A DNA stretch of 64,000 bases from Halococcus saccharolyticus DSM 5350 (GCF_000336915.1 NZ_AOMD01000029.1:62001-126000); one strand, 5' to 3'. Shown: positions 1 through 64,000, counted from the first letter of the stretch. Notes: generated from the sequence alone by a model not told the origin. Made by a program: numbers and translations.

Positions 1-41
1 AGAGGGTTGCAGTTATCAGTATTGGCGGTGTAGGTGTCTAC

Positions 42-329
42 ATGCCTGAAGAAGTCCTGTTCAAATCGGAAAGCGATCAGAGTCAGGAAGAGATCGCAGC
101 ATACCTTCGCCGTGTAGCCGATAAGTTGGAACAAGGGGATGCGATCACACTCAAATCGGGATCCGAGTCCGTGACGATGGAGCCGCCAGCTCGCCCGACG
201 TTCGAGGTCAAAGCCGAGCGTGAGGGACCGACGAATGGGCCCGGTGAATTAAGTATCGAGTTCGAACTCGAATGGGACGAGAACGGCAGTGAGGGAGATG
301 GGGAAGGTGGCCAACTAGAAATCGAGTAA
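42..329 (+). CDS. amphi-Trp domain protein
   Basis: This 95-aa acidic protein fits the haloarchaeal amphi-Trp domain family, whose function is not established. The N-terminus (MPEEVLFKSE) leads into an amphipathic helix at about residues 14-32 (EEIAAYLRRVADKLEQG). Short strands follow, including LSIEFELEW near residue 70, where the family's conserved tryptophan lies, and then a Gly/Glu-rich acidic tail. The length is normal for the family and the ATG at 42 is the only good start. It stands alone, with no operon partner visible. Family assignment is by recognition of the overall pattern, and any role in binding is unknown. Confidence 0.8.
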   Translation: MPEEVLFKSESDQSQEEIAAYLRRVADKLEQGDAITLKSGSESVTMEPPARPTFEVKAEREGPTNGPGELSIEFELEWDENGSEGDGEGGQLEIE

Positions 330-471
330 TCAACTACTGCCCCGTATCTCATGCATACTGCGTGAATTGGCGAAACGGTGTCAGGAAGTGCGTGCGAGGT
401 GTAGTGGGGTATCCTACTGTCCATACAAAAACAACTGCCAGGTACAAGGGACGTGTCCCAGCGGTAGATTA

Positions 472-1218
472 TTACTCGGGAAGGCTTGCACGGATAGAAC
501 GACAGATCGCAGGTTCTAACCCGGTATTCCGATATCCCGCTGCGAGATTGAGATCGATAGCCCAGAATCGGTTTTCCGCATCCCGGACGAAATCGACCCC
601 GAGACCTCGAAGGTCGGTTCGTTCGACGAGACGCTGGAGGCGGGCGGTAAGCCCCGGTCTGGCTCGAGCCTTGCTGAGGAATCGCTTTGGGCCGTACAGT
701 TTCGACGTGACGCGCCTGCCCTCCGTCTGTATGCACTCCCCATCGTTGACGGCATAGTACTTGTAATCGACCGGATTCGTCGGGACGAGTTCTTGATAGA
801 AGTCCCCATCGCCGTTCAGTTCGGGCTCACCATTCCAGATGTAGTAGTCCTTTGCAACGTACTCTCCCGCGGGTTTCTCAAACGTCACTGTGGGGGTATT
901 AAATCCCACTTCCTCAAGCGCTTGCAGACAGATCAGGCGGGAGCTAAACGCTATCGTTGCAGGGAGATTGTTCCACAGAGGTATACCCGTTCTCCGGGCG
1001 TGGTCAAGAGAAGGGAGCGTGACCGGGAAGAATTGCTTGTTGACAAGTAGTGAGAGGTCGTCGAGTTTACTCGACGAGATTTCGGAGCGAGGATCGAAGA
1101 ATCGGACAGCATAACCGGATTCACGAAGGCGGTCGGCGACTGCGGAGAACACTGGCTGATCCGCAGAGCAGAGGATACCGATTCGGTCGGCAGCATTCCG
1201 TGTCATCTCTACTGCCAA
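472..1218 (-). CDS. ATP-grasp domain protein (RimK-like)
   Basis: This 248-aa protein looks like a compact ATP-grasp ligase. An N-terminal Rossmann-like pre-ATP-grasp segment (RIGILCSADQPVF) is followed by a central part with LEEVGFNTPTVTFEKP, typical of the ATP-grasp entry region. The C-terminal piece GLGVDFVRD...FWAIDLN resembles the metal-binding end of the fold, with Asp in place of the more usual Glu before the Asn. Substrate is unknown; relatives join an amino acid to a carboxylate. The start may be the Met at 1218 or the second Met at 1206. It is divergent from the TrkA-C gene, and the palindrome at 1305-1331 lies in the shared promoter region. Confidence 0.7.
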   Translation of the reverse strand: MAVEMTRNAADRIGILCSADQPVFSAVADRLRESGYAVRFFDPRSEISSSKLDDLSLLVNKQFFPVTLPSLDHARRTGIPLWNNLPATIAFSSRLICLQALEEVGFNTPTVTFEKPAGEYVAKDYYIWNGEPELNGDGDFYQELVPTNPVDYKYYAVNDGECIQTEGRRVTSKLYGPKRFLSKARARPGLTARLQRLVERTDLRGLGVDFVRDAENRFWAIDLNLAAGYRNTGLEPAICRSIRASLPE

Positions 1219-1304
1219 ATAGTGTCTGAACCGGATAGCACTTGGCCGTCAGGCTCTGAAACGTGGGGAGAAACCAACAGACGAAATCAGTCAGTGGAAG
1301 GGCG

Positions 1305-1331
1305 TGCGAGATACGCGCCCTGTATCTTGCA
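1305..1331. promoter_or_regulatory. 27-base palindrome between divergent genes
   Basis: The left arm TGCGAGATAC and right arm GTATCTTGCA are complementary except for one G/T position and enclose a 7-base centre (GCGCCCT). A closely related element lies at 2302-2330. The site is between the divergent ATP-grasp gene (start 1218) and the TrkA-C gene (start 1444), so a regulator-binding site is plausible. An insertion remnant is the alternative. Confidence 0.5.
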
Positions 1332-1443
1332 TAGACGCGTCCGATCTGCACATTTCCCGTCAGTAATGGCGTGACCGATGCAGAGCGTGCACTCTCTACG
1401 TGGGGTGGTGAATGTTTACAGATATGGGGATCCACATCTCGGT

Positions 1444-2202
1444 ATGGTTGCCACGTATCCAATACTGTCACTACTGGTCATCTTCGCGCTCTCATTGTTG
1501 ATTGTGCGTATTGGCTCGATCGCGCTGGAGATGACAGGCCTCTCTCCAGATATATCCTCCTTCCAAGCCGCATCAGCATTCTCTGGAGCGGGATACACGA
1601 CCGATGAGGCCGAACGGACTGTCGCCACGACAGGCCGCCGCAAAACTGTGAAGGCGCTCATTCGCCTTGGCAGTATTGGACTCCTCGGTGCGATTTCGTC
1701 GCTTATCCTTTCGTTCACGCGTACTGGTGGCGAAAACCTGTTGAACTTACTGTATATTCTCGGTGGTGCCGGTGTAATCATTCTGTTCGCACGGAGTCAG
1801 TGGTTCAACCGCCTCGTTACGCCACTCATTGAGTGGGGGCTTGGTAAGACGACAGAGTTGGAGGTCACGGATTACGCCCAATTACTCGGGTTGCAGCGCG
1901 AGTATCGTGTAGCGGAGGTGGAAATCAACACGAGTGATTGGCTGGCAGAGAAGACGATCACCGAATTGGATTTACCGAGCGAAGGTGTGTTAATACTCGG
2001 CATCCGCCGAGATGACTCATACATTGGTGCGCCGCAACCAGATGTGGAGACGAAACCGGGGGACACGCTTGTCCTCTACGGGAAACAAGACCGTCTCAAA
2101 GAATTGTCAGACCGTCTCACTGGAGATACAATGGCTCGGGGAGATGCTGTTGAAGACCACGAAGAAACGCTCGAAGAGCAAAAACAGCTCATTGAACAAT
2201 AA
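1444..2202 (+). CDS. membrane protein with C-terminal TrkA-C (RCK) domain
   Basis: The protein has two parts. The first roughly 110 residues hold about three hydrophobic helices (PILSLLVIFALSLLIVRIG; LGSIGLLGAISSLIL; ILGGAGVIILF). The C-terminus is a TrkA-C/RCK-C ligand-binding domain, with EYRVAEVEIN, LAEKTITELDLPSEGVLILGI and PGDTLVLYGKQDRL. RCK-C domains gate potassium or other ion transporters in response to nucleotides. Here the domain is tethered to a small membrane anchor rather than a full channel. The ATG at 1444 begins directly at the first helix; an upstream in-frame ATG at 1378 would add an unlikely hydrophilic extension. The C-terminal tail is charged and Gln-rich. Confidence 0.75.
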   Translation: MVATYPILSLLVIFALSLLIVRIGSIALEMTGLSPDISSFQAASAFSGAGYTTDEAERTVATTGRRKTVKALIRLGSIGLLGAISSLILSFTRTGGENLLNLLYILGGAGVIILFARSQWFNRLVTPLIEWGLGKTTELEVTDYAQLLGLQREYRVAEVEINTSDWLAEKTITELDLPSEGVLILGIRRDDSYIGAPQPDVETKPGDTLVLYGKQDRLKELSDRLTGDTMARGDAVEDHEETLEEQKQLIEQ

Positions 2203-2301
2203 GCACACCCATCGAACGGATATTTCAGCAAATGTATCATAGTAATAGGATTTCAACAGAACCGAGATTCATCGGTCTGTATCGTTATCGTGGCTATCTA
2301 T

Positions 2302-2330
2302 GTGCAAGATACGCGCTTTGTATCTTGCAC
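2302..2330. promoter_or_regulatory. 29-base perfect palindrome in a 347-base gap
   Basis: GTGCAAGATAC and GTATCTTGCAC are perfect 11-base complements around GCGCTTT. This is a second copy of the element at 1305-1331, with the same 7-base spacer length. Half of the motif (GTGCAAGATACG) recurs at 43489-43500. The remainder of the gap 2203-2493 shows no gene. Confidence 0.55.
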
Positions 2331-2493
2331 GCCGATTTCAACAGATACCCAATCTGCGATGTTGGAAAGTACGAAGACTTCAGCGAATCTCTCTAACACC
2401 CCGTCGTCGATATGTATTCGACGTGCAGAAACGACGTTTTGTATGGATGTGAGCGGCTCTTATTCCGATTCTCGATAGAACCATTCCGCTACA

Positions 2494-2549
2494 CTTATCT
2501 GTTTCCGACCGTATATTGGTAGTACGGGGAAGCGCCCCGGAGAACACCT
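2494..2549 (+). promoter_or_regulatory. repeated promoter/leader cassette, copy A
   Basis: First of four homologous cassettes. TATA-like CTTATC at 2494 lies 56 bases before the ATG at 2550. The core has CCGACCGTATATTGGTA and then the small dyad GGGG-AAGCG-CCCC. GGAG, a Shine-Dalgarno match, follows, and the cassette ends in AACACCTATGG across the start codon. From the TATA spacing, transcription should start about 30 bases before the ATG, placing the second dyad in the mRNA leader. Confidence 0.75.
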
Positions 2550-3050
2550 ATGGAACGGAACCAGCCGAACGCGGACGACAGCGAAGAACAGAGCGAAACC
2601 GAACCGTTCGCAGACGCGCCCCTCGATCCCGAGGCTATTCTCGGGACTCGGACCTTCGAGAGCGTGCTGTTCTCGGAGGAACACGCGGAGCGAACGGTGC
2701 CCGTCGACGCCCGAACGGGCGAACGTACCCGGCAGATCGAGGATAGCGTCGAGCGAGCGGAGGCATTTGTCGCTGACGACCCCCGACGAGTCGCCGTCCC
2801 GCAGCGAACGGAGGCGATGGTCGAGACACAGAGCGCGCCTTACGTCTCGACGATATTCTACGATTCCAAGGTTGTACGCGGCAAAATCACCGACAAAGGT
2901 GAGTATGGTCGCCCGACCTTCGCGAACAACGGTCACGACCTGGAATGGACCTACCGAGCAGCTACTCAGTCGGACCAATACGACGTCGAGCTCGTCGAGG
3001 CTGATTACGAGACGGGTGACGTCACGATCACGGTGGAGGAGGTGGCCTAA
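2550..3050 (+). CDS. hypothetical protein of the cassette module
   Basis: This 166-aa acidic protein is not recognised. The first 30 residues are Glu/Asp-rich and probably disordered. The centre has a charged helical part (residues about 50-90), and the C-terminal half looks like a small beta-rich domain (YVSTIFYDSKVVRGKI; DVELVEADYETGDVTITVEEV). No cysteine motif, membrane segment or signal peptide is seen. The start is fixed by the conserved cassette with GGAG eight bases upstream. The next gene begins two bases after the stop, so the two are cotranscribed. Its position at the head of a module with partition genes suggests a plasmid or viral protein. Confidence 0.7.
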   Translation: MERNQPNADDSEEQSETEPFADAPLDPEAILGTRTFESVLFSEEHAERTVPVDARTGERTRQIEDSVERAEAFVADDPRRVAVPQRTEAMVETQSAPYVSTIFYDSKVVRGKITDKGEYGRPTFANNGHDLEWTYRAATQSDQYDVELVEADYETGDVTITVEEVA

Positions 3051-3051
3051 G

Positions 3052-3402
3052 ATGGGTGCAGCGTCGTTTTTCACCAAAGCGTTCGGCAGTGACGCCGACG
3101 AAGCGTTCCGTCGAGCGGTTGAGGAGGCTGAATACCGTCACGGGAAGGCGGGATACACCGGGACGATCGCCGAAAAGCCCGGCTACACCGTGATCCCCAA
3201 CTCGGAGCACAAGAACCGAGACAAGGAGAAATACGCGAACAGCCTCATGGCCGAGCAAGACGACCGGATAGACGACAAGTGGGGGAACGCCGGAGCGATC
3301 AACCTCAGCGGGACGCAGGCGGCCCAGCGCTACCGCAAGCGCAACGGGCTCAAAGGCAATCACGGATCGGTATGGCTGTTCTTCGGAATGGCTAGCTGCT
3401 GA
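3052..3402 (+). CDS. hypothetical protein, haloarchaeal plasmid/virus type
   Basis: This is a 116-aa protein. The N-terminal segment SFFTKAFGSDADEAFRRAVEEAEYRHGKAGYTGTI is split by a Gly-Tyr-Thr-Gly motif. Proteins of this type (a DADEAF...A..YRHG...GYTGTIAEK pattern) are common in haloarchaeal mobile elements, but I know no function for them. The ATG at 3052 follows the stop of the upstream gene by one base, with GGAGG inside the upstream gene at 3037-3041 as ribosome site. The C-terminus is basic (RYRKRNGLKGNH), which may indicate nucleic-acid contact. Confidence 0.65.
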   Translation: MGAASFFTKAFGSDADEAFRRAVEEAEYRHGKAGYTGTIAEKPGYTVIPNSEHKNRDKEKYANSLMAEQDDRIDDKWGNAGAINLSGTQAAQRYRKRNGLKGNHGSVWLFFGMASC

Positions 3403-3465
3403 CGGCTCGCCAATTCGCGGCTTCCGCTCGATCGAGCGATTCCTTCAAAATACCGTTCCGACATA

Positions 3466-3521
3466 TTTATCCGTGCCCGACCGTTTATTGGTAATACGGG
3501 GAAGCGTCCCGGAGAACACCT
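3466..3521 (+). promoter_or_regulatory. repeated promoter/leader cassette, copy B
   Basis: TTTATC at 3466 lies 56 bases before the ATG at 3522, the same spacing as copies A and C. It carries GACCGTTTATTGGTAATACG and then GGGG-AAGCG-TCCC. In the last dyad a C is replaced by T, which keeps a G-U pair in RNA. GGAG and AACACCTATGG follow. Confidence 0.75.
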
Positions 3522-3566
3522 ATGGGACGGATTCAACGCGATACGATCGGTCAGGAGGCTCGATAG
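3522..3566 (+). CDS. 14-codon leader ORF ahead of the next gene
   Basis: The cassette ATG at 3522 opens an ORF that reads MGRIQRDTIGQEAR and stops at 3564-3566. One base later comes the ATG of the 243-aa gene at 3568. The leader ORF contains the Shine-Dalgarno match CAGGAGG (3551-3557), placed correctly for the downstream start. The cassette's start codon is therefore separated from the main gene by a short peptide, suggesting translational coupling or a leader-peptide control. It could instead be a decayed N-terminus. The peptide is too short to assign a function. Confidence 0.45.
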   Translation: MGRIQRDTIGQEAR

Positions 3567-3567
3567 T

Positions 3568-4299
3568 ATGCCCACGAAACCACGGCTCCCCGATGGTTTC
3601 GACCTGCCGACGGCGGTCAACGGGTGGATTCACGACCCGGATGATCGCACGAACGGCCACTGCTGGCAGTACGAGCAGGGCGAGCGACCGCTCGCGATTC
3701 GGGTATTCGAGTCGCTCGGGAACAGCTACGCAGCAGTCACCGACGACCGCACGAGCGGGTTAGAAAGCAAAGAGCGAATCGTCGACCTCGATCATGACGA
3801 TCGCGGGGATCTATCCCACGAGGAGGCCATCGTGACGGCGATTGAGGCCGCGATCGAGTGGATGAACAACTACAGTGAGGGCGAGTGGTCGCACCCACGA
3901 ATCCACGAGGCGGCGTTTCAGCCGCCAGTTGGCTACGAGCTCGCCAGCTACCGGATCAACAGCCGAACGACCACAATCCTGTATCACCAAACCGACGCTC
4001 GCGAAGTCGATCGGCTCGCCGGTGGCAACTTCCCCGACGAGATGAGTGCCGACTCGTGCCCGTATCTGAAAGTCGAGACGTGGGCCGGGAGCGGGAACTC
4101 GACGGTCGCACTCGCCCCTTCGAAGGGTGCTCACGACAATGAGCAGCAGGAGATCGCCGATCCGCCCGAGGAGTGCGGTATCGAGGTTGCACTCACTACC
4201 GCCCGCGAGTTCGCTCGCTCGTTCATCGACGGCGACGACCCGGTTCCCGCCGATCCCACCGGGCAAACCAGTCTCGGTCGGTTTGCCAGCCAGGGATAG
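3568..4299 (+). CDS. hypothetical protein
   Basis: This 243-aa acidic soluble protein is not recognised. It begins MPTKPRLPDGFDLPTAVNGW, contains WQYEQGERPLAIRVFES near residue 35, and has a helical stretch EEAIVTAIEAAIEWMNNY near residue 90. The later part, YRINSRTTTILYHQTD and YLKVETWAGSGNSTVALAPS, suggests beta strands. There are no membrane segments or zinc motifs. The start at 3568 is supported by GGAGG eleven bases upstream inside the leader ORF. It stands as its own transcription unit between two copies of the promoter cassette. Confidence 0.65.
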   Translation: MPTKPRLPDGFDLPTAVNGWIHDPDDRTNGHCWQYEQGERPLAIRVFESLGNSYAAVTDDRTSGLESKERIVDLDHDDRGDLSHEEAIVTAIEAAIEWMNNYSEGEWSHPRIHEAAFQPPVGYELASYRINSRTTTILYHQTDAREVDRLAGGNFPDEMSADSCPYLKVETWAGSGNSTVALAPSKGAHDNEQQEIADPPEECGIEVALTTAREFARSFIDGDDPVPADPTGQTSLGRFASQG

Positions 4300-4331
4300 C
4301 GCCGGAAACGGGTCGTAGTTGAGACGAAGAC

Positions 4332-4387
4332 TTTATCCGTATCCGACCGTATATTGGTAATACGGGGAAGCGCCCCGGTGAACACCT
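4332..4387 (+). promoter_or_regulatory. repeated promoter/leader cassette, copy C
   Basis: This is the best-conserved copy. TTTATC at 4332 is 56 bases from the ATG at 4388. CGTAT-ATTGGTA-ATACG forms a perfect dyad around the predicted transcription start, followed directly by GGGG-AAGCG-CCCC. GGTGA (Shine-Dalgarno) and ACACCT precede ATGG. Confidence 0.8.
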
Positions 4388-5287
4388 ATGGCAACGACAC
4401 AAACCACCTCGGAGCGTGCGAGCTCGCAAGAGAGTGCGAGTGACGAGGACAGCACCGAGACAATCGAGGTCCCCGAACGGTACGCTCGTGAGATCGACGC
4501 CCGCGAGCGCTTGCACAAGGCGTGTCCCGTGGACGTGTATGTAGCCGGGATCAATCCCCGGTATTCGTGGCCGAACCGACTCGTCGCAGCGAATGAAGCC
4601 CGCCCGAGCGTGGCCGACAGCGCCGACTCAGTAATCGTTGATTCCGTGGTCAACGATCCCTACTACGCCGTCGAGGACGTGCTCGACGCGGCTCACAAAC
4701 TCGACGCCGAGTACGTGGTCGGCAAGGATTGGCCGCCCGAATCGGACCCCGCAGGCGAGGGTATCCACGCAGCGGATGCCTACGAGTGGTTCCTCGGCGA
4801 ATACACGAGTCACGAGTGCGAGGCCGACGTGATCGTGCCGATCGCACCGCCGTTCGACTCGGGGAGTCTGAATTGTCTCTCGAAAGTGGACCACTTCGCG
4901 CTCGGCGGGATGCGTGACATGAGCGGCGAGCAGCAGGTTACTCACATTCGGGACTTTCGCAGGGTCGCAGGCTACGACGTCGACGTTCACGGCCTGGGTG
5001 TCGGGACGTCCGCCGAGCTCATCGGAGCGATCCGCGAGTCCGTCGAGGACGATCCTGAGAAGCCACTGCTCGACAGTTTCGATATTTCGACGCCGGAGAA
5101 CGCCGTCAGCAAGGGCAAAATCCCGGATAAGTCGTGGCAGCAACACCGCGTATCGTTCCCCACGGGTGAGGATTCGACGACCATGCGCGCGGGGTTCGCC
5201 GAGTCGATCGCGCGGATGCTTGAGTACGAGCTCTCGCCGGGTTGTGACGACGAAATACTAAAGCAGGCGGGCTTCGCGACGTTCTGA
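4388..5287 (+). CDS. TGT-like base-exchange enzyme (DpdA-like candidate)
   Basis: The 299-aa protein keeps the tRNA-guanine transglycosylase barrel signatures. SVIVDS (Asp85) matches the TDSGG strand. FALGGM (170-175) matches the ALGGLAVGE loop, HGLGVGTSAELIGAI (201-215) matches MGVGTPEDL, and LLDSFDIST (227-235) matches the DMFDCVLPTR strand with the nucleophilic aspartate. The CXCXXC zinc site of true TGTs is absent, and a 30-residue acidic tail precedes the barrel. TGT-fold enzymes swap guanine for a 7-deazaguanine, in tRNA or, for DpdA, in DNA. Its place in a plasmid-like module with a ParB-fold gene favours DNA as substrate, but that is inference. No other 7-deazapurine gene is seen nearby. 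Confidence 0.7.
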   Translation: MATTQTTSERASSQESASDEDSTETIEVPERYAREIDARERLHKACPVDVYVAGINPRYSWPNRLVAANEARPSVADSADSVIVDSVVNDPYYAVEDVLDAAHKLDAEYVVGKDWPPESDPAGEGIHAADAYEWFLGEYTSHECEADVIVPIAPPFDSGSLNCLSKVDHFALGGMRDMSGEQQVTHIRDFRRVAGYDVDVHGLGVGTSAELIGAIRESVEDDPEKPLLDSFDISTPENAVSKGKIPDKSWQQHRVSFPTGEDSTTMRAGFAESIARMLEYELSPGCDDEILKQAGFATF

Positions 5288-5340
5288 CAGGCGAATGTCG
5301 ATCCCCTGACCGGATCGACGGCAAGGGTAGGCCGACAGTT

Positions 5341-5393
5341 TTTTACCGGATTCCCCCGTATATTGGTAGCGTAGTCGATTCAGGTGAACACCT
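5341..5393 (+). promoter_or_regulatory. repeated promoter/leader cassette, copy D (divergent)
   Basis: It keeps TTTTACCGG, CCCCGTATATTGGTA and the end AGGTGAACACCTATGG, but the second dyad is replaced by unrelated sequence (GCGTAGTCGATTC). The TATA-to-ATG distance is about four bases shorter than in copies A-C. It shows which parts are dispensable. Confidence 0.65.
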
Positions 5394-6530
5394 ATGGTAC
5401 AATCAGGAATCCAGACCATGAGCACAGAACCAGAGCAGCAGGAGCAAGAACCGCTACCGATCCAGCACGTTCAGACCGTTGAGGTCCGGCAGAAAACGGG
5501 AACGGACGAATACCGAGCCACCATCACGGAGGCGGTGAAAGCCGCCGGACTCGACGAGGGTGCAACGTTCCAGTTCAAGCCTCACGAGATCGAGGAGCTC
5601 GGCGTGATCCCGGCACTCGGGGCGGCGGCAGACGAGGACGCCCCGCGTGACCGGTACACTCGAACGGCGACGACCGACGGAAAAGCCTCAATTCGGATCG
5701 CACTGCCGAAGGAGGTGGTCGAAGCGCTTGAATCCCATACCGAGGGCGAGCACGACGAGGAGCATCCGCTGGTAATCGACGTGTTTGCGGGCGAGCGGAT
5801 GATCGCTCTCGCCCCCGCCGGGGGGTTCGACGTTCCGATCGAGGCGCTACCCGAGGACCCCGATCGTGTCGTTGACGACAGTCGCGACGTCCTTCGGCTT
5901 ACACCCGTCCAGACGGCCCGACCGCGTGTGAGGGGATCGGATGAAGACGGGCAGAGTCGTATGACCGTGCTGACGGCGACGACGGCGATTCGGGCAGCCG
6001 GACTCGCCTCGGAGGTTGACGACCCACACTCAGTGAGCTACCACCCCGAGGCCGCCGAGTCACTCGGGGGACTCATCCCAGCAGTCGGCTATCGGCGACA
6101 AGCCGGTGCCGCGGATCCTGAGTATGCGGTCTATCGCGAACATGGACGTGGGGATGATGTACCGTATGAGGGGTATTCGGTGACTCTTCCCGCTGAAATG
6201 GTTGAGGCTCTTGGTATCTCGGTCGATGAGCTTGAGGGGCTCAGTCGACGCGAGCGGCCTGAGATCACCGTCTATGCAGCGGAGGGGATGCTCGGGTTCA
6301 AGACGCCGATCGTCCGCAAAATTCCGGTTGAGCGCGACCGAACGAGCGAGCTCACCGACGTTGCTGGGATCGGCGAGGCTGTCGCCGATCGGCTTCGTGA
6401 GCGCGGCTACAGCTCACCCGAGGACCTGGTAGGAATCACTCGCGAGGAGTTGCTCGAGATCGAGGGCCTGTCATCGACTCGTGTCGATAGAGTTCTCGAC
6501 GACCTCAGTGCGCGCTCAGGAGAATCATGA
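5394..6530 (+). CDS. helix-hairpin-helix DNA-binding protein with two repeat domains
   Basis: The 378-aa protein has an internal duplication and a C-terminal HhH domain. Both halves carry an AbrB-like pattern (IRIALPKEVVEAL near residue 100; YSVTLPAEMVEALGI near 262), each preceded by a conserved 'A.R.AGL' helix and 'E.LG.IPA.G' segment. The last 60 residues (TDVAGIGEAVADRLRERGY; LLEIEGLSSTRVDRVLDDL) are two helix-hairpin-helix motifs, which bind DNA non-specifically. The start is fixed by cassette D. Its stop overlaps the next start (ATGA). It probably binds DNA for the element; the precise role is unknown. Confidence 0.7.
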   Translation: MVQSGIQTMSTEPEQQEQEPLPIQHVQTVEVRQKTGTDEYRATITEAVKAAGLDEGATFQFKPHEIEELGVIPALGAAADEDAPRDRYTRTATTDGKASIRIALPKEVVEALESHTEGEHDEEHPLVIDVFAGERMIALAPAGGFDVPIEALPEDPDRVVDDSRDVLRLTPVQTARPRVRGSDEDGQSRMTVLTATTAIRAAGLASEVDDPHSVSYHPEAAESLGGLIPAVGYRRQAGAADPEYAVYREHGRGDDVPYEGYSVTLPAEMVEALGISVDELEGLSRRERPEITVYAAEGMLGFKTPIVRKIPVERDRTSELTDVAGIGEAVADRLRERGYSSPEDLVGITREELLEIEGLSSTRVDRVLDDLSARSGES

Positions 6531-6880
6531 TGTCCTCGCAGAACGGATCAGCACCGCCGAAACCGGAGTCGGTCGAAGAAATCGTCCGTGGGTACGCACC
6601 GCCCGGCCAGCCGTGGCCGACACTTCCGGCCTTTCACTCCGAGTCAGGGTGGTCGTTCAGTACGGTTCACCGGCGCACCTGTCCGAGTCGGGAGGGGGAG
6701 ACCCAACTTTGCCCGAGCACTGGTGAGGAGGTTCCCCTCACGGAGCCGCACATCTGTATCACAGCCCGTCGCGACGAGTGGCCTGATTCACCAAGCTCGA
6801 CAGCGGAGTTCAAACAGTTCGTCTTTCGGACGCGAGACGAGCTCAGGCAGTGGTTCGAGGAAGACGCCGAGGGCACGTAA
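6527..6880 (+). CDS. hypothetical protein with paired cysteines
   Basis: This 117-aa protein overlaps the HhH gene by four bases (ATGA), so it is translationally coupled. It contains CPSREGETQLCPSTGEE at about residues 52-68 and a later HICI, giving three cysteines and a histidine that could bind a metal. The C-terminal part (FKQFVFRTRDELRQWFEED) is a charged helix. The gene is not recognised. The following ParB-fold gene starts two bases after its stop, making a three-gene operon with the HhH protein. Confidence 0.6.
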   Translation: MMSSQNGSAPPKPESVEEIVRGYAPPGQPWPTLPAFHSESGWSFSTVHRRTCPSREGETQLCPSTGEEVPLTEPHICITARRDEWPDSPSSTAEFKQFVFRTRDELRQWFEEDAEGT

Positions 6881-6882
6881 CG

Positions 6883-7578
6883 ATGGCAAAAGACCCGTTC
6901 TACTACCAACTCGACGCGGATTTCAGAGGTACGTACGTTCGCGTTCCCACTTCGGAGCACACCTATGAAGGGTGGGCGCGCGAGTGGCATTACGATCAAC
7001 ACGCGATCCTGCTGTACGACGCAGTTCGCGACGACGGGGAGAAAGTCGGCCCGGTCACGATCAACGAACCCGAGACGGTCGAGCGGATTGAGTCAGGCGG
7101 CCCCATCCGAGAGATCGCCGTTGATGCGATCGCCCCCTCACCGTACAACGCTCGCGAATACGACAACCCGGATCACCAGCAGTTCGTGAAGCAGACGCGC
7201 GAGCGCGGCCACCTGTTGACGTTTCCAGCAGTGCGACCGCTTTCGGAGGACGAGTACGAGACGGTCGGCGGTCACAAGCGGATGGAAGCCGCCCGTCGCG
7301 CCGAGCTCGACGAGATTGCCGTGCGCGTGCTGGACCTCGACAGATGGGAAGCAGCCCGGAAGTTCGTCGACGAGCATATCCCGATCGAGGGTGGCGACGA
7401 GCGCGGAATGTACGGCCAAGAGGAGATCGACCACGCGATTGCCCGCCTTCGTGAAGCGTGGTCCGACGAGCGGCTTCGGAGGCTCACGCCGCTCACCCCG
7501 TACTTGGAGGAGAAACTCGCGTCGACGCGCTCGGAAGCGCTGCGTCAGGGCTACCTTGCAGGTCACGAGGCCGATTGA
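6883..7578 (+). CDS. ParB/sulfiredoxin-fold protein
   Basis: The 231-aa protein has an N-terminal beta-rich domain (residues 1-60, YVRVPTSEHTYEGW) and then a ParB N-terminal domain. The ParB part shows VDAIAPSPYNARE (80-92), the conserved box VGGHKRMEAARRA (128-140) that binds nucleotide in ParB, and VRVLDLDRWEAARKF. A helical C-terminus follows but no clear HTH. It may be a partition protein for the ParA at 8343, or a DpdB/DndB-like partner of the TGT-like enzyme at 4388; both are inference. The ATG at 6883 follows the upstream stop by two bases. Confidence 0.75.
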   Translation: MAKDPFYYQLDADFRGTYVRVPTSEHTYEGWAREWHYDQHAILLYDAVRDDGEKVGPVTINEPETVERIESGGPIREIAVDAIAPSPYNAREYDNPDHQQFVKQTRERGHLLTFPAVRPLSEDEYETVGGHKRMEAARRAELDEIAVRVLDLDRWEAARKFVDEHIPIEGGDERGMYGQEEIDHAIARLREAWSDERLRRLTPLTPYLEEKLASTRSEALRQGYLAGHEAD

Positions 7579-7620
7579 GACGTTGCTTGGACGGTCGGCT
7601 GTATTGATGTACGCTCATCT

Positions 7621-7906
7621 CTATGAGTCGTCACCCAGCAGCATTTTGAACCAGTCCTCGGCAGCGTTCAGCTGAAGGCCGAGGAAGTCAAGATGGCCCT
7701 GAAGATGGTGTTTTGAAACCCCTCGAAACTTCCCGAGCTATTGCCCCACGAAGCCGTGGCGGTTCTCGCACGTGTTCACGTGCGCGTCGCCGATCACGTA
7801 CGTCTCGGGGTGATTGACGGCCAGGGGTGTTCGGGGTGCGCTCGTTCTCCCAAACCTCATCACAATCCACGGTTAACGTCTCTTCGAACAGGTTTCCGAG
7901 TTTCAT
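7621..7906 (-). pseudogene. ISXO2-like (IS1595) transposase remnant
   Basis: The minus strand reads VIGDAHVNTCENRHGFVGQ, then a TAG where the family has Trp, then LGKFRGVSKHHLQGHLDFLG and a C-terminal LQLNAAEDWFKMLLGDDS before the stop at 7621-7623. This is the C-terminal part of an ISXO2-like DDE transposase. Upstream, TLTVDCDEVWENERTP is in another frame, so at least one frameshift and one nonsense mutation have killed it. No terminal repeats were identified. It separates the ParB-fold operon from the ParA gene. Confidence 0.8.
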
Positions 7907-7953
7907 GGACAGAGCTCGCTACGACCTGCTCGTTTCTCAAACCACCTCAACAG

Positions 7954-8100
7954 TGCCTGTTGGGCGGGCTGTTCGCGACGATCGCGCTTGTGTTGATCCT
8001 GATAGGCGTGAGTCCCACGTCGTCGCGGATCTATCTGGCTCTAGGGCTCATCGCACTCGCGATCAGCGGCTACTTCCAGCTCACTCATCCCGTTCACTAA
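7954..8100 (+). pseudogene. fragment of a two-helix membrane protein
   Basis: An open frame ending at 8100 reads CLLGGLFATIALVLILIG and then a second hydrophobic helix (YLALGLIALAISGYFQL) before the stop. This is a convincing membrane hairpin, but no start codon or upstream domain matches it, and the frame runs back into the transposase remnant. It is probably the tail of a gene truncated by the IS insertion. Confidence 0.35.
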
Positions 8101-8213
8101 GAGTCGCCTAATCGGGTGATAATCCGGGTTATGGCAGCCGCATAGCAGCTTTTCTTTCGAGCAGTGTTGAGGGCCGAAGACAGAGGAGGAGTACCGATAC
8201 CTGCGACACCATC

Positions 8214-8267
8214 TGTAGATGCTACACCTGCTGTAGATGCTTCCCTGTCTGTAGAGGTGAGAGCAGC
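8214..8267 (+). repeat. three 18-base direct repeats upstream of parA
   Basis: CTGTAGATGCT starts at 8214, CTGTAGATGCT at 8232 and CTGTAGAGGTG at 8250, so the repeats are spaced exactly 18 bases apart. A weaker match (11 of 18) occupies 8196-8213. Iterated sites beside a parA gene are the usual form of a partition centromere, an autoregulatory operator or a replication iteron. Which of these applies cannot be decided from sequence alone. Confidence 0.6.
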
Positions 8268-8342
8268 TATACAACCCAAAAACTATAACGGATGCGAGAG
8301 ATGCTGTACCCGTGCCCTGATCCACCGGGGTAACGGAGAATA

Positions 8343-9194
8343 ATGACACCTATGGAAAACGGAGAATCGCGGGCAATCGCGATCGCGAACAATAAGGGCG
8401 GTGTCGGAAAGACGTCAATCTCGATCAACCTCGCCGATCGGCTCGCGAAGCGAGGACACGACGTACTCGTAATCGACACCGACCCCTCCGGTAATCTAAC
8501 CGAGGGAGTCGGGCTCAAGGACGCTTTTCAGAATGGGACTCATTTCGGGCAATTCCTCGATGACGACGAGGACGAAGACGTAGGGTTCAGCGATATAATC
8601 GTGCCCGGAGAGGAAACCGGACTCCCGTTTGACGTAATGCCTTCACACGAGGATTTAGCTCACTACCAGACCCGGATCGACAGCAAGCGAATGTCGATGA
8701 CCTGGATGGACGAGCAAATCGTTCAGCCGCTACTTGAGCAGGTGTACGATTTCATCGTGATCGACACCGAGGCATCCCCGGATTCACTGTGGATGGATTC
8801 GGCGATCTACGCTGCCGGAAACGTGATCGTGCCGCTCGACGACGGTGGAGAAAGTGTGAGCGGCTTCGAGATGCTGCGGGACCGGCAGATTGATCCGATT
8901 CGGAAGCACCGAGACGTCGATATTCTCGCCCTAGTCCCCAACGAGACGTCGAACAACAACGAACTACGAGAACTCATCGAGATCTTAGAGGAGCAGTACC
9001 CGGAATACACGCCCTCCTTTGCCCGTATAGAGCGGTTCGATGATAGTGTCGGCCCCGGCATTCGTGATCGCATCCAGATCAAACGAGCGTGGAAAGACGG
9101 GATTCCACTCTCAGAGTACGAGCCCGACCACGAGATGATCGAGCGGTTCGACGTTCTCGCCGATATTGCCGAGCGGGGTGGTGTCGATGGGTAA
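8343..9194 (+). CDS. parA: ParA-family partition ATPase
   Basis: The 283-aa protein has the deviant Walker A box NNKGGVGKTS (residues 17-26), the A' strand VLVIDTDPSGNLTEG, and the Walker B-type strand DFIVIDTEASPDS near residue 139. ParA ATPases move plasmid or chromosome copies by oscillating on DNA with a centromere-binding partner. No N-terminal HTH is present, so any autoregulation would need the partner. The start is 8343 (GGAG four bases before) or the in-frame ATG at 8352, which matches the CACCTATGG end of the promoter cassettes. Its stop overlaps the next start by eight bases. Confidence 0.9.
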   Translation: MTPMENGESRAIAIANNKGGVGKTSISINLADRLAKRGHDVLVIDTDPSGNLTEGVGLKDAFQNGTHFGQFLDDDEDEDVGFSDIIVPGEETGLPFDVMPSHEDLAHYQTRIDSKRMSMTWMDEQIVQPLLEQVYDFIVIDTEASPDSLWMDSAIYAAGNVIVPLDDGGESVSGFEMLRDRQIDPIRKHRDVDILALVPNETSNNNELRELIEILEEQYPEYTPSFARIERFDDSVGPGIRDRIQIKRAWKDGIPLSEYEPDHEMIERFDVLADIAERGGVDG

Positions 9195-9681
9195 CAGTCG
9201 AATTGACGAGCTCAACGAACTCGATAATAAGGGTGACGAGGGATCGGCGTCGGAGCCAGAACCGGAACCGGAACCGGACGAATCCGAGGAGCAGGATGCA
9301 GCGCCAGAGACGGAAGTGGAACCCGACGAGCAACCATCCGAAGACGCGGACTCAGAGCCCATGAGCACATCTACCGAAGACGAAAGTAACGACGAGGCTG
9401 AGAGCGAATCCACCCCGGTCGAGGAAAGCAAACCAGCGTATTCCGGCGATGATTTTGATCGGGAAACCTTGTATTGTCTTCAAGAGACGTCTGAGCGGTA
9501 CAAGGACGCGATGGATCGGTACGACGTGCTCGTGATGCGCAACGAGATCGGGCTTCGCAACGTCACTCAGCGCGAGCGTCAAGAAGCCATGATGCGTATG
9601 GCGGCGGACCATCCCGAAGTGATTGCTGAATACATCGTTGAGATGCGTGGACTCGACGTCGACGTGCCAGATAGCCCGTAG
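9187..9681 (+). CDS. acidic protein coupled to ParA
   Basis: The 164-aa protein begins inside the parA stop region (eight-base overlap), so the two are translated together. Residues 1-85 are almost entirely acidic and low-complexity (EPEPEPEPDESEEQ). The C-terminal 75 residues are helical and more basic (ETSERYKDAMDRYDVL; NVTQRERQEAMMRMAADHP). In many partition operons the gene after parA encodes the centromere-binding protein, so this is a candidate for that role with the 18-base repeats as target. No named domain is recognised. Confidence 0.65.
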   Translation: MGNSRIDELNELDNKGDEGSASEPEPEPEPDESEEQDAAPETEVEPDEQPSEDADSEPMSTSTEDESNDEAESESTPVEESKPAYSGDDFDRETLYCLQETSERYKDAMDRYDVLVMRNEIGLRNVTQRERQEAMMRMAADHPEVIAEYIVEMRGLDVDVPDSP

Positions 9682-9826
9682 TTCTCACTTTTCGGTTGTT
9701 GGAGATGGTTGACGCGAGCTGCTTGGAGCAATAGGTAGGAACGGGAGAGTCAGAAGGGGCGCTAATATATCATAACTGTGACGAGATTCCGATAGACTTA
9801 CGCCCTGTATTTCTGACGGGTTTCGC

Positions 9827-10237
9827 ATGGTCGACGGCTTCACACTCGGAGTGCTCGCGATCGCGGTCGTTGCCCTGGTTTTCGCGCGGCAGATACTCGG
9901 GTCGCTCAAAATGCTTGCAGCGAACGCGGTCGGCGGCGTTCTCACGATCATGGTCGCCAGTTGGTTCGGCTTTGGTGTTGCGCTCACCCCCACGACGCTG
10001 CTGATTACCGCCCTCGCAGGCGTTCCCGGCGCGATACTGGTTCTGTTGCTCGCCTACGGCGGGGTCGCGTTCGTCCCGCCGGGTGCCGGAGAAGCAGGGA
10101 GTATCCTCGTCGATCAAGCGGCTCAGAATCTCGATCGGCTTCTCAGTGCGTTCGGTGAGGTCGTCGACTTTGTGGACGAGAGTAGTAGCAGTAACGGGAC
10201 CGCTGTTCCGACGACCGAAGGGCCATCGCCCGGATAA
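9827..10237 (+). CDS. BofA-family membrane protein
   Basis: This 136-aa membrane protein has about three hydrophobic helices: FTLGVLAIAVVALVFA, then GGVLTIMVASWFGFGVAL, then LLITALAGVPGAILVLLLAYG. The segment LKMLAANAVGG...PTTLLITALAGVPGAILVLL is the pattern of the pro-sigmaK processing inhibitor BofA family, which is also present in archaea, where its role is unknown since they have no sigmaK. The C-terminus is soluble and acidic. It is a single gene. Confidence 0.75.
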   Translation: MVDGFTLGVLAIAVVALVFARQILGSLKMLAANAVGGVLTIMVASWFGFGVALTPTTLLITALAGVPGAILVLLLAYGGVAFVPPGAGEAGSILVDQAAQNLDRLLSAFGEVVDFVDESSSSNGTAVPTTEGPSPG

Positions 10238-10300
10238 TTCCCGGCGAGACGGCCAATAGAGCCGTTGATTATAAGTGGCTGACCGGAGTCGCTGTTTTCG

Positions 10301-10468
10301 ATGGCAGATTTGATCGTTCAAGCCGCCGTGAAGGAGGAACTCGGGGAACTGAACGTCGCGTCGGACCTCTACGATGCGCTCGATGACGAGGTGAGTGAAC
10401 TGCTGGAGGACGCGAGTCGACGCGCCGAAGAGAACGATCGAAAGACCGTCCAACCCCGCGATCTGTAG
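10301..10468 (+). CDS. DUF1931 small histone-fold-like protein
   Basis: This 55-aa gene reads MADLIVQAAVKEELGELNVA and continues with a helix (DLYDALDDEVSELLEDASRR) and the end NDRKTVQPRDL. The last piece, 'A..N.RKTV.PRDL', is the signature of the histone fold, and the whole matches the small DUF1931 family of haloarchaea. Such proteins are thought to bind DNA or stabilise a partner. It lies close to another chromatin gene (MC1 at 11581). The length is usual for haloarchaeal members. Confidence 0.8.
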   Translation: MADLIVQAAVKEELGELNVASDLYDALDDEVSELLEDASRRAEENDRKTVQPRDL

Positions 10469-10569
10469 CGGCGACTCTTTTCGGTTTCACCACCGCCATG
10501 AGCGGTGTGACATAGTAGATATGGCCGACAGTATTATGATGTTATTGTCTCACCTATCAAACGGCCATG

Positions 10570-10860
10570 ATGGAAGATCTGACCGCATTCCAGCGGGATT
10601 TACTGTACGTGACAGCAGGATTGGAAAACGAATCGGCTCCGCATGGACTCGCGATCAAAGAAAGGATGGACCAGGACTATTCGGGAGAGATCAACCACGG
10701 ACGGCTCTACCCGAACCTCGATGAACTCGTCGAGAAGGGACTCCTCGAAAAAGGAACCATCGACAACCGAACGAACTCTTACAGCGTCACTAATCGCGGC
10801 CGTCGTGAGGTACAAGCGCGTCGTGAATGGGAAAACCAGCACGTTTCTGTCGAGGAGTGA
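10570..10860 (+). CDS. PadR-family transcriptional regulator
   Basis: This 96-aa winged-helix protein is a short PadR regulator. FQRDLLYVTAGLENESAPHG leads into the DNA-recognition segment (AIKERMDQDYSGEINHGRLY), then PNLDELVEKGLLEKGTID and the wing (SYSVTNRGRREVQ). PadR proteins repress genes in response to ligands; the target is not evident. Start at 10570, or one codon earlier at 10567. No coiled-coil dimerisation extension is present, as usual for the haloarchaeal short form. It lies alone among small DNA-binding proteins. Confidence 0.85.
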   Translation: MEDLTAFQRDLLYVTAGLENESAPHGLAIKERMDQDYSGEINHGRLYPNLDELVEKGLLEKGTIDNRTNSYSVTNRGRREVQARREWENQHVSVEE

Positions 10861-10977
10861 GTCTTTCGATGCTCCCTGCTCCAGTCTGGCGATCGCGATC
10901 CACACTTTTGGCTGGGCTCTACAGAGAGTTCCAGTGCAACAGCAATTTCGTATTGCCCGCCGTAAAGGCGTAGTGTA

Positions 10978-11481
10978 ATGGTTGAGATTCCCGACCAGCT
11001 GTCGTGTCTGTTCAGTGCGTCAGTCGACCAGTCTGGTGACTCCTACAGGATCGAGATTCCCCGGTCCGAACTCGATCAGGGAATAATCACCCCTGGCGAA
11101 ACCTACCGCGTAGCGATCGTCTCGAGTACTCCTCAATCTGACGATGGTGTGACTCGACGGCAACCGGATACTACTTCGTCGTCAGAGTCGGGTTCGAGTG
11201 ACTCCAGCCAACAGTCACCACCGGTCGAACCGGGCGACATCCGCGAGGTGACGATCGACTCACTTGGTGATCAAGGCGACGGAATCGCGAAAATCGACCG
11301 AGGGTATGTCGTGATCGTGCCTGGGACGCGCCCGGACGATGAGGTGACCATCGAGATCGAACAGGCCAAGGAAAACGTGGCGTTCGCGCGGGTTCGCGAC
11401 GAGATGTCGGGTACCGCTGACTCCGGAACGGACGATTTCGACGATTCGTTCGCCGAAGAGACACTCGGCGAACCCGAGTGA
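10978..11481 (+). CDS. TRAM-domain protein
   Basis: This 167-aa protein has a C-terminal TRAM domain, a small beta-barrel that binds RNA. REVTIDSLGDQGDGIAKID, GYVVIVPGTRPDDEVTIEI and ENVAFARV (residues about 85-140) match the TRAM repeat found in RNA-modifying enzymes. The N-terminal 50 residues (LSCLFSASVDQSGDSYRIEI) are a small beta segment, and a Ser/Asp/Gln-rich linker joins the parts. Free-standing TRAM proteins are abundant in haloarchaea and are proposed to act as cold-shock-type RNA chaperones. The role here is inferred from the domain only. Confidence 0.85.
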   Translation: MVEIPDQLSCLFSASVDQSGDSYRIEIPRSELDQGIITPGETYRVAIVSSTPQSDDGVTRRQPDTTSSSESGSSDSSQQSPPVEPGDIREVTIDSLGDQGDGIAKIDRGYVVIVPGTRPDDEVTIEIEQAKENVAFARVRDEMSGTADSGTDDFDDSFAEETLGEPE

Positions 11482-11580
11482 AATCTTTGACGTTCGACCA
11501 CTCCACTGAGGAAACCCCATTACTGCAGGGGATACTCTTATCCTACTCTCGTTGATGGATACGCTTGGAGGGGCCAAACC

Positions 11581-11895
11581 ATGGCAAGAGAGGTGGATGA
11601 CGAGCGGAACTTCGCACTGCGCGAGGAGAGTGGTGAGGAAACCAGCGTGTTCACGGGGAAAATGCCTCACCAAGCAGCGTTGAAGGCTGCCCGAAAACTC
11701 GACCCCAGCGAAAGCGAGGACGCAGCACCCAGAGAGGAGTTCCGCCTCCGCGAACGGGGGACGCACAAACTTCACATCTACGAGGGGTGGGCGTGGCGTG
11801 AGGACGCTCCCAACGACGGTCCAGAGTGGATGCCCGAAACGATCACAGAAGCGAACGTCTCGAAACAACGAATCGAACACCTCGAAGAACTGTAG
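11581..11895 (+). CDS. MC1-family non-histone chromosomal protein
   Basis: The 104-aa protein matches archaeal MC1, a monomeric protein that bends and compacts DNA. The key segments are RNFALREESGEETSVFTGK (10-28), PHQAALKAARKLDP (30-43), and a fold-closing region with RGTHKLHIYEGWAW (59-72) and EANVSKQRIEHL. The conserved aromatic and basic residues of the DNA-bending arm (YEGWAW) are present. The length is normal for the family. The transcript is probably leadered, since 'GGAGGGG' precedes the ATG by about ten bases. Confidence 0.9.
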   Translation: MAREVDDERNFALREESGEETSVFTGKMPHQAALKAARKLDPSESEDAAPREEFRLRERGTHKLHIYEGWAWREDAPNDGPEWMPETITEANVSKQRIEHLEEL

Positions 11896-11945
11896 CAGCA
11901 CCGCTGTCTGACACAGATTCATAGTCGTCGAGTCAAACCCCGTGT

Positions 11946-12185
11946 ATGGACCGAGAACGGCGGCTCCCGCCGTTCGCTGACGATGCCCTCACTGTCCTGA
12001 CTGAGGCGGTCGGCGACAGAGACAGCGAGAGTGATGGCCTCCCGAAAGACGAGGCCAAAGCACTGCTTGCCGACGACGACCGATTTAGCGAGTCCGATGC
12101 CGCCCACGCGCTCGACATGCTTGACAATCGTGGTCGTATCTACTACGTCGATGATCGCGTTCGGATTACGCCGACTGAGAAGTAA
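11946..12185 (+). CDS. small winged-helix-like protein
   Basis: This 79-aa acidic protein has a helix (DDALTVLTEAVGD), then GLPKDEAKALLADD, SESDAAHALDMLDNRGRIYYVDD and RVRITPTE. This helix-helix-wing order is that of a minimal winged HTH. No family name can be given with confidence. It follows the MC1 gene on the same strand but with its own upstream region. Likely real because the codon use and acidity match its neighbours. Confidence 0.6.
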   Translation: MDRERRLPPFADDALTVLTEAVGDRDSESDGLPKDEAKALLADDDRFSESDAAHALDMLDNRGRIYYVDDRVRITPTEK

Positions 12186-12331
12186 CTCGAAAGGGACATC
12201 GCCCGCGGCTTCGTCCGTCGGTTTCACTTTCACTGCTGTAGGGAAGTCCCTATAACAGTCGGATGGATACTCGGGAGTGAGGGCGGAACGGCCCGACCTC
12301 ACCAGAGCGCGTCACACGCTCTTTCCCCGCT

Positions 12332-12487
12332 ATGATACAGACAGTAAGACAAATCCTCTCGCAGTCGACGCAAATCTCTCTCATCGAATGCCGTGACTGC
12401 GGCGCGAGCGTCAAGCCCGACACTGAATCCTGTCCGAATTGCGAATCGAGCGAGATTGCTCACTATACCATCGGTCCAGGAGACTGA
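12332..12487 (+). CDS. 51-aa zinc-ribbon protein
   Basis: The short frame reads MIQTVRQILSQSTQISLIEC and continues with a Cys4 zinc ribbon: ECRDCGASV then SCPNCESSEIAHYTI. This rubrerythrin-like 'CRDCG...CPNCGS.EI..Y.I' pattern is a very common small haloarchaeal protein. The function is unknown; it probably binds zinc and may contact a larger protein or nucleic acid. It is coded between longer genes with no partner. Confidence 0.7.
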   Translation: MIQTVRQILSQSTQISLIECRDCGASVKPDTESCPNCESSEIAHYTIGPGD

Positions 12488-12631
12488 TCGACTGGCTCAC
12501 TCGCCAGTACTGTGGTGCTCTTCACATCGACGAGTCGCCAAGAGCAGAACACACCACAACGACGGGATTGTCACTCAAACTCCGGTGTGTGGCCCACGGT
12601 TGTTTTCAGGTAGGCTCTCCGAGGAGATGGT

Positions 12632-13627
12632 ATGGCGATTCCGTTCGATGCGACGTGGGGAACGCTCTGCGAGCGCTGTGAGGACCTTCCCGACGATGCG
12701 ACGCTCATCACGCCGTTGGCGTCGAGGCGCTTTCAGATCACCGACGTCCAAGAGCCACGGATCATCATCGAGGACGTCGATTCGGGTGACTCACAACCGT
12801 TGGATCGCGAGCAGTTCGAAGCGCTCGCCGAGCACACCCACGAGGCACTGAATGGCTACGAGCTCGACCGACTCCCACCGAAGGCCGAACCCTACGCGGC
12901 GGTGCTCGCACTCCACCCACGGTACGTGCTCGACGAGCGCGAAGGGACGCTGACCGAACTGGATGAGGTCGACGAGAGCGCGGTGCTAGACGACGCGCCG
13001 CACCTCTCGATGAGTGAGGAGAGCGAGTCCGAAGAGCGCGAGGAGCCGGATATCGACGTCTATGCGGACATGCTGTTGTTGATCGACGCGCTCGAACGCG
13101 AGGACCTCACGGCTCTCGACGCGGTAGAGACACCGGCGCTGGTGAACCTATACACGCTGCTGTCGGATGTACAGCGCAACGCAAACGACCTCCGGCAGGA
13201 CGTGACCGACATACTACTCACCCGCGTCCAACACGACCGACCAGCACATGGCCAGTACGGCTCGGTCCAGCGGACGACGCGCCAGAATCGCTCGCTGAAA
13301 GACGACGAGAAAGTGCTCGAAGCGTTCGAGGGAACGGGGATCGATCGCGAACAGTTGGTAGGTGTCGATCGTGGGAAGGTCGACGAAGCGCTGGAAGTGG
13401 TTTCTGTGCCGGAGTCGGCCGTGTACGACGTCTCTGAAAGTGAGTACGTCCGGAAGGCCGACGTCGACGAAGAACGCAAGGAGACGCGGTTGCAGGGGCT
13501 GAAAGACCGGCTGGCGGTAAGTGACGATCCCGAGGCGGAGGTACTGCGCCAGGAGATCGACCGGCTAGAACAGGAGATCGAGGATCTGACGGAGTTCTCG
13601 CCAGGGAGTGCGTTTGGTGAGAGCTGA
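12632..13627 (+). CDS. hypothetical protein with C-terminal coiled coil
   Basis: The 331-aa very acidic protein is unrecognised. The N-terminus has CERCEDLP (residues 13-20), which could be half a metal site, followed by a beta-rich domain (TLITPLASRRFQITDVQEPRIIIED is its core, shown by position only). The middle (150-260) is helical. The C-terminus has DEERKETRLQGLKDRL and a Glu-rich coiled coil ending at residue 320. A GGAG precedes the ATG by five bases. A frameshifted copy of residues about 250-290 lies at 34411-34533, so this gene family has been duplicated within the replicon. Confidence 0.65.
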   Translation: MAIPFDATWGTLCERCEDLPDDATLITPLASRRFQITDVQEPRIIIEDVDSGDSQPLDREQFEALAEHTHEALNGYELDRLPPKAEPYAAVLALHPRYVLDEREGTLTELDEVDESAVLDDAPHLSMSEESESEEREEPDIDVYADMLLLIDALEREDLTALDAVETPALVNLYTLLSDVQRNANDLRQDVTDILLTRVQHDRPAHGQYGSVQRTTRQNRSLKDDEKVLEAFEGTGIDREQLVGVDRGKVDEALEVVSVPESAVYDVSESEYVRKADVDEERKETRLQGLKDRLAVSDDPEAEVLRQEIDRLEQEIEDLTEFSPGSAFGES

Positions 13628-13658
13628 CAGAAGCTGATTTGCTGGCCACCAGTATGGG

Positions 13659-13850
13659 ATGAGAGCAATGAGTATGACCGCTATCTTGAAACAGGGATGC
13701 CGATTCGGGTGGCACGATTACGAGCCAGAGGGGACCACGACAGAGGACCGATTCGGAATCACACCCCGGGAACAACCGCCTCAGATGGTCTGGGTGTGTA
13801 CTCGGTGTGGGGATGAGAAGTGGCTTGAGCCGGGTGTCTGGCCGAGTTGA
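13659..13850 (+). CDS. small putative zinc-binding protein
   Basis: The frame encodes up to 63 aa and may start at 13659, 13668 or 13674. It contains GCRFGWHDYEP near the N-terminus, which supplies Cys and His, and VWVCTRCGDEKWLEPG near the end, which supplies CxxC. The C..H..C..C arrangement suggests one zinc site. It resembles other tiny haloarchaeal zinc fingers but has no assigned function. Confidence 0.5.
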   Translation: MRAMSMTAILKQGCRFGWHDYEPEGTTTEDRFGITPREQPPQMVWVCTRCGDEKWLEPGVWPS

Positions 13851-13937
13851 TCCATTCACTCAGACGGAGAAGTGCGACTGCTTCTCCACAAAGTATATAC
13901 CGTTTATGGCCATTGTATTGAAATATCGGTGTGTGAT

Positions 13938-14207
13938 ATGGGAGTACTCACCAACCGGAAGCAGGAACGAGACGGCGATGCGCGGTACGTCTGCCGTGGG
14001 TGTGACGAAGCGTACGGGCTTGAACACTACATCTGTCCAGAATGCGGTGGGTATAGCGTTGAGCGATCGGAAGCCGGTCGATCGGTCGATTCCGCCGGCC
14101 ACTCGCACTCGGGAACGTTGGGAGGTCGGGTAGTGGTAGAGCTCAAGCGACGGTTCACAATGGATCAACAATTCACCGAGAGCAACACTGCGAAAGTACA
14201 GAAATAA
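13938..14207 (+). CDS. small zinc-ribbon protein
   Basis: This 89-aa protein has a Cys4 zinc ribbon near its start: YVCRGCDEAYGLEHYICPEC, followed by GGYSVERS. The rest is Ser/Gly-rich (DSAGHSHSGTLGGRVV) and ends in a basic helix. Longer in-frame starts exist upstream, but the ATG at 13938 begins MGVLTNRKQERDG and fits the usual N-terminus of such proteins. A nucleic-acid or protein adaptor role is possible; nothing more can be said. Confidence 0.5.
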   Translation: MGVLTNRKQERDGDARYVCRGCDEAYGLEHYICPECGGYSVERSEAGRSVDSAGHSHSGTLGGRVVVELKRRFTMDQQFTESNTAKVQK

Positions 14208-14298
14208 GGCAGTACGTTCGAGACGCGGGCTAATCGCTTATCGGATTAGTCTCCTGAAAGTCGGTGGCTATATCGGAGTGCTGTGAGAGCGATCGGAT

Positions 14299-14457
14299 AT
14301 GCCTGAGTGTGAGAACTGCGGGAGTTTCGTGACCGAGCAGTACGTGCGGGTTTTTGCTCCGTCCGAGATGACGACTGTGCGCGTGTGTCCAGAGTGTCCG
14401 GACATGATCCGTGAGAAGGGTGGCGTTCGAGAGGCGAAGTCCCAACGGAACAACTGA
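14299..14457 (+). CDS. 52-aa two-CxxC protein (DUF7563-like)
   Basis: The short gene reads MPECENCGSFVTEQYVRVFA, then CPECPDMIRE after a short strand, giving two CxxC pairs and a treble-clef or ribbon fold. This layout (MPxCxxCGxxVTxxxxRVF...CxxC) is frequent in haloarchaea and is classed with DUF7563-type proteins; that name is from memory. The function is unknown. The basic tail (EAKSQRNN) is short. Confidence 0.65.
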   Translation: MPECENCGSFVTEQYVRVFAPSEMTTVRVCPECPDMIREKGGVREAKSQRNN

Positions 14458-14696
14458 CGAGTATCGCTGAGAGGATGTTCCCAACGGTTGAATCGGTGTG
14501 CAGAGACTGCCGGATACTGGAGTGACCTTCTGGTGCCCCTGTTCAGCATATCAAGTTCGGGGGTTCTGGACCGGGGGTCAGGAAGGAGTACCTTCTGGAC
14601 ACTTCTTTTCGCTCCTCTCGCGGCGTCCATCAGAGAGTCCACCAGCTAGTCTAAGTAAAGACTATGTGTGGTGGCTATGTTTCATCACTAACTCAT

Positions 14697-14891
14697 ATGG
14701 CACAGAAGACGATCGGACGCAATACTGGCAACTCTGGTCGGGTCAACGTCTCTGGGAACGAACTCGATCAGCTCGGCCTCGCAATCGGCAGTGCAGTCGA
14801 CGTCGACGTAGCCGAGTCGAAGGATATTGCGCAAGCGCTTATCGATAGCAAAGACGCGGAACGATTCCTCATCGTCACCCCTACTAAATAA
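14697..14891 (+). CDS. AbrB/MazE-like small protein upstream of the RM gene
   Basis: The 64-aa protein has the swapped-hairpin pattern GRVNVSGNELDQLGLAIGSA, then VDVDVAESKDIAQALIDS and RFLIVTP, typical of AbrB/SpoVT-like DNA-binding proteins. Its stop is six bases before the start of the 1424-aa restriction-methylase gene, so the two form an operon. By analogy with controller proteins and antitoxins it may regulate expression of the restriction enzyme. The ATG at 14697 is preferred over an upstream in-frame ATG at 14664 that would add a cysteine-rich hydrophobic tail. Confidence 0.65.
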   Translation: MAQKTIGRNTGNSGRVNVSGNELDQLGLAIGSAVDVDVAESKDIAQALIDSKDAERFLIVTPTK

Positions 14892-14897
14892 CCACGA

Positions 14898-17800
14898 ATG
14901 CAGGACACAACCGAATTCCGGACGAACCGCGATCTGTTCTCGAATCACTACCTCGACGAACATCTCCCCGATACGGACGCTTGGGAGTCGGTCGACCCTA
15001 CCGAACTCCAAGAAGCGTATGACGATATCGTCGATCTTTGGAAGCACGAGCGCGATCTCGTTGCCGATCGGAATGAATCCCAACTCGAAGAGAAGTTCAT
15101 CCGGCCGATGTTCCGGAAGTTGGGTGTCCCATTTGAGGTCGAAGAGAGCGTCGAGCAGGGCCAACGCCGACCTGACTACGGGTTCTTCGAGTCGGACGAG
15201 GGAGCACGAAATGCGTTCACGCGTCGCCGCGACGGTGGCGATTTCTACAAGAATGCGGTCGCGGTTGCGGATGCCAAACGCTGGGGCCGGAAGCTCGATA
15301 CACGGGGCGAGCAGCAGCGCGATTTCGAGAACCCGAGTTACCAGATCCACGTCTATCTCCAAGAGACCCCAACGACGTGGGCAGTCCTCACGAACGGCGA
15401 ATACTGGCGGCTCTATTACGGTCCGACTAGCCATCGGCTCGATTCGTACTACGAGATCCATCTCCCGACGGTGCTCGAATCAGGCGATCTAGAGACGTTC
15501 AAGTACTTCTACCTGTTCTTCCAACATGAGGCATTCCTTCCGGACACGAGTGGTGACTGCTTCCTCGACGATGTTTACAGCGAGAGCAACGTCTTCGCCG
15601 AGGAGTTGGGTGAGGATCTCCAAGACAACATCTACGACGCGATCCAATCGCTCGCAGAAGGGTTTCTCACCTATCCTGACAACGATCTCGGAGCTGACGA
15701 TCTAGATCTCATCCACGATAGTTCGCTGATTTACCTCTACCGGCTCATCTTCGTTTTGTACGCCGAGAGCGAGGGCCGAGACCTTCTCAACACGGACAAC
15801 GAGATCTACGAGCAGTCCTACAGCCTGAACACGATCAAACAGGAGATCGCCGAGGAACTCGACAGCGACAGTCCGAGTTATCAGAACTGGCAGGACAACC
15901 TCTGGGACCGGATCGATGAACTGTTCCAGCTCATTGATCAGGGCAGTGCGTCGCGGAACATCCCAGAAGAGGACCTCCATATCCCGGCCTACAACGGTGG
16001 ACTATTCCGAACGAGTCCCGACTCGGACGACAGCCCCGAGGCGCGGTTTCTGGCCACGCATACGGTGGGTGACGAGCATCTCGCGCGAGTCATCGAGTTG
16101 CTGACGCGGAGCCAAACCGGTAGTAGTGAGAAGATTTTCGTGGACTACTCCTCGCTTGACGTGCGTCACCTCGGAAGCGTCTACGAGGGACTCCTCGAAT
16201 ACCAACTGAACGTCGCGGACGAGCCGCTCACGCTCGACGATGGCGAGTACGTACTCGCTGATGAGGGAGATGAGGTTGTCGTCGTTCCCGATGAAGTCTA
16301 CCTCACGACGGATTCGGGCGAGCGTAAGGCCACTGGTTCGTACTACACGCCAGAGTACGTGGTTGAGTATATCGTTGAGAACACGTTGGAGCCGCTGGTC
16401 GAGGACATCCGAGAGGATCTGATCGGGTACGACTCTTACGAGAACGAGAGCGGGTTCGCCGAGGAATTCGCCGAACGGATCTTCGAGCTGAAAATCCTCG
16501 ACCCGGCGATGGGAAGTGGGCACTTCCTGACGAACGCGATCGATTACCTCGCCCGGGAGATCATCGACGCCCAGGAACGACAGGCCGAACAGCAGGGTGT
16601 CGAGACGGTCGGTCAGGGGCAGGACATCAACTGGGCGCGACGGCAGGTCGCCCAGCACTGCATCTACGGTGTAGACCTGAACCCGCTGGCGGTGGAGTTG
16701 GCGAAGGTTTCGCTGTGGCTCCGGACGCTGGCTGCCGAACAGCCGCTTGCGTTTCTTGATCACCATCTAAAAACTGGGAACTCCTTAGTAGGATCCGATA
16801 TCGAGTCTATCGACGAACTGGAAACGGACGCGAACGGTGGTCCGAACGCCTCACTCGCTGACTTTGGTGCGGTTCGTCGAGGCACCATCGATCACCTGAT
16901 GGATGTCTACGAGGAGTTTATCGCTATCGAGAACACCGACCTCGCGGACGCAAAGGAGATGGAGCGCAAGTACCGTGAGATCGAGCGGGACGACCTCCGC
17001 AACCGGCTCGTGGCGATGGTAAACGTCAAAACGGCTGAACCCTTCGACCTTGATCTCCCCAGTGGGGCCTACGAGCGGATGGCGCGGGCCCTGGATTCGG
17101 AGAGCAAGTGGGCCGACGTGGCGGCGACTGATTGGTTTCAAGCGGCGCAGACGACAGCCAAGAAACACAACTTCCTGCACTGGAAACTGGAGTTCCCAGA
17201 AGTGTTCTACGAAGTTGACGGCTCCGACCTGGCGAACCCAGGTTTCGACGCGGTGATTGGGAATCCACCGTACGTCCGGATTCAGCGCATCGATGACACA
17301 GTCGCGGACTGGCTGTTCGACCAATATCAGACCTGTTCACAGAAAGTCGACCTCTCTGTACCGTTTCTCGAATTGGCCATCGACCTCATCTCAGAAACTG
17401 GTATTGCTAGCTACATCTCCACGTCACAGTGGCTTGCCACCGACTACGGGCAGGCAGCTCGTGAATACCTCGGCAAGGGGCATATCAGGCGGATGATCGA
17501 CCTTGGCACCTTGCCCGTATTTGAGGGAATTTCAACGTATCCTGCTATCTTTTTCCTTGAAGCAACTCCACGCGAGTCGCTGGAATATGCAGAAGTCGTG
17601 GACGAGGAGCAACTCAATATGGAGTCACTTCGAGAACTGGATCTCCGCGAATTCGGCTACGATCGATTCGGCTCGGAGTCTTGGGTGCTAGAGGGACTTG
17701 ACCTTCGGGCGACGCTCGACCGAGTTGACGCGACGGAACCCCTCTCGGAGTGGGGCAACTTCAATATCGGGGCTATCACCGGCATGGACGAGGTATTCGT

Positions 17801-19172
17801 TGTCACCGATGAAGATGTCAAGAAACACGGGCTGGAGTCCGACCTCATCTACCCGCACGCCCATCGAGGCGAAGAGATCACGAAATACGGCCGCGTCACC
17901 CCCGAAAATCGGGTTATCTATCCGTACGAAGCGGGGAATGATGGCGGGGCAACTCTCATTCCAGAGCATCGATTAGAGGCAGAATACCCCAACATTCACA
18001 CATATCTGCGATCCTACGAGGATGAGCTTCGCGAACGGCGTGACTCGCGGAAGTACTATGCCGATGGTCCCGACTGGTATCAGTTCCTCCGCCAGGGCCG
18101 GTACGATTATATCAATGTCAAGAAATTGTTGGCCCGGGGGGTCGCCACAGAGTCCTGTGTCGGTCTTTTAGACGAAGGGAGCATCTTTAGTGGAAACAAC
18201 TGCCCCGGATTTGTCCCGTCAGATGACATTCCCGGTGACGTAACGTACCTGCTTGGATTACTCAACTCGACACTCATATCGGAATATCTGCAGCAGGTGT
18301 GTCCGGCAAAGATGCAGGACTATATCCGGCTTAACGCTGGTGACCTGAATTCGATTCCGATTCACTCCATTACATTCAATACGCCAGCCGACCGCCGTCG
18401 AGAGTTGGTTGAGCAGGGTAATTCCCTATTCGAGGCATACATCCTTGGCGACACATCGCTTGATGAATTTAACACGTTCGTTGATACTCAGCTGAAGGAA
18501 AGTCGGTCTGATGTCGTCCACGACCTTTTGTCAGGCATCGCTGTGGAGATGGCTGATCTCGTCGCAGAACGGAAGGCGCTCAATCTCGACTTCGCTGACC
18601 ACCTCGGTACCTACGGAGACGGACCGACCCTCGGCGACCTGTACCAACCACCGGCAGGGCTGGCCGATTCGATACTGACCGACACCGCGGCCGAACGCGA
18701 GAACCTCCGGGTCGGGGGGGTCACGGTGGCCGAGGCGGAATCGAAACTCGTCGTACGGGCGACGTCGCGCTACAAACCGGAGAATCCCGAGGAGTGCGAG
18801 ACCGACCGCTGGGACTACACTGAGACGGATCCCGAACCAGTAATGGAGTTCGTTGGCCTCTCCGATGCAGAGTACGCCCTGATTCGGGCGTTCGTGCCTC
18901 ACGCCGTTTCCGAGGCGGGGGGCTTCGCAGGCTTTCGGGAGACGGCTACCAAGACCAATTCGCTCGTGGATCGATTGGAGGTGCTGACTCTGCCCGACCT
19001 GTCGGATGTCGAGGACGGACTGGAGCGCTACCAGAGGGATAAACAACGCGCCGAAGAGTTCGACAAGAAAATCGAAAAGGCCGACGAGTTGATCGATCAG
19101 ATCGTCTACCAGCTCTACGGCCTGAATGACGAGGAAATCGAGATCGTCGAGGAAGCAGTGGTGGACGACTGA
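14898..19172 (+). CDS. Type IIG restriction-modification enzyme (Eco57I-like)
   Basis: The 1424-aa protein fuses a nuclease and an N6-adenine methylase. An N-terminal PD-(D/E)xK domain shows RRPDYGF (Asp93) and VADAKRWGRKLD (Asp125-x-Lys127). The methylase core follows: GSYYTPEYVVEYIVENTLEP, SAM motif I DPAMGSGHFLTNAIDYLARE (near 532), YGVDLNPLAVELAKVSLWL, and catalytic motif IV IGNPPYVRIQ (near 786). A target-recognition region and a coiled coil close the protein. Such enzymes cut DNA unless their site is methylated. PglX of BREX is similar but lacks the nuclease domain, and no other BREX gene is present. It heads the defence-like island. Confidence 0.9.
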   Translation: MQDTTEFRTNRDLFSNHYLDEHLPDTDAWESVDPTELQEAYDDIVDLWKHERDLVADRNESQLEEKFIRPMFRKLGVPFEVEESVEQGQRRPDYGFFESDEGARNAFTRRRDGGDFYKNAVAVADAKRWGRKLDTRGEQQRDFENPSYQIHVYLQETPTTWAVLTNGEYWRLYYGPTSHRLDSYYEIHLPTVLESGDLETFKYFYLFFQHEAFLPDTSGDCFLDDVYSESNVFAEELGEDLQDNIYDAIQSLAEGFLTYPDNDLGADDLDLIHDSSLIYLYRLIFVLYAESEGRDLLNTDNEIYEQSYSLNTIKQEIAEELDSDSPSYQNWQDNLWDRIDELFQLIDQGSASRNIPEEDLHIPAYNGGLFRTSPDSDDSPEARFLATHTVGDEHLARVIELLTRSQTGSSEKIFVDYSSLDVRHLGSVYEGLLEYQLNVADEPLTLDDGEYVLADEGDEVVVVPDEVYLTTDSGERKATGSYYTPEYVVEYIVENTLEPLVEDIREDLIGYDSYENESGFAEEFAERIFELKILDPAMGSGHFLTNAIDYLAREIIDAQERQAEQQGVETVGQGQDINWARRQVAQHCIYGVDLNPLAVELAKVSLWLRTLAAEQPLAFLDHHLKTGNSLVGSDIESIDELETDANGGPNASLADFGAVRRGTIDHLMDVYEEFIAIENTDLADAKEMERKYREIERDDLRNRLVAMVNVKTAEPFDLDLPSGAYERMARALDSESKWADVAATDWFQAAQTTAKKHNFLHWKLEFPEVFYEVDGSDLANPGFDAVIGNPPYVRIQRIDDTVADWLFDQYQTCSQKVDLSVPFLELAIDLISETGIASYISTSQWLATDYGQAAREYLGKGHIRRMIDLGTLPVFEGISTYPAIFFLEATPRESLEYAEVVDEEQLNMESLRELDLREFGYDRFGSESWVLEGLDLRATLDRVDATEPLSEWGNFNIGAITGMDEVFVVTDEDVKKHGLESDLIYPHAHRGEEITKYGRVTPENRVIYPYEAGNDGGATLIPEHRLEAEYPNIHTYLRSYEDELRERRDSRKYYADGPDWYQFLRQGRYDYINVKKLLARGVATESCVGLLDEGSIFSGNNCPGFVPSDDIPGDVTYLLGLLNSTLISEYLQQVCPAKMQDYIRLNAGDLNSIPIHSITFNTPADRRRELVEQGNSLFEAYILGDTSLDEFNTFVDTQLKESRSDVVHDLLSGIAVEMADLVAERKALNLDFADHLGTYGDGPTLGDLYQPPAGLADSILTDTAAERENLRVGGVTVAEAESKLVVRATSRYKPENPEECETDRWDYTETDPEPVMEFVGLSDAEYALIRAFVPHAVSEAGGFAGFRETATKTNSLVDRLEVLTLPDLSDVEDGLERYQRDKQRAEEFDKKIEKADELIDQIVYQLYGLNDEEIEIVEEAVVDD

Positions 19173-19244
19173 TTTCGAGATCCAAGTCCGCGTCACGTTC
19201 GTCGGTGGACCGGGCGAAATAGTGCCGCACATCTGCCTGTGAAA

Positions 19245-19266
19245 GCCCGCACAGCGCGCTGTGGGC
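19245..19266. terminator. GC-rich palindrome after the RM gene
   Basis: CACAGCGCGCTGTG (19250-19263) is a perfect 14-base palindrome, extended by GCCCG on the left and GGC on the right. It lies about 75 bases past the RM stop and before the convergent DUF6414-like gene. A transcript hairpin or terminator is plausible, but there is no T-run, so a protein-binding site is also possible. Confidence 0.35.
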
Positions 19267-19376
19267 GCAACCAAGAGCGTGAAGGTGGGCTGTGGAGGGA
19301 GGGTACGCAGCCGGACTTTGGCCGGGCCCGACGGGAGCGGGAATTCTTCAGCGGTTGCCGTTGGAATGAAGCTGTC

Positions 19377-20297
19377 TCAATAGATCGCTAACGGCTGTAT
19401 CTGAACGTCGGGATATGACAGCTCAAACTCTGAACTGCTAATTTCTCTTCCGTCGAGGATGTCGTTTGCCATGTTCGCTACATCTCTCCTTATTTTGAGT
19501 TCTTCTGTTTTTCGTTCTCTTGGGTTAGTAGTGTTCTTCTCTGCAAGATCAGCGAAAGGTATTAGTTGAACGTCATCTCCGCGTTCTATCTTTGTACTAA
19601 TTTTTGCGAGAACAGCGTATGGTTTAGTAGAGCTTGGGAAATCGAGAGGACGGGTTCTAAAATTCTGTTCCGGCAATTCCATGACGAAATCGACATCAGA
19701 AGAAGTATTCGTCCGATAGAGGTCATCATGTTCCATAAGTGAACCGAAGAACATCTTAGCGCCTTTACTGGCATGCCCAAGACTTTCGAGTTCGTTTTGC
19801 ATCTCTTCCAATTCTTCCGAATCTTCTGAATCAAGAATGCCAGACTTGTCAAAATACCCTAGTGCTTCGCTCATACCTCCGACAGTCTGTTCAATATCAA
19901 ACTCACTTTTAATCTCCTCTATAGGTGTATGGATTAAGGGCGCAGAAATCATGACAGGAGAATTTGTGGTGAGCTCGTCTCGATCTCTGGTGCTAAATCC
20001 TTCATCGATTTGCGTGGCACCAGATGCCTCAAGAACCTCCAAAAGAAGGGCGAATTTCGCCATTTCATCCTTCAAGTCATAGACAAATTCTTCCTCTTTA
20101 CCACGCTCCCAATTTGCAGAAATTGCTGCTTTTAGTTTGGCGAACAGACCAGATGGGTCGGTTGCTTCTCCTCCCACCTCACCACCCATATTCACGTTGC
20201 TATTTACTCTCTCAATGGTTTCTTCTAGTTTCCCACCATGATGAGTAATAAGGATCTCATTGACAGCGGTCTCGTCAAGATATATTATTGTGTTCAT
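19377..20297 (-). CDS. DUF6414-like hypothetical protein
   Basis: The 306-aa acidic protein opens with the strand IIYLDETAVNEILI, which resembles the start of DUF6414 proteins. A Gly-rich segment follows (NMGGEVGGEATDPSG) and then a long helical domain (FAKLKAAISANWERGKEEE; MAKFALLLEVLEASGA). The C-terminal half has alternating strands (PYAVLAKISTKIERGDDVQL) and an R/K-rich helix. Base composition is lower in G+C than in the flanking genes. It is convergent with the restriction enzyme and near the two RX4H proteins, which suits a defence function, but none is established. Confidence 0.6.
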   Translation of the reverse strand: MNTIIYLDETAVNEILITHHGGKLEETIERVNSNVNMGGEVGGEATDPSGLFAKLKAAISANWERGKEEEFVYDLKDEMAKFALLLEVLEASGATQIDEGFSTRDRDELTTNSPVMISAPLIHTPIEEIKSEFDIEQTVGGMSEALGYFDKSGILDSEDSEELEEMQNELESLGHASKGAKMFFGSLMEHDDLYRTNTSSDVDFVMELPEQNFRTRPLDFPSSTKPYAVLAKISTKIERGDDVQLIPFADLAEKNTTNPRERKTEELKIRRDVANMANDILDGREISSSEFELSYPDVQIQPLAIY

Positions 20298-20319
20298 ATT
20301 CTGCGATGGTCATTGCTAC

Positions 20320-20808
20320 TTAAGTGACTTTCCTCAGTGGTGCGAAAGTAGAGCCGCAAAAGTAAATCTTCACCCGCCCCACGGGGTTGGACGAACCGAA
20401 ATCGTCGATCCTCATTTTGCACACCAAACGCCGAATCCTATGTGCAAAATTAGAGCCAAACGAATCCGGACCGACAACGATAACGCATGGCGGAAGGTTC
20501 TCGCCGCCGACGTCGGCGTAGTGGTCGTCGTGATTGATGTCAAAGAGTACGTAGAAGGCCTCCCGATTGGGCAGCGTCGACATACTCGTCCCAGCCAAGA
20601 CGTCACAGTCGGCGAATTATTCGAGGATCGCACCGCGCTGGCTCTGTGCGTCGATGGTTTGCTTCGTCGTTGTGCTGCGGATGTAGGCAGCGTAGCAGGT
20701 CATTTTCGGGTCAGTCTTGGCTACCAAGCGTGATGGAATGAGCAAGTAGGGATTCTTTACAGTCTGTAGAGAAGCAGGTGTTTCTCTACAGGGCGAGATA
20801 AGCGGCAC
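20320..20808 (-). pseudogene. degenerate ORF broken by an in-frame stop
   Basis: One minus-strand frame reads MTCYAAYIRSTTTKQTIDAQ, a TAA at 20617-20619, and then continues FADCDVLAGTSMSTLPNREA and FYVLFDINHDDHYADVGGEN. The composition is protein-like, and 'YAAYIR.....TIDAQ' recalls the N-terminus of a serine recombinase, though the match is short. It is best read as a decayed gene. It occupies most of the gap between the DUF6414-like gene and the MITE-like element. Confidence 0.35.
20414..20450. repeat. 10-base perfect inverted repeat
   Basis: ATTTTGCACA (20414-20423) and TGTGCAAAAT (20441-20450) are perfect complements around 17 bases. The arms resemble those of the palindromes at 1305 and 2302 (TGTGCAAGAT), but the spacer is longer. 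It lies inside the degenerate ORF. Confidence 0.4.
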
Positions 20809-20811
20809 TAT

Positions 20812-21051
20812 ATAGTACTACTTCGACGGTTGGGAATGGCTGCCGTTTCAAGCTGATTCACGATCGGTGCCGTAACGGTCACAAGCCCGATTCTCGGACA
20901 GTTCCAGCGTGATCAAAGTCGAAGTGTCTTCCGCGTGTTTTCCACGGTTGATTGAAGCCACCACCGCTTTCACCCGCAAAATCGCACGACTGCACCAACT
21001 TCAAAGCAGACCATGCTACTTATTCAGCGGCAAACGCCGAAGTAGTACTAT
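20812..21051. mobile_element. 240-base MITE-like element
   Basis: The ends ATAGTACTACTTCG (20812-20825) and CGAAGTAGTACTAT (21038-21051) are perfect 14-base inverted repeats, and similarity continues inward to about 19 of 21 bases. The interior has no transposase. No target duplication was recognised. It ends 57 bases before the first RX4H gene and may carry part of its promoter. Confidence 0.5.
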
Positions 21052-21107
21052 GTACCTCGGTATTGATGGTAAAGTTGATTATATGCCCATTCTGAGCGGT
21101 CGCTAAT

Positions 21108-21851
21108 ATGAGCACACGCGATTTTGATGATATCCAATACGACCAATTATTGGAAGAGTACATGAGCTTGTTTGATGATCTTGATTTGAGTCGAAAACCT
21201 CATAGAAGATTGGCCGTCTGGATCCTAGATGATTCCTATCGGCGGATACTATTCAAAGCTGGAAGAGAATACCTTGAATTTTCAAGTGTGAAATCTGGAA
21301 ACAGTATTACGATACTTTGGCGAAAGACGCTTGACAAATTCGAATCGCTTGACACATTTGAAGAACCAAGCGAGATGACGTCAAACATAGAACAGATACA
21401 TGAGTTCCGTAACCAGATTTCCCATAATACTGACTACGATCCCCCGCAATCAAATCTTGAAGCAATTCGGACACAGACAGCTGATTGGTTGGATTGGATA
21501 CTCTCTCATGCACACCAGTATCATTCTAATCGTGAAGAAATGACACCTCGGGAGCTTATGATTATCATGGCTAAACGTAGTCTTGATAGAATTCTGGTAG
21601 AGACAGAGGACTCTGACTTTGATGGTGAGTTCGGCGGTTGGTCAAGAAGGATTTGTGACGATGCAGAAAGACTGAAAGCAGATATAGAGGACTTAGAGGA
21701 CGAAGGACCAGAGATTTCAGTAGAGTTGGTCGATACACTGGCGGACGCAATTGAACTGGCACAGCATCTTGAACAGAAGAATCGAACTGAAGCAAAGTTT
21801 TGGTCCATGATTGACGACCGTATCGACGAAATGAGGCTAGAGGATCGATAA
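21108..21851 (+). CDS. RX4H (HEPN-like) protein
   Basis: The 247-aa, largely helical protein has the motif HEFRNQISHN at residues 98-107, that is Arg101-X4-His106, the catalytic signature of HEPN ribonucleases. Helices around it include QLLEEYMSLFDDLDL, RILFKAGREYLEF and a C-terminal stretch DTLADAIELAQHLEQKNRTE. HEPN proteins often act as toxins or RNA-cleaving defence effectors. Codon use is AT-richer than in the flanking operons, suggesting transfer. A second RX4H protein is encoded 0.5 kb downstream on the same strand. Family membership is inferred from motif and helical content only. Confidence 0.55.
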   Translation: MSTRDFDDIQYDQLLEEYMSLFDDLDLSRKPHRRLAVWILDDSYRRILFKAGREYLEFSSVKSGNSITILWRKTLDKFESLDTFEEPSEMTSNIEQIHEFRNQISHNTDYDPPQSNLEAIRTQTADWLDWILSHAHQYHSNREEMTPRELMIIMAKRSLDRILVETEDSDFDGEFGGWSRRICDDAERLKADIEDLEDEGPEISVELVDTLADAIELAQHLEQKNRTEAKFWSMIDDRIDEMRLEDR

Positions 21852-21927
21852 CTATCATACCTGTTATGATTCAATACAGGGTCAGGTATCCTGCCGCTTT
21901 CTGTGGAATCGTCTCGGTCGTTGCATT

Positions 21928-22161
21928 GTGCTGTCCGGTAAAGATTTCGCCGGGCAGTACGTTCGACGTTCAAGCGGAAGGGGGCTGAATGGGGATGGGT
22001 GCTGCCGGACGCGACTGGATCATCGACGACCGACCCGCTCATGCGGGCAGTGTGGCACCGAGTATCGCTCGCTCTCCCAGCACTGGACCAAAGCCCGTGA
22101 TTGCGACCACCGACCGCGAAGCGGTGCGACAGGGGTATGTCGCGGACAGGAGGGGGACTGA
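21928..22161 (+). pseudogene. truncated zinc-finger gene tail
   Basis: A frame ending at 22161 reads RPTRSCGQCGTEYRSLSQHW and then KARDCDHRP before the stop. The pattern C-x2-C...HW...C-x-H resembles the zinc finger at the start of haloarchaeal HNH-type endonucleases. No good start codon precedes it, and the sequence after the finger is short, so it is probably a truncated remnant. Its stop overlaps the next start (TGATG), and it carries that gene's AGGAGG ribosome site. Confidence 0.4.
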
Positions 22162-22361
22162 TGAGCAACACAAATAAGCCACTCCCAGCACCGGTCAGTG
22201 AATATATGAATGACCGCTATGGCGCGACGACTTGCGAGGTTATGGACGCAGTCACGCGATTCACAATATTCGGGGGAGACGATGGGTATGGAATTCTCGA
22301 TGATAGGAGAATGACGAGCGTCGAATGGAACGACTGGACTGTTGCAGAGCCGAATCATTAA
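22161..22361 (+). CDS. 66-aa protein coupled to the 608-aa gene
   Basis: The small acidic protein begins MSNTNKPLPAPVSEYMNDRY and contains TCEVMDAVTRFTIFGGDDGY near its middle. AGGAGG lies seven to twelve bases before the ATG at 22161. Its stop is three bases before the start of the 608-aa RX4H gene, so they form an operon. Small genes directly before HEPN toxins are often antitoxins, but no MNT or other antitoxin motif is visible. It is not recognised otherwise. Confidence 0.5.
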   Translation: MSNTNKPLPAPVSEYMNDRYGATTCEVMDAVTRFTIFGGDDGYGILDDRRMTSVEWNDWTVAEPNH

Positions 22362-22364
22362 CCT

Positions 22365-24191
22365 ATGAATAAAACCGAAATAATTGACATTTTCGAATCC
22401 GAACTTGGCCATGCAGACGGGCGTGTTGAATTGACTCAGCAGATAGGAAATGTGGAACAATCAATCAAAGGGAGATACTGGCGTATAAGCCACGCAGTTA
22501 GTGCCCTCAGTGAACTATATCAAAACCTCAATTCCCCCCAACGATCAAGTATTCTTGATGAAAAGAAAGAATTGGAGCAGCTTAGTAAGAGAGAAGAAAA
22601 CCAGAGGGCAAGACTCCGATCCAAAACTGAGAATGCGATTGGAGGTAAGAGCAGTCAAATTATCCATGCACAATACACTGCGGATTTCATTCGTCGTGCT
22701 GTAGCGAGGCGTAACGTACAGGCGCGAGAAATAACCTCTCGACATCTATCATCTGTGATTAGCGATCTTAATGACAATTTATACAATTCAAACTTCGATC
22801 CAACCCAAACAAGTGCGATAATTTCTAGCAACAATCGCCAGCGTGTCCGGGATTATGCTGCTGATTTCGCTTGGCACTTGATCTGTAAAGGGTGGAACCA
22901 AGATGACATGGATAATCTCGGCAGACGCATGAGGAATACAAGCAAAAACATCTCCGACTATGTTGCAAATTTAGCTACTCAGAGCAGAAACAGATATCGA
23001 TATCTCATATTCATCCCAAATATAAAATTGGATCCACCAAAACGGCGATTGCTTGACAATGGAAACGCAACTCTTTATCCATCTGACTACTTGCAAATAG
23101 ACAATTTGTATAAAAATAGCCAACTATCGTCACAGGAACGGGATTCAATATCTGAAATATTGCGCGAGAATTCTTGTATCGGGTTATCAGTAACTGCTTA
23201 TGCGCGTAGAGAGGCTGCTCAAATCGCAATCAATAGGACCCATGAGGTGTTAGACGTATGTTCTTATGTCCATCAACAATCTGACCTAAGATTGCCTGAA
23301 TATACAGGACCTTTCAAACGAATCAGGTGGAACTTGAATTCGAAATCTCCACCGCTACGCGAGATGAGTTACAAGAGCAACTATCCCGCAATTCTTGACG
23401 AAACACGTGCGACTACTGCTGATCAAGTGTATCAGGTAGCAATCACAAACGGGGAATTACCGGCGCGGCTATCACGAGCACTACGTTTGTTTCGGCGATC
23501 AAATCAAAGTGGGCCAACGGTTGCTTCAGTCATTGATCAAGTAGCCTGTTTAGAAACGCTCGTCTCACAGGGAGAAAGCAACCGAAATCACGTTATTGAT
23601 TCGGCAATTACCTTAGCTGGTATAACCGAAGAGGACCAGCACCGAATCACGTCCAATATTAATATCCTGTATGATAAACGAAATGCAGCGCTTCACTCAG
23701 GGGAGACAAAAATAGATACTCCAGAGGTCATTGAGCGGGCACAAAAGTCTCTTCAAAATATTCTTTCTGCGATAATTGGTAGAATTTCTGAATATATAGA
23801 TCACAACCCCAAATCGGATATGGATAGTTTCCTTGATTACGTGGACAAGGAAATCAAACATCGTTACAAAGTTGTGTCGTGGAAATTATATCGAGATACG
23901 TTAGTCATAGACCGAAATTACCGGCTTGAAGGCGAATTTGTAAATGATAGTGGTCAACGTATCGCTGATGTTCAAGGAAGTTTTCGTGTCGAAAATCCTG
24001 ACCAACACTTCGTGTTTGAGTGTGATTATCGATTGCGTAACCGTAGTTCAAACTCCGTCAGTAGCCGCGAAAGGGTATGGTTGAATGCAAGAGTCAAGGG
24101 GAAAGATTTGGTGTTGGGCCCTGTTTCCGGAGCACATTCAATGTTTTCAGAAACCAGCCGTTTCTCTGTTAGAGATTATTCAAAACAATAG
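22365..24191 (+). CDS. large RX4H (HEPN/ApeA-type) protein
   Basis: The 608-aa protein is AT-rich in codon use, unlike its surroundings, and looks acquired. Residues about 385-470 resemble the HEPN domain of ApeA-type defence proteins: VIDQVACLETLVSQGES, a helix, then ILYDKRNAALHSGE, giving Arg439-X4-His444. The N-terminal 220 residues are helical with a charged region (EKKELEQLSKREENQRARLR), and the C-terminal 110 residues look like a beta domain. No nucleotide-binding motif is seen. An anti-phage abortive RNase is the leading guess; there is no direct evidence of activity. Confidence 0.6.
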   Translation: MNKTEIIDIFESELGHADGRVELTQQIGNVEQSIKGRYWRISHAVSALSELYQNLNSPQRSSILDEKKELEQLSKREENQRARLRSKTENAIGGKSSQIIHAQYTADFIRRAVARRNVQAREITSRHLSSVISDLNDNLYNSNFDPTQTSAIISSNNRQRVRDYAADFAWHLICKGWNQDDMDNLGRRMRNTSKNISDYVANLATQSRNRYRYLIFIPNIKLDPPKRRLLDNGNATLYPSDYLQIDNLYKNSQLSSQERDSISEILRENSCIGLSVTAYARREAAQIAINRTHEVLDVCSYVHQQSDLRLPEYTGPFKRIRWNLNSKSPPLREMSYKSNYPAILDETRATTADQVYQVAITNGELPARLSRALRLFRRSNQSGPTVASVIDQVACLETLVSQGESNRNHVIDSAITLAGITEEDQHRITSNINILYDKRNAALHSGETKIDTPEVIERAQKSLQNILSAIIGRISEYIDHNPKSDMDSFLDYVDKEIKHRYKVVSWKLYRDTLVIDRNYRLEGEFVNDSGQRIADVQGSFRVENPDQHFVFECDYRLRNRSSNSVSSRERVWLNARVKGKDLVLGPVSGAHSMFSETSRFSVRDYSKQ

Positions 24192-24351
24192 CAGTTATCC
24201 GTCTTCTCCGCTGAATAGTGGCACGGCGCACGGGTCGTTTTGCTGAGCAGCACATTCGATGCTGTGGACGGTAAAAGACGGACCTACGGAAGCAATATGG
24301 GGATCTGATCATCGGTTATCCCAGACTACTGGCATGGCCAGAAACTATATT

Positions 24352-24372
24352 TTCTGGGCAGACTGCCCAGAA
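24352..24372. promoter_or_regulatory. 21-base perfect palindrome in the recombinase promoter
   Basis: TTCTGGGCAG and CTGCCCAGAA are perfect 10-base complements around a single A. The palindrome follows a TATA-like ACTATATTTT (24342-24351) and precedes the recombinase start at 24421. The position suits an operator or a recombination site used by the recombinase itself. Confidence 0.65.
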
Positions 24373-24420
24373 GTGGGGCTGCTTTAAGACAAACGCACCC
24401 CAGCCCGAAACTGTCCGCTC

Positions 24421-25107
24421 ATGACCGCCACCACCGCCCTCTACTGTCGCGTCAGCACCACCGACCAGACCCTCGCTCGCCAACGCCAACGCACCAGTGA
24501 ATACGCGACCGACGCCCTCGGCATCGAACCCGCCGCTATCGAAGTGTATTCCGACAAGCAGACCGGCACCGATACCGACCGCGACGGCTACCGCGAGCTC
24601 ATGGAAGCCGTCGAAGCCGGCGACGTCGAGCGCGTGATCGCCTCGGAGGTCTCGCGTATCTCTCGGTCGGTGCGGGATTTCGCCGCGACCGTCGATCGCA
24701 TCGTCGACGAAAACGAGGTCGGATTGCACATTTTGGACATGGGTATCGACCTCGATCCCGACGAGCGTGATCCCTACACGCGCGCGTTCTTGACAGTGGC
24801 AGCGACGTTCGCCGAGCTCGAAGCCGAGATCAAACGCGACAACATCACCGAGGGGATCGCTGCGAGCCGTGAGCAGGGCAAGTGGCACGGTCGACCGCCG
24901 TTCGGCTTCGATGTGGGACCAGAAGGCTATCTGACGCCGAACGACGACTATGAGACTGCCGTCGTCATCCTCGATGAACTCGATAAGGGTGCGAGCAAGC
25001 GCGATCTCGCACGCCGCACCGGTGTTAATCGATCGACTGTTCAGCGTATCGCCAACAATCGAGAGCGATATGTTGGCGAGCCGCCCGAACCTGCTACCTC
25101 TGCTTGA
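24421..25107 (+). CDS. serine recombinase (resolvase family)
   Basis: The 228-aa protein is a complete small serine recombinase. ALYCRVSTTDQTLARQRQR (residues 6-24) holds the catalytic Ser13, preceded by Arg11. VERVIASEVSRISRSVRDFA (69-88) carries the second conserved arginine patch, and FAELEAEIKRDNITEGIAAS begins the long E helix. The C-terminus has an HTH (ASKRDLARRTGVNRSTVQRI). Such enzymes resolve or invert DNA. A decayed relative of its central part lies at 36329-36415. It may mobilise the adjoining defence island, though no paired sites were found. Confidence 0.9.
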   Translation: MTATTALYCRVSTTDQTLARQRQRTSEYATDALGIEPAAIEVYSDKQTGTDTDRDGYRELMEAVEAGDVERVIASEVSRISRSVRDFAATVDRIVDENEVGLHILDMGIDLDPDERDPYTRAFLTVAATFAELEAEIKRDNITEGIAASREQGKWHGRPPFGFDVGPEGYLTPNDDYETAVVILDELDKGASKRDLARRTGVNRSTVQRIANNRERYVGEPPEPATSA

Positions 25108-25396
25108 TTTTCGTTACCGGCTGCTGGCTGTTTAAATCCCAGAGGGTTTGTTGCAGGCTGCAATGAACCACCTCCTTCACTGCAGGGGTAGCACGTAACT
25201 TGCTCCCGCCACCCATCGAATTAATGTCAGTTAATTGGATCGTGATCCGGTGCCACAACTCCCCGACCGATATTTTGGCGAGCCAGCATCTCCCTGCGAG
25301 ATGAATCACAGAGATTCCTCGCGGTGGAGCACACTGGGCCGCGCCACAACAGTCGGTCACATACTCTTAAGTGAGCTATCCGCAATATCGCTAAGT

Positions 25397-26191
25397 ATGC
25401 GAGAAGTAGTCACGATGTGGCGGGATACGCGGATGATCATGCTCACCGCCGTGGTTGCTGCGGTGTACGCTGCCGTACTCATCCCGTTCAAGGGACTTAC
25501 TATCATACCAGGTTTCACGAGCGTTCGGCCGGCAAACGTCTTCCCGGTCATCTTCAGCCTGTTTTTTGGGCCCGCGGCCGCGTGGGGATCGGGCATCGGC
25601 AACCTCATCGGCGATATCTTTGGTGGGACGTTCGGTCCAGCAAGCTTCTTCGGATTTATTGGAAACTTCTTTTTCGGCTTTGTCGGATACAAACTGTGGG
25701 GCAACCTCGGGCCGCTATCGAGCGGCGAGGAACCTGACTTTCGTTCGAATACGGGCCGGCAACTGCTCGAGTATCTCGTTGTCGCGCTGGTTGCGGCCGC
25801 CATCACGGCGGCCATCATTGCGTGGGGGGCGGACCTCCTCGGCCTCGTGCCGTTTCCCGTCCTCGGGGCGACCATCACCGTCAACAACTTCATCGCCGCC
25901 GCCATCCTCGGTCCACCACTGCTGTACCTGACATGGCCGCGAGTCAAGGAAATGGGCTTGCTATATCCCGAGGTACTGCGCGACGACGATCTCTCTGACG
26001 TTGCTTCCGCGCGTCGCCAGATCGCAGCCTACGGCATTGCCGTCGTCGCTATCGTGTGGGTACTCGTTGGCGTCTTCATTGCTCCACCACAGTCAACATT
26101 CCAGAGGGCACTGGGTGCGATCGGGTTTGTCCTTGTCCTTGGGCTCGCGGTTGTTTCCGGAGAGCGACTTTCGGAGTTGGTCGGCTACTGA
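25397..26191 (+). CDS. ECF transporter S component
   Basis: The 264-aa membrane protein is the substrate-binding subunit of an energy-coupling-factor transporter. Its first 140 residues have the S-component helices (MIMLTAVVAAVYAAVLIPFK; FPVIFSLFFGPAAAWGSGIG; FGFIGNFFFGFVGYKLWG), with a Gly/Ala-rich AWGSGIGNLIGDIFGG core for ligand binding. Further helices follow, ending near residue 262. A TATA-like CTTAAG 27 bases before the ATG at 25397 implies a leaderless transcript. The ATPase and T component follow, and S-adenosylhomocysteine hydrolase comes next. A substrate from the methyl cycle is therefore likely but not shown. Confidence 0.85.
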   Translation: MREVVTMWRDTRMIMLTAVVAAVYAAVLIPFKGLTIIPGFTSVRPANVFPVIFSLFFGPAAAWGSGIGNLIGDIFGGTFGPASFFGFIGNFFFGFVGYKLWGNLGPLSSGEEPDFRSNTGRQLLEYLVVALVAAAITAAIIAWGADLLGLVPFPVLGATITVNNFIAAAILGPPLLYLTWPRVKEMGLLYPEVLRDDDLSDVASARRQIAAYGIAVVAIVWVLVGVFIAPPQSTFQRALGAIGFVLVLGLAVVSGERLSELVGY

Positions 26192-26237
26192 TTCGGGGAA
26201 TGGAGTTTATCTGTTTCCCGATCGTTGCGAGGAGCAG

Positions 26238-28214
26238 ATGGTCGGCAATACGGAAGACGGCGGGCCGGTGGTCCGGCTCGATGATGTGGTGTTCGCCTAT
26301 GACCAGAAACTTGATTTATCGAAATACGACTTCGCTATGGGTAACGCGGAGTCCGTTCCTGATCCGGACGCACGCGAGGGACCGGTTCTCCGCGGAGTGG
26401 ACCTTGAGATTCCTATGGGTGCGTTCACCGTTGTCATGGGTGCAAGCGGTGGGGGGAAGTCCACGCTGTTACGCACGCTCAACGCCATTATTCCTGACTT
26501 CATGTCGGGGTCGTTCGCAGGAGATGTGACTGTCCTCGGTAGAGATACGACCGAGGCACGTGTGAGCGAGATGGCCGAAGTCGTTGGGATGGTGCTTCAG
26601 GACTACGAGTCGCAACTTTTCGGGACGAACGCCACGGCCGAGGTGGCGTTCGGTCCGGAGAACCTCGCAGTCCCCCCTGATGAAATCAGTGATCGCATCG
26701 AGCACGCACTTGAGCTGGTCGGATTGGCGAATCTCGACCGCAGACGATCACCCGACACGCTCTCTGGTGGACAGAAACAGCGCCTTGTCATTGCAGGCGT
26801 CGTAGCGAACCAGCCCCGACTGCTCCTTCTCGACGAACCAACGAGTGATCTCGATCCCGCCGGAAGCCGTGATACCCTACAAGTCATCCGCTCGCTCGCT
26901 GCGGAGAACGACGGGACGAACGATTGGGCAGGCCCTGAGAACGTCGTTATGGTCTCTCATAACGTTGAAGAAGCGCTCCTGGCTGATCGTATCGTCCTCC
27001 TTCGTGACGGACAGGTGTATCGCCATGGTCCTACCAAAGAGGTGTTCACCGACGTGGAGGCACTGCACGCGTCACGCGTCGCCGTTCCACCCGTCGTTGA
27101 GACGTTCGATCGTCTGGGGTGGCCAGCGGACGATCTCCCTCTGACCATCGATGATGCAGCTCGCTATGTCGCAAAGTACGATCTCGATTGGATGCCGCCC
27201 GGCGTTCAAGATGAGCAGCCGCCGGGGGCACCCGCCGGTACTGGTGAGTCGCCAGGCGATCCGATCTTCGAGTTCGCTGACCTCGTTTACGAGTACGATA
27301 CTGATCAAGGGACGGTCCGGGCGGTGGATGGTGTCGATCTCACGGTCAGTGAAGGGGAGGCTGTCGCAATTGTCGGTCACAATGGAAGCGGAAAGACGAC
27401 GCTGGCCAAGCATTTCAACGGGCTACTCGCACCTGATGCGGGGAGTGCGACGTGGCGCGGTCGCGATGTAGCGTCCCTTCCTATGGCGGAAGTCGGTCGC
27501 TCGATCGGCTACGTGTTCCAAAATCCTGATCACCAGATATTTGCAGACACCGTTCGAGAGGAGGTGACGTTCGGTCCGGAGAACTTCGGCCTCGAAGGTG
27601 AAGAGCTGGAACAGCGTGTCACGACGGCGATCGAAACAGTCGAACTCGACGGACTGGAAGAAGCAGACCCGTTTACCCTCTCGAAGGGACAGCGTCAGCG
27701 GGTCGCGTTGGCGAGCATCCTTGCCACGGAGCCTGACGTTATCGTCTTCGACGAACCCACGACCGGACTGGACGCCACTCAGCAGCGCCAATTCATGGAT
27801 CTCGTTGCCCGCTTGAACCGCGAGGAGGGGATGACCGTCGTGATGGTAACTCACAACATGAACACGGTTGTCCGATACGCGTCCCGTACGGTGGTGATGG
27901 ACGACGGCCGAAAGGTGGCGGATCGTCCGACAAGGGAACTGTTCGCCGATGAGGGCGCGTTGGAACAGTGGCAGCTCAAACCACCCCAGCCGGTGGCACT
28001 CTCGAACCGACTGGCGGCTGACGCGGGGACCGACGGCGCGCTCCCAGCACTCTCAGTGGATGAGGTGGTTTCTGGATTGGGTGGTGATGGTGTGTTCGAT
28101 AATACAGACGCGAGGGCAACAACGAACGAAGGCGAGAGCGGGAGCGGTGAGAAAGAAGAGTCTCCGGCGACCAGCGGTACTGATCCCATGTCGGACGGAA
28201 GTGATGACCGATGA
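26238..28214 (+). CDS. fused double ATPase of the ECF transporter (EcfA-EcfA')
   Basis: The 658-aa protein contains two complete ABC ATPase domains. The first has Walker A GASGGGKST, signature LSGGQKQR and Walker B LLLLDEPTSDLDP. The second has GHNGSGKTT, LSKGQRQR and VIVFDEPTTGLD. Both carry the EcfA Q-loop region (VLQDYESQLFG; VFQNPDHQIFA). In most organisms these are separate EcfA1 and EcfA2 proteins; here they are joined by a Pro/Gly linker near residue 330. The start at 26238 has GGAG four bases upstream; earlier in-frame codons overlap the S gene. The C-terminal 70 residues are disordered and acidic. Confidence 0.9.
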   Translation: MVGNTEDGGPVVRLDDVVFAYDQKLDLSKYDFAMGNAESVPDPDAREGPVLRGVDLEIPMGAFTVVMGASGGGKSTLLRTLNAIIPDFMSGSFAGDVTVLGRDTTEARVSEMAEVVGMVLQDYESQLFGTNATAEVAFGPENLAVPPDEISDRIEHALELVGLANLDRRRSPDTLSGGQKQRLVIAGVVANQPRLLLLDEPTSDLDPAGSRDTLQVIRSLAAENDGTNDWAGPENVVMVSHNVEEALLADRIVLLRDGQVYRHGPTKEVFTDVEALHASRVAVPPVVETFDRLGWPADDLPLTIDDAARYVAKYDLDWMPPGVQDEQPPGAPAGTGESPGDPIFEFADLVYEYDTDQGTVRAVDGVDLTVSEGEAVAIVGHNGSGKTTLAKHFNGLLAPDAGSATWRGRDVASLPMAEVGRSIGYVFQNPDHQIFADTVREEVTFGPENFGLEGEELEQRVTTAIETVELDGLEEADPFTLSKGQRQRVALASILATEPDVIVFDEPTTGLDATQQRQFMDLVARLNREEGMTVVMVTHNMNTVVRYASRTVVMDDGRKVADRPTRELFADEGALEQWQLKPPQPVALSNRLAADAGTDGALPALSVDEVVSGLGGDGVFDNTDARATTNEGESGSGEKEESPATSGTDPMSDGSDDR

Positions 28215-28996
28215 GCAGGTCGCCATCACTGTACGTCGACCGAAATACCGTCTTGCATCGATTGACGGCACGATCGAAACTGGTGCTGTTGTTGGGCGTA
28301 TTCACGACCGCGTACGTGTTTGGTCATCCAGCAGCGGTGTTCGTTCCGCTGGCGGCGTCGTTTATTGCACTCATCTACGCTGGAGGGTGGCGTAATTTCA
28401 AACGCCTTGCGTATATCATCGCCGCGCTGTTCCTCGTTGGATTCGTCGTCTGGCCGGCGTTCACCGCATCTGGCGGCCCGACGTTGCTTCACACCCCGGT
28501 GGTGACCGTCACCCGCCGCGAATTCCTCTTCGCACTGGGACGCTCAGAGCGTATCGCTGCGTTCATCGTCGGCGGTCTGCTATTCGTGACGACTACATCG
28601 AACGAAGAGATCGTGGCCGGTCTCCGGTCGCTCGGACTGCCCTACGCGTTTTGCTTCGCGGTTGGGACAGCGTTACGACTGTTCCCGACGTTTCTCGGCG
28701 CAACCGGCACTGTCCAACAGGCCCAGGCTGCACGTGGGCATGAAGTGAGTGGCGGTAATCCGATTTCACGACTCCGAGGCTACATCCCACTCCTCATTCC
28801 GGTGTTCATGACTGCCATCCGTAACGTCCAGACGCAGGCGATGGCCTTGGAAGCGCGTGGGTTCGACACCCGGCGGGATCGGACGTTCTACAACAAACGG
28901 TCGTTCGCACCAGCTGATTGGGCCGTCGTCGTTATCAGTCTCGTCCTGATTGTTGGGTCTGTCTGGCTCTCACTGGCCGGGTTCGGTGGGATTTGA
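28211..28996 (+). CDS. ecfT: ECF transporter T component (EcfT)
   Basis: The 261-aa membrane protein is the scaffold subunit. It has several transmembrane helices (KLVLLLGVFTTAYVFG; AAVFVPLAASFIALIYAG; LAYIIAALFLVGFVVWP; the last WAVVVISLVLIVGSVWLSLA). The two Ala-Arg-Gly coupling motifs are present as AQAARGHEV (near 175) and ALEARGFDT (near 213); these insert into the ATPase pair. It overlaps the ATPase gene by four bases (ATGA), completing the three-gene transporter operon. Confidence 0.9.
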   Translation: MSRSPSLYVDRNTVLHRLTARSKLVLLLGVFTTAYVFGHPAAVFVPLAASFIALIYAGGWRNFKRLAYIIAALFLVGFVVWPAFTASGGPTLLHTPVVTVTRREFLFALGRSERIAAFIVGGLLFVTTTSNEEIVAGLRSLGLPYAFCFAVGTALRLFPTFLGATGTVQQAQAARGHEVSGGNPISRLRGYIPLLIPVFMTAIRNVQTQAMALEARGFDTRRDRTFYNKRSFAPADWAVVVISLVLIVGSVWLSLAGFGGI

Positions 28997-29085
28997 GGAA
29001 AGCGAACGAATTTCGCGAAGGATCACCGCGACCCGCATTCCGGTCACGGTAAGTCTTTATCATGAAAGGACTGCATCGATAGGAT

Positions 29086-30330
29086 ATGGTTTCCAATGAC
29101 ACGGACCCATTGGCGTGGACCCGAGACTACACCCCGATACTCCAATCGCTTGCAGCGGAATACAGCGAATCGAAGCCACTTGAGGGTGATACCGTTGCGC
29201 TCGCATCACACTTGGAGACGAAGACTGGTGTCCTCGTAGAGACGCTTCGTGCCGCCGGAGCGCGCGTCCTCGTTACTGGCAGCGAACCGTTCAGTACCAA
29301 AGAGGCGGTCGTCGAGGCTCTCCAAGAGCTCGACGGGATCGAGACGTTCATTGAGGCGGGAATGAGCGATGAGGAATGGGAGGCTGGCCAGCACGACCTG
29401 CTGGAGGAAGAACCAGACTTCATTCTTGATGACGGCTGTGAACTCATCGCCAAAGTCCACGCTGACCACCCCGACATTGCTGAGGGGGTCATCGGTGGTG
29501 GCGAGCAGACCACCGCTGGAATCACGCGCGTGGAGGCGATGGAGGAACAGGACGTGCTCCAGTTCCCGGTGTACGGTGTCAATGATACACCGATGAAACA
29601 TTACTTCGACAACGTCCATGGCACCGGTGAATCCTCACTAGCGAATGTAATGACCACAACCAACACCATGCTCTCGGGCAAGACGGTTGTCGTGGCTGGC
29701 TACGGCTACTGCGGACGCGGGATCGCACGAAAAGCTCGGGGAATGGGCGCGTGGACGATCGTCACCGAGGTTGACCCACGTAAGGCGCTGGAGGCGGTCA
29801 TGGACGGCCACCGTGTGATGACTATGGGTGAGGCTGCTTCCCTCGCGGACTACGTCATCACCTCAACGGGCAATCGCGAAGTCGTGCGCAAAGAGCACCT
29901 CGACCAGCTCCAAGACGGTGTTATTCTCGCCAATGCCGGTCATTTTGACGTCGAACTCTCGCTAGAAGACCTCAAGGCGGAGTCTAATGATGTAACTCAG
30001 CCAAAAGAGGGGATCACGCGCTATCATTTGTCGGATGGACGTCGGGTGAACGTGCTTGCTCGTGGCCGTCTCGTGAATCTTACTGGGCCCCACAGTCAGG
30101 GTCACCCTGCGGAAGTGATGGATACGACCTTCGCGATGATGTTTGCTGCTGCCCACGATATGCTCACTCAGGATCCAGACCTCACGCCTGGACTGTATGC
30201 GATTCCGGATCACCTCGATCGCGAGGTGGCCAGCCGCAAACTGGAGACGCTTGGTATTGCTATCGACAGTCTGACGGAGAATCAACGCGAGTACTACGAG
30301 GAGTGGGAGCACCCAGACAGTAGCTTCTGA
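29086..30330 (+). CDS. ahcY: S-adenosylhomocysteine hydrolase
   Basis: This 414-aa enzyme splits S-adenosylhomocysteine into homocysteine and adenosine with bound NAD, renewing the methyl cycle in the cytoplasm. Signatures are LDDGCELIAKVHADHP, GGGEQTTAGITRVEAME, the NDTPMKHYFDN segment with its active-site lysine, the NAD-binding turn VVVAGYGYCGRGIA (near 204), and NAGHFDVELSLEDL. The length is normal. TTTAT 30 bases before the ATG implies a leaderless start and a promoter separate from the ECF operon just upstream. The linkage suggests the transporter supplies a methyl-cycle compound. Confidence 0.92.
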   Translation: MVSNDTDPLAWTRDYTPILQSLAAEYSESKPLEGDTVALASHLETKTGVLVETLRAAGARVLVTGSEPFSTKEAVVEALQELDGIETFIEAGMSDEEWEAGQHDLLEEEPDFILDDGCELIAKVHADHPDIAEGVIGGGEQTTAGITRVEAMEEQDVLQFPVYGVNDTPMKHYFDNVHGTGESSLANVMTTTNTMLSGKTVVVAGYGYCGRGIARKARGMGAWTIVTEVDPRKALEAVMDGHRVMTMGEAASLADYVITSTGNREVVRKEHLDQLQDGVILANAGHFDVELSLEDLKAESNDVTQPKEGITRYHLSDGRRVNVLARGRLVNLTGPHSQGHPAEVMDTTFAMMFAAAHDMLTQDPDLTPGLYAIPDHLDREVASRKLETLGIAIDSLTENQREYYEEWEHPDSSF

Positions 30331-30445
30331 GCACACCTCGTAGTCCTATTCCACTTTGCCTCCGACAGAGTAGTGAATTGCACTCCTTTATTGTCAAAAT
30401 GTATATTTGCGTTTGCTCCAGTAGTGCCAGTTCGCGTGTACCGCG

Positions 30446-30859
30446 CTATAGGTTGAACTCGATATCCGTGTCAGCAAGGTACGTCGCACCCTGCTCGACC
30501 GCCTGTTCGGCCGACGGTCGATCCTGCATCACGAACACGGTGTTGTTCCCTTGGCTCGTGTGGTACACCGAGTTCCGAAGGATATCCGCGTGGTCGGTGT
30601 ACTTCCTTTTCACCACGCAGAACGTCTCGATATCGTCGGTTGCCACGCGAGTGACTTCATAGAAATACTCATCCAAGAACGACTCTACTCGATCCATCTC
30701 GTCGGTGGGCACTTCGAAGCGATACTGTTCACTGTCATACCACTCGCGCAACTCGTCGAAGACCTCCTCCTGGTCGAAGTACTGACTGAAGATGTACAAG
30801 CCGGCATCTTTGACTTTGAACGCGTTGATCTCTGTGGTGTCGGCGTCGAATGTAGGCAT
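30446..30859 (-). CDS. hypothetical haloarchaeal protein
   Basis: This 137-aa acidic soluble protein begins MPTFDADTTEINAFKVKDAG and continues with an alternating helix-strand pattern (QEEVFDELREWYDSEQYRF; ESFLDEYFYEVTRVATDD; IETFCVVKRKYTDHADIL). It ends with QAVEQGATYLADTDIEFNL. No motif is recognised. Longer starts reach 30958, but the ATG at 30859 begins where the protein-like composition begins. It faces the ahcY gene end-on. Confidence 0.6.
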   Translation of the reverse strand: MPTFDADTTEINAFKVKDAGLYIFSQYFDQEEVFDELREWYDSEQYRFEVPTDEMDRVESFLDEYFYEVTRVATDDIETFCVVKRKYTDHADILRNSVYHTSQGNNTVFVMQDRPSAEQAVEQGATYLADTDIEFNL

Positions 30860-31082
30860 GAGTTGAACACTACTTTGATTCTGGGAGGTTTCGACGTCCT
30901 GTACTGGTTGAGCAGCGGTACTCACCCCGAGCACAAATCCTTTGCTAGCGATCACCACAGCTGCAGCAACAGACTTCTCTCTTGTTTCTCCGACGTGGCC
31001 ATGCCAATTGGCAACAAGAACTAAGAAGTGGGAGCCTGTATAGAAGTGTGCAGGTGTGTTTGCCTGTGCTACGTGCGGTCAA

Positions 31083-31221
31083 CACGGGGACACCGTGCGT
31101 AGGAGCATACGCGAACCACGGGCCGGGGGTCAAACCGACCGGCCCATTTTCCCAGCCAGACACTCGCTAGGGGATGGCTTCGGGAGCTTGCCGGCGCGCT
31201 CATCTGTGGCCCGCTAGCGAG
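31083..31221. ncRNA. candidate structured RNA region
   Basis: Several strong stems lie next to each other in the 515-base gap 30860-31374. They are CACGG/CCGTG (31083-31097), GCGTA/TACGC (31097-31112), a 7-base stem GGGCCGG/CCGGCCC (31120-31145) followed by ATTTT, and CTCGCTAG/CTAGCGAG (31163-31221) closing a longer arm. The density is unlike ordinary intergenic DNA. On either strand this could be a structured transcript, a terminator array for the minus-strand MBL operon, or a mobile-element end. It does not match SRP or RNase P RNA as far as I can see. Confidence 0.3.
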
Positions 31222-31374
31222 CACAAATGGTGTCGTGACACATCGCGTTTCGAGTGACAATCCCACCGCTGGATGGTGGTTTTTCTAATGAATGCACTGC
31301 TTCACCGAGATCGACGTCCACAATTGATCTGACAACCACACTGTCCACAGAGATGGTGGACGGACGGGCTGTCT

Positions 31375-31680
31375 CTATCGCTCCGAATCAGTACCCGCTT
31401 CTGTCTCTGATTCGGAGGGGCGCTGCGAGAGGCGGTCGAATCGCGATTGCGCGCGCTCTGCGCGCTGGTCGGTCTCCTCAGCTTTGTAGGTCGCGTTCCG
31501 TACTTCCCCATCCACAACGCTCACGTACAGAACCGCGTCTTGGTGGCGACCACTCTCCGGCAGTTCTGGCTTTGGGAGAAGGATGTCGTCAACAGTTTCG
31601 CCATCGCGTTCGAGCAACAGCACGGCGAGGTCTTCTTCGAAGCGATCAACCACTGCCGTGTACTTGCCGTCGGATGGCAT
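31375..31680 (-). CDS. DUF3006 domain protein
   Basis: The 101-aa protein has the DUF3006 layout: KYTAVVDRFEEDLAVLLLER is a strand-helix-strand start, followed by DGETVDDILLPKPELPESGR and a third strand (AVLYVSVVDGEV). The C-terminal 35 residues are charged and disordered (AERAQSRFDRLSQRPSESET). DUF3006 genes usually follow secreted MBL-fold hydrolases, as here: its start is three bases after the stop of the MBL gene. It is presumably an accessory to that enzyme; the biochemical role is unknown. Confidence 0.8.
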   Translation of the reverse strand: MPSDGKYTAVVDRFEEDLAVLLLERDGETVDDILLPKPELPESGRHQDAVLYVSVVDGEVRNATYKAEETDQRAERAQSRFDRLSQRPSESETEAGTDSER

Positions 31681-31683
31681 TGT

Positions 31684-33276
31684 TTAGTATTCCTCCTCGA
31701 TGACGCGCTCGCCTTGGTCGTTTGTGACGATAATCGTATCGCCGCCATTGTTCCAGATTGCCGATCCGGAACCCCAGTAGAGATCAGTGTTGGTGTTGGT
31801 CCCCTCGCCGGTGTGCAAGGTAATCGTCTCACCAGCACCGAGAACGGTATTCGAAGGAATCGTATACTCGTGGTCGGCTGCGTCTGCGACGGTCCATCCT
31901 GAGAGATCAAGGCCCTCGCTCCCGGTGTTTTCGAAGACGATGTACTCGTCGTTGAGGTTGTCGCTCTCATCGCCCTCGGCGTCCGCGTGTACTTCGGTGA
32001 TACCTAGCGATCCGGCGGTGCTGGATGTCTCAGTCCGTTCTCCACCGTCAGTTATGGTCGGTGTTGGCGTACTCTCGGTCTCCGAAGATGTTTGGGTCAC
32101 TGTTGACGTTGGAGTCGGAGCCGGGGTTTGGGTTGACTCTGTTCCGACGGTGACCGTCGTGCGTTGTTCGACCGGGGTATCGGAGCCAGGTTCGACCGAT
32201 TGTCCATCACGGAGCGAGCCAGGGTCGGTGGGTGCAGTCTGCTGGGTAGCAATGGAGACCGCTTCGCCATCGCTGCTCATGACGATGTTCCCGTGGGTGG
32301 CAGTCCAGTAGGCGGCGATATCGCGCTCTCCGAGCCGTTTGAGCGCTTCCTCAGCGGGATGTCCGTACTGTGAATCATACGCACTGGAGATGACCGTCAC
32401 CTGTGGCTGCACAGCATCGAGGAACGGGCCAGTATTGCTGCCGGCGCTGCCGTGGTGCGCCGATTTGAGAACGATTGACTGGAGATCGCCACTGTATTCG
32501 TCGACGAGATAGCCTTCGCCGTCCTCCTCGACGTCACCGGGAAGCATGAAGCGCGTCTGACCGAGTGTGAGTTGGAGGACAACGCTGTTTTCGTTGCCCT
32601 GCTCGCTATCGAGGTACGGTTCGGGCGGAGCGAGGACCTTGGTGCTCACTCCCTCAAAGGGGATTGAATCACCGGCGCGGGTTTCGTAGAGTTGAACATC
32701 GTGTTCCTCGACAGCATCGAGATACTCTTGATAGGTCTGTGAACTGGAAGCAAGACCGGGATCGTACACCGCGCCGATGCCGTTGGCTTGGGTTTCGTAG
32801 TAGTCGATAACGGCTTCGTGGCCGCCGATGTGGTCGGCATCAGCGTGGCTGGTAACGAGGTAATCGATGCGGTCGATGCCGTGTTGGCGGAGATAGTCGA
32901 GGACGATTTCGCCGTCGTCTCGATAATCGCCAGTGTCGATGAGCATGGTTTCGTTGGTCGGCCCGATGATGAGGGTAGCGTCACCCTGTCCGACGTTGAT
33001 ATAATGGATATCGAGCGTCCCTTCGAGAGAGGTGTTCGATTGCGTGGCAGCAGCAGTTTGGGTGATGTCTTCGTTTGAGGATGCGGCCGTGGCAGTGGGT
33101 GTTTGCGTCCCGCTCTGTGTGGCTGCTGTGCCGGCTGTACGTTCCATCTGTGTAGAGCCAGCAGTCAGATCAGTGCCAGCGGTCGCCGCGGTTTGATTCC
33201 CGCCGGGAGTCCCAGCGCAACCAGCGAGTACGACGAGGCCGCCGAGGAGGAGTACAATAAGTGTGCGGCGATTCAT
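31684..33276 (-). CDS. MBL-fold lipoprotein with lamin-tail domain
   Basis: The 530-aa protein is exported and lipid-anchored: a hydrophobic signal ends in the lipobox LAGC (Cys20). After a Thr-rich linker comes a ComEC-type metallo-beta-lactamase domain (residues about 85-340) with DIHYINVGQGDATLI and the metal motif SHADADHIGGH (His144, Asp146, Asp148, His149). It continues with MLPGDVEEDGEG and SAHHGSAGSN. A second Thr/Pro/Ser-rich linker leads to a lamin-tail domain (LGITEVHADAEGDE; SGWTVADAADHEY). ComEC-like domains degrade nucleic acid or phosphodiesters outside the cell. The lamin-tail domain probably binds surface or DNA. The substrate is inferred. Confidence 0.88.
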   Translation of the reverse strand: MNRRTLIVLLLGGLVVLAGCAGTPGGNQTAATAGTDLTAGSTQMERTAGTAATQSGTQTPTATAASSNEDITQTAAATQSNTSLEGTLDIHYINVGQGDATLIIGPTNETMLIDTGDYRDDGEIVLDYLRQHGIDRIDYLVTSHADADHIGGHEAVIDYYETQANGIGAVYDPGLASSSQTYQEYLDAVEEHDVQLYETRAGDSIPFEGVSTKVLAPPEPYLDSEQGNENSVVLQLTLGQTRFMLPGDVEEDGEGYLVDEYSGDLQSIVLKSAHHGSAGSNTGPFLDAVQPQVTVISSAYDSQYGHPAEEALKRLGERDIAAYWTATHGNIVMSSDGEAVSIATQQTAPTDPGSLRDGQSVEPGSDTPVEQRTTVTVGTESTQTPAPTPTSTVTQTSSETESTPTPTITDGGERTETSSTAGSLGITEVHADAEGDESDNLNDEYIVFENTGSEGLDLSGWTVADAADHEYTIPSNTVLGAGETITLHTGEGTNTNTDLYWGSGSAIWNNGGDTIIVTNDQGERVIEEEY

Positions 33277-33654
33277 GGTCGGTTCACACGGGTATCTGGA
33301 CTTATCGCGGATATGTTGTTCTTAGAGTGTGGCGTAATAAACGGTTGGTGGAATATTATCGTTGGCAGATTGCGTTGTTTTGTCCCCAGTTGCGTCTATT
33401 TTCTGCTGTTCGCCGGCGACGTCAGAACGCTGAGTGTAGAGACCAATCGAATCGCTACCAACGGGCCGTCATAGAACAGTTGGCATAGGTTTCACGTATC
33501 GGCCGAGGGGCCCGCTATCGCTAGCTTTGAATAGCGACACTACTGGCTGCTTATCAGACACTGTTTTTCGCGCTGCTGGTGAGGTGTATGACGAGTTCTA
33601 TGTTACTTTGTACCAAGGCTTATTACCGCTGACGCATAACTTCAATCGGTTCAC
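33277..33654. other. 378-base gap between divergent genes
   Basis: No gene is seen. The right end supplies the promoter of the DUF4013 gene, with a TATA-like GCTTATTACC 33 bases before its ATG, so the transcript is probably leaderless or nearly so. The left end holds the promoter of the MBL lipoprotein on the other strand. GCTATCGCTAGC near 33513 is a short palindrome of no clear meaning. Confidence 0.4.
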
Positions 33655-34386
33655 ATGGATGTAGACATCGAGACGCTGGCGCGGTATCCGATGGAATCGG
33701 ACGACTGGATAGTCACGGTGCTGATTGGAGGATTCGCATTGTTGTTTTCGTTTCTCATCGTCCCGTGGTTCGTTGTGTCGGGGTACTTAGTCCGCGCGAT
33801 CCGGTCAGGAATGGAGCATGCCGAGCACCCGCCCGTGTTCGATGAGTGGGGTGACTTACTGAAAGAGGGAGTTGTAGCGGGTATCATCGGATTCATCTAT
33901 CAGCTCATCCCGCTAGTCGTGTTCGGCGTGTTCGTTGGTGGATCAGTTCTGGCCCTGCTCACGGGATCGGATGCAGGGGCCGGTCTCGGATTCCTCGGGT
34001 TCTTCGGAGGGTTGTTCCTCTGGTGGATTCTTGCCCTCGCGTTTGGGTATGTCGGCTTCGCAGGAGTTGCCAACTATGCGAGGAAAGGCACGTTCGGTGC
34101 GGGGTTCGATTTCGGCATTATCACTGATGTCGTGACTTCGCGAGAGTATTTGATCGCGTGGGCCTACGTCATCGGGCTGAATATCGTGGTGGGACTCATC
34201 GTGACCGTCCTCAATATCGTCCCTATCCTTGGGGGCATCGTGGGAGTGTTCGTTGGGTTTTACGCGCTTATCATTGCCGCGTGGCTGTGGGGAGACGGAT
34301 TCGCGGCGGCAACCGATGGGCGACAAGTGCCTGAGAGTTCCCCACCAGAGGACCCCTCTGCCAGCTTCGGTCAATTCGAGTCGTAG
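33655..34386 (+). CDS. DUF4013 membrane protein
   Basis: The 243-aa protein has about six hydrophobic helices: VTVLIGGFALLFSFLIVPWF, then WFVVSGYLVRAIRSGME, GVVAGIIGFIYQLIPLVVFG, VFVGGSVLALLTG, LGFFGGLFLWWILALAFGY, and two more (YVIGLNIVVGLIVTVLNIV; GGIVGVFVGFYALIIAAWLW). The 'YP...DDW' start and 'GYLVRAIRSGMEHAEHPPVF' loop are characteristic of the DUF4013 family, common in haloarchaea and bacteria with no known function. The C-terminal tail is soluble. Confidence 0.85.
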   Translation: MDVDIETLARYPMESDDWIVTVLIGGFALLFSFLIVPWFVVSGYLVRAIRSGMEHAEHPPVFDEWGDLLKEGVVAGIIGFIYQLIPLVVFGVFVGGSVLALLTGSDAGAGLGFLGFFGGLFLWWILALAFGYVGFAGVANYARKGTFGAGFDFGIITDVVTSREYLIAWAYVIGLNIVVGLIVTVLNIVPILGGIVGVFVGFYALIIAAWLWGDGFAAATDGRQVPESSPPEDPSASFGQFES

Positions 34387-34410
34387 TCGGGTGAAGACGT
34401 ACTCATCATA

Positions 34411-34533
34411 GTGAGGATATCTGTGGTGAGTCCGGTGAGTCCGCAATATACGAAACCGATGGGAGTGAGTACGTATGCGCAAGGCTGAGGCCGATGAAGA
34501 ACGCAAAGAGACGCGTCTTCAGAGACTCAAACC
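34411..34533 (+). pseudogene. frameshifted fragment of the 12632 gene family
   Basis: In one frame GESAIYETDGSEYV and, after a two-base shift, RKAEADEERKETRLQRLK match VPESAVYDVSESEYV and RKADVDEERKETRLQGLK of the protein encoded at 12632-13627. The identity is high, the rest of the gene is missing, and no promoter is seen. The remainder of the gap to 35016 holds no recognisable gene. It contains a short frame with VLFASVFTGRDTGTIG at 34588-34640 that may be further debris. Confidence 0.7.
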
Positions 34534-35016
34534 CCTTTGGTAGGCTGTGTGATCGGGGCGCTCGACTGAGGGGTCGGCGACCGAGTCAGCGTGCTGTTCG
34601 CGAGCGTTTTCACTGGTCGCGATACCGGGACGATTGGAATCTTCGCAGACCTGTTCAGTCCCGAATTGTCACTTCTGGAACTGTTCGCTTGTCGGAACGA
34701 GTGTCGGTTGCCCGTGTTCGTGGTCCGAGTCTGTGCCATGATCGGTCATTACATGTCGAGTACCACCGCCGCAAATAGCTTAACCGACTGTCAACAAATC
34801 ATACGCAGTGTTGGGTGAACAGGCGTCGATCACCGGACGAACGATTCCCCCTCTCCAACGACCGTCCGCCTGCGTATTCCCGTTCCAGCTGCCGGTTTCG
34901 GCGGTCCGATGTGATCAGGCGATAGTTGGCGTGGGACTCAACGATCAGCCGATTGCTTGCCCGGGAGAGCGATCGCGAGTGATGACACGACAATGCTCTC
35001 AACGAAGTGATCAGTC

Positions 35017-35661
35017 ATGAGTGTGATCGCTGTTGCCGACATCGGCCACCCGGACATGTCGTTGGATCCTACGATTCACGAGTGTCCCGACACAACGATT
35101 CGGGTTGTCCATCACTCTGGGACTGACCCCGAGACGGGGATTTTCTTCTACATCGTCGAGAACCCTGGCGAAGGATTCGAACAACAACTAGACGAGGATC
35201 ATACGGTTGCGGAATGGGGGTTGGTGGCGGGCTTGGAGCCGACCCGTGTCTATCGGATACGCCACCCCCCGGAGACCAAGCTCATCTCGCCGAAGACGAG
35301 CGAACTCAGCGGACTGATGCGCAGGGCGATTACCAACGCCCGCGGGTGGACAGTCCGACTCCAATTTCCCGATCGGAACGCGCTCGCCGCACTCGCCGAG
35401 TACTGCGACACCGAGAACATCTCGTTCACCCTCCAGAAAATGTTCCGGCAGGACGAATGGGACGGCGGTGTACCCACGGGACTGACCGAAGCCCAGCGCG
35501 AAGCGCTGATGACAGCCTACGAGAACGGCTACTTCGAGGAGCCACGCGAGGCGCGTCTCGACGACATCGCGGACGAGCTTGGCCTCTCGCCGACCGCCAT
35601 CGGCGGCCGCATCCGTCGTGGGACGGCAAAGCTCGTCGAGACGACACTTTTCGACGACTAA
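35017..35661 (+). CDS. HTH-10 (bacterio-opsin activator type) regulator
   Basis: The 214-aa protein ends in the haloarchaeal HTH_10 domain: LTEAQREALMTAYENGYFEE, then the helix-turn-helix LDDIADELGLSPTAIGGRIR and a final short helix (GTAKLVETTLFDD). The N-terminal 100 residues (VRVVHHSGTDPETGIFFYIV region) look like a small sensor or ACT-like domain. HTH_10 proteins activate light, redox or bacteriorhodopsin genes in haloarchaea. The target is not evident. A truncated paralogue lies at 50010-50307. Confidence 0.88.
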   Translation: MSVIAVADIGHPDMSLDPTIHECPDTTIRVVHHSGTDPETGIFFYIVENPGEGFEQQLDEDHTVAEWGLVAGLEPTRVYRIRHPPETKLISPKTSELSGLMRRAITNARGWTVRLQFPDRNALAALAEYCDTENISFTLQKMFRQDEWDGGVPTGLTEAQREALMTAYENGYFEEPREARLDDIADELGLSPTAIGGRIRRGTAKLVETTLFDD

Positions 35662-35897
35662 CCTGAGCTGCGTGAATGGCGTACAGCCACCGTTCGATCA
35701 CAGTCCATTGTTGTCATCGTCGAGCGAGGATCGATCGGTTTCGATCTGTACTATTCAATGTCGAGTCGGCTGAATTTCGAGTCGGGATGCAGCTGACAGC
35801 GGAGGAGTTCGAAAAACCTCCCGCGAAACGGGTGTTCAATCGCCCGAGAAGAACACTGTTACCCCCATCATTGTGCAAAATGTCCGGCGATCATCGC

Positions 35898-36025
35898 GCA
35901 TCGTCCTGGCGACTCAGCAAGCGTGTAAACGGACTCTCGCGGCGAGCGCGCCCGGAACAATGGGTTTCGGTGGCAGGATATTGGTAACGGCCTCGGTCGC
36001 TATCCGTGGACAGAGCCCGCCAGCA
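35898..36025. repeat. 128-base dispersed repeat, copy 1
   Basis: This stretch is nearly the same as 42258-42387, from GCATCGTCCTGGCGACTCAG to GTGGACAGAGCCCGCCAGCA. The second copy is joined to an ISXO2-like transposase tail, so the repeat is probably part of an IS element. Here the transposase part is missing. The rest of the 1-kb gap 35662-36684 shows no intact gene. Confidence 0.65.
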
Positions 36026-36328
36026 ACGCCGCACGCACTCGCGATCGCGATCCATCGGGGAGAGTAAGTTGAGGGTGAGCAATCCCAACCATACCAGAGT
36101 CTCCCCAAGTGTGCACTTCGAACGCACAACCGTAGCCCTTTCGTTAACTATCACTTCACGCTCATATTGCTCAAGGTCTGATTCTCGACGTCAACATGGT
36201 TCGTGCTCAATATCGCAGTCAACTTCGACGTCATAACCCCGTAGTCGACGGCACGCTCTAGCGATGGGGCATCTGGTGGATGAACTCGGTACTTGGTTCG
36301 GTACCTCCGACTCGCGTGTTCTTCCAGA

Positions 36329-36415
36329 GATATCGACGACAAAATCGCGATCGGCCTACACATCAATGGACATGGGTATTGACCCCCATCCCAACGACTG
36401 GGACGACGGAATACA
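36329..36415 (+). pseudogene. serine-recombinase fragment
   Basis: In one frame DIDDKIAIGLHI and, after a one-base shift, MDMGIDPHPNDWDDG match DRIVDENEVGLHI and LDMGIDLDPDERD of the recombinase at 24421-25107 (residues about 96-119). The rest of the gene is absent. It is recombinase debris from the same family. Confidence 0.5.
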
Positions 36416-36684
36416 AGTCACCACGAGATAAATCGCGGGTCTTGGAACGCCAATCGACGTCGGTCAATAAGAGGCGGTATCTCGCCCGCCAGTAGCCACG
36501 CTTTCAGTTACGGAGAGTGCTCCGGCGTGATTGTCATCAAAGTCCCATGCCACATTTCAACACATTTCACGGTCGAATTTCGGACTCAGAAGCGTGAAAC
36601 GATCTGGAATCGTCCGAAAAGGTTCGGAACAGCTACCTGGAGTTAAGAACGTGCCCCGACTCTTGACAGGCCGAAGACACCGTG

Positions 36685-37107
36685 ATGTCAAAACTATCCG
36701 ATCGATTGGAAGGCGTTCAGACGAAGCGCATCGCCATGGTTGGCCTCGTGGCCGTCATGCTCGTGGTTGCTGGATGTAGTGGAGGCGGGGGTGGCAACAA
36801 CACCAGCGGTGATGGAGCCACTGCTGCTGCCGGTGAAGATACCACCGCTGCTGAAGAGGAAGCCACCGCGGCCGAGGAAGAAGAGACGACTGCTGCTGAG
36901 GAAGAGGAAACCACCGCCGCTGAGGAAGAGGAGGAGACCACTGCTGGTGAAGAGACGACAGCTGGCGAAGAGGAAGCCACCGCTGGCGAGGAAGAAACGA
37001 CTGCTGCTGGCGAAGAAACCATGATGGAAAACGGGACCTCGATGGAAAACGAGACCATGATGGGGAACGGAACCTCGATGGAGACTGAGACTACAGCAAG
37101 CAGCTAA
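36685..37107 (+). CDS. low-complexity lipoprotein
   Basis: The 140-aa protein has a signal peptide (IAMVGLVAVMLVVAGC) with lipobox VAGC at about residue 31, so it should be a surface lipoprotein. The mature part is a tandem run of acidic units based on EEETTAAEEE and GEETTAGEEE, ending in repeats of MENGTSMENE. Such highly acidic extracellular spacers are typical of haloarchaea but carry no catalytic hints. The ATG at 36685 is used; a GTG one codon earlier is possible. Repeat number is likely to vary between strains. Confidence 0.75.
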   Translation: MSKLSDRLEGVQTKRIAMVGLVAVMLVVAGCSGGGGGNNTSGDGATAAAGEDTTAAEEEATAAEEEETTAAEEEETTAAEEEEETTAGEETTAGEEEATAGEEETTAAGEETMMENGTSMENETMMGNGTSMETETTASS

Positions 37108-37780
37108 CACTCCCTCTGTAGGGACCAGAGGCTGAATTACCGAAGATTTTTCGAGAACGTCCCTAACATCTTTCCGTCTTCACGCCAATGAGTGACATGG
37201 GGGCGCGCTACAACCCGGGTGCTTGTCATGGATCGTTCGCGCTCCATACCGCCATCATCACCGTTCCCGAATATTTCGATTTCATCCGTCACGAGATACT
37301 TTCATCTGGTAGATCAAGCCTGGTAGCAGATCACGAGTACTGCCAAGACGATACTCCAATGCGTTCACGGAATGGCTGATTTCTCCTGTTGGATCGTTCC
37401 CGAAAATCACGAGGAGCGCGAGAAACTGGTCCTCATGATTCAGATCCCGCGCTCAGCAAGACTTTTTCGAGAAAGGGTATAGTCGTATCGGGTGACCCCT
37501 TGGTAGCTGAAGACAAGCAGGTCGTTTTCTCATACATAATAAGCGTTGGAATCAATTGACGCCCTAAATTTTCACACAGGACTATGCATGACGAATCGAC
37601 CTAGCCGAGTTCAGAGATGTGGGATATCCGAGGGCATACCCTACGCGAGAGTGGAGATGACAATCGACAGTACAGAGCGGGAGGGGCGAGTTCATTAAAC
37701 GGCAAACATCCACCGTTCACCGAATATGCCTGTAGGTAGCTCCGAAGACCGGTCTACGATGCTTTGAGGATCCGTTTCGG
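37108..37780. other. 673-base gap without a convincing gene
   Basis: Short frames exist on both strands (for example a 36-codon frame from 37373 starting MADFSCWIVPENHEEREK), but none has family features or a clear promoter. Base composition is lower in G+C than in the flanks, and the stretch probably contains decayed sequence. Confidence 0.35.
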
Positions 37781-39022
37781 TTACGCGAGTCGCTCCGCAA
37801 CCCGATCGCGCAGGAACTGCCCGAATAGTGGGGCGTCGTCGAGGTGGATCAATCGCGCGATCGCAAGCGGACTACCCTCATTTGCGTCCGCCAGCGTCCC
37901 TATCCCGAGGTCGTTCATGTCGCCCAGCAGCCGATCGTAGCGCTCGTTCGAGGCCAGATACAGGAGCCGCGTCATCAAGAGCCGGCGCTCGGCCTTGGGT
38001 GCGACGTCGCGGTGCCAGAGGGTGTCGTAGACCGACATGTTCGAATCCGAGGTGTCCCGTCGTTCGGACATCAGACACCGGTCGGCGGTGATCGCGGCCG
38101 CGCGGCCCGACTTCATACAGGTGTCGATCCCCTCGCCCCATAGCGGATCCACCGTCGGCACGGTGTCGCCGATCGCCATGAATCCCGGCGCATGGAGCCG
38201 ATCGGGGGTCTGGATGTGCGCGGAGCCGCGGTGTTGGCCGCCCTCGTGACGCTTCGCGTTCGTCAGCCGCGGGTCGGTGTCAAGCCAGTGGTCGAGGTAG
38301 CCGTCAATGCTCCGGTCTCTCGTTTGGTGGTTCCGGTAGCGCTCGTTCTGGATGAAACACAGGCCGACCTTCGCGGTGTCCGCGCCGGTGTGAAAGATCC
38401 ACGAGTAGCCGCCCGGTGCGAGATCGTGATCCAGCCGGAGCATCATGGCGTCCGTGAGGTCGGCGTAGCCATCGTGTTCGACCCTTATCCCATCCATCTC
38501 CCACTCGACGCCGATCGCCTGGTTCTTCCGTTCGAGGTCGCTCACATCGAGGGCCTTCGCCAGGGGCGCTGCCGGTCCGGTCGCGTCGATCACGATGTCG
38601 GCATAGACCTCCTGATCGCCGTTGTAGCGCACCCCGACCGCGTGGCCGTTCTCGGTGATCGGGGCGGTCGCACGTGCGTTGAAGCGATATTCCGCGCCTG
38701 CCTCGCGCCCGTCCTCGACGAGGAACTGCTTGAAATCCGCGAAGTCCATTACCGCACCCGGTTGGACTCTAGTAAAGTGATCGTTCGGAGATTCGAGCAC
38801 GATCTTCTCAGTGTAGTTCATCACCACGTCGTCGGGCAAGCCGAACGCTCCCATCATCGAGGCGAAGGTCCCGGCGGTGGACTTGTTGCTCTGTCGAGGA
38901 AACTCCGCCTCGTTCTCGGTTTCGAGGACGAGCACGTCGTAGCCACGTCTGGCAACGTCGCGCGCACACTGAGCTCCGGCCGGACCGGCACCGGCGATCA
39001 CTACCTCGTGTCGATCAAGCAT
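37781..39022 (-). CDS. geranylgeranyl-reductase-family flavoprotein
   Basis: The 413-aa protein is an FAD-dependent reductase or monooxygenase of the digeranylgeranylglycerophospholipid reductase type. VVIAGAGPAGAQCARDVARR (residues 7-26) is the FAD dinucleotide fold. FADFKQFLVEDGREAGAEYR and IVIDATGPAAPLAKAL are the family's middle motifs. PGFMAIGDTVPTVDPLWGEG (near 283) is the second FAD contact. In archaea such enzymes saturate isoprenoid lipid chains. Haloarchaea carry several paralogues, so the substrate here is not certain. The ATG at 39022 gives the usual MLDRHEVVIAG start; ten more codons are open upstream. Confidence 0.8.
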   Translation of the reverse strand: MLDRHEVVIAGAGPAGAQCARDVARRGYDVLVLETENEAEFPRQSNKSTAGTFASMMGAFGLPDDVVMNYTEKIVLESPNDHFTRVQPGAVMDFADFKQFLVEDGREAGAEYRFNARATAPITENGHAVGVRYNGDQEVYADIVIDATGPAAPLAKALDVSDLERKNQAIGVEWEMDGIRVEHDGYADLTDAMMLRLDHDLAPGGYSWIFHTGADTAKVGLCFIQNERYRNHQTRDRSIDGYLDHWLDTDPRLTNAKRHEGGQHRGSAHIQTPDRLHAPGFMAIGDTVPTVDPLWGEGIDTCMKSGRAAAITADRCLMSERRDTSDSNMSVYDTLWHRDVAPKAERRLLMTRLLYLASNERYDRLLGDMNDLGIGTLADANEGSPLAIARLIHLDDAPLFGQFLRDRVAERLA

Positions 39023-39052
39023 AATTTCTTCCTTCGCGTGGAATATCGTCAC

Positions 39053-39575
39053 AGTGCACCACCGGTACTGCGAACACCGCGAACCGGTTCGCGTATGCCA
39101 TCGTCGGTCCGCCGCGGATCACTTCACGGAATCCACTCCCGTCGTCGCCTGTGGTCACGGTCGGATCGAACCAACAGAGGGAAAGTAAAAATACGTGGCG
39201 CCTCCGCAATCCAGATCATCCTCGCACGAGCCGAGGCGAACTACGACATCCCGTTCGACAACGATCAGTGGCGGCTCGAACGCGCGAAGGTCGACGTTGA
39301 CGGAAGGAACTCCCGCCGTTCGATGCCCAGAGCGGACACCCACCCGTACCGACGAGAGGGCCAGAACAGTAGCTGTTTGCTGGAAAAAGCGTTCGGAGCC
39401 AGCGATGCGCTTGATCGAACCGACGTGACGATAATCCGGTAACAAGACGACCGTCATACCCGACAGAAACCGATGGTTCAACACTCACCACACTTCGGTA
39501 CCCGTGTGTCAGCAGCAAGCCCTCCGCCACAGTGTTCTCTGTCGGACGACTTGTGGGGACGATTAGATACACGAT
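39053..39575. other. 523-base gap with possible debris
   Basis: No complete gene is seen. A plus-strand frame around 39200-39300 reads IQIILARAEANYDIPFDNDQ, which looks protein-like but has no start and no recognised relative. The right end provides the TATA-like region for the gene at 39576. Confidence 0.35.
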
Positions 39576-39899
39576 ATGGGGACGAAGCCAACGCCAGAGT
39601 CGGACTCAGCCGACACAGAACCACGTATCGACGCGAAATCACTGGCCACAACCCCGCTGCACGACACTGCGGAGATGGTTGCAGCGGCACTCGTCGCCGA
39701 CGCCACTGGCCATCACGGCCGGTCCAGGTTTTTCGAGGACGAATCTGACGGGAGTGGTGATGTTCTCGACGGATTCGTTGCGGATGTCACGACCATCGCA
39801 CAGTCACAGTGCGAGCGGTGGGAGAGCTACGCCGACATAAAAACGCTGATCTGTCATCTTTCGATCGATCATCTTACGTTCGTCGCACACGATTCGTGA
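39576..39899 (+). CDS. hypothetical protein
   Basis: The 107-aa acidic protein begins MGTKPTPESDSADTEPRIDA and then has a helical part (DTAEMVAAALVADATGHHG), an acidic loop, and a final helix pair (SQCERWESYADIKTLICHLS). GC-rich third positions and acidity fit a genuine haloarchaeal gene. The ATG is preceded by TTAGATACACGAT. Function is unknown and no family was recognised. Confidence 0.5.
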   Translation: MGTKPTPESDSADTEPRIDAKSLATTPLHDTAEMVAAALVADATGHHGRSRFFEDESDGSGDVLDGFVADVTTIAQSQCERWESYADIKTLICHLSIDHLTFVAHDS

Positions 39900-40061
39900 G
39901 CGGCGGCACTATTCAGCAGACATTCATTTCACAGCCTGTCCAGACGATTCCGAGATATTAACCTGGGATTGATTAGCGGCTGTTTATCACATTGCACGGA
40001 TGTCAGAACTGAATGCCTGATCCGTGCATTGACGAGCTACCTAGCCGACATCAGCTAACAT

Positions 40062-40808
40062 CTACTCCATGATCGCGCCACAGGAGATGTTGACTTCCGT
40101 GGCGGTGATGGTGCGGGCTCGGTCCGAGGCCACAAAGGCTGCGACGTTGCCCACGTCGGTCAACGTCTCTGTGCGGTTCAGTAAGGCCGCCTCCTCTGTC
40201 GCTGCGATAATCTCGTCACGGTAGTCGACATCCCCAGGGATCGATTCGAGTACACCCCCCGTTTTCAGGGTGACGACACGGATGCTATGCTCCCCAAGTT
40301 CGACGGCCCACTGCCGTCGAAGTCCCTCGATAGCGTCGAGAGCGACTTTGAAGCCCCCGAGCCCAGGTTGTGTCTGGGGACCACCACCGCCGAACGTTAG
40401 GATCACCCCAGATTCATGCTTGATCATGTGCCGAGCTGCCGCCCTCGTCGTCAGGAACTGCGTCCGCATCGCGGTAGTGATCGGCTGGGTGAAGTCTTCG
40501 CTTGAAATCCCTGACAGCGGCTCCTGGACATCACCGATTCCGATGAGGTTGAACGAAATGTCGATGCGCCCGGTCTCCTCGACCACCGCATCGACGAACT
40601 CGTCGACGGCTTGCTCGTCAAGAGCATCGACGACTGCGGTGTCCGCCTTGCCCCCGTCCGAGCGAATGTCCTCGGCAATCTTGTCGAGTGTCATTTCAGT
40701 GCGCCCGGCGAGGAAGATTCTGGCCCCCTCACGGGCGAAGACGCGGGCGACAGCACCACCGATCGATCCGCCTGCGCCGTAGATCGCCGCGACCTTGCCA
40801 TCCAGCAT
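40062..40808 (-). CDS. SDR-family oxidoreductase lacking the catalytic Tyr
   Basis: The 248-aa protein is a short-chain dehydrogenase/reductase: NAD(P)-binding AIYGAGGSIGGAVARVFARE (residues 7-26), the adenine-ring motif VVDALDEQAVDEFVD, and FNLIGIGDV in place of NNAG. In the catalytic region the sequence is GLGGFKVALDAIEGLRRQWA, in which the usual Tyr four residues before the Lys is missing. This suggests an altered or lost redox activity, as in some enoyl-ACP-reductase-like members. The start at 40808 gives MLDGKVAAIYGAGG. It precedes the SRPBCC gene on the same strand order but with a separate leader. Confidence 0.75.
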   Translation of the reverse strand: MLDGKVAAIYGAGGSIGGAVARVFAREGARIFLAGRTEMTLDKIAEDIRSDGGKADTAVVDALDEQAVDEFVDAVVEETGRIDISFNLIGIGDVQEPLSGISSEDFTQPITTAMRTQFLTTRAAARHMIKHESGVILTFGGGGPQTQPGLGGFKVALDAIEGLRRQWAVELGEHSIRVVTLKTGGVLESIPGDVDYRDEIIAATEEAALLNRTETLTDVGNVAAFVASDRARTITATEVNISCGAIME

Positions 40809-40901
40809 CACGTCAATTTCCACCTCCGAGGCCCGGAACAGTCCTGCGACATTTCGATCGGTAGTCGGATCGTCAACCTCGTTGCATCGGTTTCGATCAT
40901 G

Positions 40902-41819
40902 CTATGCCTCCTCGATTACATCCGCGAGATTTTCGAGGGACTCGTTCCACCCTTCGTTGGCGTCGCTCGGGGGAATGGCCTCCGGGATGCCCTCCTGTCG
41001 GACGGTGATCTCGGTTCCATCTGGTACCTCCTCGAAGGTGGCTGTCACGGTCATCTCGCCGGCCATGCTCGGCTCATCGGTTTCGAACGATTCAGTGTAG
41101 ACGATCTGCTCGCCCGGTGAGAGTTCCTTGTAGGTGCCCCCGAAAGAGTGGCCGTAGTCCGCGAACTCCTCGGTTTTGCCCGTGAACGTGGCGCGGAACG
41201 TTCCGCCCTCCTCGGGCTCCAGGTGGTGGACCTCGGCGCTGAAGCCGGTCGGTGGCAACCATTGGGCGAGTTCGTCGGGATCGAGGAACGCCTCGTAGAC
41301 GCGTTCGGGTGAGGCTTTGATGACTCGGCTCGTTGTCATACTTCGCTCCTCGGTCTCGATGGGATCTGCGTCTGATTCCTGGAGTAGTTCCGCCAGGGTT
41401 TCGAGCATGCCTGCCCAGCCTTCGGCGGCACCGTCGGGAACCTGCCCAGGGAACTCCTGGGTAACGACGACTTCCGTGCCATCCCGAACATCTTGGAACT
41501 CGTAGATGACACGAAGCTCTCCCACTTCGGTCTCCTCACCCGTAACGAGGCGTTCGTGCTCGACCACCTCGACGTAGGTTCCCTCGTTGTTGACACGATT
41601 CTCCCCGTCAGTCCAGGTGATGAACATGTCGCCACCGGATTCGACTTCGTTGGCGCGAACCTCCGCTGTCATGCCGTCGGGCACGAACCACTGGACCAGT
41701 TCGTCAGGGTCAGTGAACGCCTGCCACACGCGTTCGCGTGGGGCGTCGAACGTCCGGCGGAGGGTGAGGGTCGTGTCCGTCGTTTCGATCTCGGTCTCGT
41801 CGATCGTGTCGGGTGTCAT
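40902..41819 (-). CDS. double SRPBCC (AHSA1-type) protein
   Basis: The 305-aa protein is a tandem duplication of the AHSA1/START-like fold. The first copy has LRRTFDAPRERVWQAFTDPD and GGDMFITWTDGENRV; the second has SRVIKASPERVYEAFLDPDE and GGTFRATFTGKTEEF. Both end with the long C-terminal helix (EGWAGMLETLAELLQ; EGWNESLENLADVIEE). The fold binds hydrophobic ligands. Its start overlaps the ArsR gene stop by four bases, so they are translated together. ArsR-SRPBCC pairs are common in bacteria and haloarchaea; the ligand is not known. Two domains in one chain is less usual. Confidence 0.88.
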   Translation of the reverse strand: MTPDTIDETEIETTDTTLTLRRTFDAPRERVWQAFTDPDELVQWFVPDGMTAEVRANEVESGGDMFITWTDGENRVNNEGTYVEVVEHERLVTGEETEVGELRVIYEFQDVRDGTEVVVTQEFPGQVPDGAAEGWAGMLETLAELLQESDADPIETEERSMTTSRVIKASPERVYEAFLDPDELAQWLPPTGFSAEVHHLEPEEGGTFRATFTGKTEEFADYGHSFGGTYKELSPGEQIVYTESFETDEPSMAGEMTVTATFEEVPDGTEITVRQEGIPEAIPPSDANEGWNESLENLADVIEEA

Positions 41820-42172
41820 TGGTCTTCGTCCTCGTTCTCCAGATGGTCGGCCAGCGCGTCGAAACGGTCCTCCCAGAGCACGCGGTAGCGGGTCAGCCAG
41901 CCGAACGCCTCGCTCAGTGGCGCGGCGTTCAGGTGACTGCGGCGAACGCGGCCATCCTGCTCGACTTCGAGTAGGTTCGCGTCCTCCAGCACGCGCAGGT
42001 GCTTCGAGACCGCTGCCAGCGAAACGTCATGGGGTTCGGACAACTCGCTGACGCTCTTTGGACCGTCGGCTAACTCTTCCAGGGTGGCCCGGCGGATCGG
42101 GTGGGCCAGCGCGTGGAAGATAGCGTCGAGGTCAAGATCGTCCGACTGTCGTTCAACCATCCAGTTAAGCAT
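41816..42172 (-). CDS. ArsR-family winged-helix regulator
   Basis: The 118-aa protein is an ArsR-type repressor: IFHALAHPIRRATLEELADG (helix 1-2), SVSELSEPHDVSLAAVSKHL (recognition helix), RVLEDANLLEVEQDGRVRRS (wing). No metal-binding cysteine pair is present, so it probably senses something other than arsenic or metals, as do most SRPBCC-linked members. It is the first gene of the two-gene operon with the double SRPBCC protein. Start at 42172, or 42160 at the fifth codon. Confidence 0.88.
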   Translation of the reverse strand: MLNWMVERQSDDLDLDAIFHALAHPIRRATLEELADGPKSVSELSEPHDVSLAAVSKHLRVLEDANLLEVEQDGRVRRSHLNAAPLSEAFGWLTRYRVLWEDRFDALADHLENEDEDQ

Positions 42173-42257
42173 ATACTGACTCGTATATTAAACCTATCGG
42201 TTAAATAAATCGTCGTCTCGATCCAGTTGACAGCCGCGTTTCACCTCCGACCAGAAC

Positions 42258-42387
42258 GCATCGTCTTGGCGACTCAGCAAGCGTGTGAGTAGACTCTCAC
42301 GGCGAGCGCGCCCGGAACAATGGTTTCGGTGGAAGGGTGTTGGTAACGAACGCCTCGGTCGCTATCCGTGGACAGAGCCCGCCAGCA
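42258..42387. repeat. dispersed repeat, copy 2
   Basis: Second copy of the 128-base sequence at 35898-36025, about 90 percent alike by eye, directly joined to the transposase tail that follows. Together they suggest one IS type left both copies. Confidence 0.65.
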
Positions 42388-42679
42388 GGAGTCACTGACT
42401 GTCTATACCGACGGGTTTCGGGCGTACGATCCGCTTGAGAAAGACGCTGCCTTCGATCGCGAGTGCGTCACCCACGGAGACAGTGAGTACATTGACGGAG
42501 AGGTCCGCGTCAACACCTGCGAGTGTCACGGGTCGCTGCTGCGCCCGTGGCTCTCGCCCCATCGAGGGATCTCAAAAGACAAGCTCACTCAGTATCTTCG
42601 CGCGTTTCAGCTCCGCAGAGAGGTATCCGATCAACCCGGTCGAAAAGCGCTCAAGCACGCTGTTCGAGCCGCTTTCTGA
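42368..42679 (+). pseudogene. ISXO2/IS1595-type transposase C-terminal fragment
   Basis: About 100 codons read TVYTDGFRAYDPLEKDAAFD (DDE transposase strand), then GEVRVNTCECHGSLLRPWLS and HRGISKDKLTQYLRAFQLRR, the conserved end of the ISXO2-like domain. The N-terminal half, including the first catalytic Asp, is missing, and the 5' part is the dispersed repeat. The frame stays open to the stop. It is therefore a truncated, inactive transposase on the opposite strand from the remnant at 7621, and of a different subgroup by sequence. The flanks of the 548-base gap 42173-42720 hold nothing else. Confidence 0.8.
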
Positions 42680-42720
42680 AATCAACAATGTGCTACACAT
42701 GAGCGATAGTAGAAACTCAC

Positions 42721-42900
42721 TCAGCGTTCGCGTTTGAGAATGAGCTTTGAAGGTCCACCAGACCAGTCGAACGCTGTCTCATCAAGTTCCCACCCATTTT
42801 GAGCTGCTTGGTTGAGCCGTTGTGCTGTTTTCTCTTTGTCAAGACTCCAGAAGAATGTCTTTGCCGCCGAGATCACTTTGTATTCATATTGTTTGGTCAT
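42721..42900 (-). CDS. DUF4177-like small protein
   Basis: The 59-aa frame reads MTKQYEYKVISAAKTFFWSL, then KTAQRLNQAAQNGWELDET and ends SKLILKRER. The 'YEYKV...LN..A..GWEL......ILKR' arrangement is the DUF4177 family, small single-domain proteins of unknown function. The composition is AT-richer than that of the neighbours. The start has no strong ribosome site, which is usual for haloarchaeal leaderless genes. Confidence 0.7.
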   Translation of the reverse strand: MTKQYEYKVISAAKTFFWSLDKEKTAQRLNQAAQNGWELDETAFDWSGGPSKLILKRER

Positions 42901-43053
42901 GAGGTTCGATGTATAGAAGACATTCTGTGATTTAAACCTATCTCATAATAGTCCTGACAACAATCACGCCCCGTATTACAGGGTGTAATGAAGGGAGCAG
43001 CTCATTGCAGGAGAGGGGTGAGAAGTTATATTCGGTCATCTATAGTATCGTGG

Positions 43054-43422
43054 ATGAAGAGTCCATCTGAACTTTCATGGGGTGAGATGCTGGCCATTTT
43101 CGTGCTCCTCACCCTCGGTGCTGGCTTCGTCGCAATGGTCGCAGGAATGCCGTACTTCTGGCTCATTTGGGTACTCGGTTTCGCGGTTGTCTTACCTATC
43201 CTCGGTATTCTGTTCCCTGAAGACGAAGCCGACAGCGAACTGGTAGAGGATGAGCGGGATCCAGATGTGTCAACAGACCCACTGACTAACCTCCGCGACC
43301 AGTACGTCCGCGGCGACCTCACTGACGAGGAGTTCGAGCGCAAGCTCGACCGGCTGCTCGAGACTGAATCGCCCGAAAATGTCGCCGAGTGGCGTGAACT
43401 GGCTAAAGAGAACGCCAGATAA
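43054..43422 (+). CDS. membrane-anchored SHOCT protein
   Basis: This 122-aa protein has two hydrophobic helices (EMLAIFVLLTLGAGFVAMVA; YFWLIWVLGFAVVLPILGIL) and a C-terminal SHOCT motif: TNLRDQYVRGDLTDEEFERK followed by LDRLLE. SHOCT domains are short C-terminal oligomerisation or interaction modules. The layout with two helices then SHOCT is very common in haloarchaea, and no role is established. The start at 43054 is chosen over an upstream ATG at 42988 because the upstream part is Arg/Cys-rich and unlike the family. Confidence 0.85.
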   Translation: MKSPSELSWGEMLAIFVLLTLGAGFVAMVAGMPYFWLIWVLGFAVVLPILGILFPEDEADSELVEDERDPDVSTDPLTNLRDQYVRGDLTDEEFERKLDRLLETESPENVAEWRELAKENAR

Positions 43423-43499
43423 CACCCTCTCTATGTTCTGATTAGCGAGTGATTGGTCACCTGAACAGAGCACATTTAACGACCCGATGTGCAAGATAC

Positions 43500-43724
43500 G
43501 TGCTCTATTGAAAATGGACGATGGCGTAGGGATTTGATGGTTTAGGCGATCACTCTCTAATACAATCCATGCCTTCGTTGACTGGAATATATACGATCGA
43601 ATTGGATCGGGTCGATAACTGCCAAACCAGACGGGATACTCACGATTCTTCCTGACTCAAATGCGTGACGTTTCAGTTCAAAATCAGTGGATCCTGCCGC
43701 CGTACCGCATTTTCAATAGAGCAC
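43500..43724. mobile_element. 225-base MITE-like element with 17-base TIRs
   Basis: GTGCTCTATTGAAAATG (43500-43516) and CATTTTCAATAGAGCAC (43708-43724) are perfect inverted repeats with no ORF between. The size and structure fit a miniature inverted-repeat element mobilised by an IS elsewhere. Eight-base flanks do not match, so a target duplication is not evident. The element abuts a half copy of the 2302 palindrome (GTGCAAGATAC at 43489-43499). The rest of the gap 43423-43870 shows no gene. Confidence 0.7.
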
Positions 43725-43870
43725 TCGATTCTGTCCTCCAACTGGTCGATAGCGGGTTCACTCAGCAGAGGTGTCCCGATCCATGAGTGACTATTCCCGA
43801 TGTATAGAGTGTGAGTCGTTTCGTCCGTTTTCACGAACGGCGACGAATCACAGTCTCCAAGCTATCGAAC

Positions 43871-44617
43871 TCACAGGAAATCGCTGACGCTGACTCCCTC
43901 GCCGGTACTAGCACTCTCGCCGCTCCCGCCACTCTGGTCAGGATTGACCTCCTCGTAGGGTTGGACGATCACGAATCCATCCTGACCAGCGAATTCGAGT
44001 TGGAAGGTCTCACCCGACGAACGTCCGAGAAAACTCTTGATATTGAGATCGTGCTTCGCGTTGGGTGAAACGTTGGCGCTCCAGGCGACAGTGGCGTTGG
44101 GGTCGGTCCGAACCGGCGTCGGGACCACAAGTGGCTCACCGTGAGTCGTGATGGCGATGTGGCCCGGCCCGCTGAGGAAGACGTTGAACAGTCCCCCAGA
44201 AGAGGTACCTGCGATGGAACTCATCATCTTGATGTCCCATCCCACACTGTCCTCGAACGCGAGGATATCGTTCCCATTGACACTGATTTCGTCGCCGGCG
44301 TCGAGTTCGAGAATTTGGACCTCCTTGCCCGCATCGGCCAGATAGAGATGGCCGGTACCCGAGGCGCGCATCATCACGCCTCCTTCGCCGGTCACGCGCT
44401 TTTTGAGCATGCCTTTCAACCCGCCGCCGGCCGACTTACGCTCAAAGGCAATATCACCGGTATAGCCAATCATCGAGCCTGCTTTGCTCATAATGTGCCC
44501 GTCGAGCGAGATATCGAGCATTTTCGAGCTTTCGAGTTCGAACGTTTTACCGGTCTCCTGTGGTTCGTGCGACTCCACGAATTCGTCGAGATTCATTGGT
44601 GTGATTTCCCGAGCCAC
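43871..44617 (-). CDS. AIM24-family protein
   Basis: The 248-aa protein belongs to the AIM24 family: LDISLDGHIMSKAGSMIGYT, then a Gly-rich GGGLKGMLKKRVTGEGGVMM, GTGHLYLADAGKEVQILELD and FNVFLSGPGHIAITTHGEPL. The fold is a double-stranded beta-helix; yeast AIM24 is mitochondrial, and the prokaryotic function is unknown. The C-terminal 25 residues are Gly/Ser-rich. The start may be 44617, or 44596 at the eighth codon (MNLDEF). It stands alone. Confidence 0.85.
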   Translation of the reverse strand: MAREITPMNLDEFVESHEPQETGKTFELESSKMLDISLDGHIMSKAGSMIGYTGDIAFERKSAGGGLKGMLKKRVTGEGGVMMRASGTGHLYLADAGKEVQILELDAGDEISVNGNDILAFEDSVGWDIKMMSSIAGTSSGGLFNVFLSGPGHIAITTHGEPLVVPTPVRTDPNATVAWSANVSPNAKHDLNIKSFLGRSSGETFQLEFAGQDGFVIVQPYEEVNPDQSGGSGESASTGEGVSVSDFL

Positions 44618-44902
44618 CCGGGGCAGCTCTATTAACAGAGATCATCTCTGCATAGATGTATTCACCGGATGAGATAATTTCACCAACTGAGACGATTCTA
44701 CTCAATGAGCAGCGTGGCATAGGATGATTTGCATGGTATTCGGTCATGGTCCGAGTAGCCTGCTATCGCTGGTTCCAATAACGCCAATATTGTTCTCGTG
44801 TTAGACACTAATTCTCGGCCTGCCATTGACGTGGGTGACGATTTCTATGACACGCTCAATGAATGTAGTTTGGTATCACTCAACTATCTTCAACCTGATG
44901 AT

Positions 44903-45718
44903 TTAGTTGCTATCGACATTGAGTATTTGATTAGATGATAAGTCGAAAAGTTCCGCGTGGTCCGTGAACGGGGTCGCCTCGTCGCGGTAGGTCGTATAAA
45001 CTGCTTCGGCCCACTCATGCGCGGCGGGTGCATCGGTATCGGCGTATGTCCGTAACAACCCGGTGTCCTCGTCGTAGATGCCAACTCCAATTCGGTTGTC
45101 ACAGAGGGTTAGCCCGAACGGCAGATCATCGTGAACCCGAAGCGTGAGGTTTCCACTTTCGAACGCTGTCTTTGCCCGCTCGGGGTTCGACGTCAAAATA
45201 TTCTCGATGACTGCTGGCGGAAAGACGGCCTCGGTCTCCATACCATCAACGATGCGTTGGTAGATATCGTCCATATGCAGCGGGTTAATCGAGGCGGGAT
45301 CAAGACCACGGAGGGAGTCGGTCTCACTCACTAGCGACATGAATCGATTCACCGGACGGTAGGGGTTGCCGGGTGCGGCGATTGTCACTGTCGCGTCAGC
45401 GAACGCTTTTAGGTCGATATCCACGCCGTGTGCGTTAGCAACTTCTAATACCGGTGCGAGCTGCCACGCTGTCTGAATGGAAGTGTCGAACGCGGCGATC
45501 TCCTCTGCACTCACCTCGCCCAACGGCGTAAGCACGAACTCACCCCCTGCCCGCTCGATGAGACCGTTCTCTAGAAGAAATCGAGTAAACCGATGAACGG
45601 TGGATTTCGAGACATCAAGATGCTGCTCTAACTCTCGTCGATCCATCATGCCCTCCTCCCGCAGCGCTTCGAGTACCGGGGCCCGCCTGATGAGTTCTAT
45701 GAGCCGCTCGGTGTTCAT
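44903..45718 (-). CDS. HTH regulator of the FilR1/methanogenesis-regulator type
   Basis: The 271-aa protein has an N-terminal winged helix: RRAPVLEALREEGMMDRREL, EQHLDVSKSTVHRFTRFLLE, GLIERAGGEFVLTPLGEVSA. A ligand-binding domain follows (residues about 110-260) with VTIAAPGNPYRPVNRFMSLV and LTLRVHDDLPFGLTLCDNRI, plus GVGIYDEDTGLLRTYADTDA near the end. This layout is that of the large haloarchaeal family annotated with the FilR1-type middle domain. It is divergent from the DUF4870 gene. Target genes and the ligand are unknown. Confidence 0.85.
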   Translation of the reverse strand: MNTERLIELIRRAPVLEALREEGMMDRRELEQHLDVSKSTVHRFTRFLLENGLIERAGGEFVLTPLGEVSAEEIAAFDTSIQTAWQLAPVLEVANAHGVDIDLKAFADATVTIAAPGNPYRPVNRFMSLVSETDSLRGLDPASINPLHMDDIYQRIVDGMETEAVFPPAVIENILTSNPERAKTAFESGNLTLRVHDDLPFGLTLCDNRIGVGIYDEDTGLLRTYADTDAPAAHEWAEAVYTTYRDEATPFTDHAELFDLSSNQILNVDSN

Positions 45719-46000
45719 CGTAGTGTAAACGCCTGCTTCGCTCGTAATAGATGTTTCTTCGAATGATAATTATTTAGACTATGTGAAAGATTGAGTAGTA
45801 TCTATACTTAGAGATGATCTTCTCAAATGATGAAGGAAAGACGTGCCTTGCCAGAAAATCCGTTTCAGAGTCTGAGACAGCACCACTCTATGGGAAAATC
45901 TCAGCCAATGACTATAATCAACTATCGCACTTCTACATGGCTGAGGCGGACAACCCCGCCGCCGTTCGCGCGGGCGAATGGAACACAAGTGGAGAAACCA

Positions 46001-46435
46001 ATGGCAAGCAGCACACAAGACATCGAACGAGAGCCCGCGGCACCGGCTGTGGAGAGCGAATCGGGACTAGACAGCAACGTTGCGGGGGCACTATCATACC
46101 TCTTCGGCATCGTTTCGGGACTGATCTTCTTCCTGATCGAGAAGGACGACCGATTCGTGCGGTGGCACGCCGCTCAGAGCATGGCGTTCAACGGGCTGCT
46201 CATTGTGACCTACATCGCCCTCACCTTCCTCGGGACGGTTGTATCGGTAGCGTCGTTCGGCGGGAGTTCGGGAATGTTCCTTGTCGGGAGTCTGTTCTCG
46301 CTGATCCTCGGGCTAGTCTGGCTCGTTGTTGCTGTCGGCGGGTTCGCCGCGTGGGTCTACCTGATGGTCAAGGCCTACCAGGGCGAGACACCCCGGCTTC
46401 CGGTAGCGGCGGGCATCGCCGACAAGTTGGTCTGA
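46001..46435 (+). CDS. DUF4870 membrane protein
   Basis: The 144-aa protein shows the DUF4870 pattern: LDSNVAGALSYLFGIVSGLI with FFLIEKDDRFVRWHAAQSMA, then three further hydrophobic helices (LLIVTYIALTFLGTVVSVAS; FLVGSLFSLILGLVWLVVAV; FAAWVYLMVKAYQGETPRLP). The motif 'D.FVR.HA.QS' is diagnostic for this Tic20-like family. Function is not known. The ATG at 46001 begins MASSTQDIEREP; longer frames upstream are not protein-like. The next gene starts six bases after its stop. Confidence 0.85.
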   Translation: MASSTQDIEREPAAPAVESESGLDSNVAGALSYLFGIVSGLIFFLIEKDDRFVRWHAAQSMAFNGLLIVTYIALTFLGTVVSVASFGGSSGMFLVGSLFSLILGLVWLVVAVGGFAAWVYLMVKAYQGETPRLPVAAGIADKLV

Positions 46436-46441
46436 GAAGCG

Positions 46442-47083
46442 ATGAACAACCACGAATCGGGTGGGGAGATGATAGATATGGCCGAACGGCCAGACAACGG
46501 CCGAGCGGGTCGGACCGTCGCCACGAGGGCGACACGCGCGAACGCCGCTCAACGTTCCGGCAACGGTCGGCCCGACAACAGCGGCGACGGGATCGACAGT
46601 GACGGCGGTGCGGACGAAGACGAATCGGACGGGCAACTGACGTTCAGGACGCACACCGACGACGAGTACGGCTACCGGGTTACCTATCCCGCAGACTGGA
46701 CGGTTGAGCCGGAGGCGCCAGGTGGGGCATCGTTCGGTGCCCGGGTCGGCTCGGCGGGAGCGGTAGTCTACGTCGACGAGGACCTCAACCTCACGCTTGG
46801 GGAGTACGTCGCAGCTTTTGTCGACGACCTCGCAGCCGACGGACACGTTCAAGCGCTTGAGGCACTCGACCGGCGGGATATCGCGCTCGAAAGCGGTGAA
46901 ACCGGCCGGGCGGTCGAATACGCCTATCGGAACGGGATGTGTGACGAGTATTGGCAACTCGCGTATCTCTTCGTTCTCGACGGCACGACCGGCTACACCC
47001 TCGGGGTGGACTGGAACGACGACGACCGGCTCGAAGCGGTCGCCGCGCAAATCATCGAGTCGTTCGCCCTCAAAGGGACCTAA
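46442..47083 (+). CDS. PsbP/DUF1795-like protein without signal
   Basis: The 213-aa protein has a charged, probably disordered N-terminus (residues 1-65) and then a beta-alpha domain: TFRTHTDDEYGYRVTYPADW, SAGAVVYVDEDLNLTLGEYV, YLFVLDGTTGYTLGVDWN and a final helix EAVAAQIIESFAL. This 'YGY.V.YP..W...F.L' pattern resembles the PsbP/DUF1795 family. No signal peptide is evident. It lies between the DUF4870 and lipoprotein genes in a likely three-gene operon. Confidence 0.65.
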   Translation: MNNHESGGEMIDMAERPDNGRAGRTVATRATRANAAQRSGNGRPDNSGDGIDSDGGADEDESDGQLTFRTHTDDEYGYRVTYPADWTVEPEAPGGASFGARVGSAGAVVYVDEDLNLTLGEYVAAFVDDLAADGHVQALEALDRRDIALESGETGRAVEYAYRNGMCDEYWQLAYLFVLDGTTGYTLGVDWNDDDRLEAVAAQIIESFALKGT

Positions 47084-47099
47084 CTACGGACAGACGACA

Positions 47100-47996
47100 A
47101 TGCAACACGACAAACCGAACGGACAGGGGATCGGCGGACGAACACGCCTGAACGCACGGGTGCTTATGACGTTAGGACTAGCTCTCGCGGTTGTCCTTGC
47201 GGGCTGTGCCGGTATTAGCGGCCTCGGTGGCGACAGCGGGAACGACAGTGCGAGCGACGGCGTCGCCGAGGCCGACACTCCGAGTGGGGATGGAGCTGGC
47301 GACGACGGCGCAAATGACGACGTGGCCACTACAGTCAATAGTGACGATAGTGAGGCTGGCGATGGAGACAACCAATCGTCCGATGATGTCACGGTCAATG
47401 ATAGCACCGCCGACGACACCACCTCCAGTAATGGCGGTGCGGACAGTTCTTCGGTCAGCAGTGCGCTCGATAGTGAAGAGGAGTGGTTCAACCTCTCGAA
47501 GCCGGGTCGGTATGTCTTCGAGATTGAATCAGCCGAGGAGGGCACCGGGAGCATGAGTTTTGAGACCACTGAGGTCTCAAACGGACAGGCGACGGTGAGC
47601 TTCCAGTACGACCTTGGCGAGGAATCCTTCGAGTCAACCGTTACCGGACCAGTCGGTGAGGTCGAACCACAGATTGCCACCTCACCCGCCTACGCGTACC
47701 TCACTGCGATCCGACTCGGAGGGGTGACTGCCGGGATGCTCAGCGGCGGCGAAGACCTCCAAGTCGGTAACGAGTTCTCTCAGCAATCGGCTGAGGGATC
47801 GATGCACATCGAGGTCACCGGAACCGACTCGTATGCGGGCGTTGAGTGCTACGTCATCGAGTCACGGGTGAACGAGACGCTCACCCAGGAAACCTGCACC
47901 CAGCAGGCGTTCAGCAGCGCACCCTACGTCGCCTTCTACGACGAGAACGGCAACCTCGAACAGCGGATCGAACTTGTCGAGTACGAGCGAGAGTAA
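47100..47996 (+). CDS. lipoprotein with acidic linker
   Basis: The 298-aa protein has a signal (VLMTLGLALAVVLAGC) with lipobox LAGC near residue 38, so it is a lipid-anchored surface protein. Residues about 45-120 are an Asp/Ser/Gly linker typical of haloarchaeal lipoproteins. The C-terminal domain (130-298) is beta-rich (RYVFEIESAEEGTGSMSFET; GSMHIEVTGTDSYAGVECYV) with one Cys pair. No family was recognised. The start ATG at 47100 lies 17 bases after the upstream stop. Confidence 0.75.
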   Translation: MQHDKPNGQGIGGRTRLNARVLMTLGLALAVVLAGCAGISGLGGDSGNDSASDGVAEADTPSGDGAGDDGANDDVATTVNSDDSEAGDGDNQSSDDVTVNDSTADDTTSSNGGADSSSVSSALDSEEEWFNLSKPGRYVFEIESAEEGTGSMSFETTEVSNGQATVSFQYDLGEESFESTVTGPVGEVEPQIATSPAYAYLTAIRLGGVTAGMLSGGEDLQVGNEFSQQSAEGSMHIEVTGTDSYAGVECYVIESRVNETLTQETCTQQAFSSAPYVAFYDENGNLEQRIELVEYERE

Positions 47997-48129
47997 CGTC
48001 TGGTGGCACTGTGTCAGTGCCATTCGCGCTGTTTCCCACAAACCTGTCCCGTTTCGAGTTGATAAGGATACCGAGCGAGCAAGGTGCGGAAGACGACAAG
48101 AACCGGCGGCCGTTGCGCCGACTCGACAC

Positions 48130-48561
48130 TCATTCCGGATGACAGTGTTTGATCGCCTCTCTGACTGCCTCTCTCCGTCCGATAAAGGTGATGTGGTCGC
48201 CTCTCTCGAGAGCGTCGTCCGCATGGGCAAGCCGATTCTCCTCGTTCCAACTAATGAGTGCGAGATAACAATTCTCTGGAAGCTCGGCTCCCAGTTCGGC
48301 TACCGTCTCCCCCACGATATTGTCAGCCGTCACCTCGGTCTCCGGGACGTCACCCGTCCGATTGAGTTCCGTCATCCAGTGGGCGATCGCTGGCCGTTCG
48401 ATGAAGTTGTCCATCGACCACGCAACCGACATTCCCGTGGGGATCGTCTCGATATCAATTTCACCGAAGCGCACGACAGTGACGCGCCCTCTAGTGTCGG
48501 ATAGTCCACACTCACTCCCGTGGTAATTTCGTGTAGAAATCGTGCTCTGAAACAGCGCCAT
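48130..48561 (-). CDS. truncated TrkA-C (RCK-C) protein
   Basis: The frame encodes up to 143 aa, of which the last 80 are a TrkA-C domain: TADNIVGETVAELGAELPEN, YLALISWNEENRLAHADDAL, RGDHITFIGRREAVREAI. The part before it (RVTVVRFGEIDIETIPTGMS; ERPAIAHWMTELNRTGDVPE) looks like the end of the nucleotide-binding or transporter part of a larger RCK protein, but the Rossmann fold and channel are absent. The first 25 residues are not protein-like. It is probably a truncated copy. A small stand-alone regulator cannot be excluded. Confidence 0.5.
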   Translation of the reverse strand: MALFQSTISTRNYHGSECGLSDTRGRVTVVRFGEIDIETIPTGMSVAWSMDNFIERPAIAHWMTELNRTGDVPETEVTADNIVGETVAELGAELPENCYLALISWNEENRLAHADDALERGDHITFIGRREAVREAIKHCHPE

Positions 48562-48746
48562 CGGGAATTGTGGAGGTTATTACATGACCCGCAGCTTTGG
48601 CCGAGTTTTCCCACCAGTTGGGGATGCAGCGTGCGAAATGGGTCGCGTATCTCACATATCGCCTGCGCTCAATGGCGGAGTCTGAAATGTGATTTGAGAT
48701 AGTGCTCTTCTCGACGGACAACCTCGTGCAGATGGGAATCATCCGC

Positions 48747-49712
48747 TCAGATATAGTTTTGGCGTCGGAAATATATGACAATGGTTAGTGATATCACGAC
48801 CATTCCAAAAAGGACGGCCGGATACCCAAGAGACCAGCTGAGTTCGGGCATCGTCTCGAAGTTCATCCCATACAGACCGACCACGAGGGTGAGTGGCAGA
48901 ACAATCGTTGCTACAACTGTCAACGTCTTCATTACTTCGTTGGTTGACTGAGAAAGCGTACTGAGATAGATATCACGGGCTCCGCTTGCGAGAGTGCGGT
49001 AGGTCTCAGTAAGCTCCACCAATTGAACGAGGTGATCATAGACATCACGATAATACTTCTCAGTAATTGCCCGAGTTTGAGTGGGATCACCGCGAGCAAG
49101 CACCCCTACGGCTTCACGTGAGGGCCAGAGCAAGCGACGAAATGAGAGTAATTCACGTCGGACTTCATTAAGAGAAGTCAGTACGTCCGCATCTGTCGTT
49201 TCAACGATTTGCTCTTCGATTGTTTCGATCTCAATCTCAAGCTGATCCAGTACATCGAAGTATGATTCGACTATTTTATCGACGATCAAATACGCGATGA
49301 AATCAGCATCTCGTTCAGGGAGAGCTTGGGGATTATCAATGACCGTCCGCTGGGTCTGCTCAACTACCTTAATTGGGGATACTGAGAGCGTAACTAACCA
49401 ATCTCGGCCGATGAATAGACCAATCGGATCGGTGTCGAGCTCGTCGCGAAAAGTTGTTTCTTTTGCCGCGAGAGACGCGGTTTTGAGAAGCACAAACGTG
49501 TATTCAGGATACTCTTCAGTTTTAGGCCGAACGGTGTTGAGGACATCCTCGGTTGCAAGGGGATGGATACCGAATTCTTCTCGAATTAGTTCCTGCTCTC
49601 TGGGAGTCGTGTTGGTTGCGCGCACCCATGTTACCCCTGAATCCTGCCGCGCCGCCGCAATATCATTGTGCTCAGTTGTATCATTAGTGCTACAAGAGAC
49701 TGCAGTGATCAT
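48747..49712 (-). CDS. corA: CorA-family magnesium transporter
   Basis: The 321-aa protein has the CorA layout: an N-terminal soluble domain (VTWVRATNTTPREQELIREE; EYPEYTFVLLKTASL), a long stalk helix region (SYFDVLDQLEIEIETIEEQI) and two C-terminal membrane helices. Between the helices is the signature YGMNFE (near 288), the magnesium selectivity loop; the second helix is AVLFGMVVISLTIVIYF. It is a homopentameric Mg2+ or Co2+ channel in the cell membrane. Its start overlaps the stop of the small membrane gene at 49709 by four bases. A second Mg2+ transporter, MgtE, lies at 53512. Confidence 0.9.
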   Translation of the reverse strand: MITAVSCSTNDTTEHNDIAAARQDSGVTWVRATNTTPREQELIREEFGIHPLATEDVLNTVRPKTEEYPEYTFVLLKTASLAAKETTFRDELDTDPIGLFIGRDWLVTLSVSPIKVVEQTQRTVIDNPQALPERDADFIAYLIVDKIVESYFDVLDQLEIEIETIEEQIVETTDADVLTSLNEVRRELLSFRRLLWPSREAVGVLARGDPTQTRAITEKYYRDVYDHLVQLVELTETYRTLASGARDIYLSTLSQSTNEVMKTLTVVATIVLPLTLVVGLYGMNFETMPELSWSLGYPAVLFGMVVISLTIVIYFRRQNYI

Positions 49713-49882
49713 GGTTCAATAGCTTCCTGTGCCCCCCAGACTCCGATCACAGTCAGCGTTACCCCAGCCATGACACCTGTAATCGAGACTGCTCGGCCAG
49801 GATAAGGTGAGAGTACGCCAACCATGTAGCCGAAGAGTCCGAGAACTGTTAGCCCCATCCCGGTTCCCAGAACGCGGTTCAT
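49709..49882 (-). CDS. 57-aa two-helix membrane protein coupled to corA
   Basis: The small protein has two hydrophobic helices: LGTGMGLTVLGLFGYMVGVL and ITGVMAGVTLTVIGVWGAQE. Its stop overlaps the corA start (ATGA), so it is translated with the transporter and may assist or regulate it. Comparable small double-helix proteins occur next to transporters in haloarchaea (I recall DUF7525-type names). An upstream start at 50020 would add an unlikely Arg-rich piece. Confidence 0.6.
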   Translation of the reverse strand: MNRVLGTGMGLTVLGLFGYMVGVLSPYPGRAVSITGVMAGVTLTVIGVWGAQEAIEP

Positions 49883-50009
49883 ACTAATTCCTGATACTAC
49901 AAAGCTGGAAAAACGTTCGGCTGCACAAGTGTCATTACACAGTACACGATTTATGTATTGTATGGCGAAAGCAGAGGGGACCCAGAACGCGCGATGAACG
50001 GACTCATGT

Positions 50010-50307
50010 CGGCTTCTCAACTGCTCGAAGAGCCGCGGTTGCTGACTACTGTGACGAAGAGGGCATCTCGTTCACTCTCCAGCAGATGTTCCAGCAGGAC
50101 GAGTGGAACGGCGGGGAGCCGACAGGGATGATTGAGGCCCAGCGCGTTACGCTGGTGACGGCTTATGAGAACGGCTACTTCGAGGAGCCGCGCGAAGCCG
50201 ATCTCGCTGACATTGCCGCGAAACTCGGTTTGTCCCCAACTGCCATCGGCGGCCGAATCCGCCGTAGCACGGGCAGATTCGTCGAGACGGCGCTCTTAGA
50301 CGACTGA
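50010..50307 (+). pseudogene. truncated HTH-10 regulator
   Basis: The frame reads RRAAVADYCDEEGISFTLQQ, MFQQDEWNGGEPTGMIEAQR, LVTAYENGYFEEPREADLAD and IAAKLGLSPTAIGGRIRRST, matching the last 100 residues of the regulator at 35017-35661 with about 75 percent identity. The N-terminal sensor domain is gone. An ATG at 50086 could in theory give a 73-aa HTH-only protein. The most likely reading is a truncated paralogue left by recombination. The rest of the gap 49883-50342 holds nothing else. Confidence 0.75.
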
Positions 50308-50342
50308 CCTGTGCTGGGTGAATACCACACAGCACCTTCTGA

Positions 50343-51002
50343 TCATGTTTCATCGGTCTCGTCGTCAAGCGAGGGAAGGTTACCTGTCAGCTCCCGCCGT
50401 ATCACGTTTGCGACGAATTCTCGCAGCCGTCTGACGAGATCCTCGTCAGTCTCATACGAGTAAATCGTCGCATCCCACCGCCGCGAGATCGACCCGATCA
50501 TCGCGCTCCGCACGCCTGCTTCATGAACGAAGACGACGCGTTCGGCACGAGTATTCAGTGCCGTCTCATTATTCTGTTCCTGGTCGCGGAAGATGTCTTC
50601 AAGGACCGATCCGGTTTCAATGCCGACACCGAGGTTCTTGCCTACCTTCGGGGCGATGAAGGCGGTCACATTGCTTGCTCGGGCGAACGCGATACTCTGG
50701 GTGGCTGCATCCATCTCGTCGAGATCAATGTCGGCATCAAGCGCGAGAAACGCGTTCACACCAGGATCGACGCGGAGGCGGTCGCGAGCGTGGATCAACC
50801 GATCAAGCACGGTCTGTTCGGCAGTTGTATCCGTGTCAGCATCGCCAGTGAGACTCCCGAAATCGACACTCACGGAATCCGTGTTGACATCGGTGTCAGC
50901 CAGCATCTCTTCGAGACTGAATGTTTTGTACGGTCCCATCAGATATACCAAGAACCGATGCCGAGGCACCTCGCCGAGTTCAGCGAGCAGCCGATCACGC
51001 AT
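50343..51002 (-). CDS. hypothetical protein (DUF7509-like)
   Basis: The 219-aa protein begins MRDRLLAELGEVPRHRFLVY and LMGPYKTFSLEEML, a start I associate with the haloarchaeal DUF7509 family. It continues with a Rossmann-like pattern (NAFLALDADIDLDEMDAATQ; FARASNVTAFIAPKVGKNLG) and GVGIETGSVLEDIF, resembling nucleoside-deoxyribosyltransferase-type folds. The catalytic identity is not clear. It is divergent from the ArsR-like gene at 51097, which begins just 94 bases away, so that regulator may control it. Confidence 0.65.
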   Translation of the reverse strand: MRDRLLAELGEVPRHRFLVYLMGPYKTFSLEEMLADTDVNTDSVSVDFGSLTGDADTDTTAEQTVLDRLIHARDRLRVDPGVNAFLALDADIDLDEMDAATQSIAFARASNVTAFIAPKVGKNLGVGIETGSVLEDIFRDQEQNNETALNTRAERVVFVHEAGVRSAMIGSISRRWDATIYSYETDEDLVRRLREFVANVIRRELTGNLPSLDDETDET

Positions 51003-51096
51003 GGGTGCCCTTCCCTGGAGTAGTATATAAACAATCCGATTACCAGCAATCGTTGGGTCAAGAAGCGTTAAGTCAGAGCGGGGCCAACCAATATCC

Positions 51097-51498
51097 ATGG
51101 CTGGGCAATCTTCGCCCGAGGCGCACTCCGAGGAGGGTAGTGAACCGGGACCGCTTCTGCCCGAACACAGTGTTCTCTCACTCGATGAGTATCTCGCGAT
51201 GCAGCGGGCCATTGGAGACGAGATCCGATTTCGGCTTCTTCGGACGCTCAAAGCCCGTGGAGACATGAGTGCGAAAGAACTTGAGACAGCGCTTGAGATC
51301 GAGGGGAACAAGCTTCACTACCATCTCAACAAGTTAGTGGATGTTGGCCTCGTACAAAATCGGAAACGGAAAGAACCGGATAGTAGCGGTCTCTTCTCGT
51401 ATTACCGGGCGAGTGCTCTTGGCGAAGCCATCCTCGAACACGGTGTTGAAGAACTGATCCGCGACGAGTGGCAGTCGCTTGAGCGTTATAGTAAGTGA
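51097..51498 (+). CDS. ArsR-like winged-helix regulator
   Basis: The 133-aa protein has an acidic N-tail (EAHSEEGSEPGPLLPE) and then a winged HTH: AMQRAIGDEIRFRLLRTLKA, GDMSAKELETALEIEGNKLH with YHLNKLVDVGLVQNRKRKEP as wing. The last part, SYYRASALGEAILEHGVEEL, is a dimerisation helix. The layout is that of the haloarchaeal helix-turn-helix_20/ArsR group. It is divergently arranged with the DUF7509-like gene; both promoters overlap within 94 bases, so autoregulation and control of that gene are likely. Confidence 0.8.
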   Translation: MAGQSSPEAHSEEGSEPGPLLPEHSVLSLDEYLAMQRAIGDEIRFRLLRTLKARGDMSAKELETALEIEGNKLHYHLNKLVDVGLVQNRKRKEPDSSGLFSYYRASALGEAILEHGVEELIRDEWQSLERYSK

Positions 51499-51820
51499 TC
51501 GGCTGTGACAATGGCTCTCGCGTGGGATATCGCATGGTTGATTTACTCCCAGTAACTGAACCGAGGTCGCCGCTTCGCGCGAAATCGATAAACCACTATA
51601 AAGTGTATGGAGGCAGATTCTGGGTTCAAATGGCCTGAGGTTAGTGAAATCAGCGGAATTGGCTGAAATGCCATTTACTCGTGCTTAGTCCAATAAGGAC
51701 GAGTACTTTTACGGACCACCGCGCCCTCCCCCACAGCACACCAGATGCGACAACCCAGAACCCGGGTTACTCACCCAGAGAACGGCCATCGATCGAACGA
51801 ACGCCACGGAGGTGCGTAGC
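51499..51820. other. 322-base gap before the integrase
   Basis: No gene is seen. AACCCGGGTT, a 10-base palindrome, lies at 51761-51770, and GGAGGTG (51808-51814) is the ribosome site of the integrase. No tRNA end or direct repeat that would serve as attachment site was identified. Confidence 0.35.
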
Positions 51821-52945
51821 GTGGTGCGGATCGACGCCGTCATCGAGGACTTCCTGACGGACAAGGGGAAAGGACAGCGCGGCGAGAGCGGGAACTACCG
51901 CCAAGACGCAAGTCGAGAGCTCGATCGGTTCGTCGACTTTCTCGCTGATCACGAAGACGCAGTAGAGACGTTCGACGAACTGGAGTCCGGACACCTACGC
52001 GAGTACGCGCGCTACCTCACCCGTCAGGGCTGGACAGAGGGGACAGTCCGCACGTACTACGCGTACGTCTCGGCGTTCTGTGGCTGGGCAGTCCGCGAGG
52101 GCCACCTCGCCGAGAACGTTGCCCAGCGGCGCAACGCGACCGAGCCGATTCCCGATGATGGCGGTCACAAGAGTGGCAACCAGCAAGCGTGGTCCGCTGG
52201 GGATCGCCAACAGCTCACTGCGTTCGTCGACGAGCAGGCGAGTACCGCGATCGACAATATCGGCGAGGATCGAGAGGCAGCGATCAAAGCCTGCCGCGAC
52301 CGCGCTCTGGTGTATCTGCTGTCGTATTCCGGAGTGCGGGGCGCGGAGATCCTCCGCGATCGGAGCGACGAGCGTCGCCAAGGGCTCTACTGGGAGGACG
52401 TTCATCTCGAAGACCGGTATGCGACCGTGTTCGCCAAGAAACAGCGTCTCGATGACCGGGGTCTCCCCCAACCAGTACTCCACCCGCTACAGATGTACCA
52501 GAAGGTCCTCGACGTGCCAAGCCAGAACTGGCCGGTGTTCCCCTCGTTGCATCGCCCGACACTCTCGGAGTGTTTGACTGATAGGCTGACCGCACGCGGG
52601 TACATCAAAACCGAGATCGAAGAGATGCACACGGACCGCTCGCAGATCGAAATCTGCATCGAATTCGATATTACTCCTCCGTCAATGACGACCGGTGCTG
52701 GGAGGCACGTCCTCAAGCGGCTCTGTGATGCGGCGGGTATCGAACTCGGCGACGACCGCGACTATCTGATGCCTCACGGCGCTCGCCGCGGTGCCGGTGA
52801 AGTCCTCGTGCGGACTTCAGGACACGCAGCTGCTGCCCGAGCCCTCGACAACTCCGAGGAGGTCGTTCGCGAGCACTACTCACATATCGAAGCCGGCGAG
52901 CTCGCTGACCAGATGACCACCGCCTTTGAGGAAGCGGACCAATGA
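51821..52945 (+). CDS. tyrosine recombinase/integrase
   Basis: The 374-aa protein has an N-terminal SAM-like core-binding domain (FDELESGHLREYARYLTRQG; TVRTYYAYVSAFCGWAVREG) and a catalytic domain. The catalytic residues are Arg in LLSYSGVRGAEIL, the box MPHGARRGAGEVLV (His-x2-Arg), and Tyr in EHYSHIEAG. The GTG at 51821 is chosen because GGAGGTG lies six bases upstream; other GTGs are possible. Such enzymes integrate or resolve plasmids and proviruses. It sits between ordinary genes with no evident element around it. Confidence 0.85.
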   Translation: MVRIDAVIEDFLTDKGKGQRGESGNYRQDASRELDRFVDFLADHEDAVETFDELESGHLREYARYLTRQGWTEGTVRTYYAYVSAFCGWAVREGHLAENVAQRRNATEPIPDDGGHKSGNQQAWSAGDRQQLTAFVDEQASTAIDNIGEDREAAIKACRDRALVYLLSYSGVRGAEILRDRSDERRQGLYWEDVHLEDRYATVFAKKQRLDDRGLPQPVLHPLQMYQKVLDVPSQNWPVFPSLHRPTLSECLTDRLTARGYIKTEIEEMHTDRSQIEICIEFDITPPSMTTGAGRHVLKRLCDAAGIELGDDRDYLMPHGARRGAGEVLVRTSGHAAAARALDNSEEVVREHYSHIEAGELADQMTTAFEEADQ

Positions 52946-53298
52946 GGCAAGTCGAAGACAAGGTGTTACAAAATATTGATACACCACAGTGGCATCCTGA
53001 GAAACGGTGTGAGAAGAAGTCGATATCGCCGTAATTCAGAAACGGCGACAACAGACCTATCGGCCGATATCTGAAACCCATGCCAACCGTTCTATGACAC
53101 CCTGCAGACAGAAAAGCGTTGACCGAATCGGGTCCGAGTGGATAGTCGGTGCTTTCCCATTTTCCGTCCCCAACGTCTCGTTGAGGCTGTGGTCAATCCA
53201 CTCGCGAAATAGTGTCTAAAGGCACGTACTACCGCTGATGTCGGGGTTCTACGACTGACAACACTCTTAGTCCTAGACGCCGGATATAGCCGTACAAC
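52946..53298. other. 353-base gap
   Basis: No gene is recognised. The stretch has several short frames without family features. The right end contains the start region of the small zinc-finger gene at 53299. Confidence 0.3.
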
Positions 53299-53403
53299 AT
53301 GTCTCTAACATGTGCAAGATGTGACGAGCGCATTGCTGTGGGTGAGCGCCGTCGGCCAACGCCTAACGGCACCGCACACGATCGCTGTCTCGACGCACGC
53401 TGA
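53299..53403 (+). CDS. 34-aa Cys/His small protein
   Basis: The frame reads MSLTCARCDERIAVGERRRP and ends with TPNGTAHDRCLDAR. CxxC near the start and HDRC near the end could form a single zinc knuckle. Tiny CxxC...HxxC proteins of this size are common in haloarchaea. The small length and the absence of a partner keep the call modest. Confidence 0.45.
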   Translation: MSLTCARCDERIAVGERRRPTPNGTAHDRCLDAR

Positions 53404-53511
53404 GTGGTCTGCAAAGAAACGAATGCTCGTCACAGACTGAGCCAGCGAGACGCCTCATAACCGTTTGGTAGAACAAACCCGTTTTAGTAGGTCCCACAAG
53501 TCTCGTGACAC

Positions 53512-54762
53512 ATGGCCGCGTCTTCGTTTGATAGTCAACAAGCAATCGCCACCTCACCGACGCCAGCGAAGGCATTTCAGGACGTCCCACGGAATCGTCG
53601 GAGACGTGTGTTTTTTCGGCTGTCCGAGACAGTGCAGCAGTCCGTCATCGAAGACATGAGCCAAGAGCAGTTGCATCGATTTATCCGTCGGATCGATCCT
53701 GACGAGGCGACAGATGTTCTTCAACTGACTGACGAGGAAACGCAGGCAGTGATTCTCCGGCGTCTCGACGAGGACCGCCGAGAGAGAATCGGATTCCTCC
53801 TTGATTTCGACCCAGAGACCACTGCGGGCATGATGAATCTCAATTATATAACGCTCGACGCCAGCAGTAGTTTCGACGCTGTCGCCCAGCGTGTCCGCCG
53901 CTACGAGGAACGGATCGGTCGTTTCCCGACTATCTTCATCACTGACGGCGACGAACTACTGGGTGAGTTGCCCAGTCAAGCGTTAGCGATGGCTGACCGG
54001 GAGTCTGTCAAGGTTACTGACCACATCCACGAAACCCCAACTGTCAGGTACGACAGGCCCGATACAGACGCGCTCGAAGTCTTCAGAGCCAATCCAGAGA
54101 GTATGGTCGCCGTTCTCGATACCGATGATAGCATTCTCGGAGTCATCGACGCGGACGACATTCTTCGGGTCATCGATGAAGAGGCCAGCGAAACGCTCTA
54201 CGAGTTCACCGGCGTCGCTGAAGAGGAGAGCGTCCTTGACGGTCCCCTCACGAAGATCCGCAGTCGGTACAAGTGGCTCGTCATCAACCTCGGAACGGCG
54301 TTCATGGCCGCGGCCGTCGTCGGGTTGTTCGAGAGCACTATCGCGGCGCTTGCAGTGCTGGCAGCGTATATGCCGGTCGTCGCCGGGATGGGTGGCAACG
54401 CGGGCACCCAGACGATGGCCGTGACCGTCCGCGGCATCTCGCTCGAACAGGTCTCGCTCGCAACTGGTACGCGCGCTATCGTCAACGAGGTCATCGCGGG
54501 TGCCGCCAACGGCCTCATCACTGGCGTACTCGTCGCTGCCATTGCCACAGTGTTCAATCAGAGCCCACTCTTGGGACTGGTCATCGGCGTGTCGATGGTG
54601 CTGAACCTGATTATCGCCGGATTCTTCGGTGCTCTCATTCCACTCGTTCTCGACCGGCTCGGCCAAGACCCCGCAACCTCGGCGACCATCTTCATCACCA
54701 CTGCGACCGACGTCCTTGGCTTTTTTGCCTTCCTCGGGCTGGCTCAGGTCGTTCTGCTGTAA
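53512..54762 (+). CDS. mgtE: MgtE-family magnesium transporter
   Basis: The 416-aa protein has the MgtE plan. It opens with an N-domain (FFRLSETVQQSVIEDMSQEQ; DEATDVLQLTDEETQAVILR), followed by two CBS domains (VTDHIHETPTVRYDRPDTDA; MVAVLDTDDSILGVIDADDI). A membrane domain of about five helices starts at residue 260 and holds the signature YMPVVAGMGGNAGTQTMAVT. The N-domain and CBS domains sense intracellular Mg2+ to gate the channel. The length is slightly short for the family but complete. CorA at 48747 provides a second Mg2+ route. Confidence 0.9.
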   Translation: MAASSFDSQQAIATSPTPAKAFQDVPRNRRRRVFFRLSETVQQSVIEDMSQEQLHRFIRRIDPDEATDVLQLTDEETQAVILRRLDEDRRERIGFLLDFDPETTAGMMNLNYITLDASSSFDAVAQRVRRYEERIGRFPTIFITDGDELLGELPSQALAMADRESVKVTDHIHETPTVRYDRPDTDALEVFRANPESMVAVLDTDDSILGVIDADDILRVIDEEASETLYEFTGVAEEESVLDGPLTKIRSRYKWLVINLGTAFMAAAVVGLFESTIAALAVLAAYMPVVAGMGGNAGTQTMAVTVRGISLEQVSLATGTRAIVNEVIAGAANGLITGVLVAAIATVFNQSPLLGLVIGVSMVLNLIIAGFFGALIPLVLDRLGQDPATSATIFITTATDVLGFFAFLGLAQVVLL

Positions 54763-54992
54763 GCGATGACTCGACTTCGGTAATCACGCGCACGACAAAC
54801 GGATCGATTCAGAGCAGTCTCATCAGCGCTCGATGTGCGAAATGTTTTCTCCAGCCACAACCCCTCACTTGAAGCGATCGACGTGACTTTGAGACGCGCT
54901 GTCTTGTTATCAAGACGGGTCGCATACGCAGTGTCTCACCAGCTCTCACAAGGAACTCAGTCAAACACATGGTGGGCACAAGAATGAGATAA

Positions 54993-55057
54993 AGGGCCAT
55001 TCCATAAGATCGAGGAACGCTCACCTCGCTGCGCAAAAAAGTCCCCATGATGGCCCT
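54993..55057. ncRNA. nested inverted repeats in a 503-base gap
   Basis: AGGGCCAT (54993-55000) pairs with ATGGCCCT (55050-55057), and inside it CGAGG pairs with CCTCG around an 8-base loop. A structured transcript of about 65 bases is possible. Further on, around 55070-55160, a plus frame reads ADAPSCPICASGKTERIERV and FRYQCDS, which looks like the remnant of a small zinc-finger protein without a start codon. No other gene is seen in 54763-55265. Confidence 0.25.
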
Positions 55058-55265
55058 ATAATCTTCCAGATTGTCGCTGATGCGCCATCCTGTCCCATCT
55101 GTGCCTCAGGGAAGACTGAACGAATCGAACGTGTGTTTCGTTACCAGTGTGATTCTGCGCCCGTATCGCTACTGCTATCGGTCCATGACGTTCAGCTGGT
55201 TGTTGAGCTGAGAGTCCCACCCACTGGGCGAGTTCTTATACGCCTGAATCTCTAAATTGCGTACA

Positions 55266-56468
55266 ATGCTACTCGTTCTGCTCCAGGTTGCCGACATCGG
55301 GATTTCGTCGATCATCGTCCTACTGGTAGTGGTACTCGCGATTATTACTGTCTACAGTGCGATCGAGATCGTCAACGCCTATGAGAAACGTGCGCTCACC
55401 GTGTTCGGCGACTACCGCAAACTGCTCCAACCCGGCATCAACTTCGTGCCGCCGTTCGTCAACCGAACCTATCCGTTCGATATGCGGACCCAGACGCTCG
55501 ATGTTCCCCGTCAAGAGGCCATTACGCGCGACAACTCGCCCGTGACCGCCGATGCGGTGGTTTACATCAAGGTAATGGACGCGAAGAAAGCGTTTCTGGA
55601 GGTCGACGACTACAAGCGCGCGGTGTTGAACCTTGCTCAGACCACCCTCCGCGCCGTCTTGGGCGATATGGACTTGGATAACACCCTGAGTAAGCGTACA
55701 GAAATCAACACGAAAATCCGGAAAGAACTCGATGAACCGACCGACGAGTGGGGCATCCGAGTTGAGTCGGTCGAGGTCCGTGAGGTGAACCCCTCACCGA
55801 CCGTCCAACAAGCAATGGAACAGCAGACTTCCGCGGAGCGGCGTCGACGCGCGATGATTCTCGAAGCCCAGGGTGAACGCCGGAGTGCGGTCGAGAGTGC
55901 GGAGGGTGAAAAGCAGTCAAACATCATCCGCGCCCAGGGTGAAAAGCAGAGCCAGATCCTCGAAGCCCAGGGTGATGCAGTTTCGACGGTACTGCGGGCG
56001 AAATCCGCCGAGTCGATGGGCGAGCGTGCGGTGATCGACAAGGGGATGGAAACCCTCGAATCGATCGGCCAGGGCGAATCGACGACGTTCGTCCTGCCCC
56101 AGGAGCTCTCCTCAATGCTCGGCCGGTACGGCAAGCATCTCACCGGCAGCGACGTCCGTGAGGACGGTCAGGATCTCGACAGCCTCGACTTCGACGACGA
56201 GACTCGCGAACTGATCGGACTCGACGACATCGACGAGATCATCGGCAACATCGACGAGGACGCCGAACTCGACATCGAGGCGATGGAACAGGAGGCCGAA
56301 GCGATCAAAACCGGGGAGGCGACCGGCGACATCCAGGACCCCGACGAGATCATCGCGGAGATGGACCAACCCGACAGAAGCAGCGCGACGGGCGATGAGG
56401 ATGATTTGAGCGATGGGACCGACACGAGCAACACCGAAACCGAGGAACTCGAATCAGAACCCAATTGA
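55266..56468 (+). CDS. SPFH/band-7 (stomatin-like) membrane protein
   Basis: The 400-aa protein begins with a membrane helix (IIVLLVVVLAIITVYSAIEI) and the SPFH domain: YEKRALTVFGDYRKLLQPGI, NFVPPFVNRTYPFDMRTQTL, VTADAVVYIKVMDAKKAFLE. A coiled-coil stalk (EQQTSAERRRRAMILEAQGE; SAESMGERAVIDKGMETLES) leads to a long acidic tail. SPFH proteins form rings or scaffolds in the membrane, often with proteases. The ATG at 55266 is used; a TTG three codons earlier is open. No NfeD partner gene is adjacent. Confidence 0.9.
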   Translation: MLLVLLQVADIGISSIIVLLVVVLAIITVYSAIEIVNAYEKRALTVFGDYRKLLQPGINFVPPFVNRTYPFDMRTQTLDVPRQEAITRDNSPVTADAVVYIKVMDAKKAFLEVDDYKRAVLNLAQTTLRAVLGDMDLDNTLSKRTEINTKIRKELDEPTDEWGIRVESVEVREVNPSPTVQQAMEQQTSAERRRRAMILEAQGERRSAVESAEGEKQSNIIRAQGEKQSQILEAQGDAVSTVLRAKSAESMGERAVIDKGMETLESIGQGESTTFVLPQELSSMLGRYGKHLTGSDVREDGQDLDSLDFDDETRELIGLDDIDEIIGNIDEDAELDIEAMEQEAEAIKTGEATGDIQDPDEIIAEMDQPDRSSATGDEDDLSDGTDTSNTETEELESEPN

Positions 56469-56698
56469 GTCGTATTGACGGTCACTGAGGCCTTTCTCGG
56501 CTATCTTCCCCGACCACGCTGGGCGACAGCACTCGCCATCCGTTTCCGACTTCCACTCATGATTTTGGGTGAATCCAGACTCTCACTACACGAGAACGGT
56601 CAACGGTGGCGGACGCCTCAGTTCGAACTCGGCCATTCATATGCCATTTTCTACATTTGCGCCGACAAGGGCTTACGCATGAATCATGTAAAATCATA

Positions 56699-57661
56699 AT
56701 GGAACGTCCCACTCGCCAGCGCGAGCGCAACACCGAAACCGAGGAGCCAGCGCAGGAAACGGAGGACGAACGAGTCTGTCCCGAGTGTGAATCGGCCAGT
56801 TTCATCAAAAGCGCCGATCAAGGCGAACTCGTCTGTGAGGACTGTGGACTGATTCTTGAGGACGATAACATCGACCGAGGGCCTGAATGGCGGGCATTCA
56901 ATCACGCAGAACGCCAGAGCAAGTCCCGCGTTGGCGCACCAACCACCCAGACGATGCATGACAAAGGGCTAACTACCAACATCGGGTGGCAAAACAAAGA
57001 CGCCTCTGGCCGCTCTCTGTCCGCCGAAAAACGGACACGGATGAACCGCCTCCGAAAATGGCAGGAGCGAGTTCGAACCAAAGACGCTGGCGAGCGCAAT
57101 CTCCAATTTGCACTCAGTGAGACTGACCGGATGGCGAGTGCGCTTGGTGTGCCCCGTTCGGTTCGAGAGGTTGCCTCGGTCATCTACCGGCGTGCACTCT
57201 CCGATGATCTGATCCGGGGACGCTCCATCGAGGCTGTCGCCACGGGTGCTCTCTATGCCGCCTGCCGCAAAGAAGGAATTCCCCGCAGTCTGGAAGAAGT
57301 CACCCACGTCGCTCGCGTCGAACAAAAAGAGATCGGCCGCACATATCGCTATATTGCCCGCGAACTCGAACTCGGAATGCGACCGACCGATCCACAGAAG
57401 TACGTTCCTCGGTTTTGTTCCGCGCTCGATCTGAGTGAGGAAGTCCAGTCGAAAGCTAACGAGGTCATTGAAGCCAGCGTAGCAGAGGGACTCCTCTCGG
57501 GGAAATCACCAACTGGGTACGCTGCTGCTGCGATCTACGCTGCATCACTGCTCTGTAATGAGAAGAAGACTCAGCGCGAAGTCGCCGACGTTGCACAGGT
57601 GACCGAAGTCACGATCCGGAATCGGTATCAGGAACAGATTGAAGCTGTGGGAATTCAGTAG
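56699..57661 (+). CDS. tfb: transcription initiation factor B (TFB)
   Basis: The 320-aa protein is an archaeal TFB. The N-terminal zinc ribbon has VCPECESASFIKSADQGELV and CEDCGLILED (two CxxC pairs), followed by the B-reader region (GPEWRAFNHAERQSKSRVGA). Two cyclin folds start at about residues 125 and 220 (VPRSVREVASVIYRRALSDD; LLSGKSPTGYAAAAIYAASL). The C-terminal HTH (REVADVAQVTEVTIRNRYQE) binds the BRE. It recruits RNA polymerase to TATA promoters with TBP. Haloarchaea have several TFBs; this may be a specialised one. Confidence 0.93.
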   Translation: MERPTRQRERNTETEEPAQETEDERVCPECESASFIKSADQGELVCEDCGLILEDDNIDRGPEWRAFNHAERQSKSRVGAPTTQTMHDKGLTTNIGWQNKDASGRSLSAEKRTRMNRLRKWQERVRTKDAGERNLQFALSETDRMASALGVPRSVREVASVIYRRALSDDLIRGRSIEAVATGALYAACRKEGIPRSLEEVTHVARVEQKEIGRTYRYIARELELGMRPTDPQKYVPRFCSALDLSEEVQSKANEVIEASVAEGLLSGKSPTGYAAAAIYAASLLCNEKKTQREVADVAQVTEVTIRNRYQEQIEAVGIQ

Positions 57662-57698
57662 ACGGAACAAACGGTTATCACACCCCATCGCCTCCTGT

Positions 57699-57896
57699 AT
57701 GGGAATGAAGGATGTATTTAGGGAGCTGGGGCGTCGAGCTGAGAAGTTCAAACAGGACGTGAATGCCGGTGCGGGAGAAACCGCGGACTACGAGTGTATG
57801 GAGTGTGAGGAACAATTCGCTGTGAAACCCGACCAGTGTCCGAACTGTGGGTCAGAGCAGATACCATCGACGGAAACTGAAGGCGAATCGGCGTGA
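57699..57896 (+). CDS. small zinc-ribbon protein
   Basis: The 65-aa protein starts MGMKDVFRELGRRAEKFKQD, a basic helix, followed by a Cys4 ribbon: YECMECEEQFAVKPDQCPNC then GSEQIPS. Start at 57699 or at the second Met, 57705. It lies directly after tfb on the same strand (38 bases), and a shared transcript is possible. The function is unknown. Confidence 0.65.
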   Translation: MGMKDVFRELGRRAEKFKQDVNAGAGETADYECMECEEQFAVKPDQCPNCGSEQIPSTETEGESA

Positions 57897-58054
57897 ACCC
57901 TTCCTGTACGCCTACTAGGAAGATTACGATCATTTCGGCTGACCTTCTCGCCACCCTGCCGCTAACTCAAAACCACCCCGCTTCCGCCAATCTGGCGAGA
58001 AACTACCGTTTCAAACCATGACATCGAATACCATCATCTCACCGTCTCTGATAC

Positions 58055-59076
58055 TCAAAGACAGAGATATTGATAGACACCTGGCAGACTAATCGATTCG
58101 AGTGCTGTCCAGACTGCTGATCGGATTTCGGCACAACTGCCGAAGTAGCGGTTTGCTAAGGCGAATTTGAGCCGACGCCAGTATTCTTCGGTTGGGTTCA
58201 GATCCGGCGATCCAGTCGGGAAATACACCAGCTCAATCGGTTCATTGGCGGCGAAGTCCTTCACCGTCCCAGCGGTGAAGTACGTCGCCTGGTCCAACAG
58301 TACAACCAGCTTCTCGCCGAACTCCGCTTGGAGATGCTCCAGAAAGCGGATCGTCACCTCACCGGTGAACGATCCGCCACACTCCAGCACCGACGTCTCG
58401 CCGTACTCAGTGACTGCTCCCAATAGGTTCACACCCTCGCGAGAGGCCGACACGCCCACGGTCGGCCTCTCGCCTACCGGATACCATGCCGCATAGAGAT
58501 CCGCTCCAACCGCTTTCCGCGTCTGATCGATCGTGACGACCGTGGCGTCCTCGTCACGGTGGCCTACTTTTTTTCGACCGTCTCTTCGAACTCCTTGCGT
58601 TCGTCTTCATCCGCAGAGGCCGGCTCCGGCCGGGGTCTCTTCGGCGAGACCCCGGCCTTGTGCATGAGTCGGCGAGTGTGACGGCGGGAGAAGGCAATGT
58701 CGAACGCCTCAATGAGGTAGTGCTGGGCGAGAGCTGTACTCCACGCTGGGTCGTCGTATCCAGCTTCTTCAGGAGGTTCGTGGAGTACAGCAGTGAACTC
58801 CTCGAACTGTTCGTCGCTGAGTTCGGAAGGACGCCCAGGACGAGATTTATCGTAGAGCGCGGCGTCGAAGCCGCGCTCTTCGAAGCGATTCAACCAGTTG
58901 TAGACGGTCTGGCGGTCCCAGCCGTATTTGTCCTCAATATCGGCCGGAGAGAGTCCTTCGAGATATTCGCGAGCAGCGGTGAGACGTTTGATCGCCTTCG
59001 GATCTGTCTCGTCCGCGAGTTGCTCGCGGACTCGACGTTTCGTGAGGTCGGGGATCTTGTTCCCTCCCTTGGCCAT
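58055..59076 (-). CDS. IS630-type transposase, two frames joined by -1 frameshift
   Basis: The N-terminal frame (59076-58564, 170 aa) has the helix-turn-helix part: DIEDKYGWDRQTVYNWLNRF and SRRHTRRLMHKAGVSPKRPR. It stops just after GTCGAAAAAAAGTAG. The C-terminal frame continues in -1 register with VGHRDEDATVVTIDQTRKAV, KLVVLLDQATYFTAGTVKDF and PDLNPTEEYWRRLK, which supply the DDE residues. The joint is the A AAA AAG heptamer, so a single fused protein of about 340 aa can be made by ribosomal frameshifting. This is known for other IS families. Terminal repeats were not identified with certainty. Confidence 0.8.
58567..58573 (-). promoter_or_regulatory. A AAA AAG ribosomal frameshift site
   Basis: Read on the minus strand, the heptamer A AAA AAG lies immediately before the TAG stop of the first transposase frame, with a -1 slip leading into the second frame. 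It is the same heptamer as the E. coli dnaX site. Slippage would yield the fused transposase. Confidence 0.75.
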
Positions 59077-59127
59077 ATCGGCGACTGTTCCGCTGATGTA
59101 TCAAAACTTCCGGCCTACGGTATAGTT

Positions 59128-60552
59128 TATTCCTGTTTCGAGTATTTGAACCCCACTCACTAACCGCCTGTTTACCGTACTGAGCGCATGAGTTCAGCAA
59201 TCAGCGCTCCGACGTTCGGCGGTGGTGCAGAGAATCGCGTCGTTGATGGATTCACCTCGCTGCTCGACGAAGTCGACAGCGAGGAAATCGCCGCTCGATA
59301 CGATATCGGTCTTCATTCGAATCGCATTGATTTTCTCGAACACGTCAAAATCGGTCTCCGGTTGGGCATCGCTGATCCGAACACACTCGAAGATCTCGCT
59401 CAACAGACCGATGTCTACTCCGATCTCGAACCGATCAGCAAGGGTCACTTCTCGAAATTGACCACGCGCCGACCCTACCAAGCGGTCGTCGACCTGGCGA
59501 CCGCTGTCCTTGAGCAGCGTTCTCTGTACCATCCTGCCGGAATCGCTCGCAAACGCCTCGAACACCTTCGGGACCGCCAGATCATCGGCTGCGATGCCAC
59601 ACGTCTTCCACTCAGAACGACGCTCGTCGTCGACACCGGCGACGACGAGCTCGTCGTTCGTCCCGAAGATGGTGGAATCGAACTGCATACTGCCGCTCGA
59701 CTCGATCCAGCCATGAAACATCCACTCGGTGCGTTTGTCACTCGTGCGAATTATCCTGAATCGGACGCGTTTCCCGTCCTCGCCGGCGACGTCGAGGTCC
59801 ACGAGGACCTCGACTCGGTGATTTTCGTCTTCGATAAGGGCTACGTCAATTACGGTCGGTTTGCTGGTATGAAGAACGACGATATGGACTTCGTCACACC
59901 TCTCAAAGACAATGCGAAACACGAAGTCGTGGAGCGAGTCCACGACTTCGAACACGAACAGCCAGATGGCGAAGAGGTACGGGTCACTGACGAGTACATC
60001 GAACTGGGAACGGTGGGACGGGAGTATCGGAAAGTCACCATCATGCACGACGATGATGACGACGAAATTTATCTCACAACACTGTCTCACGACGAATTTG
60101 ATGCCTTGGAGATCGGGCTGATCTACGGCGTCCGGTGGCTGATCGAGATTATGTTTCGTGAATTGAAACAATACACGAACATCCAAAGATTTCACAGCAT
60201 GACGCTGAACGGTGTCTTTTTCGAGGTATATTGCACGTTTCTCGCGTACATCCTTGCCGACTACTACCGACGCCAATATCCAGTCCACGGCGGAATGCCG
60301 CGGACGTTCCGCCTGATCCGCAACTACTGGAACCAACCGCTCGGTGAATATGGGTAGCCCTCGACGCATCCGACGCGTTCGCCGCCGCTCACGAGCGGCG
60401 GCTCCGGGAAGTTCACTTGAAAATTCTATCTGATAGTCATTTCATGCATCGATGCTGATCTCAACAGATCGTTTCCCGATCAGATCCAACTGATTTCCCG
60501 ATCTGAGATTGAGGAACCGCTGGGGTAGCTACAAATACTCGAAACAGGAATA
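59128..60552 (+). mobile_element. IS4/ISH8-type insertion sequence, complete
   Basis: The element is 1425 bases. Its ends are 21-base perfect inverted repeats: 59128-59148 begins TATTCCTGTTTCGAG and 60532-60552 is its complement. GTATAGTT is duplicated at 59120-59127 and 60553-60560 as target site. The transposase fills most of it. It lies next to the IS630-type element, about 50 bases before that transposase's start, and may have split that element's right end. The remaining 60561-60728 shows no gene. Confidence 0.9.
59188..60357 (+). CDS. IS4-family (ISH8-like) transposase
   Basis: The 389-aa DDE transposase has IIGCDATRLPLR (first Asp), VIFVFDKGYVNYGRF (second Asp), and the IS4 signature Y-x2-R-x3-E-x6-K as YGVRWLIEIMFRELK (near residue 312). 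The N-terminal helical domain (LDEVDSEEIAARYDIGLHSN; GHFSKLTTRRPYQAVVDLAT) binds the ends. It is intact and inside an element with perfect repeats and a target duplication, so it is probably active or recently active. Confidence 0.92.
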   Translation: MSSAISAPTFGGGAENRVVDGFTSLLDEVDSEEIAARYDIGLHSNRIDFLEHVKIGLRLGIADPNTLEDLAQQTDVYSDLEPISKGHFSKLTTRRPYQAVVDLATAVLEQRSLYHPAGIARKRLEHLRDRQIIGCDATRLPLRTTLVVDTGDDELVVRPEDGGIELHTAARLDPAMKHPLGAFVTRANYPESDAFPVLAGDVEVHEDLDSVIFVFDKGYVNYGRFAGMKNDDMDFVTPLKDNAKHEVVERVHDFEHEQPDGEEVRVTDEYIELGTVGREYRKVTIMHDDDDDEIYLTTLSHDEFDALEIGLIYGVRWLIEIMFRELKQYTNIQRFHSMTLNGVFFEVYCTFLAYILADYYRRQYPVHGGMPRTFRLIRNYWNQPLGEYG

Positions 60553-60728
60553 GTATAGTTCTCTATCCATTATCAGTACAAACTCTACACTCAGTACGAG
60601 AGTTACGGTTTGTCGGGATGAGCGACGTCGAAATCAAGCCCCGTCTAGCGATCCTACAGAGCAGCTACTTCAGATGTAAGTGGTAGAACAAGTATAACCG
60701 GCTAGCGCCCCTCCCAATAGAGACACAC

Positions 60729-61937
60729 ATGGATATCTCAGAGATTCTCTCCGCAAAATTCACGGAGTTCGATGTCGGCACACCGCTCTCGAAGGTCGCC
60801 GGGGCGTTCGAGAATCAGGAACTCGATGCGGTCATCGTAACAGGTGACGACGAGTATCGCGGTGTCGTGAGTCGTCGACAGCTGGCTTTCTCGTCCAACC
60901 AACCGTCTGCGAAGGTCGGCTCACAGGTACAGCACGTCCCGACTGTCGATCGTACCGAGGATGTCCGCGAGGTCGCGCGGCTCATGATCGGTAGCGACGC
61001 CAAAACGCTCCCCGTGCTCGATGACGACCGTGCCGTCGGTGTGGTGACCGGCGATGCCGTCCTCGAAGCTGTGCGTCCGTTTCTCGACGCGGTGACTGTC
61101 GACGACGCCTACACGGCGGAGCTGATCAGTGCGACCCCCGAAACCACGATCGGGAAAGCGCTCAATATGCTTCGAGACGCCGGAATCGCCCATCTCCCGG
61201 TCGTCGACGGGGACGACCTCGCGGGAATGTTGAGCCTGTACGACGTCATCGAGTTCACGACGCGGGGCGGCAGTAAGAGCCAGGGAGGTTCGTCGAGCGG
61301 CTTCGGTGGCCGCAGCGGTGGGGGGCAGAGCCGTGGCGGGTTCGGCGCGCGCGAGGGCGATGCCGACCGGATGCTGGACCTGCCCGTGAGAAATCTGATG
61401 TCCGACACAGTCGCGACCGTCGAGCAGTGCGCTCCGCTCGACGAGGTCGTCGAGACGATGTTCGAGCGGGAGATCTCCTCGCTCGTCGTCACGGCCGACG
61501 ACACCGACAAGCCGGTCGGTATCATCACGAAAACGGATGTCATCGAGGCACTCACCTGGGAGCGCGACGACCGGAACGCCGTGCAGGTGTTCGGAATCGA
61601 CCTGCTCGAGGGGATGGACTACGACGACGTCTCCGCGCTGATCGAGAGCGTGACCTCGAAGTACGGTAAGATGAGCGTGATCAAGGCCAGCATCGAACTG
61701 CAGGAGCACAAGGAACGGAGCCGGGGGATGCCATTGGTACTGGCACGGATTCGACTGGTCACCGACCGCGGCTACTTCACGGCAGATGGGGAGGGATACG
61801 GTGCCTCCCACGCCCTCCGTCTCGCAGCGAACACAGTCGAACGCCAGTTGCTCAAGGGGAAGACCTACGGCCAATCGAAAAAGCACTCAGACGCCGCCGA
61901 GCAGGCACGACTGTACGGGTGGTGGCTCGGCGGGTAA
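60729..61937 (+). CDS. CBS-domain protein fused to an HPF-like domain
   Basis: The 402-aa protein has four CBS motifs in two pairs: ISEILSAKFTEFDVGTPLSK, VGSQVQHVPTVDRTEDVREV, TAELISATPETTIGKALNML and LPVRNLMSDTVATVEQCAPL, separated by a Gly/Ser linker at about 178-210. The last 120 residues resemble the beta-alpha-beta fold of ribosome hibernation factor HPF/RaiA (VIKASIELQEHKERSRGMPL; RIRLVTDRGYFTADGEGYGA; LRLAANTVERQLLKGKTYGQ). CBS domains bind adenine nucleotides, so the protein may couple energy status to ribosome dormancy. That reading is inference. Confidence 0.85.
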   Translation: MDISEILSAKFTEFDVGTPLSKVAGAFENQELDAVIVTGDDEYRGVVSRRQLAFSSNQPSAKVGSQVQHVPTVDRTEDVREVARLMIGSDAKTLPVLDDDRAVGVVTGDAVLEAVRPFLDAVTVDDAYTAELISATPETTIGKALNMLRDAGIAHLPVVDGDDLAGMLSLYDVIEFTTRGGSKSQGGSSSGFGGRSGGGQSRGGFGAREGDADRMLDLPVRNLMSDTVATVEQCAPLDEVVETMFEREISSLVVTADDTDKPVGIITKTDVIEALTWERDDRNAVQVFGIDLLEGMDYDDVSALIESVTSKYGKMSVIKASIELQEHKERSRGMPLVLARIRLVTDRGYFTADGEGYGASHALRLAANTVERQLLKGKTYGQSKKHSDAAEQARLYGWWLGG

Positions 61938-62304
61938 ATATCTCGATTCCAGTCCGCTATCGATGGCTCCATATTGGAGATTTGAACAGCCGCGAATACG
62001 GGCACTATTAGCTTAGTCGGCTGAAGTAGGTGGAGTTCCTCCGTTCATGATGGTGTCATGATGGTAGAAATTCGGTTAGAAGATGGGGATGCCAGCCTGT
62101 CCTGTTTTTGGATGGGGAGCGCACGCCAGCCGGGTAGCGATCGATTCACAGCGGCTGGTTATAAACGTACGTGGGCAAGTAATTTAGAACCCATGGTGCG
62201 GTGAGTGAATGAGTAACAGGTGCTGTTCGTTCTGAACTGGGAGTTCGGTCCGTGGCGATACAGTGCATCGGAAGGGTTTACCCTATAGCGAACGATAAAT
62301 AATC
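61938..62304. other. 367-base gap with one weak small ORF
   Basis: A 47-codon frame at 62061-62204 starts MVEIRLEDGDASLSCFWMGS. It has no recognised motif and only weak coding features, so it is not called as a gene. The right end holds the start region of the gene at 62305, with TATA-like GATAAATAATC just before its ATG. Confidence 0.3.
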
Positions 62305-62580
62305 ATGAGCACTGAAGAGAACCTTCCGGAAGATTGGATGTTAGAAACTGAGCAGACAACACACGACGAACTCATGGGTCGGGATTATACCACGGTTCTC
62401 TATCGCCAGGAACACACCAGAAGTGCAGTATACATCAACGAGGTCATCGACGGAGCGAACGTCTGGGAATACAACGTGCATCACTCGGGGCGAGACAGTG
62501 ACCTTGGAACCGCCGCTGACTTGGAAACAGCGAAGCAGATAGCGTTCGAGTTCATGAACGACTCCGCCGCCAGCGTGTGA
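62305..62580 (+). CDS. small hypothetical haloarchaeal protein
   Basis: The 91-aa acidic protein has a strand-rich centre (MGRDYTTVLYRQEHTRSAVY; INEVIDGANVWEYNVHHSGR) and a C-terminal helix (LETAKQIAFEFMNDS). The overall pattern is that of small haloarchaeal proteins seen beside many genes, with unknown function. The start is clear because the first Met follows a TATA-like box closely. Confidence 0.65.
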   Translation: MSTEENLPEDWMLETEQTTHDELMGRDYTTVLYRQEHTRSAVYINEVIDGANVWEYNVHHSGRDSDLGTAADLETAKQIAFEFMNDSAASV

Positions 62581-62665
62581 TATTCTCCGCGCTGTCGACG
62601 GCGGGATCCCCTCACTGAAGTAAAATAGATGCGTACGATCACCCGAAAGTGGATCTGACCGGGGC

Positions 62666-63094
62666 TTACTGCTGGGTCTGACGGACGAACTCGTCGAGCT
62701 TTGCTTCGATGAGTGTCGCGACGCGCTCGCTATATTGCCAGAGTGCTGTGTTGAGTCGTTCTTCAGTCTCGTCATCGAGGCTGTCTCCCCCGCGGAGGAC
62801 AGAATCCTTGGTGATCTGTGGGTGGTACACGCAGACCACGCCAAGTGAGGTATCCGAACTTGAGGTCCCCGCCGTGTGGATTCCGTACTGATCGGTCCCC
62901 CAGACACCATCGCCGCCCTGTCGCTCCAGTTCGGAATCGAGCGCGTCGAGTAGTTGCATCTCTTCGGGCGAGAGGAGAGGATCGTCGCCTTCGAGCAGTT
63001 CGGTGTACGCCTCTCTCCGGGCATTCCTCGTCCACTGGTCCAACTGGGAGCGCGCCCGTAGTACGAGCTGTCGTTCGTCTGGAAACTCGGCCAT
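62666..63094 (-). CDS. hypothetical protein (DUF7539-like)
   Basis: The 142-aa protein begins MAEFPDERQLVLRARSQLDQ, continues WTRNARREAYTELLEGDDPL and EEMQLLDALDSELERQGGDG, and has VWGTDQYGIHTAGTSSSDTS with GVVCVYHPQITKDSVLRGGD. The last part is a helix (ERLNTALWQYSERVATLIEA). I recall this as the haloarchaeal DUF7539 family, but the name is from memory. Function is unknown. It precedes the SLC13 permease on the same strand. Confidence 0.65.
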   Translation of the reverse strand: MAEFPDERQLVLRARSQLDQWTRNARREAYTELLEGDDPLLSPEEMQLLDALDSELERQGGDGVWGTDQYGIHTAGTSSSDTSLGVVCVYHPQITKDSVLRGGDSLDDETEERLNTALWQYSERVATLIEAKLDEFVRQTQQ

Positions 63095-63190
63095 ACTTCT
63101 AGTACGACGGCCAGGTGAATCAACGTTCGTACGACACCTCCAGTCGGAGGTAGTGACGTTGGCGCACTATCTCGGGCAGAACGGTTCGTC

Positions 63191-64000
63191 TCACACGCGC
63201 ACACCCCAGAAGAACGCGATGCCAAGGACGGAAACGACCGACAAGAGCAACTGTAGTGGGGCACCGACACGGAGAAAGTCGGAGAATTTGTACCCGCCTG
63301 GCCCGTAGACGAACAGGTTTGTCTGGTATCCCACCGGCGTCATGAACGCCGTCGAGGCGGCGAACGTGACCGCCAGAACGAACGCGAACGCGTTCGCTCC
63401 GATCGACTGGGCAGCGTTGGCAGCCACCGGAATCATCAACACGACACTCGCGTTGTTGCTGATAACGCTTGTCAACAGTCCGGTCACGAGATAGAACACC
63501 CATAGAACGACGATTGGCGGCAGGAACGTTCCTGTCGCCGCGACGGCGCCCCCGAGCAGCGCTGCAGCGCCCGTCTGCTGCAGGGCGATGCCGAGCGGGA
63601 TGACACCTGCGAGGAGGAAGATCACGTTCCACTCGACGGACGAATAGAGTTCAGTCGGTTTGAGAACGCCGGTGAAGATCATCGCCACGACGCCGGCAAG
63701 TGCTGAGACCACGATCGGGAGGACGTTCAACGCCGGCAGCGCGACCACGCCGGCGATGATACCGACCGCGAACGGAATCTTTTCGGTTCGGTAGGTCACC
63801 TTGTCGAACTCGTGGGCGACGATGAAATCCTCATTCTTGACGAGTCGTGTAAGGCTGTCGGGCGGTGCTTGGACGAGGATCGTGTCTCCGACACGGATAC
63901 GGATGTCCTCGAATCGGTCCCGGACAACATCACCACGGGTGCGAAAGGCCAGCACGTTCGTGTCGTAACGCTGTCGGAACGACGAACTTGCCAGCGTTTC
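63191..64000 (-). CDS. SLC13-type permease with TrkA-C domain (partial at window end)
   Basis: The gene runs off the right edge; only the C-terminal 270 residues are present. The first visible part is a TrkA-C domain (NVLAFRTRGDVVRDRFEDIR; VGDTILVQAPPDSLTRL). Then come the last transmembrane helices: FAVGIIAGVVALPALNVLPI, SVEWNVIFLLAGVIPLGIAL, VVLWVFYLVTGLLTSVISNN and FAASTAFMTPVGYQTNLFVY. SNNAS and TPVGYQTN are SLC13 substrate/sodium-site motifs. It probably carries anions such as sulphate or dicarboxylates with sodium. Confidence 0.85.
   Translation of the reverse strand, partial: ETLASSSFRQRYDTNVLAFRTRGDVVRDRFEDIRIRVGDTILVQAPPDSLTRLVKNEDFIVAHEFDKVTYRTEKIPFAVGIIAGVVALPALNVLPIVVSALAGVVAMIFTGVLKPTELYSSVEWNVIFLLAGVIPLGIALQQTGAAALLGGAVAATGTFLPPIVVLWVFYLVTGLLTSVISNNASVVLMIPVAANAAQSIGANAFAFVLAVTFAASTAFMTPVGYQTNLFVYGPGGYKFSDFLRVGAPLQLLLSVVSVLGIAFFWGVRV

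Follow-up and report, generated by a model that had tools for sequence, protein, structure and literature searches.

The gene at 4388-5287 of the 64-kb stretch of Halococcus saccharolyticus DSM 5350 DNA that we analysed (the window) probably encodes a DpdA-like DNA base-exchange enzyme, as judged by sequence comparison and a predicted structure. Our wider proposal, which we think fairly likely, is that a conjugative-type plasmid of this archaeon encodes a small DNA-guanine transglycosylase of the DpdA type, which is linked by a common leader to an ArdC-type protein and masks the DNA of the element. The class of enzyme is already known, having been noted earlier in a halovirus; as far as our searches show, the plasmid setting, the linkage to a DpdC-domain protein without DpdB and the leader shared with ArdC are new. 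The gene and its neighbours, all on the plus strand, are as follows.

2550-3050, plus strand: protein of 166 aa whose gene has the shared leader, without a family in Pfam, PHROGs, NCBIfam or PADLOC
3568-4299, plus strand: protein of 243 aa, encoded immediately before the DpdA-like gene and not assigned to a family with confidence
4388-5287, plus strand: probable DpdA-like TGT-fold base-exchange enzyme, 299 aa, with invariant Asp85, Asp114, Gly173, His201, Ser230 and Asp232
5394-6530, plus strand: 378-aa protein with a MazE/AbrB-like part and a C-terminal helix-hairpin-helix (HHH)
6850-7578, plus strand: ParB_N-domain protein, 242 aa, matching ParB_N only and with no DndB/DpdB domain
8343-9194, plus strand: ParA-family ATPase by profile match, the natural partner of a ParB-fold protein

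The open frame at 4388 is intact, and the TGT barrel signatures that a preliminary description had attributed to it are all present in frame, ALGGM at residues 171-175, HGLGVGT at 201-207 and LLDSFD at 227-232. The protein has no usable match among the Pfam, PHROGs, NCBIfam and PADLOC profiles, including Pfam TGT (PF01702), for which a search of the whole genome finds just two loci, on contig C12, and phmmer finds no match for it in the PDB. An AlphaFold model, for which the input alignment comprised nine relatives, has pTM 0.72 and mean pLDDT 72, with strands and helices in the order expected of the barrel. Its best structural matches in the PDB (Foldseek, VIA-align) are the Z. mobilis TGT and the P. 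horikoshii arcTGT, both with Z 13.9, and DpdA 7ui4 is among the top matches with Z 13.8 (VIA-align). All of the VIA-align matches listed belong to the TGT superfamily, and the best models in the BFVD list include viral ones named as queuine tRNA-ribosyltransferase. The model thus bears out the barrel, and the comparison with DpdA and archaeal TgtA that had been asked for places both at the top. The lack of a tRNA-type zinc site is also confirmed, as the C-terminal part has a single Cys, Cys286, and the alignment of 27 relatives shows no conserved CxCxxC motif.

With regard to the family, a profile built from the 27 relatives was run against the complete PDB sequence set and matched a single chain, DpdA 7ui4 (Salmonella-type), with a weak E of 0.27, the match spanning the motifs GG, VHxLG and SxDxxTP. 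In hhalign comparisons with single sequences the phage 9g DpdA gave E 1.9e-4 (probability 48%) and the host arcTGT E 1.2e-3. His201 is invariant in all 27 relatives and aligns with the His of VHGFG in 9g DpdA, that is the DpdA-diagnostic His196; a His is conserved at position 196 of DpdA, with DpdA2 lacking it (PMC6884629).

The residues listed above as invariant are the same in 27 of 27 relatives. Asp85 and Asp229 had been put forward as the active-site pair, and this holds for Asp85, which in addition closes a strand of the predicted structure, as expected. Asp229, however, is replaced by Gln or Glu in six of the 27 relatives and sits before the strand at 230-234. When the lone host arcTGT sequence was aligned by hhalign it paired Asp229 with the arcTGT nucleophile, but despite this one pairing Asp229 is ruled out in that role by its conservation, its position relative to the strand and both DpdA alignments. 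Asp232 appears to be the better candidate because it is invariant, its strand position fits and both DpdA alignments agree, the residue falling opposite the Asp in the SID of 7ui4 and in the SCD of 9g. One further position is of note: a Gln conserved in 23 of the 27 relatives is Ala153 in our protein and Leu in the close relative from Natronococcus jeotgali, so that the base choice of this clade may be altered.

The phage and bacterial DpdA proteins (9g, CAjan; Salmonella Montevideo 7ui4) share with our protein the TGT-type barrel, an Asp-Ser after strand 2, the GG motif, the VHGxG histidine and the SxDxS/T motif with the candidate nucleophile, and to our knowledge phages likewise have no DpdB. 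However the DpdA proteins are longer, at 317 aa (9g) and 436 aa (7ui4) against 299 aa, and in contrast to them the 4388 gene has no recognisable preQ0 genes adjacent to it and its product matches neither Pfam TGT nor any other library profile. The archaeal arcTGT (TgtA) has the same fold (Z 13.9 for P. horikoshii), but differs in having the zinc site, in being much longer (500 aa in the host) and in its nucleophile motif. The closest precedent is in virus HRTV-29 (genus Dpdavirus), the homologue of which belongs to the same family (28% identity, E 1e-5) and was published as DpdA (PMC8651126). To call the enzyme itself an "undescribed archaeal variant", as the preliminary description suggested, would thus go too far. 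HRTV-29 has no preQ0 genes of its own and is proposed to use host preQ0 (PMC8651126). In HRTV-29 a DUF6884 gene lies directly upstream of dpdA and overlaps it, whereas in the present element the two are 9 kb apart, and the viral copy keeps the Gln that the plasmid copy has lost.

DUF6884 (PF21818) is supported by gene linkage as the recurrent partner of the DpdA-like enzyme. Neighbour clustering places it next to the DpdA-like gene in eleven loci, and in nine of the 27 genomes it is within 10 kb of the enzyme gene. The linkage is also seen on five related virus contigs, and taken with the genomes these represent about four lineages on the tree. The chance of at least four linked cases in 27 is p ~8e-5, given about 1.5 DUF6884 copies per genome and assuming independence. 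In the present element the gene concerned lies 9 kb upstream of the enzyme gene, about 4.3 kb before the start of the window, on the same contig (C29).

C29:57043-57717: the element's own DUF6884 gene, PF21818 E 3e-29

In its product the Cys and Lys of the CxxxK motif are retained, as is the LSA of LSAxxG. DUF6884 has been given as the Pfam domain of dpdC (PMC11888242), and DpdC has elsewhere been described as DUF328/PF03883, with dPreQ0 hydrolysis as its function (PMC12839542); the Pfam entry relates DUF6884 to YaaA. The linkage thus provides a concrete partner for the DpdA-like enzyme, and suggests that the HRTV-29 gene annotated as "YaaA peroxide" is a DNA-modification gene.

The idea that the element borrows its precursor from the host is plausible, with a qualification. 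The host genome holds TgtA, a second TGT-family protein and a YhhQ-type transporter, but no recognisable QueC. Most of the genus is in the same position, a strong match to QueC, whether partial or full, being present in four of ten genomes. The sole PTPS match in the host, at C9:2552, adjoins neither queC nor queE, and we therefore did not take QueD as showing that the host has a preQ0 pathway. Because QueC was not recognised, the gene content makes it more likely that the host salvages preQ0 than that it makes it, although it may hold a QueC that we failed to recognise.

The enzyme gene shares a leader of about 60 bp with other genes of the element, comprising a TTTAT box, the palindrome CCGTATATTGGTAATACGG, a GC-rich hairpin, GGTGA and the start codon. 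The copies in the window, and the ArdC-like gene that is also under this leader, are as follows.

2495-2553, plus strand: second window copy of the leader, before the gene at 2550-3050
3466-3525, plus strand: third window copy, upstream of the gene at 3568-4299
4332-4391, plus strand: copy before the DpdA-like gene, 60 bp
5342-5396, plus strand: degenerate copy, before the HHH gene
C29:58664-59587: ArdC-like anti-restriction protein (ArdcN plus peptidase), under the shared leader

The host genome has 13 matches to the leader, all of them within a single block of about 16 kb (C29:51166-66391); nine further genomes of the genus have no match. If degenerate copies are counted, up to 19 start codons including that of the enzyme are preceded by the leader or its 3' part, and the genes concerned include the DUF6884 operon (57043), a SWIM zinc-finger protein, the ArdC-like gene, the gene at 2550 and, with its degenerate copy, the HHH gene. 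The leader carries ordinary archaeal promoter features. The same contig encodes VirB4/TraG-like and TrwB-like ATPases of a type IV secretion system (T4SS, C29:21222-29161), and the element has the look of a conjugative-type, self-transmissible plasmid. Relatives of the ArdC protein are found in 1357 plasmid records, many of them conjugative, and similar repeated leaders, though of other sequence families than the one confined to this contig, stand before ardC and the SWIM and TFB genes in pHLAC01 and before ardC and other genes in pHTUR03. Leader repeats do not appear to be a general trait of DpdA-like genes, being upstream of 3 of 29 in the relatives as against 7 of 120 control genes, with no clear excess.

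In the case of the bacterial pLS20, repeats precede ardC and four other operons that constitute an establishment regulon (PMC8708921). The element resembles this in that its repeats end at the start region of several operons, ardC included, in one block of an apparently conjugative element. However it is archaeal, its repeats are 60 bp rather than 420-750 bp and show no evident sequence relation to those of pLS20, and it includes a DNA base-exchange enzyme. By this analogy the genes under the leader probably form an anti-restriction regulon for establishment in archaea, which would be a parallel to the bacterial regulons and would have 7-deazaguanine modification as one of its weapons; the term establishment is used by analogy, as no oriT, relaxase or leading strand is recognised in the element. 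That the DpdA-like enzyme itself has a place in such an anti-restriction regulon seems to us plausible, and about as likely as not.

The reaction we propose is one in which Asp232 would attack C1' of a deoxyguanosine in DNA so that guanine leaves, and preQ0 or a close 7-deazaguanine supplied by the host would be inserted without ATP. The DUF6884 protein would then probably act on the nitrile that the inserted base carries, turning it for example into an amide. The enzyme would be expressed through the shared leader together with the ArdC-type anti-restriction protein and other small genes, and the DNA of the element would probably be masked from restriction while it becomes established in a new cell, a role that we infer from the leader shared with the ArdC-type protein and from the DpdC-like gene. 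More tentative, and in our view somewhat less probable than not, is the full scheme for archaeal plasmids, in which 7-deazaguanine replacement would serve against restriction at establishment: the genes marked by the leader would form a regulon that supplies ArdC, a DpdC-domain protein and a minimal DpdA, lacking both DpdB and preQ0 genes, on entry into the recipient, with the preQ0 being salvaged. DNA containing 7-deazaguanine is known in phages and bacterial islands; if the proposal is correct, the occurrence of a minimal DpdA across plasmids and chromosomes of haloarchaea would extend it to archaeal plasmid transfer. Halovirus HVTV-1 has 7-deazaguanines in its DNA and encodes no DpdA, and a host enzyme was suggested (PMC6884629); the haloarchaeal family could help to explain this case.

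The fold would also suit a paralogue of the tRNA-guanine transglycosylases acting on tRNA, and TGTs are indeed equal top structural matches. Such a role is nevertheless very improbable for a protein that has no zinc site, is far shorter than the host arcTGT, has the DpdA-type histidine and the SxDxxTP motif, and is found on plasmids and in viruses with linkage to a DpdC domain, in a host with a TgtA and a further TGT-family protein of its own. An enzyme of this fold might instead act on DNA but insert another base, or simply remove guanine as a glycosylase. The loss of the usual Gln in the window clade, where Ala153 or Leu takes its place, and the failure to find QueC in the host are in keeping with this, but the catalytic and DpdA-diagnostic residues are retained, the Gln persists in most of the family, and DUF6884, the domain found in the DpdC that processes dPreQ0, is linked to the enzyme in several lineages. 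We therefore consider it unlikely, and prefer exchange of guanine for a preQ0-type base.

The other alternatives concern the setting. In the preliminary description the enzyme, the ParB-fold protein and the HHH protein were treated as one module, with the ParB-fold protein likened to DpdB; this would be a Dpd-type restriction-modification system in which the ParB protein serves as the ATPase, the HHH protein binds DNA, and self DNA is marked for a cognate nuclease. The genes are real and directly downstream of the enzyme gene, but they are not conserved neighbours and thus do not form a conserved unit: among 39 loci compared (37 related neighbourhoods once duplicates were removed) a ParB homologue was found in none and an HHH homologue in just two, which rules out the HHH protein as a conserved partner. 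The likeness to DpdB fails, since the ParB protein matches ParB_N only and DndB, the domain of DpdB, is in none of the 27 genomes carrying the enzyme. None of the proteins scanned around the DpdA-like gene matches a dpdD-K restriction gene, and the ParA gene is 0.8 kb downstream of the ParB gene, for which reason the ParB_N protein probably has an ordinary role in plasmid partition, or in regulation. We regard this module as most improbable. The HHH protein is a possible regulator on the basis of its domains. The element does have a DpdA-like and a DpdC-domain (DUF6884) protein in common with the bacterial Dpd islands (dpdA-K), but differs in having no DpdB and no dpdD-K gene among the neighbours scanned, and in having the two genes 9 kb apart under shared leaders. 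The preliminary view of a zinc-less, DpdA-like enzyme in an architecture unlike that of the islands is upheld. A DpdA-like enzyme could also mark a stable plasmid constitutively, the leader being merely the common promoter type of the element, and its ordinary promoter features and the absence of an identified oriT or relaxase would fit. However the leader is limited to the one block of about 16 kb with ArdC, on a contig with T4SS ATPases, and other haloarchaeal plasmids too have repeated leaders with ardC, and constitutive marking is to our minds decidedly unlikely; we prefer expression with ArdC during establishment. No RNA family was found in positions 1-14000 of the window, and there are no tRNA genes in its 64 kb.

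The DpdA-like gene has a patchy occurrence, as is usual for mobile genes. The family is present in 28 of 391 sampled genomes of the class, the source genome included (~7%), and there is no homologue in the other 17 genomes of the host's family. Scans of viral contigs found no relatives of the window clade, and none with two distant family members as query, while two other members found the HRTV-29-like contigs; the profile made of the 27 relatives together covered too wide a diversity to serve in such a scan. Homologues are present in HRTV-29-like virus contigs and also on four haloarchaeal plasmids, and the nearest relatives of the window protein are those of Halobacteriales archaeon YIM A00010 (68% identity) and Natronococcus jeotgali.

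The start of the DpdA gene of virus HRTV-29 is overlapped by gp32 (L004:7529-7930), a protein with DUF6884, the DpdC domain (E 3e-31). Its database name is 'peroxide stress protein YaaA', and it is better read as a DNA-modification partner than under that peroxide-stress label. Genomes G045, G156, G298, G303 and G374 carry a tandem pair of DUF6884 genes 3' of the DpdA-like gene. There is also a second DUF6884 gene at G000:C25:267286-267759 (L088:5287-5760), in divergent orientation, and its neighbours look like type I restriction-modification genes.

At five loci (L006, L040, L042, L050 and L057) a protein of 239-286 aa is encoded immediately 5' of the DpdA-like gene, and in most cases its gene abuts or overlaps the DpdA-like gene start. 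The protein has no Pfam match at any of the five, and its appearance suggests winged-helix DNA binding; it is possibly a targeting subunit or a regulator.

With regard to preQ0, the synthesis enzyme QueC was sought across the whole genus of the host and most genomes have no recognisable QueC, despite which TgtA, the host arcTGT, is present in the window genome.

Repeated leaders are found on other elements. On pHLAC01 and pHTUR03 (L101:9491-15000, L099:7357-15000) leaders with a GC-rich hairpin are repeated before ardC, the anti-restriction gene, and adjoining genes, and as the pHLAC01 cluster also encodes TFB and TBP there is a hint of element-specific transcription. The region upstream of the DpdA-like gene is itself repeated before other start codons of the same element in L041 (four copies) and L039 (two), in both cases with no relation to the window leader.

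Upstream of the window, a gene at C29:60347-60859, like the helix-hairpin-helix (HHH) gene under a degenerate copy of the shared leader, encodes a protein of 170 aa. In appearance it corresponds to the N-terminal portion of the HHH protein, and it is a candidate regulator of the leader palindrome. The element also carries a 1424-aa Eco57I/MmeI-type restriction-modification methylase (window 14898-19172). PadR-family regulators recur close to DpdA-like genes, in the window (10567-10860) and at seven loci.
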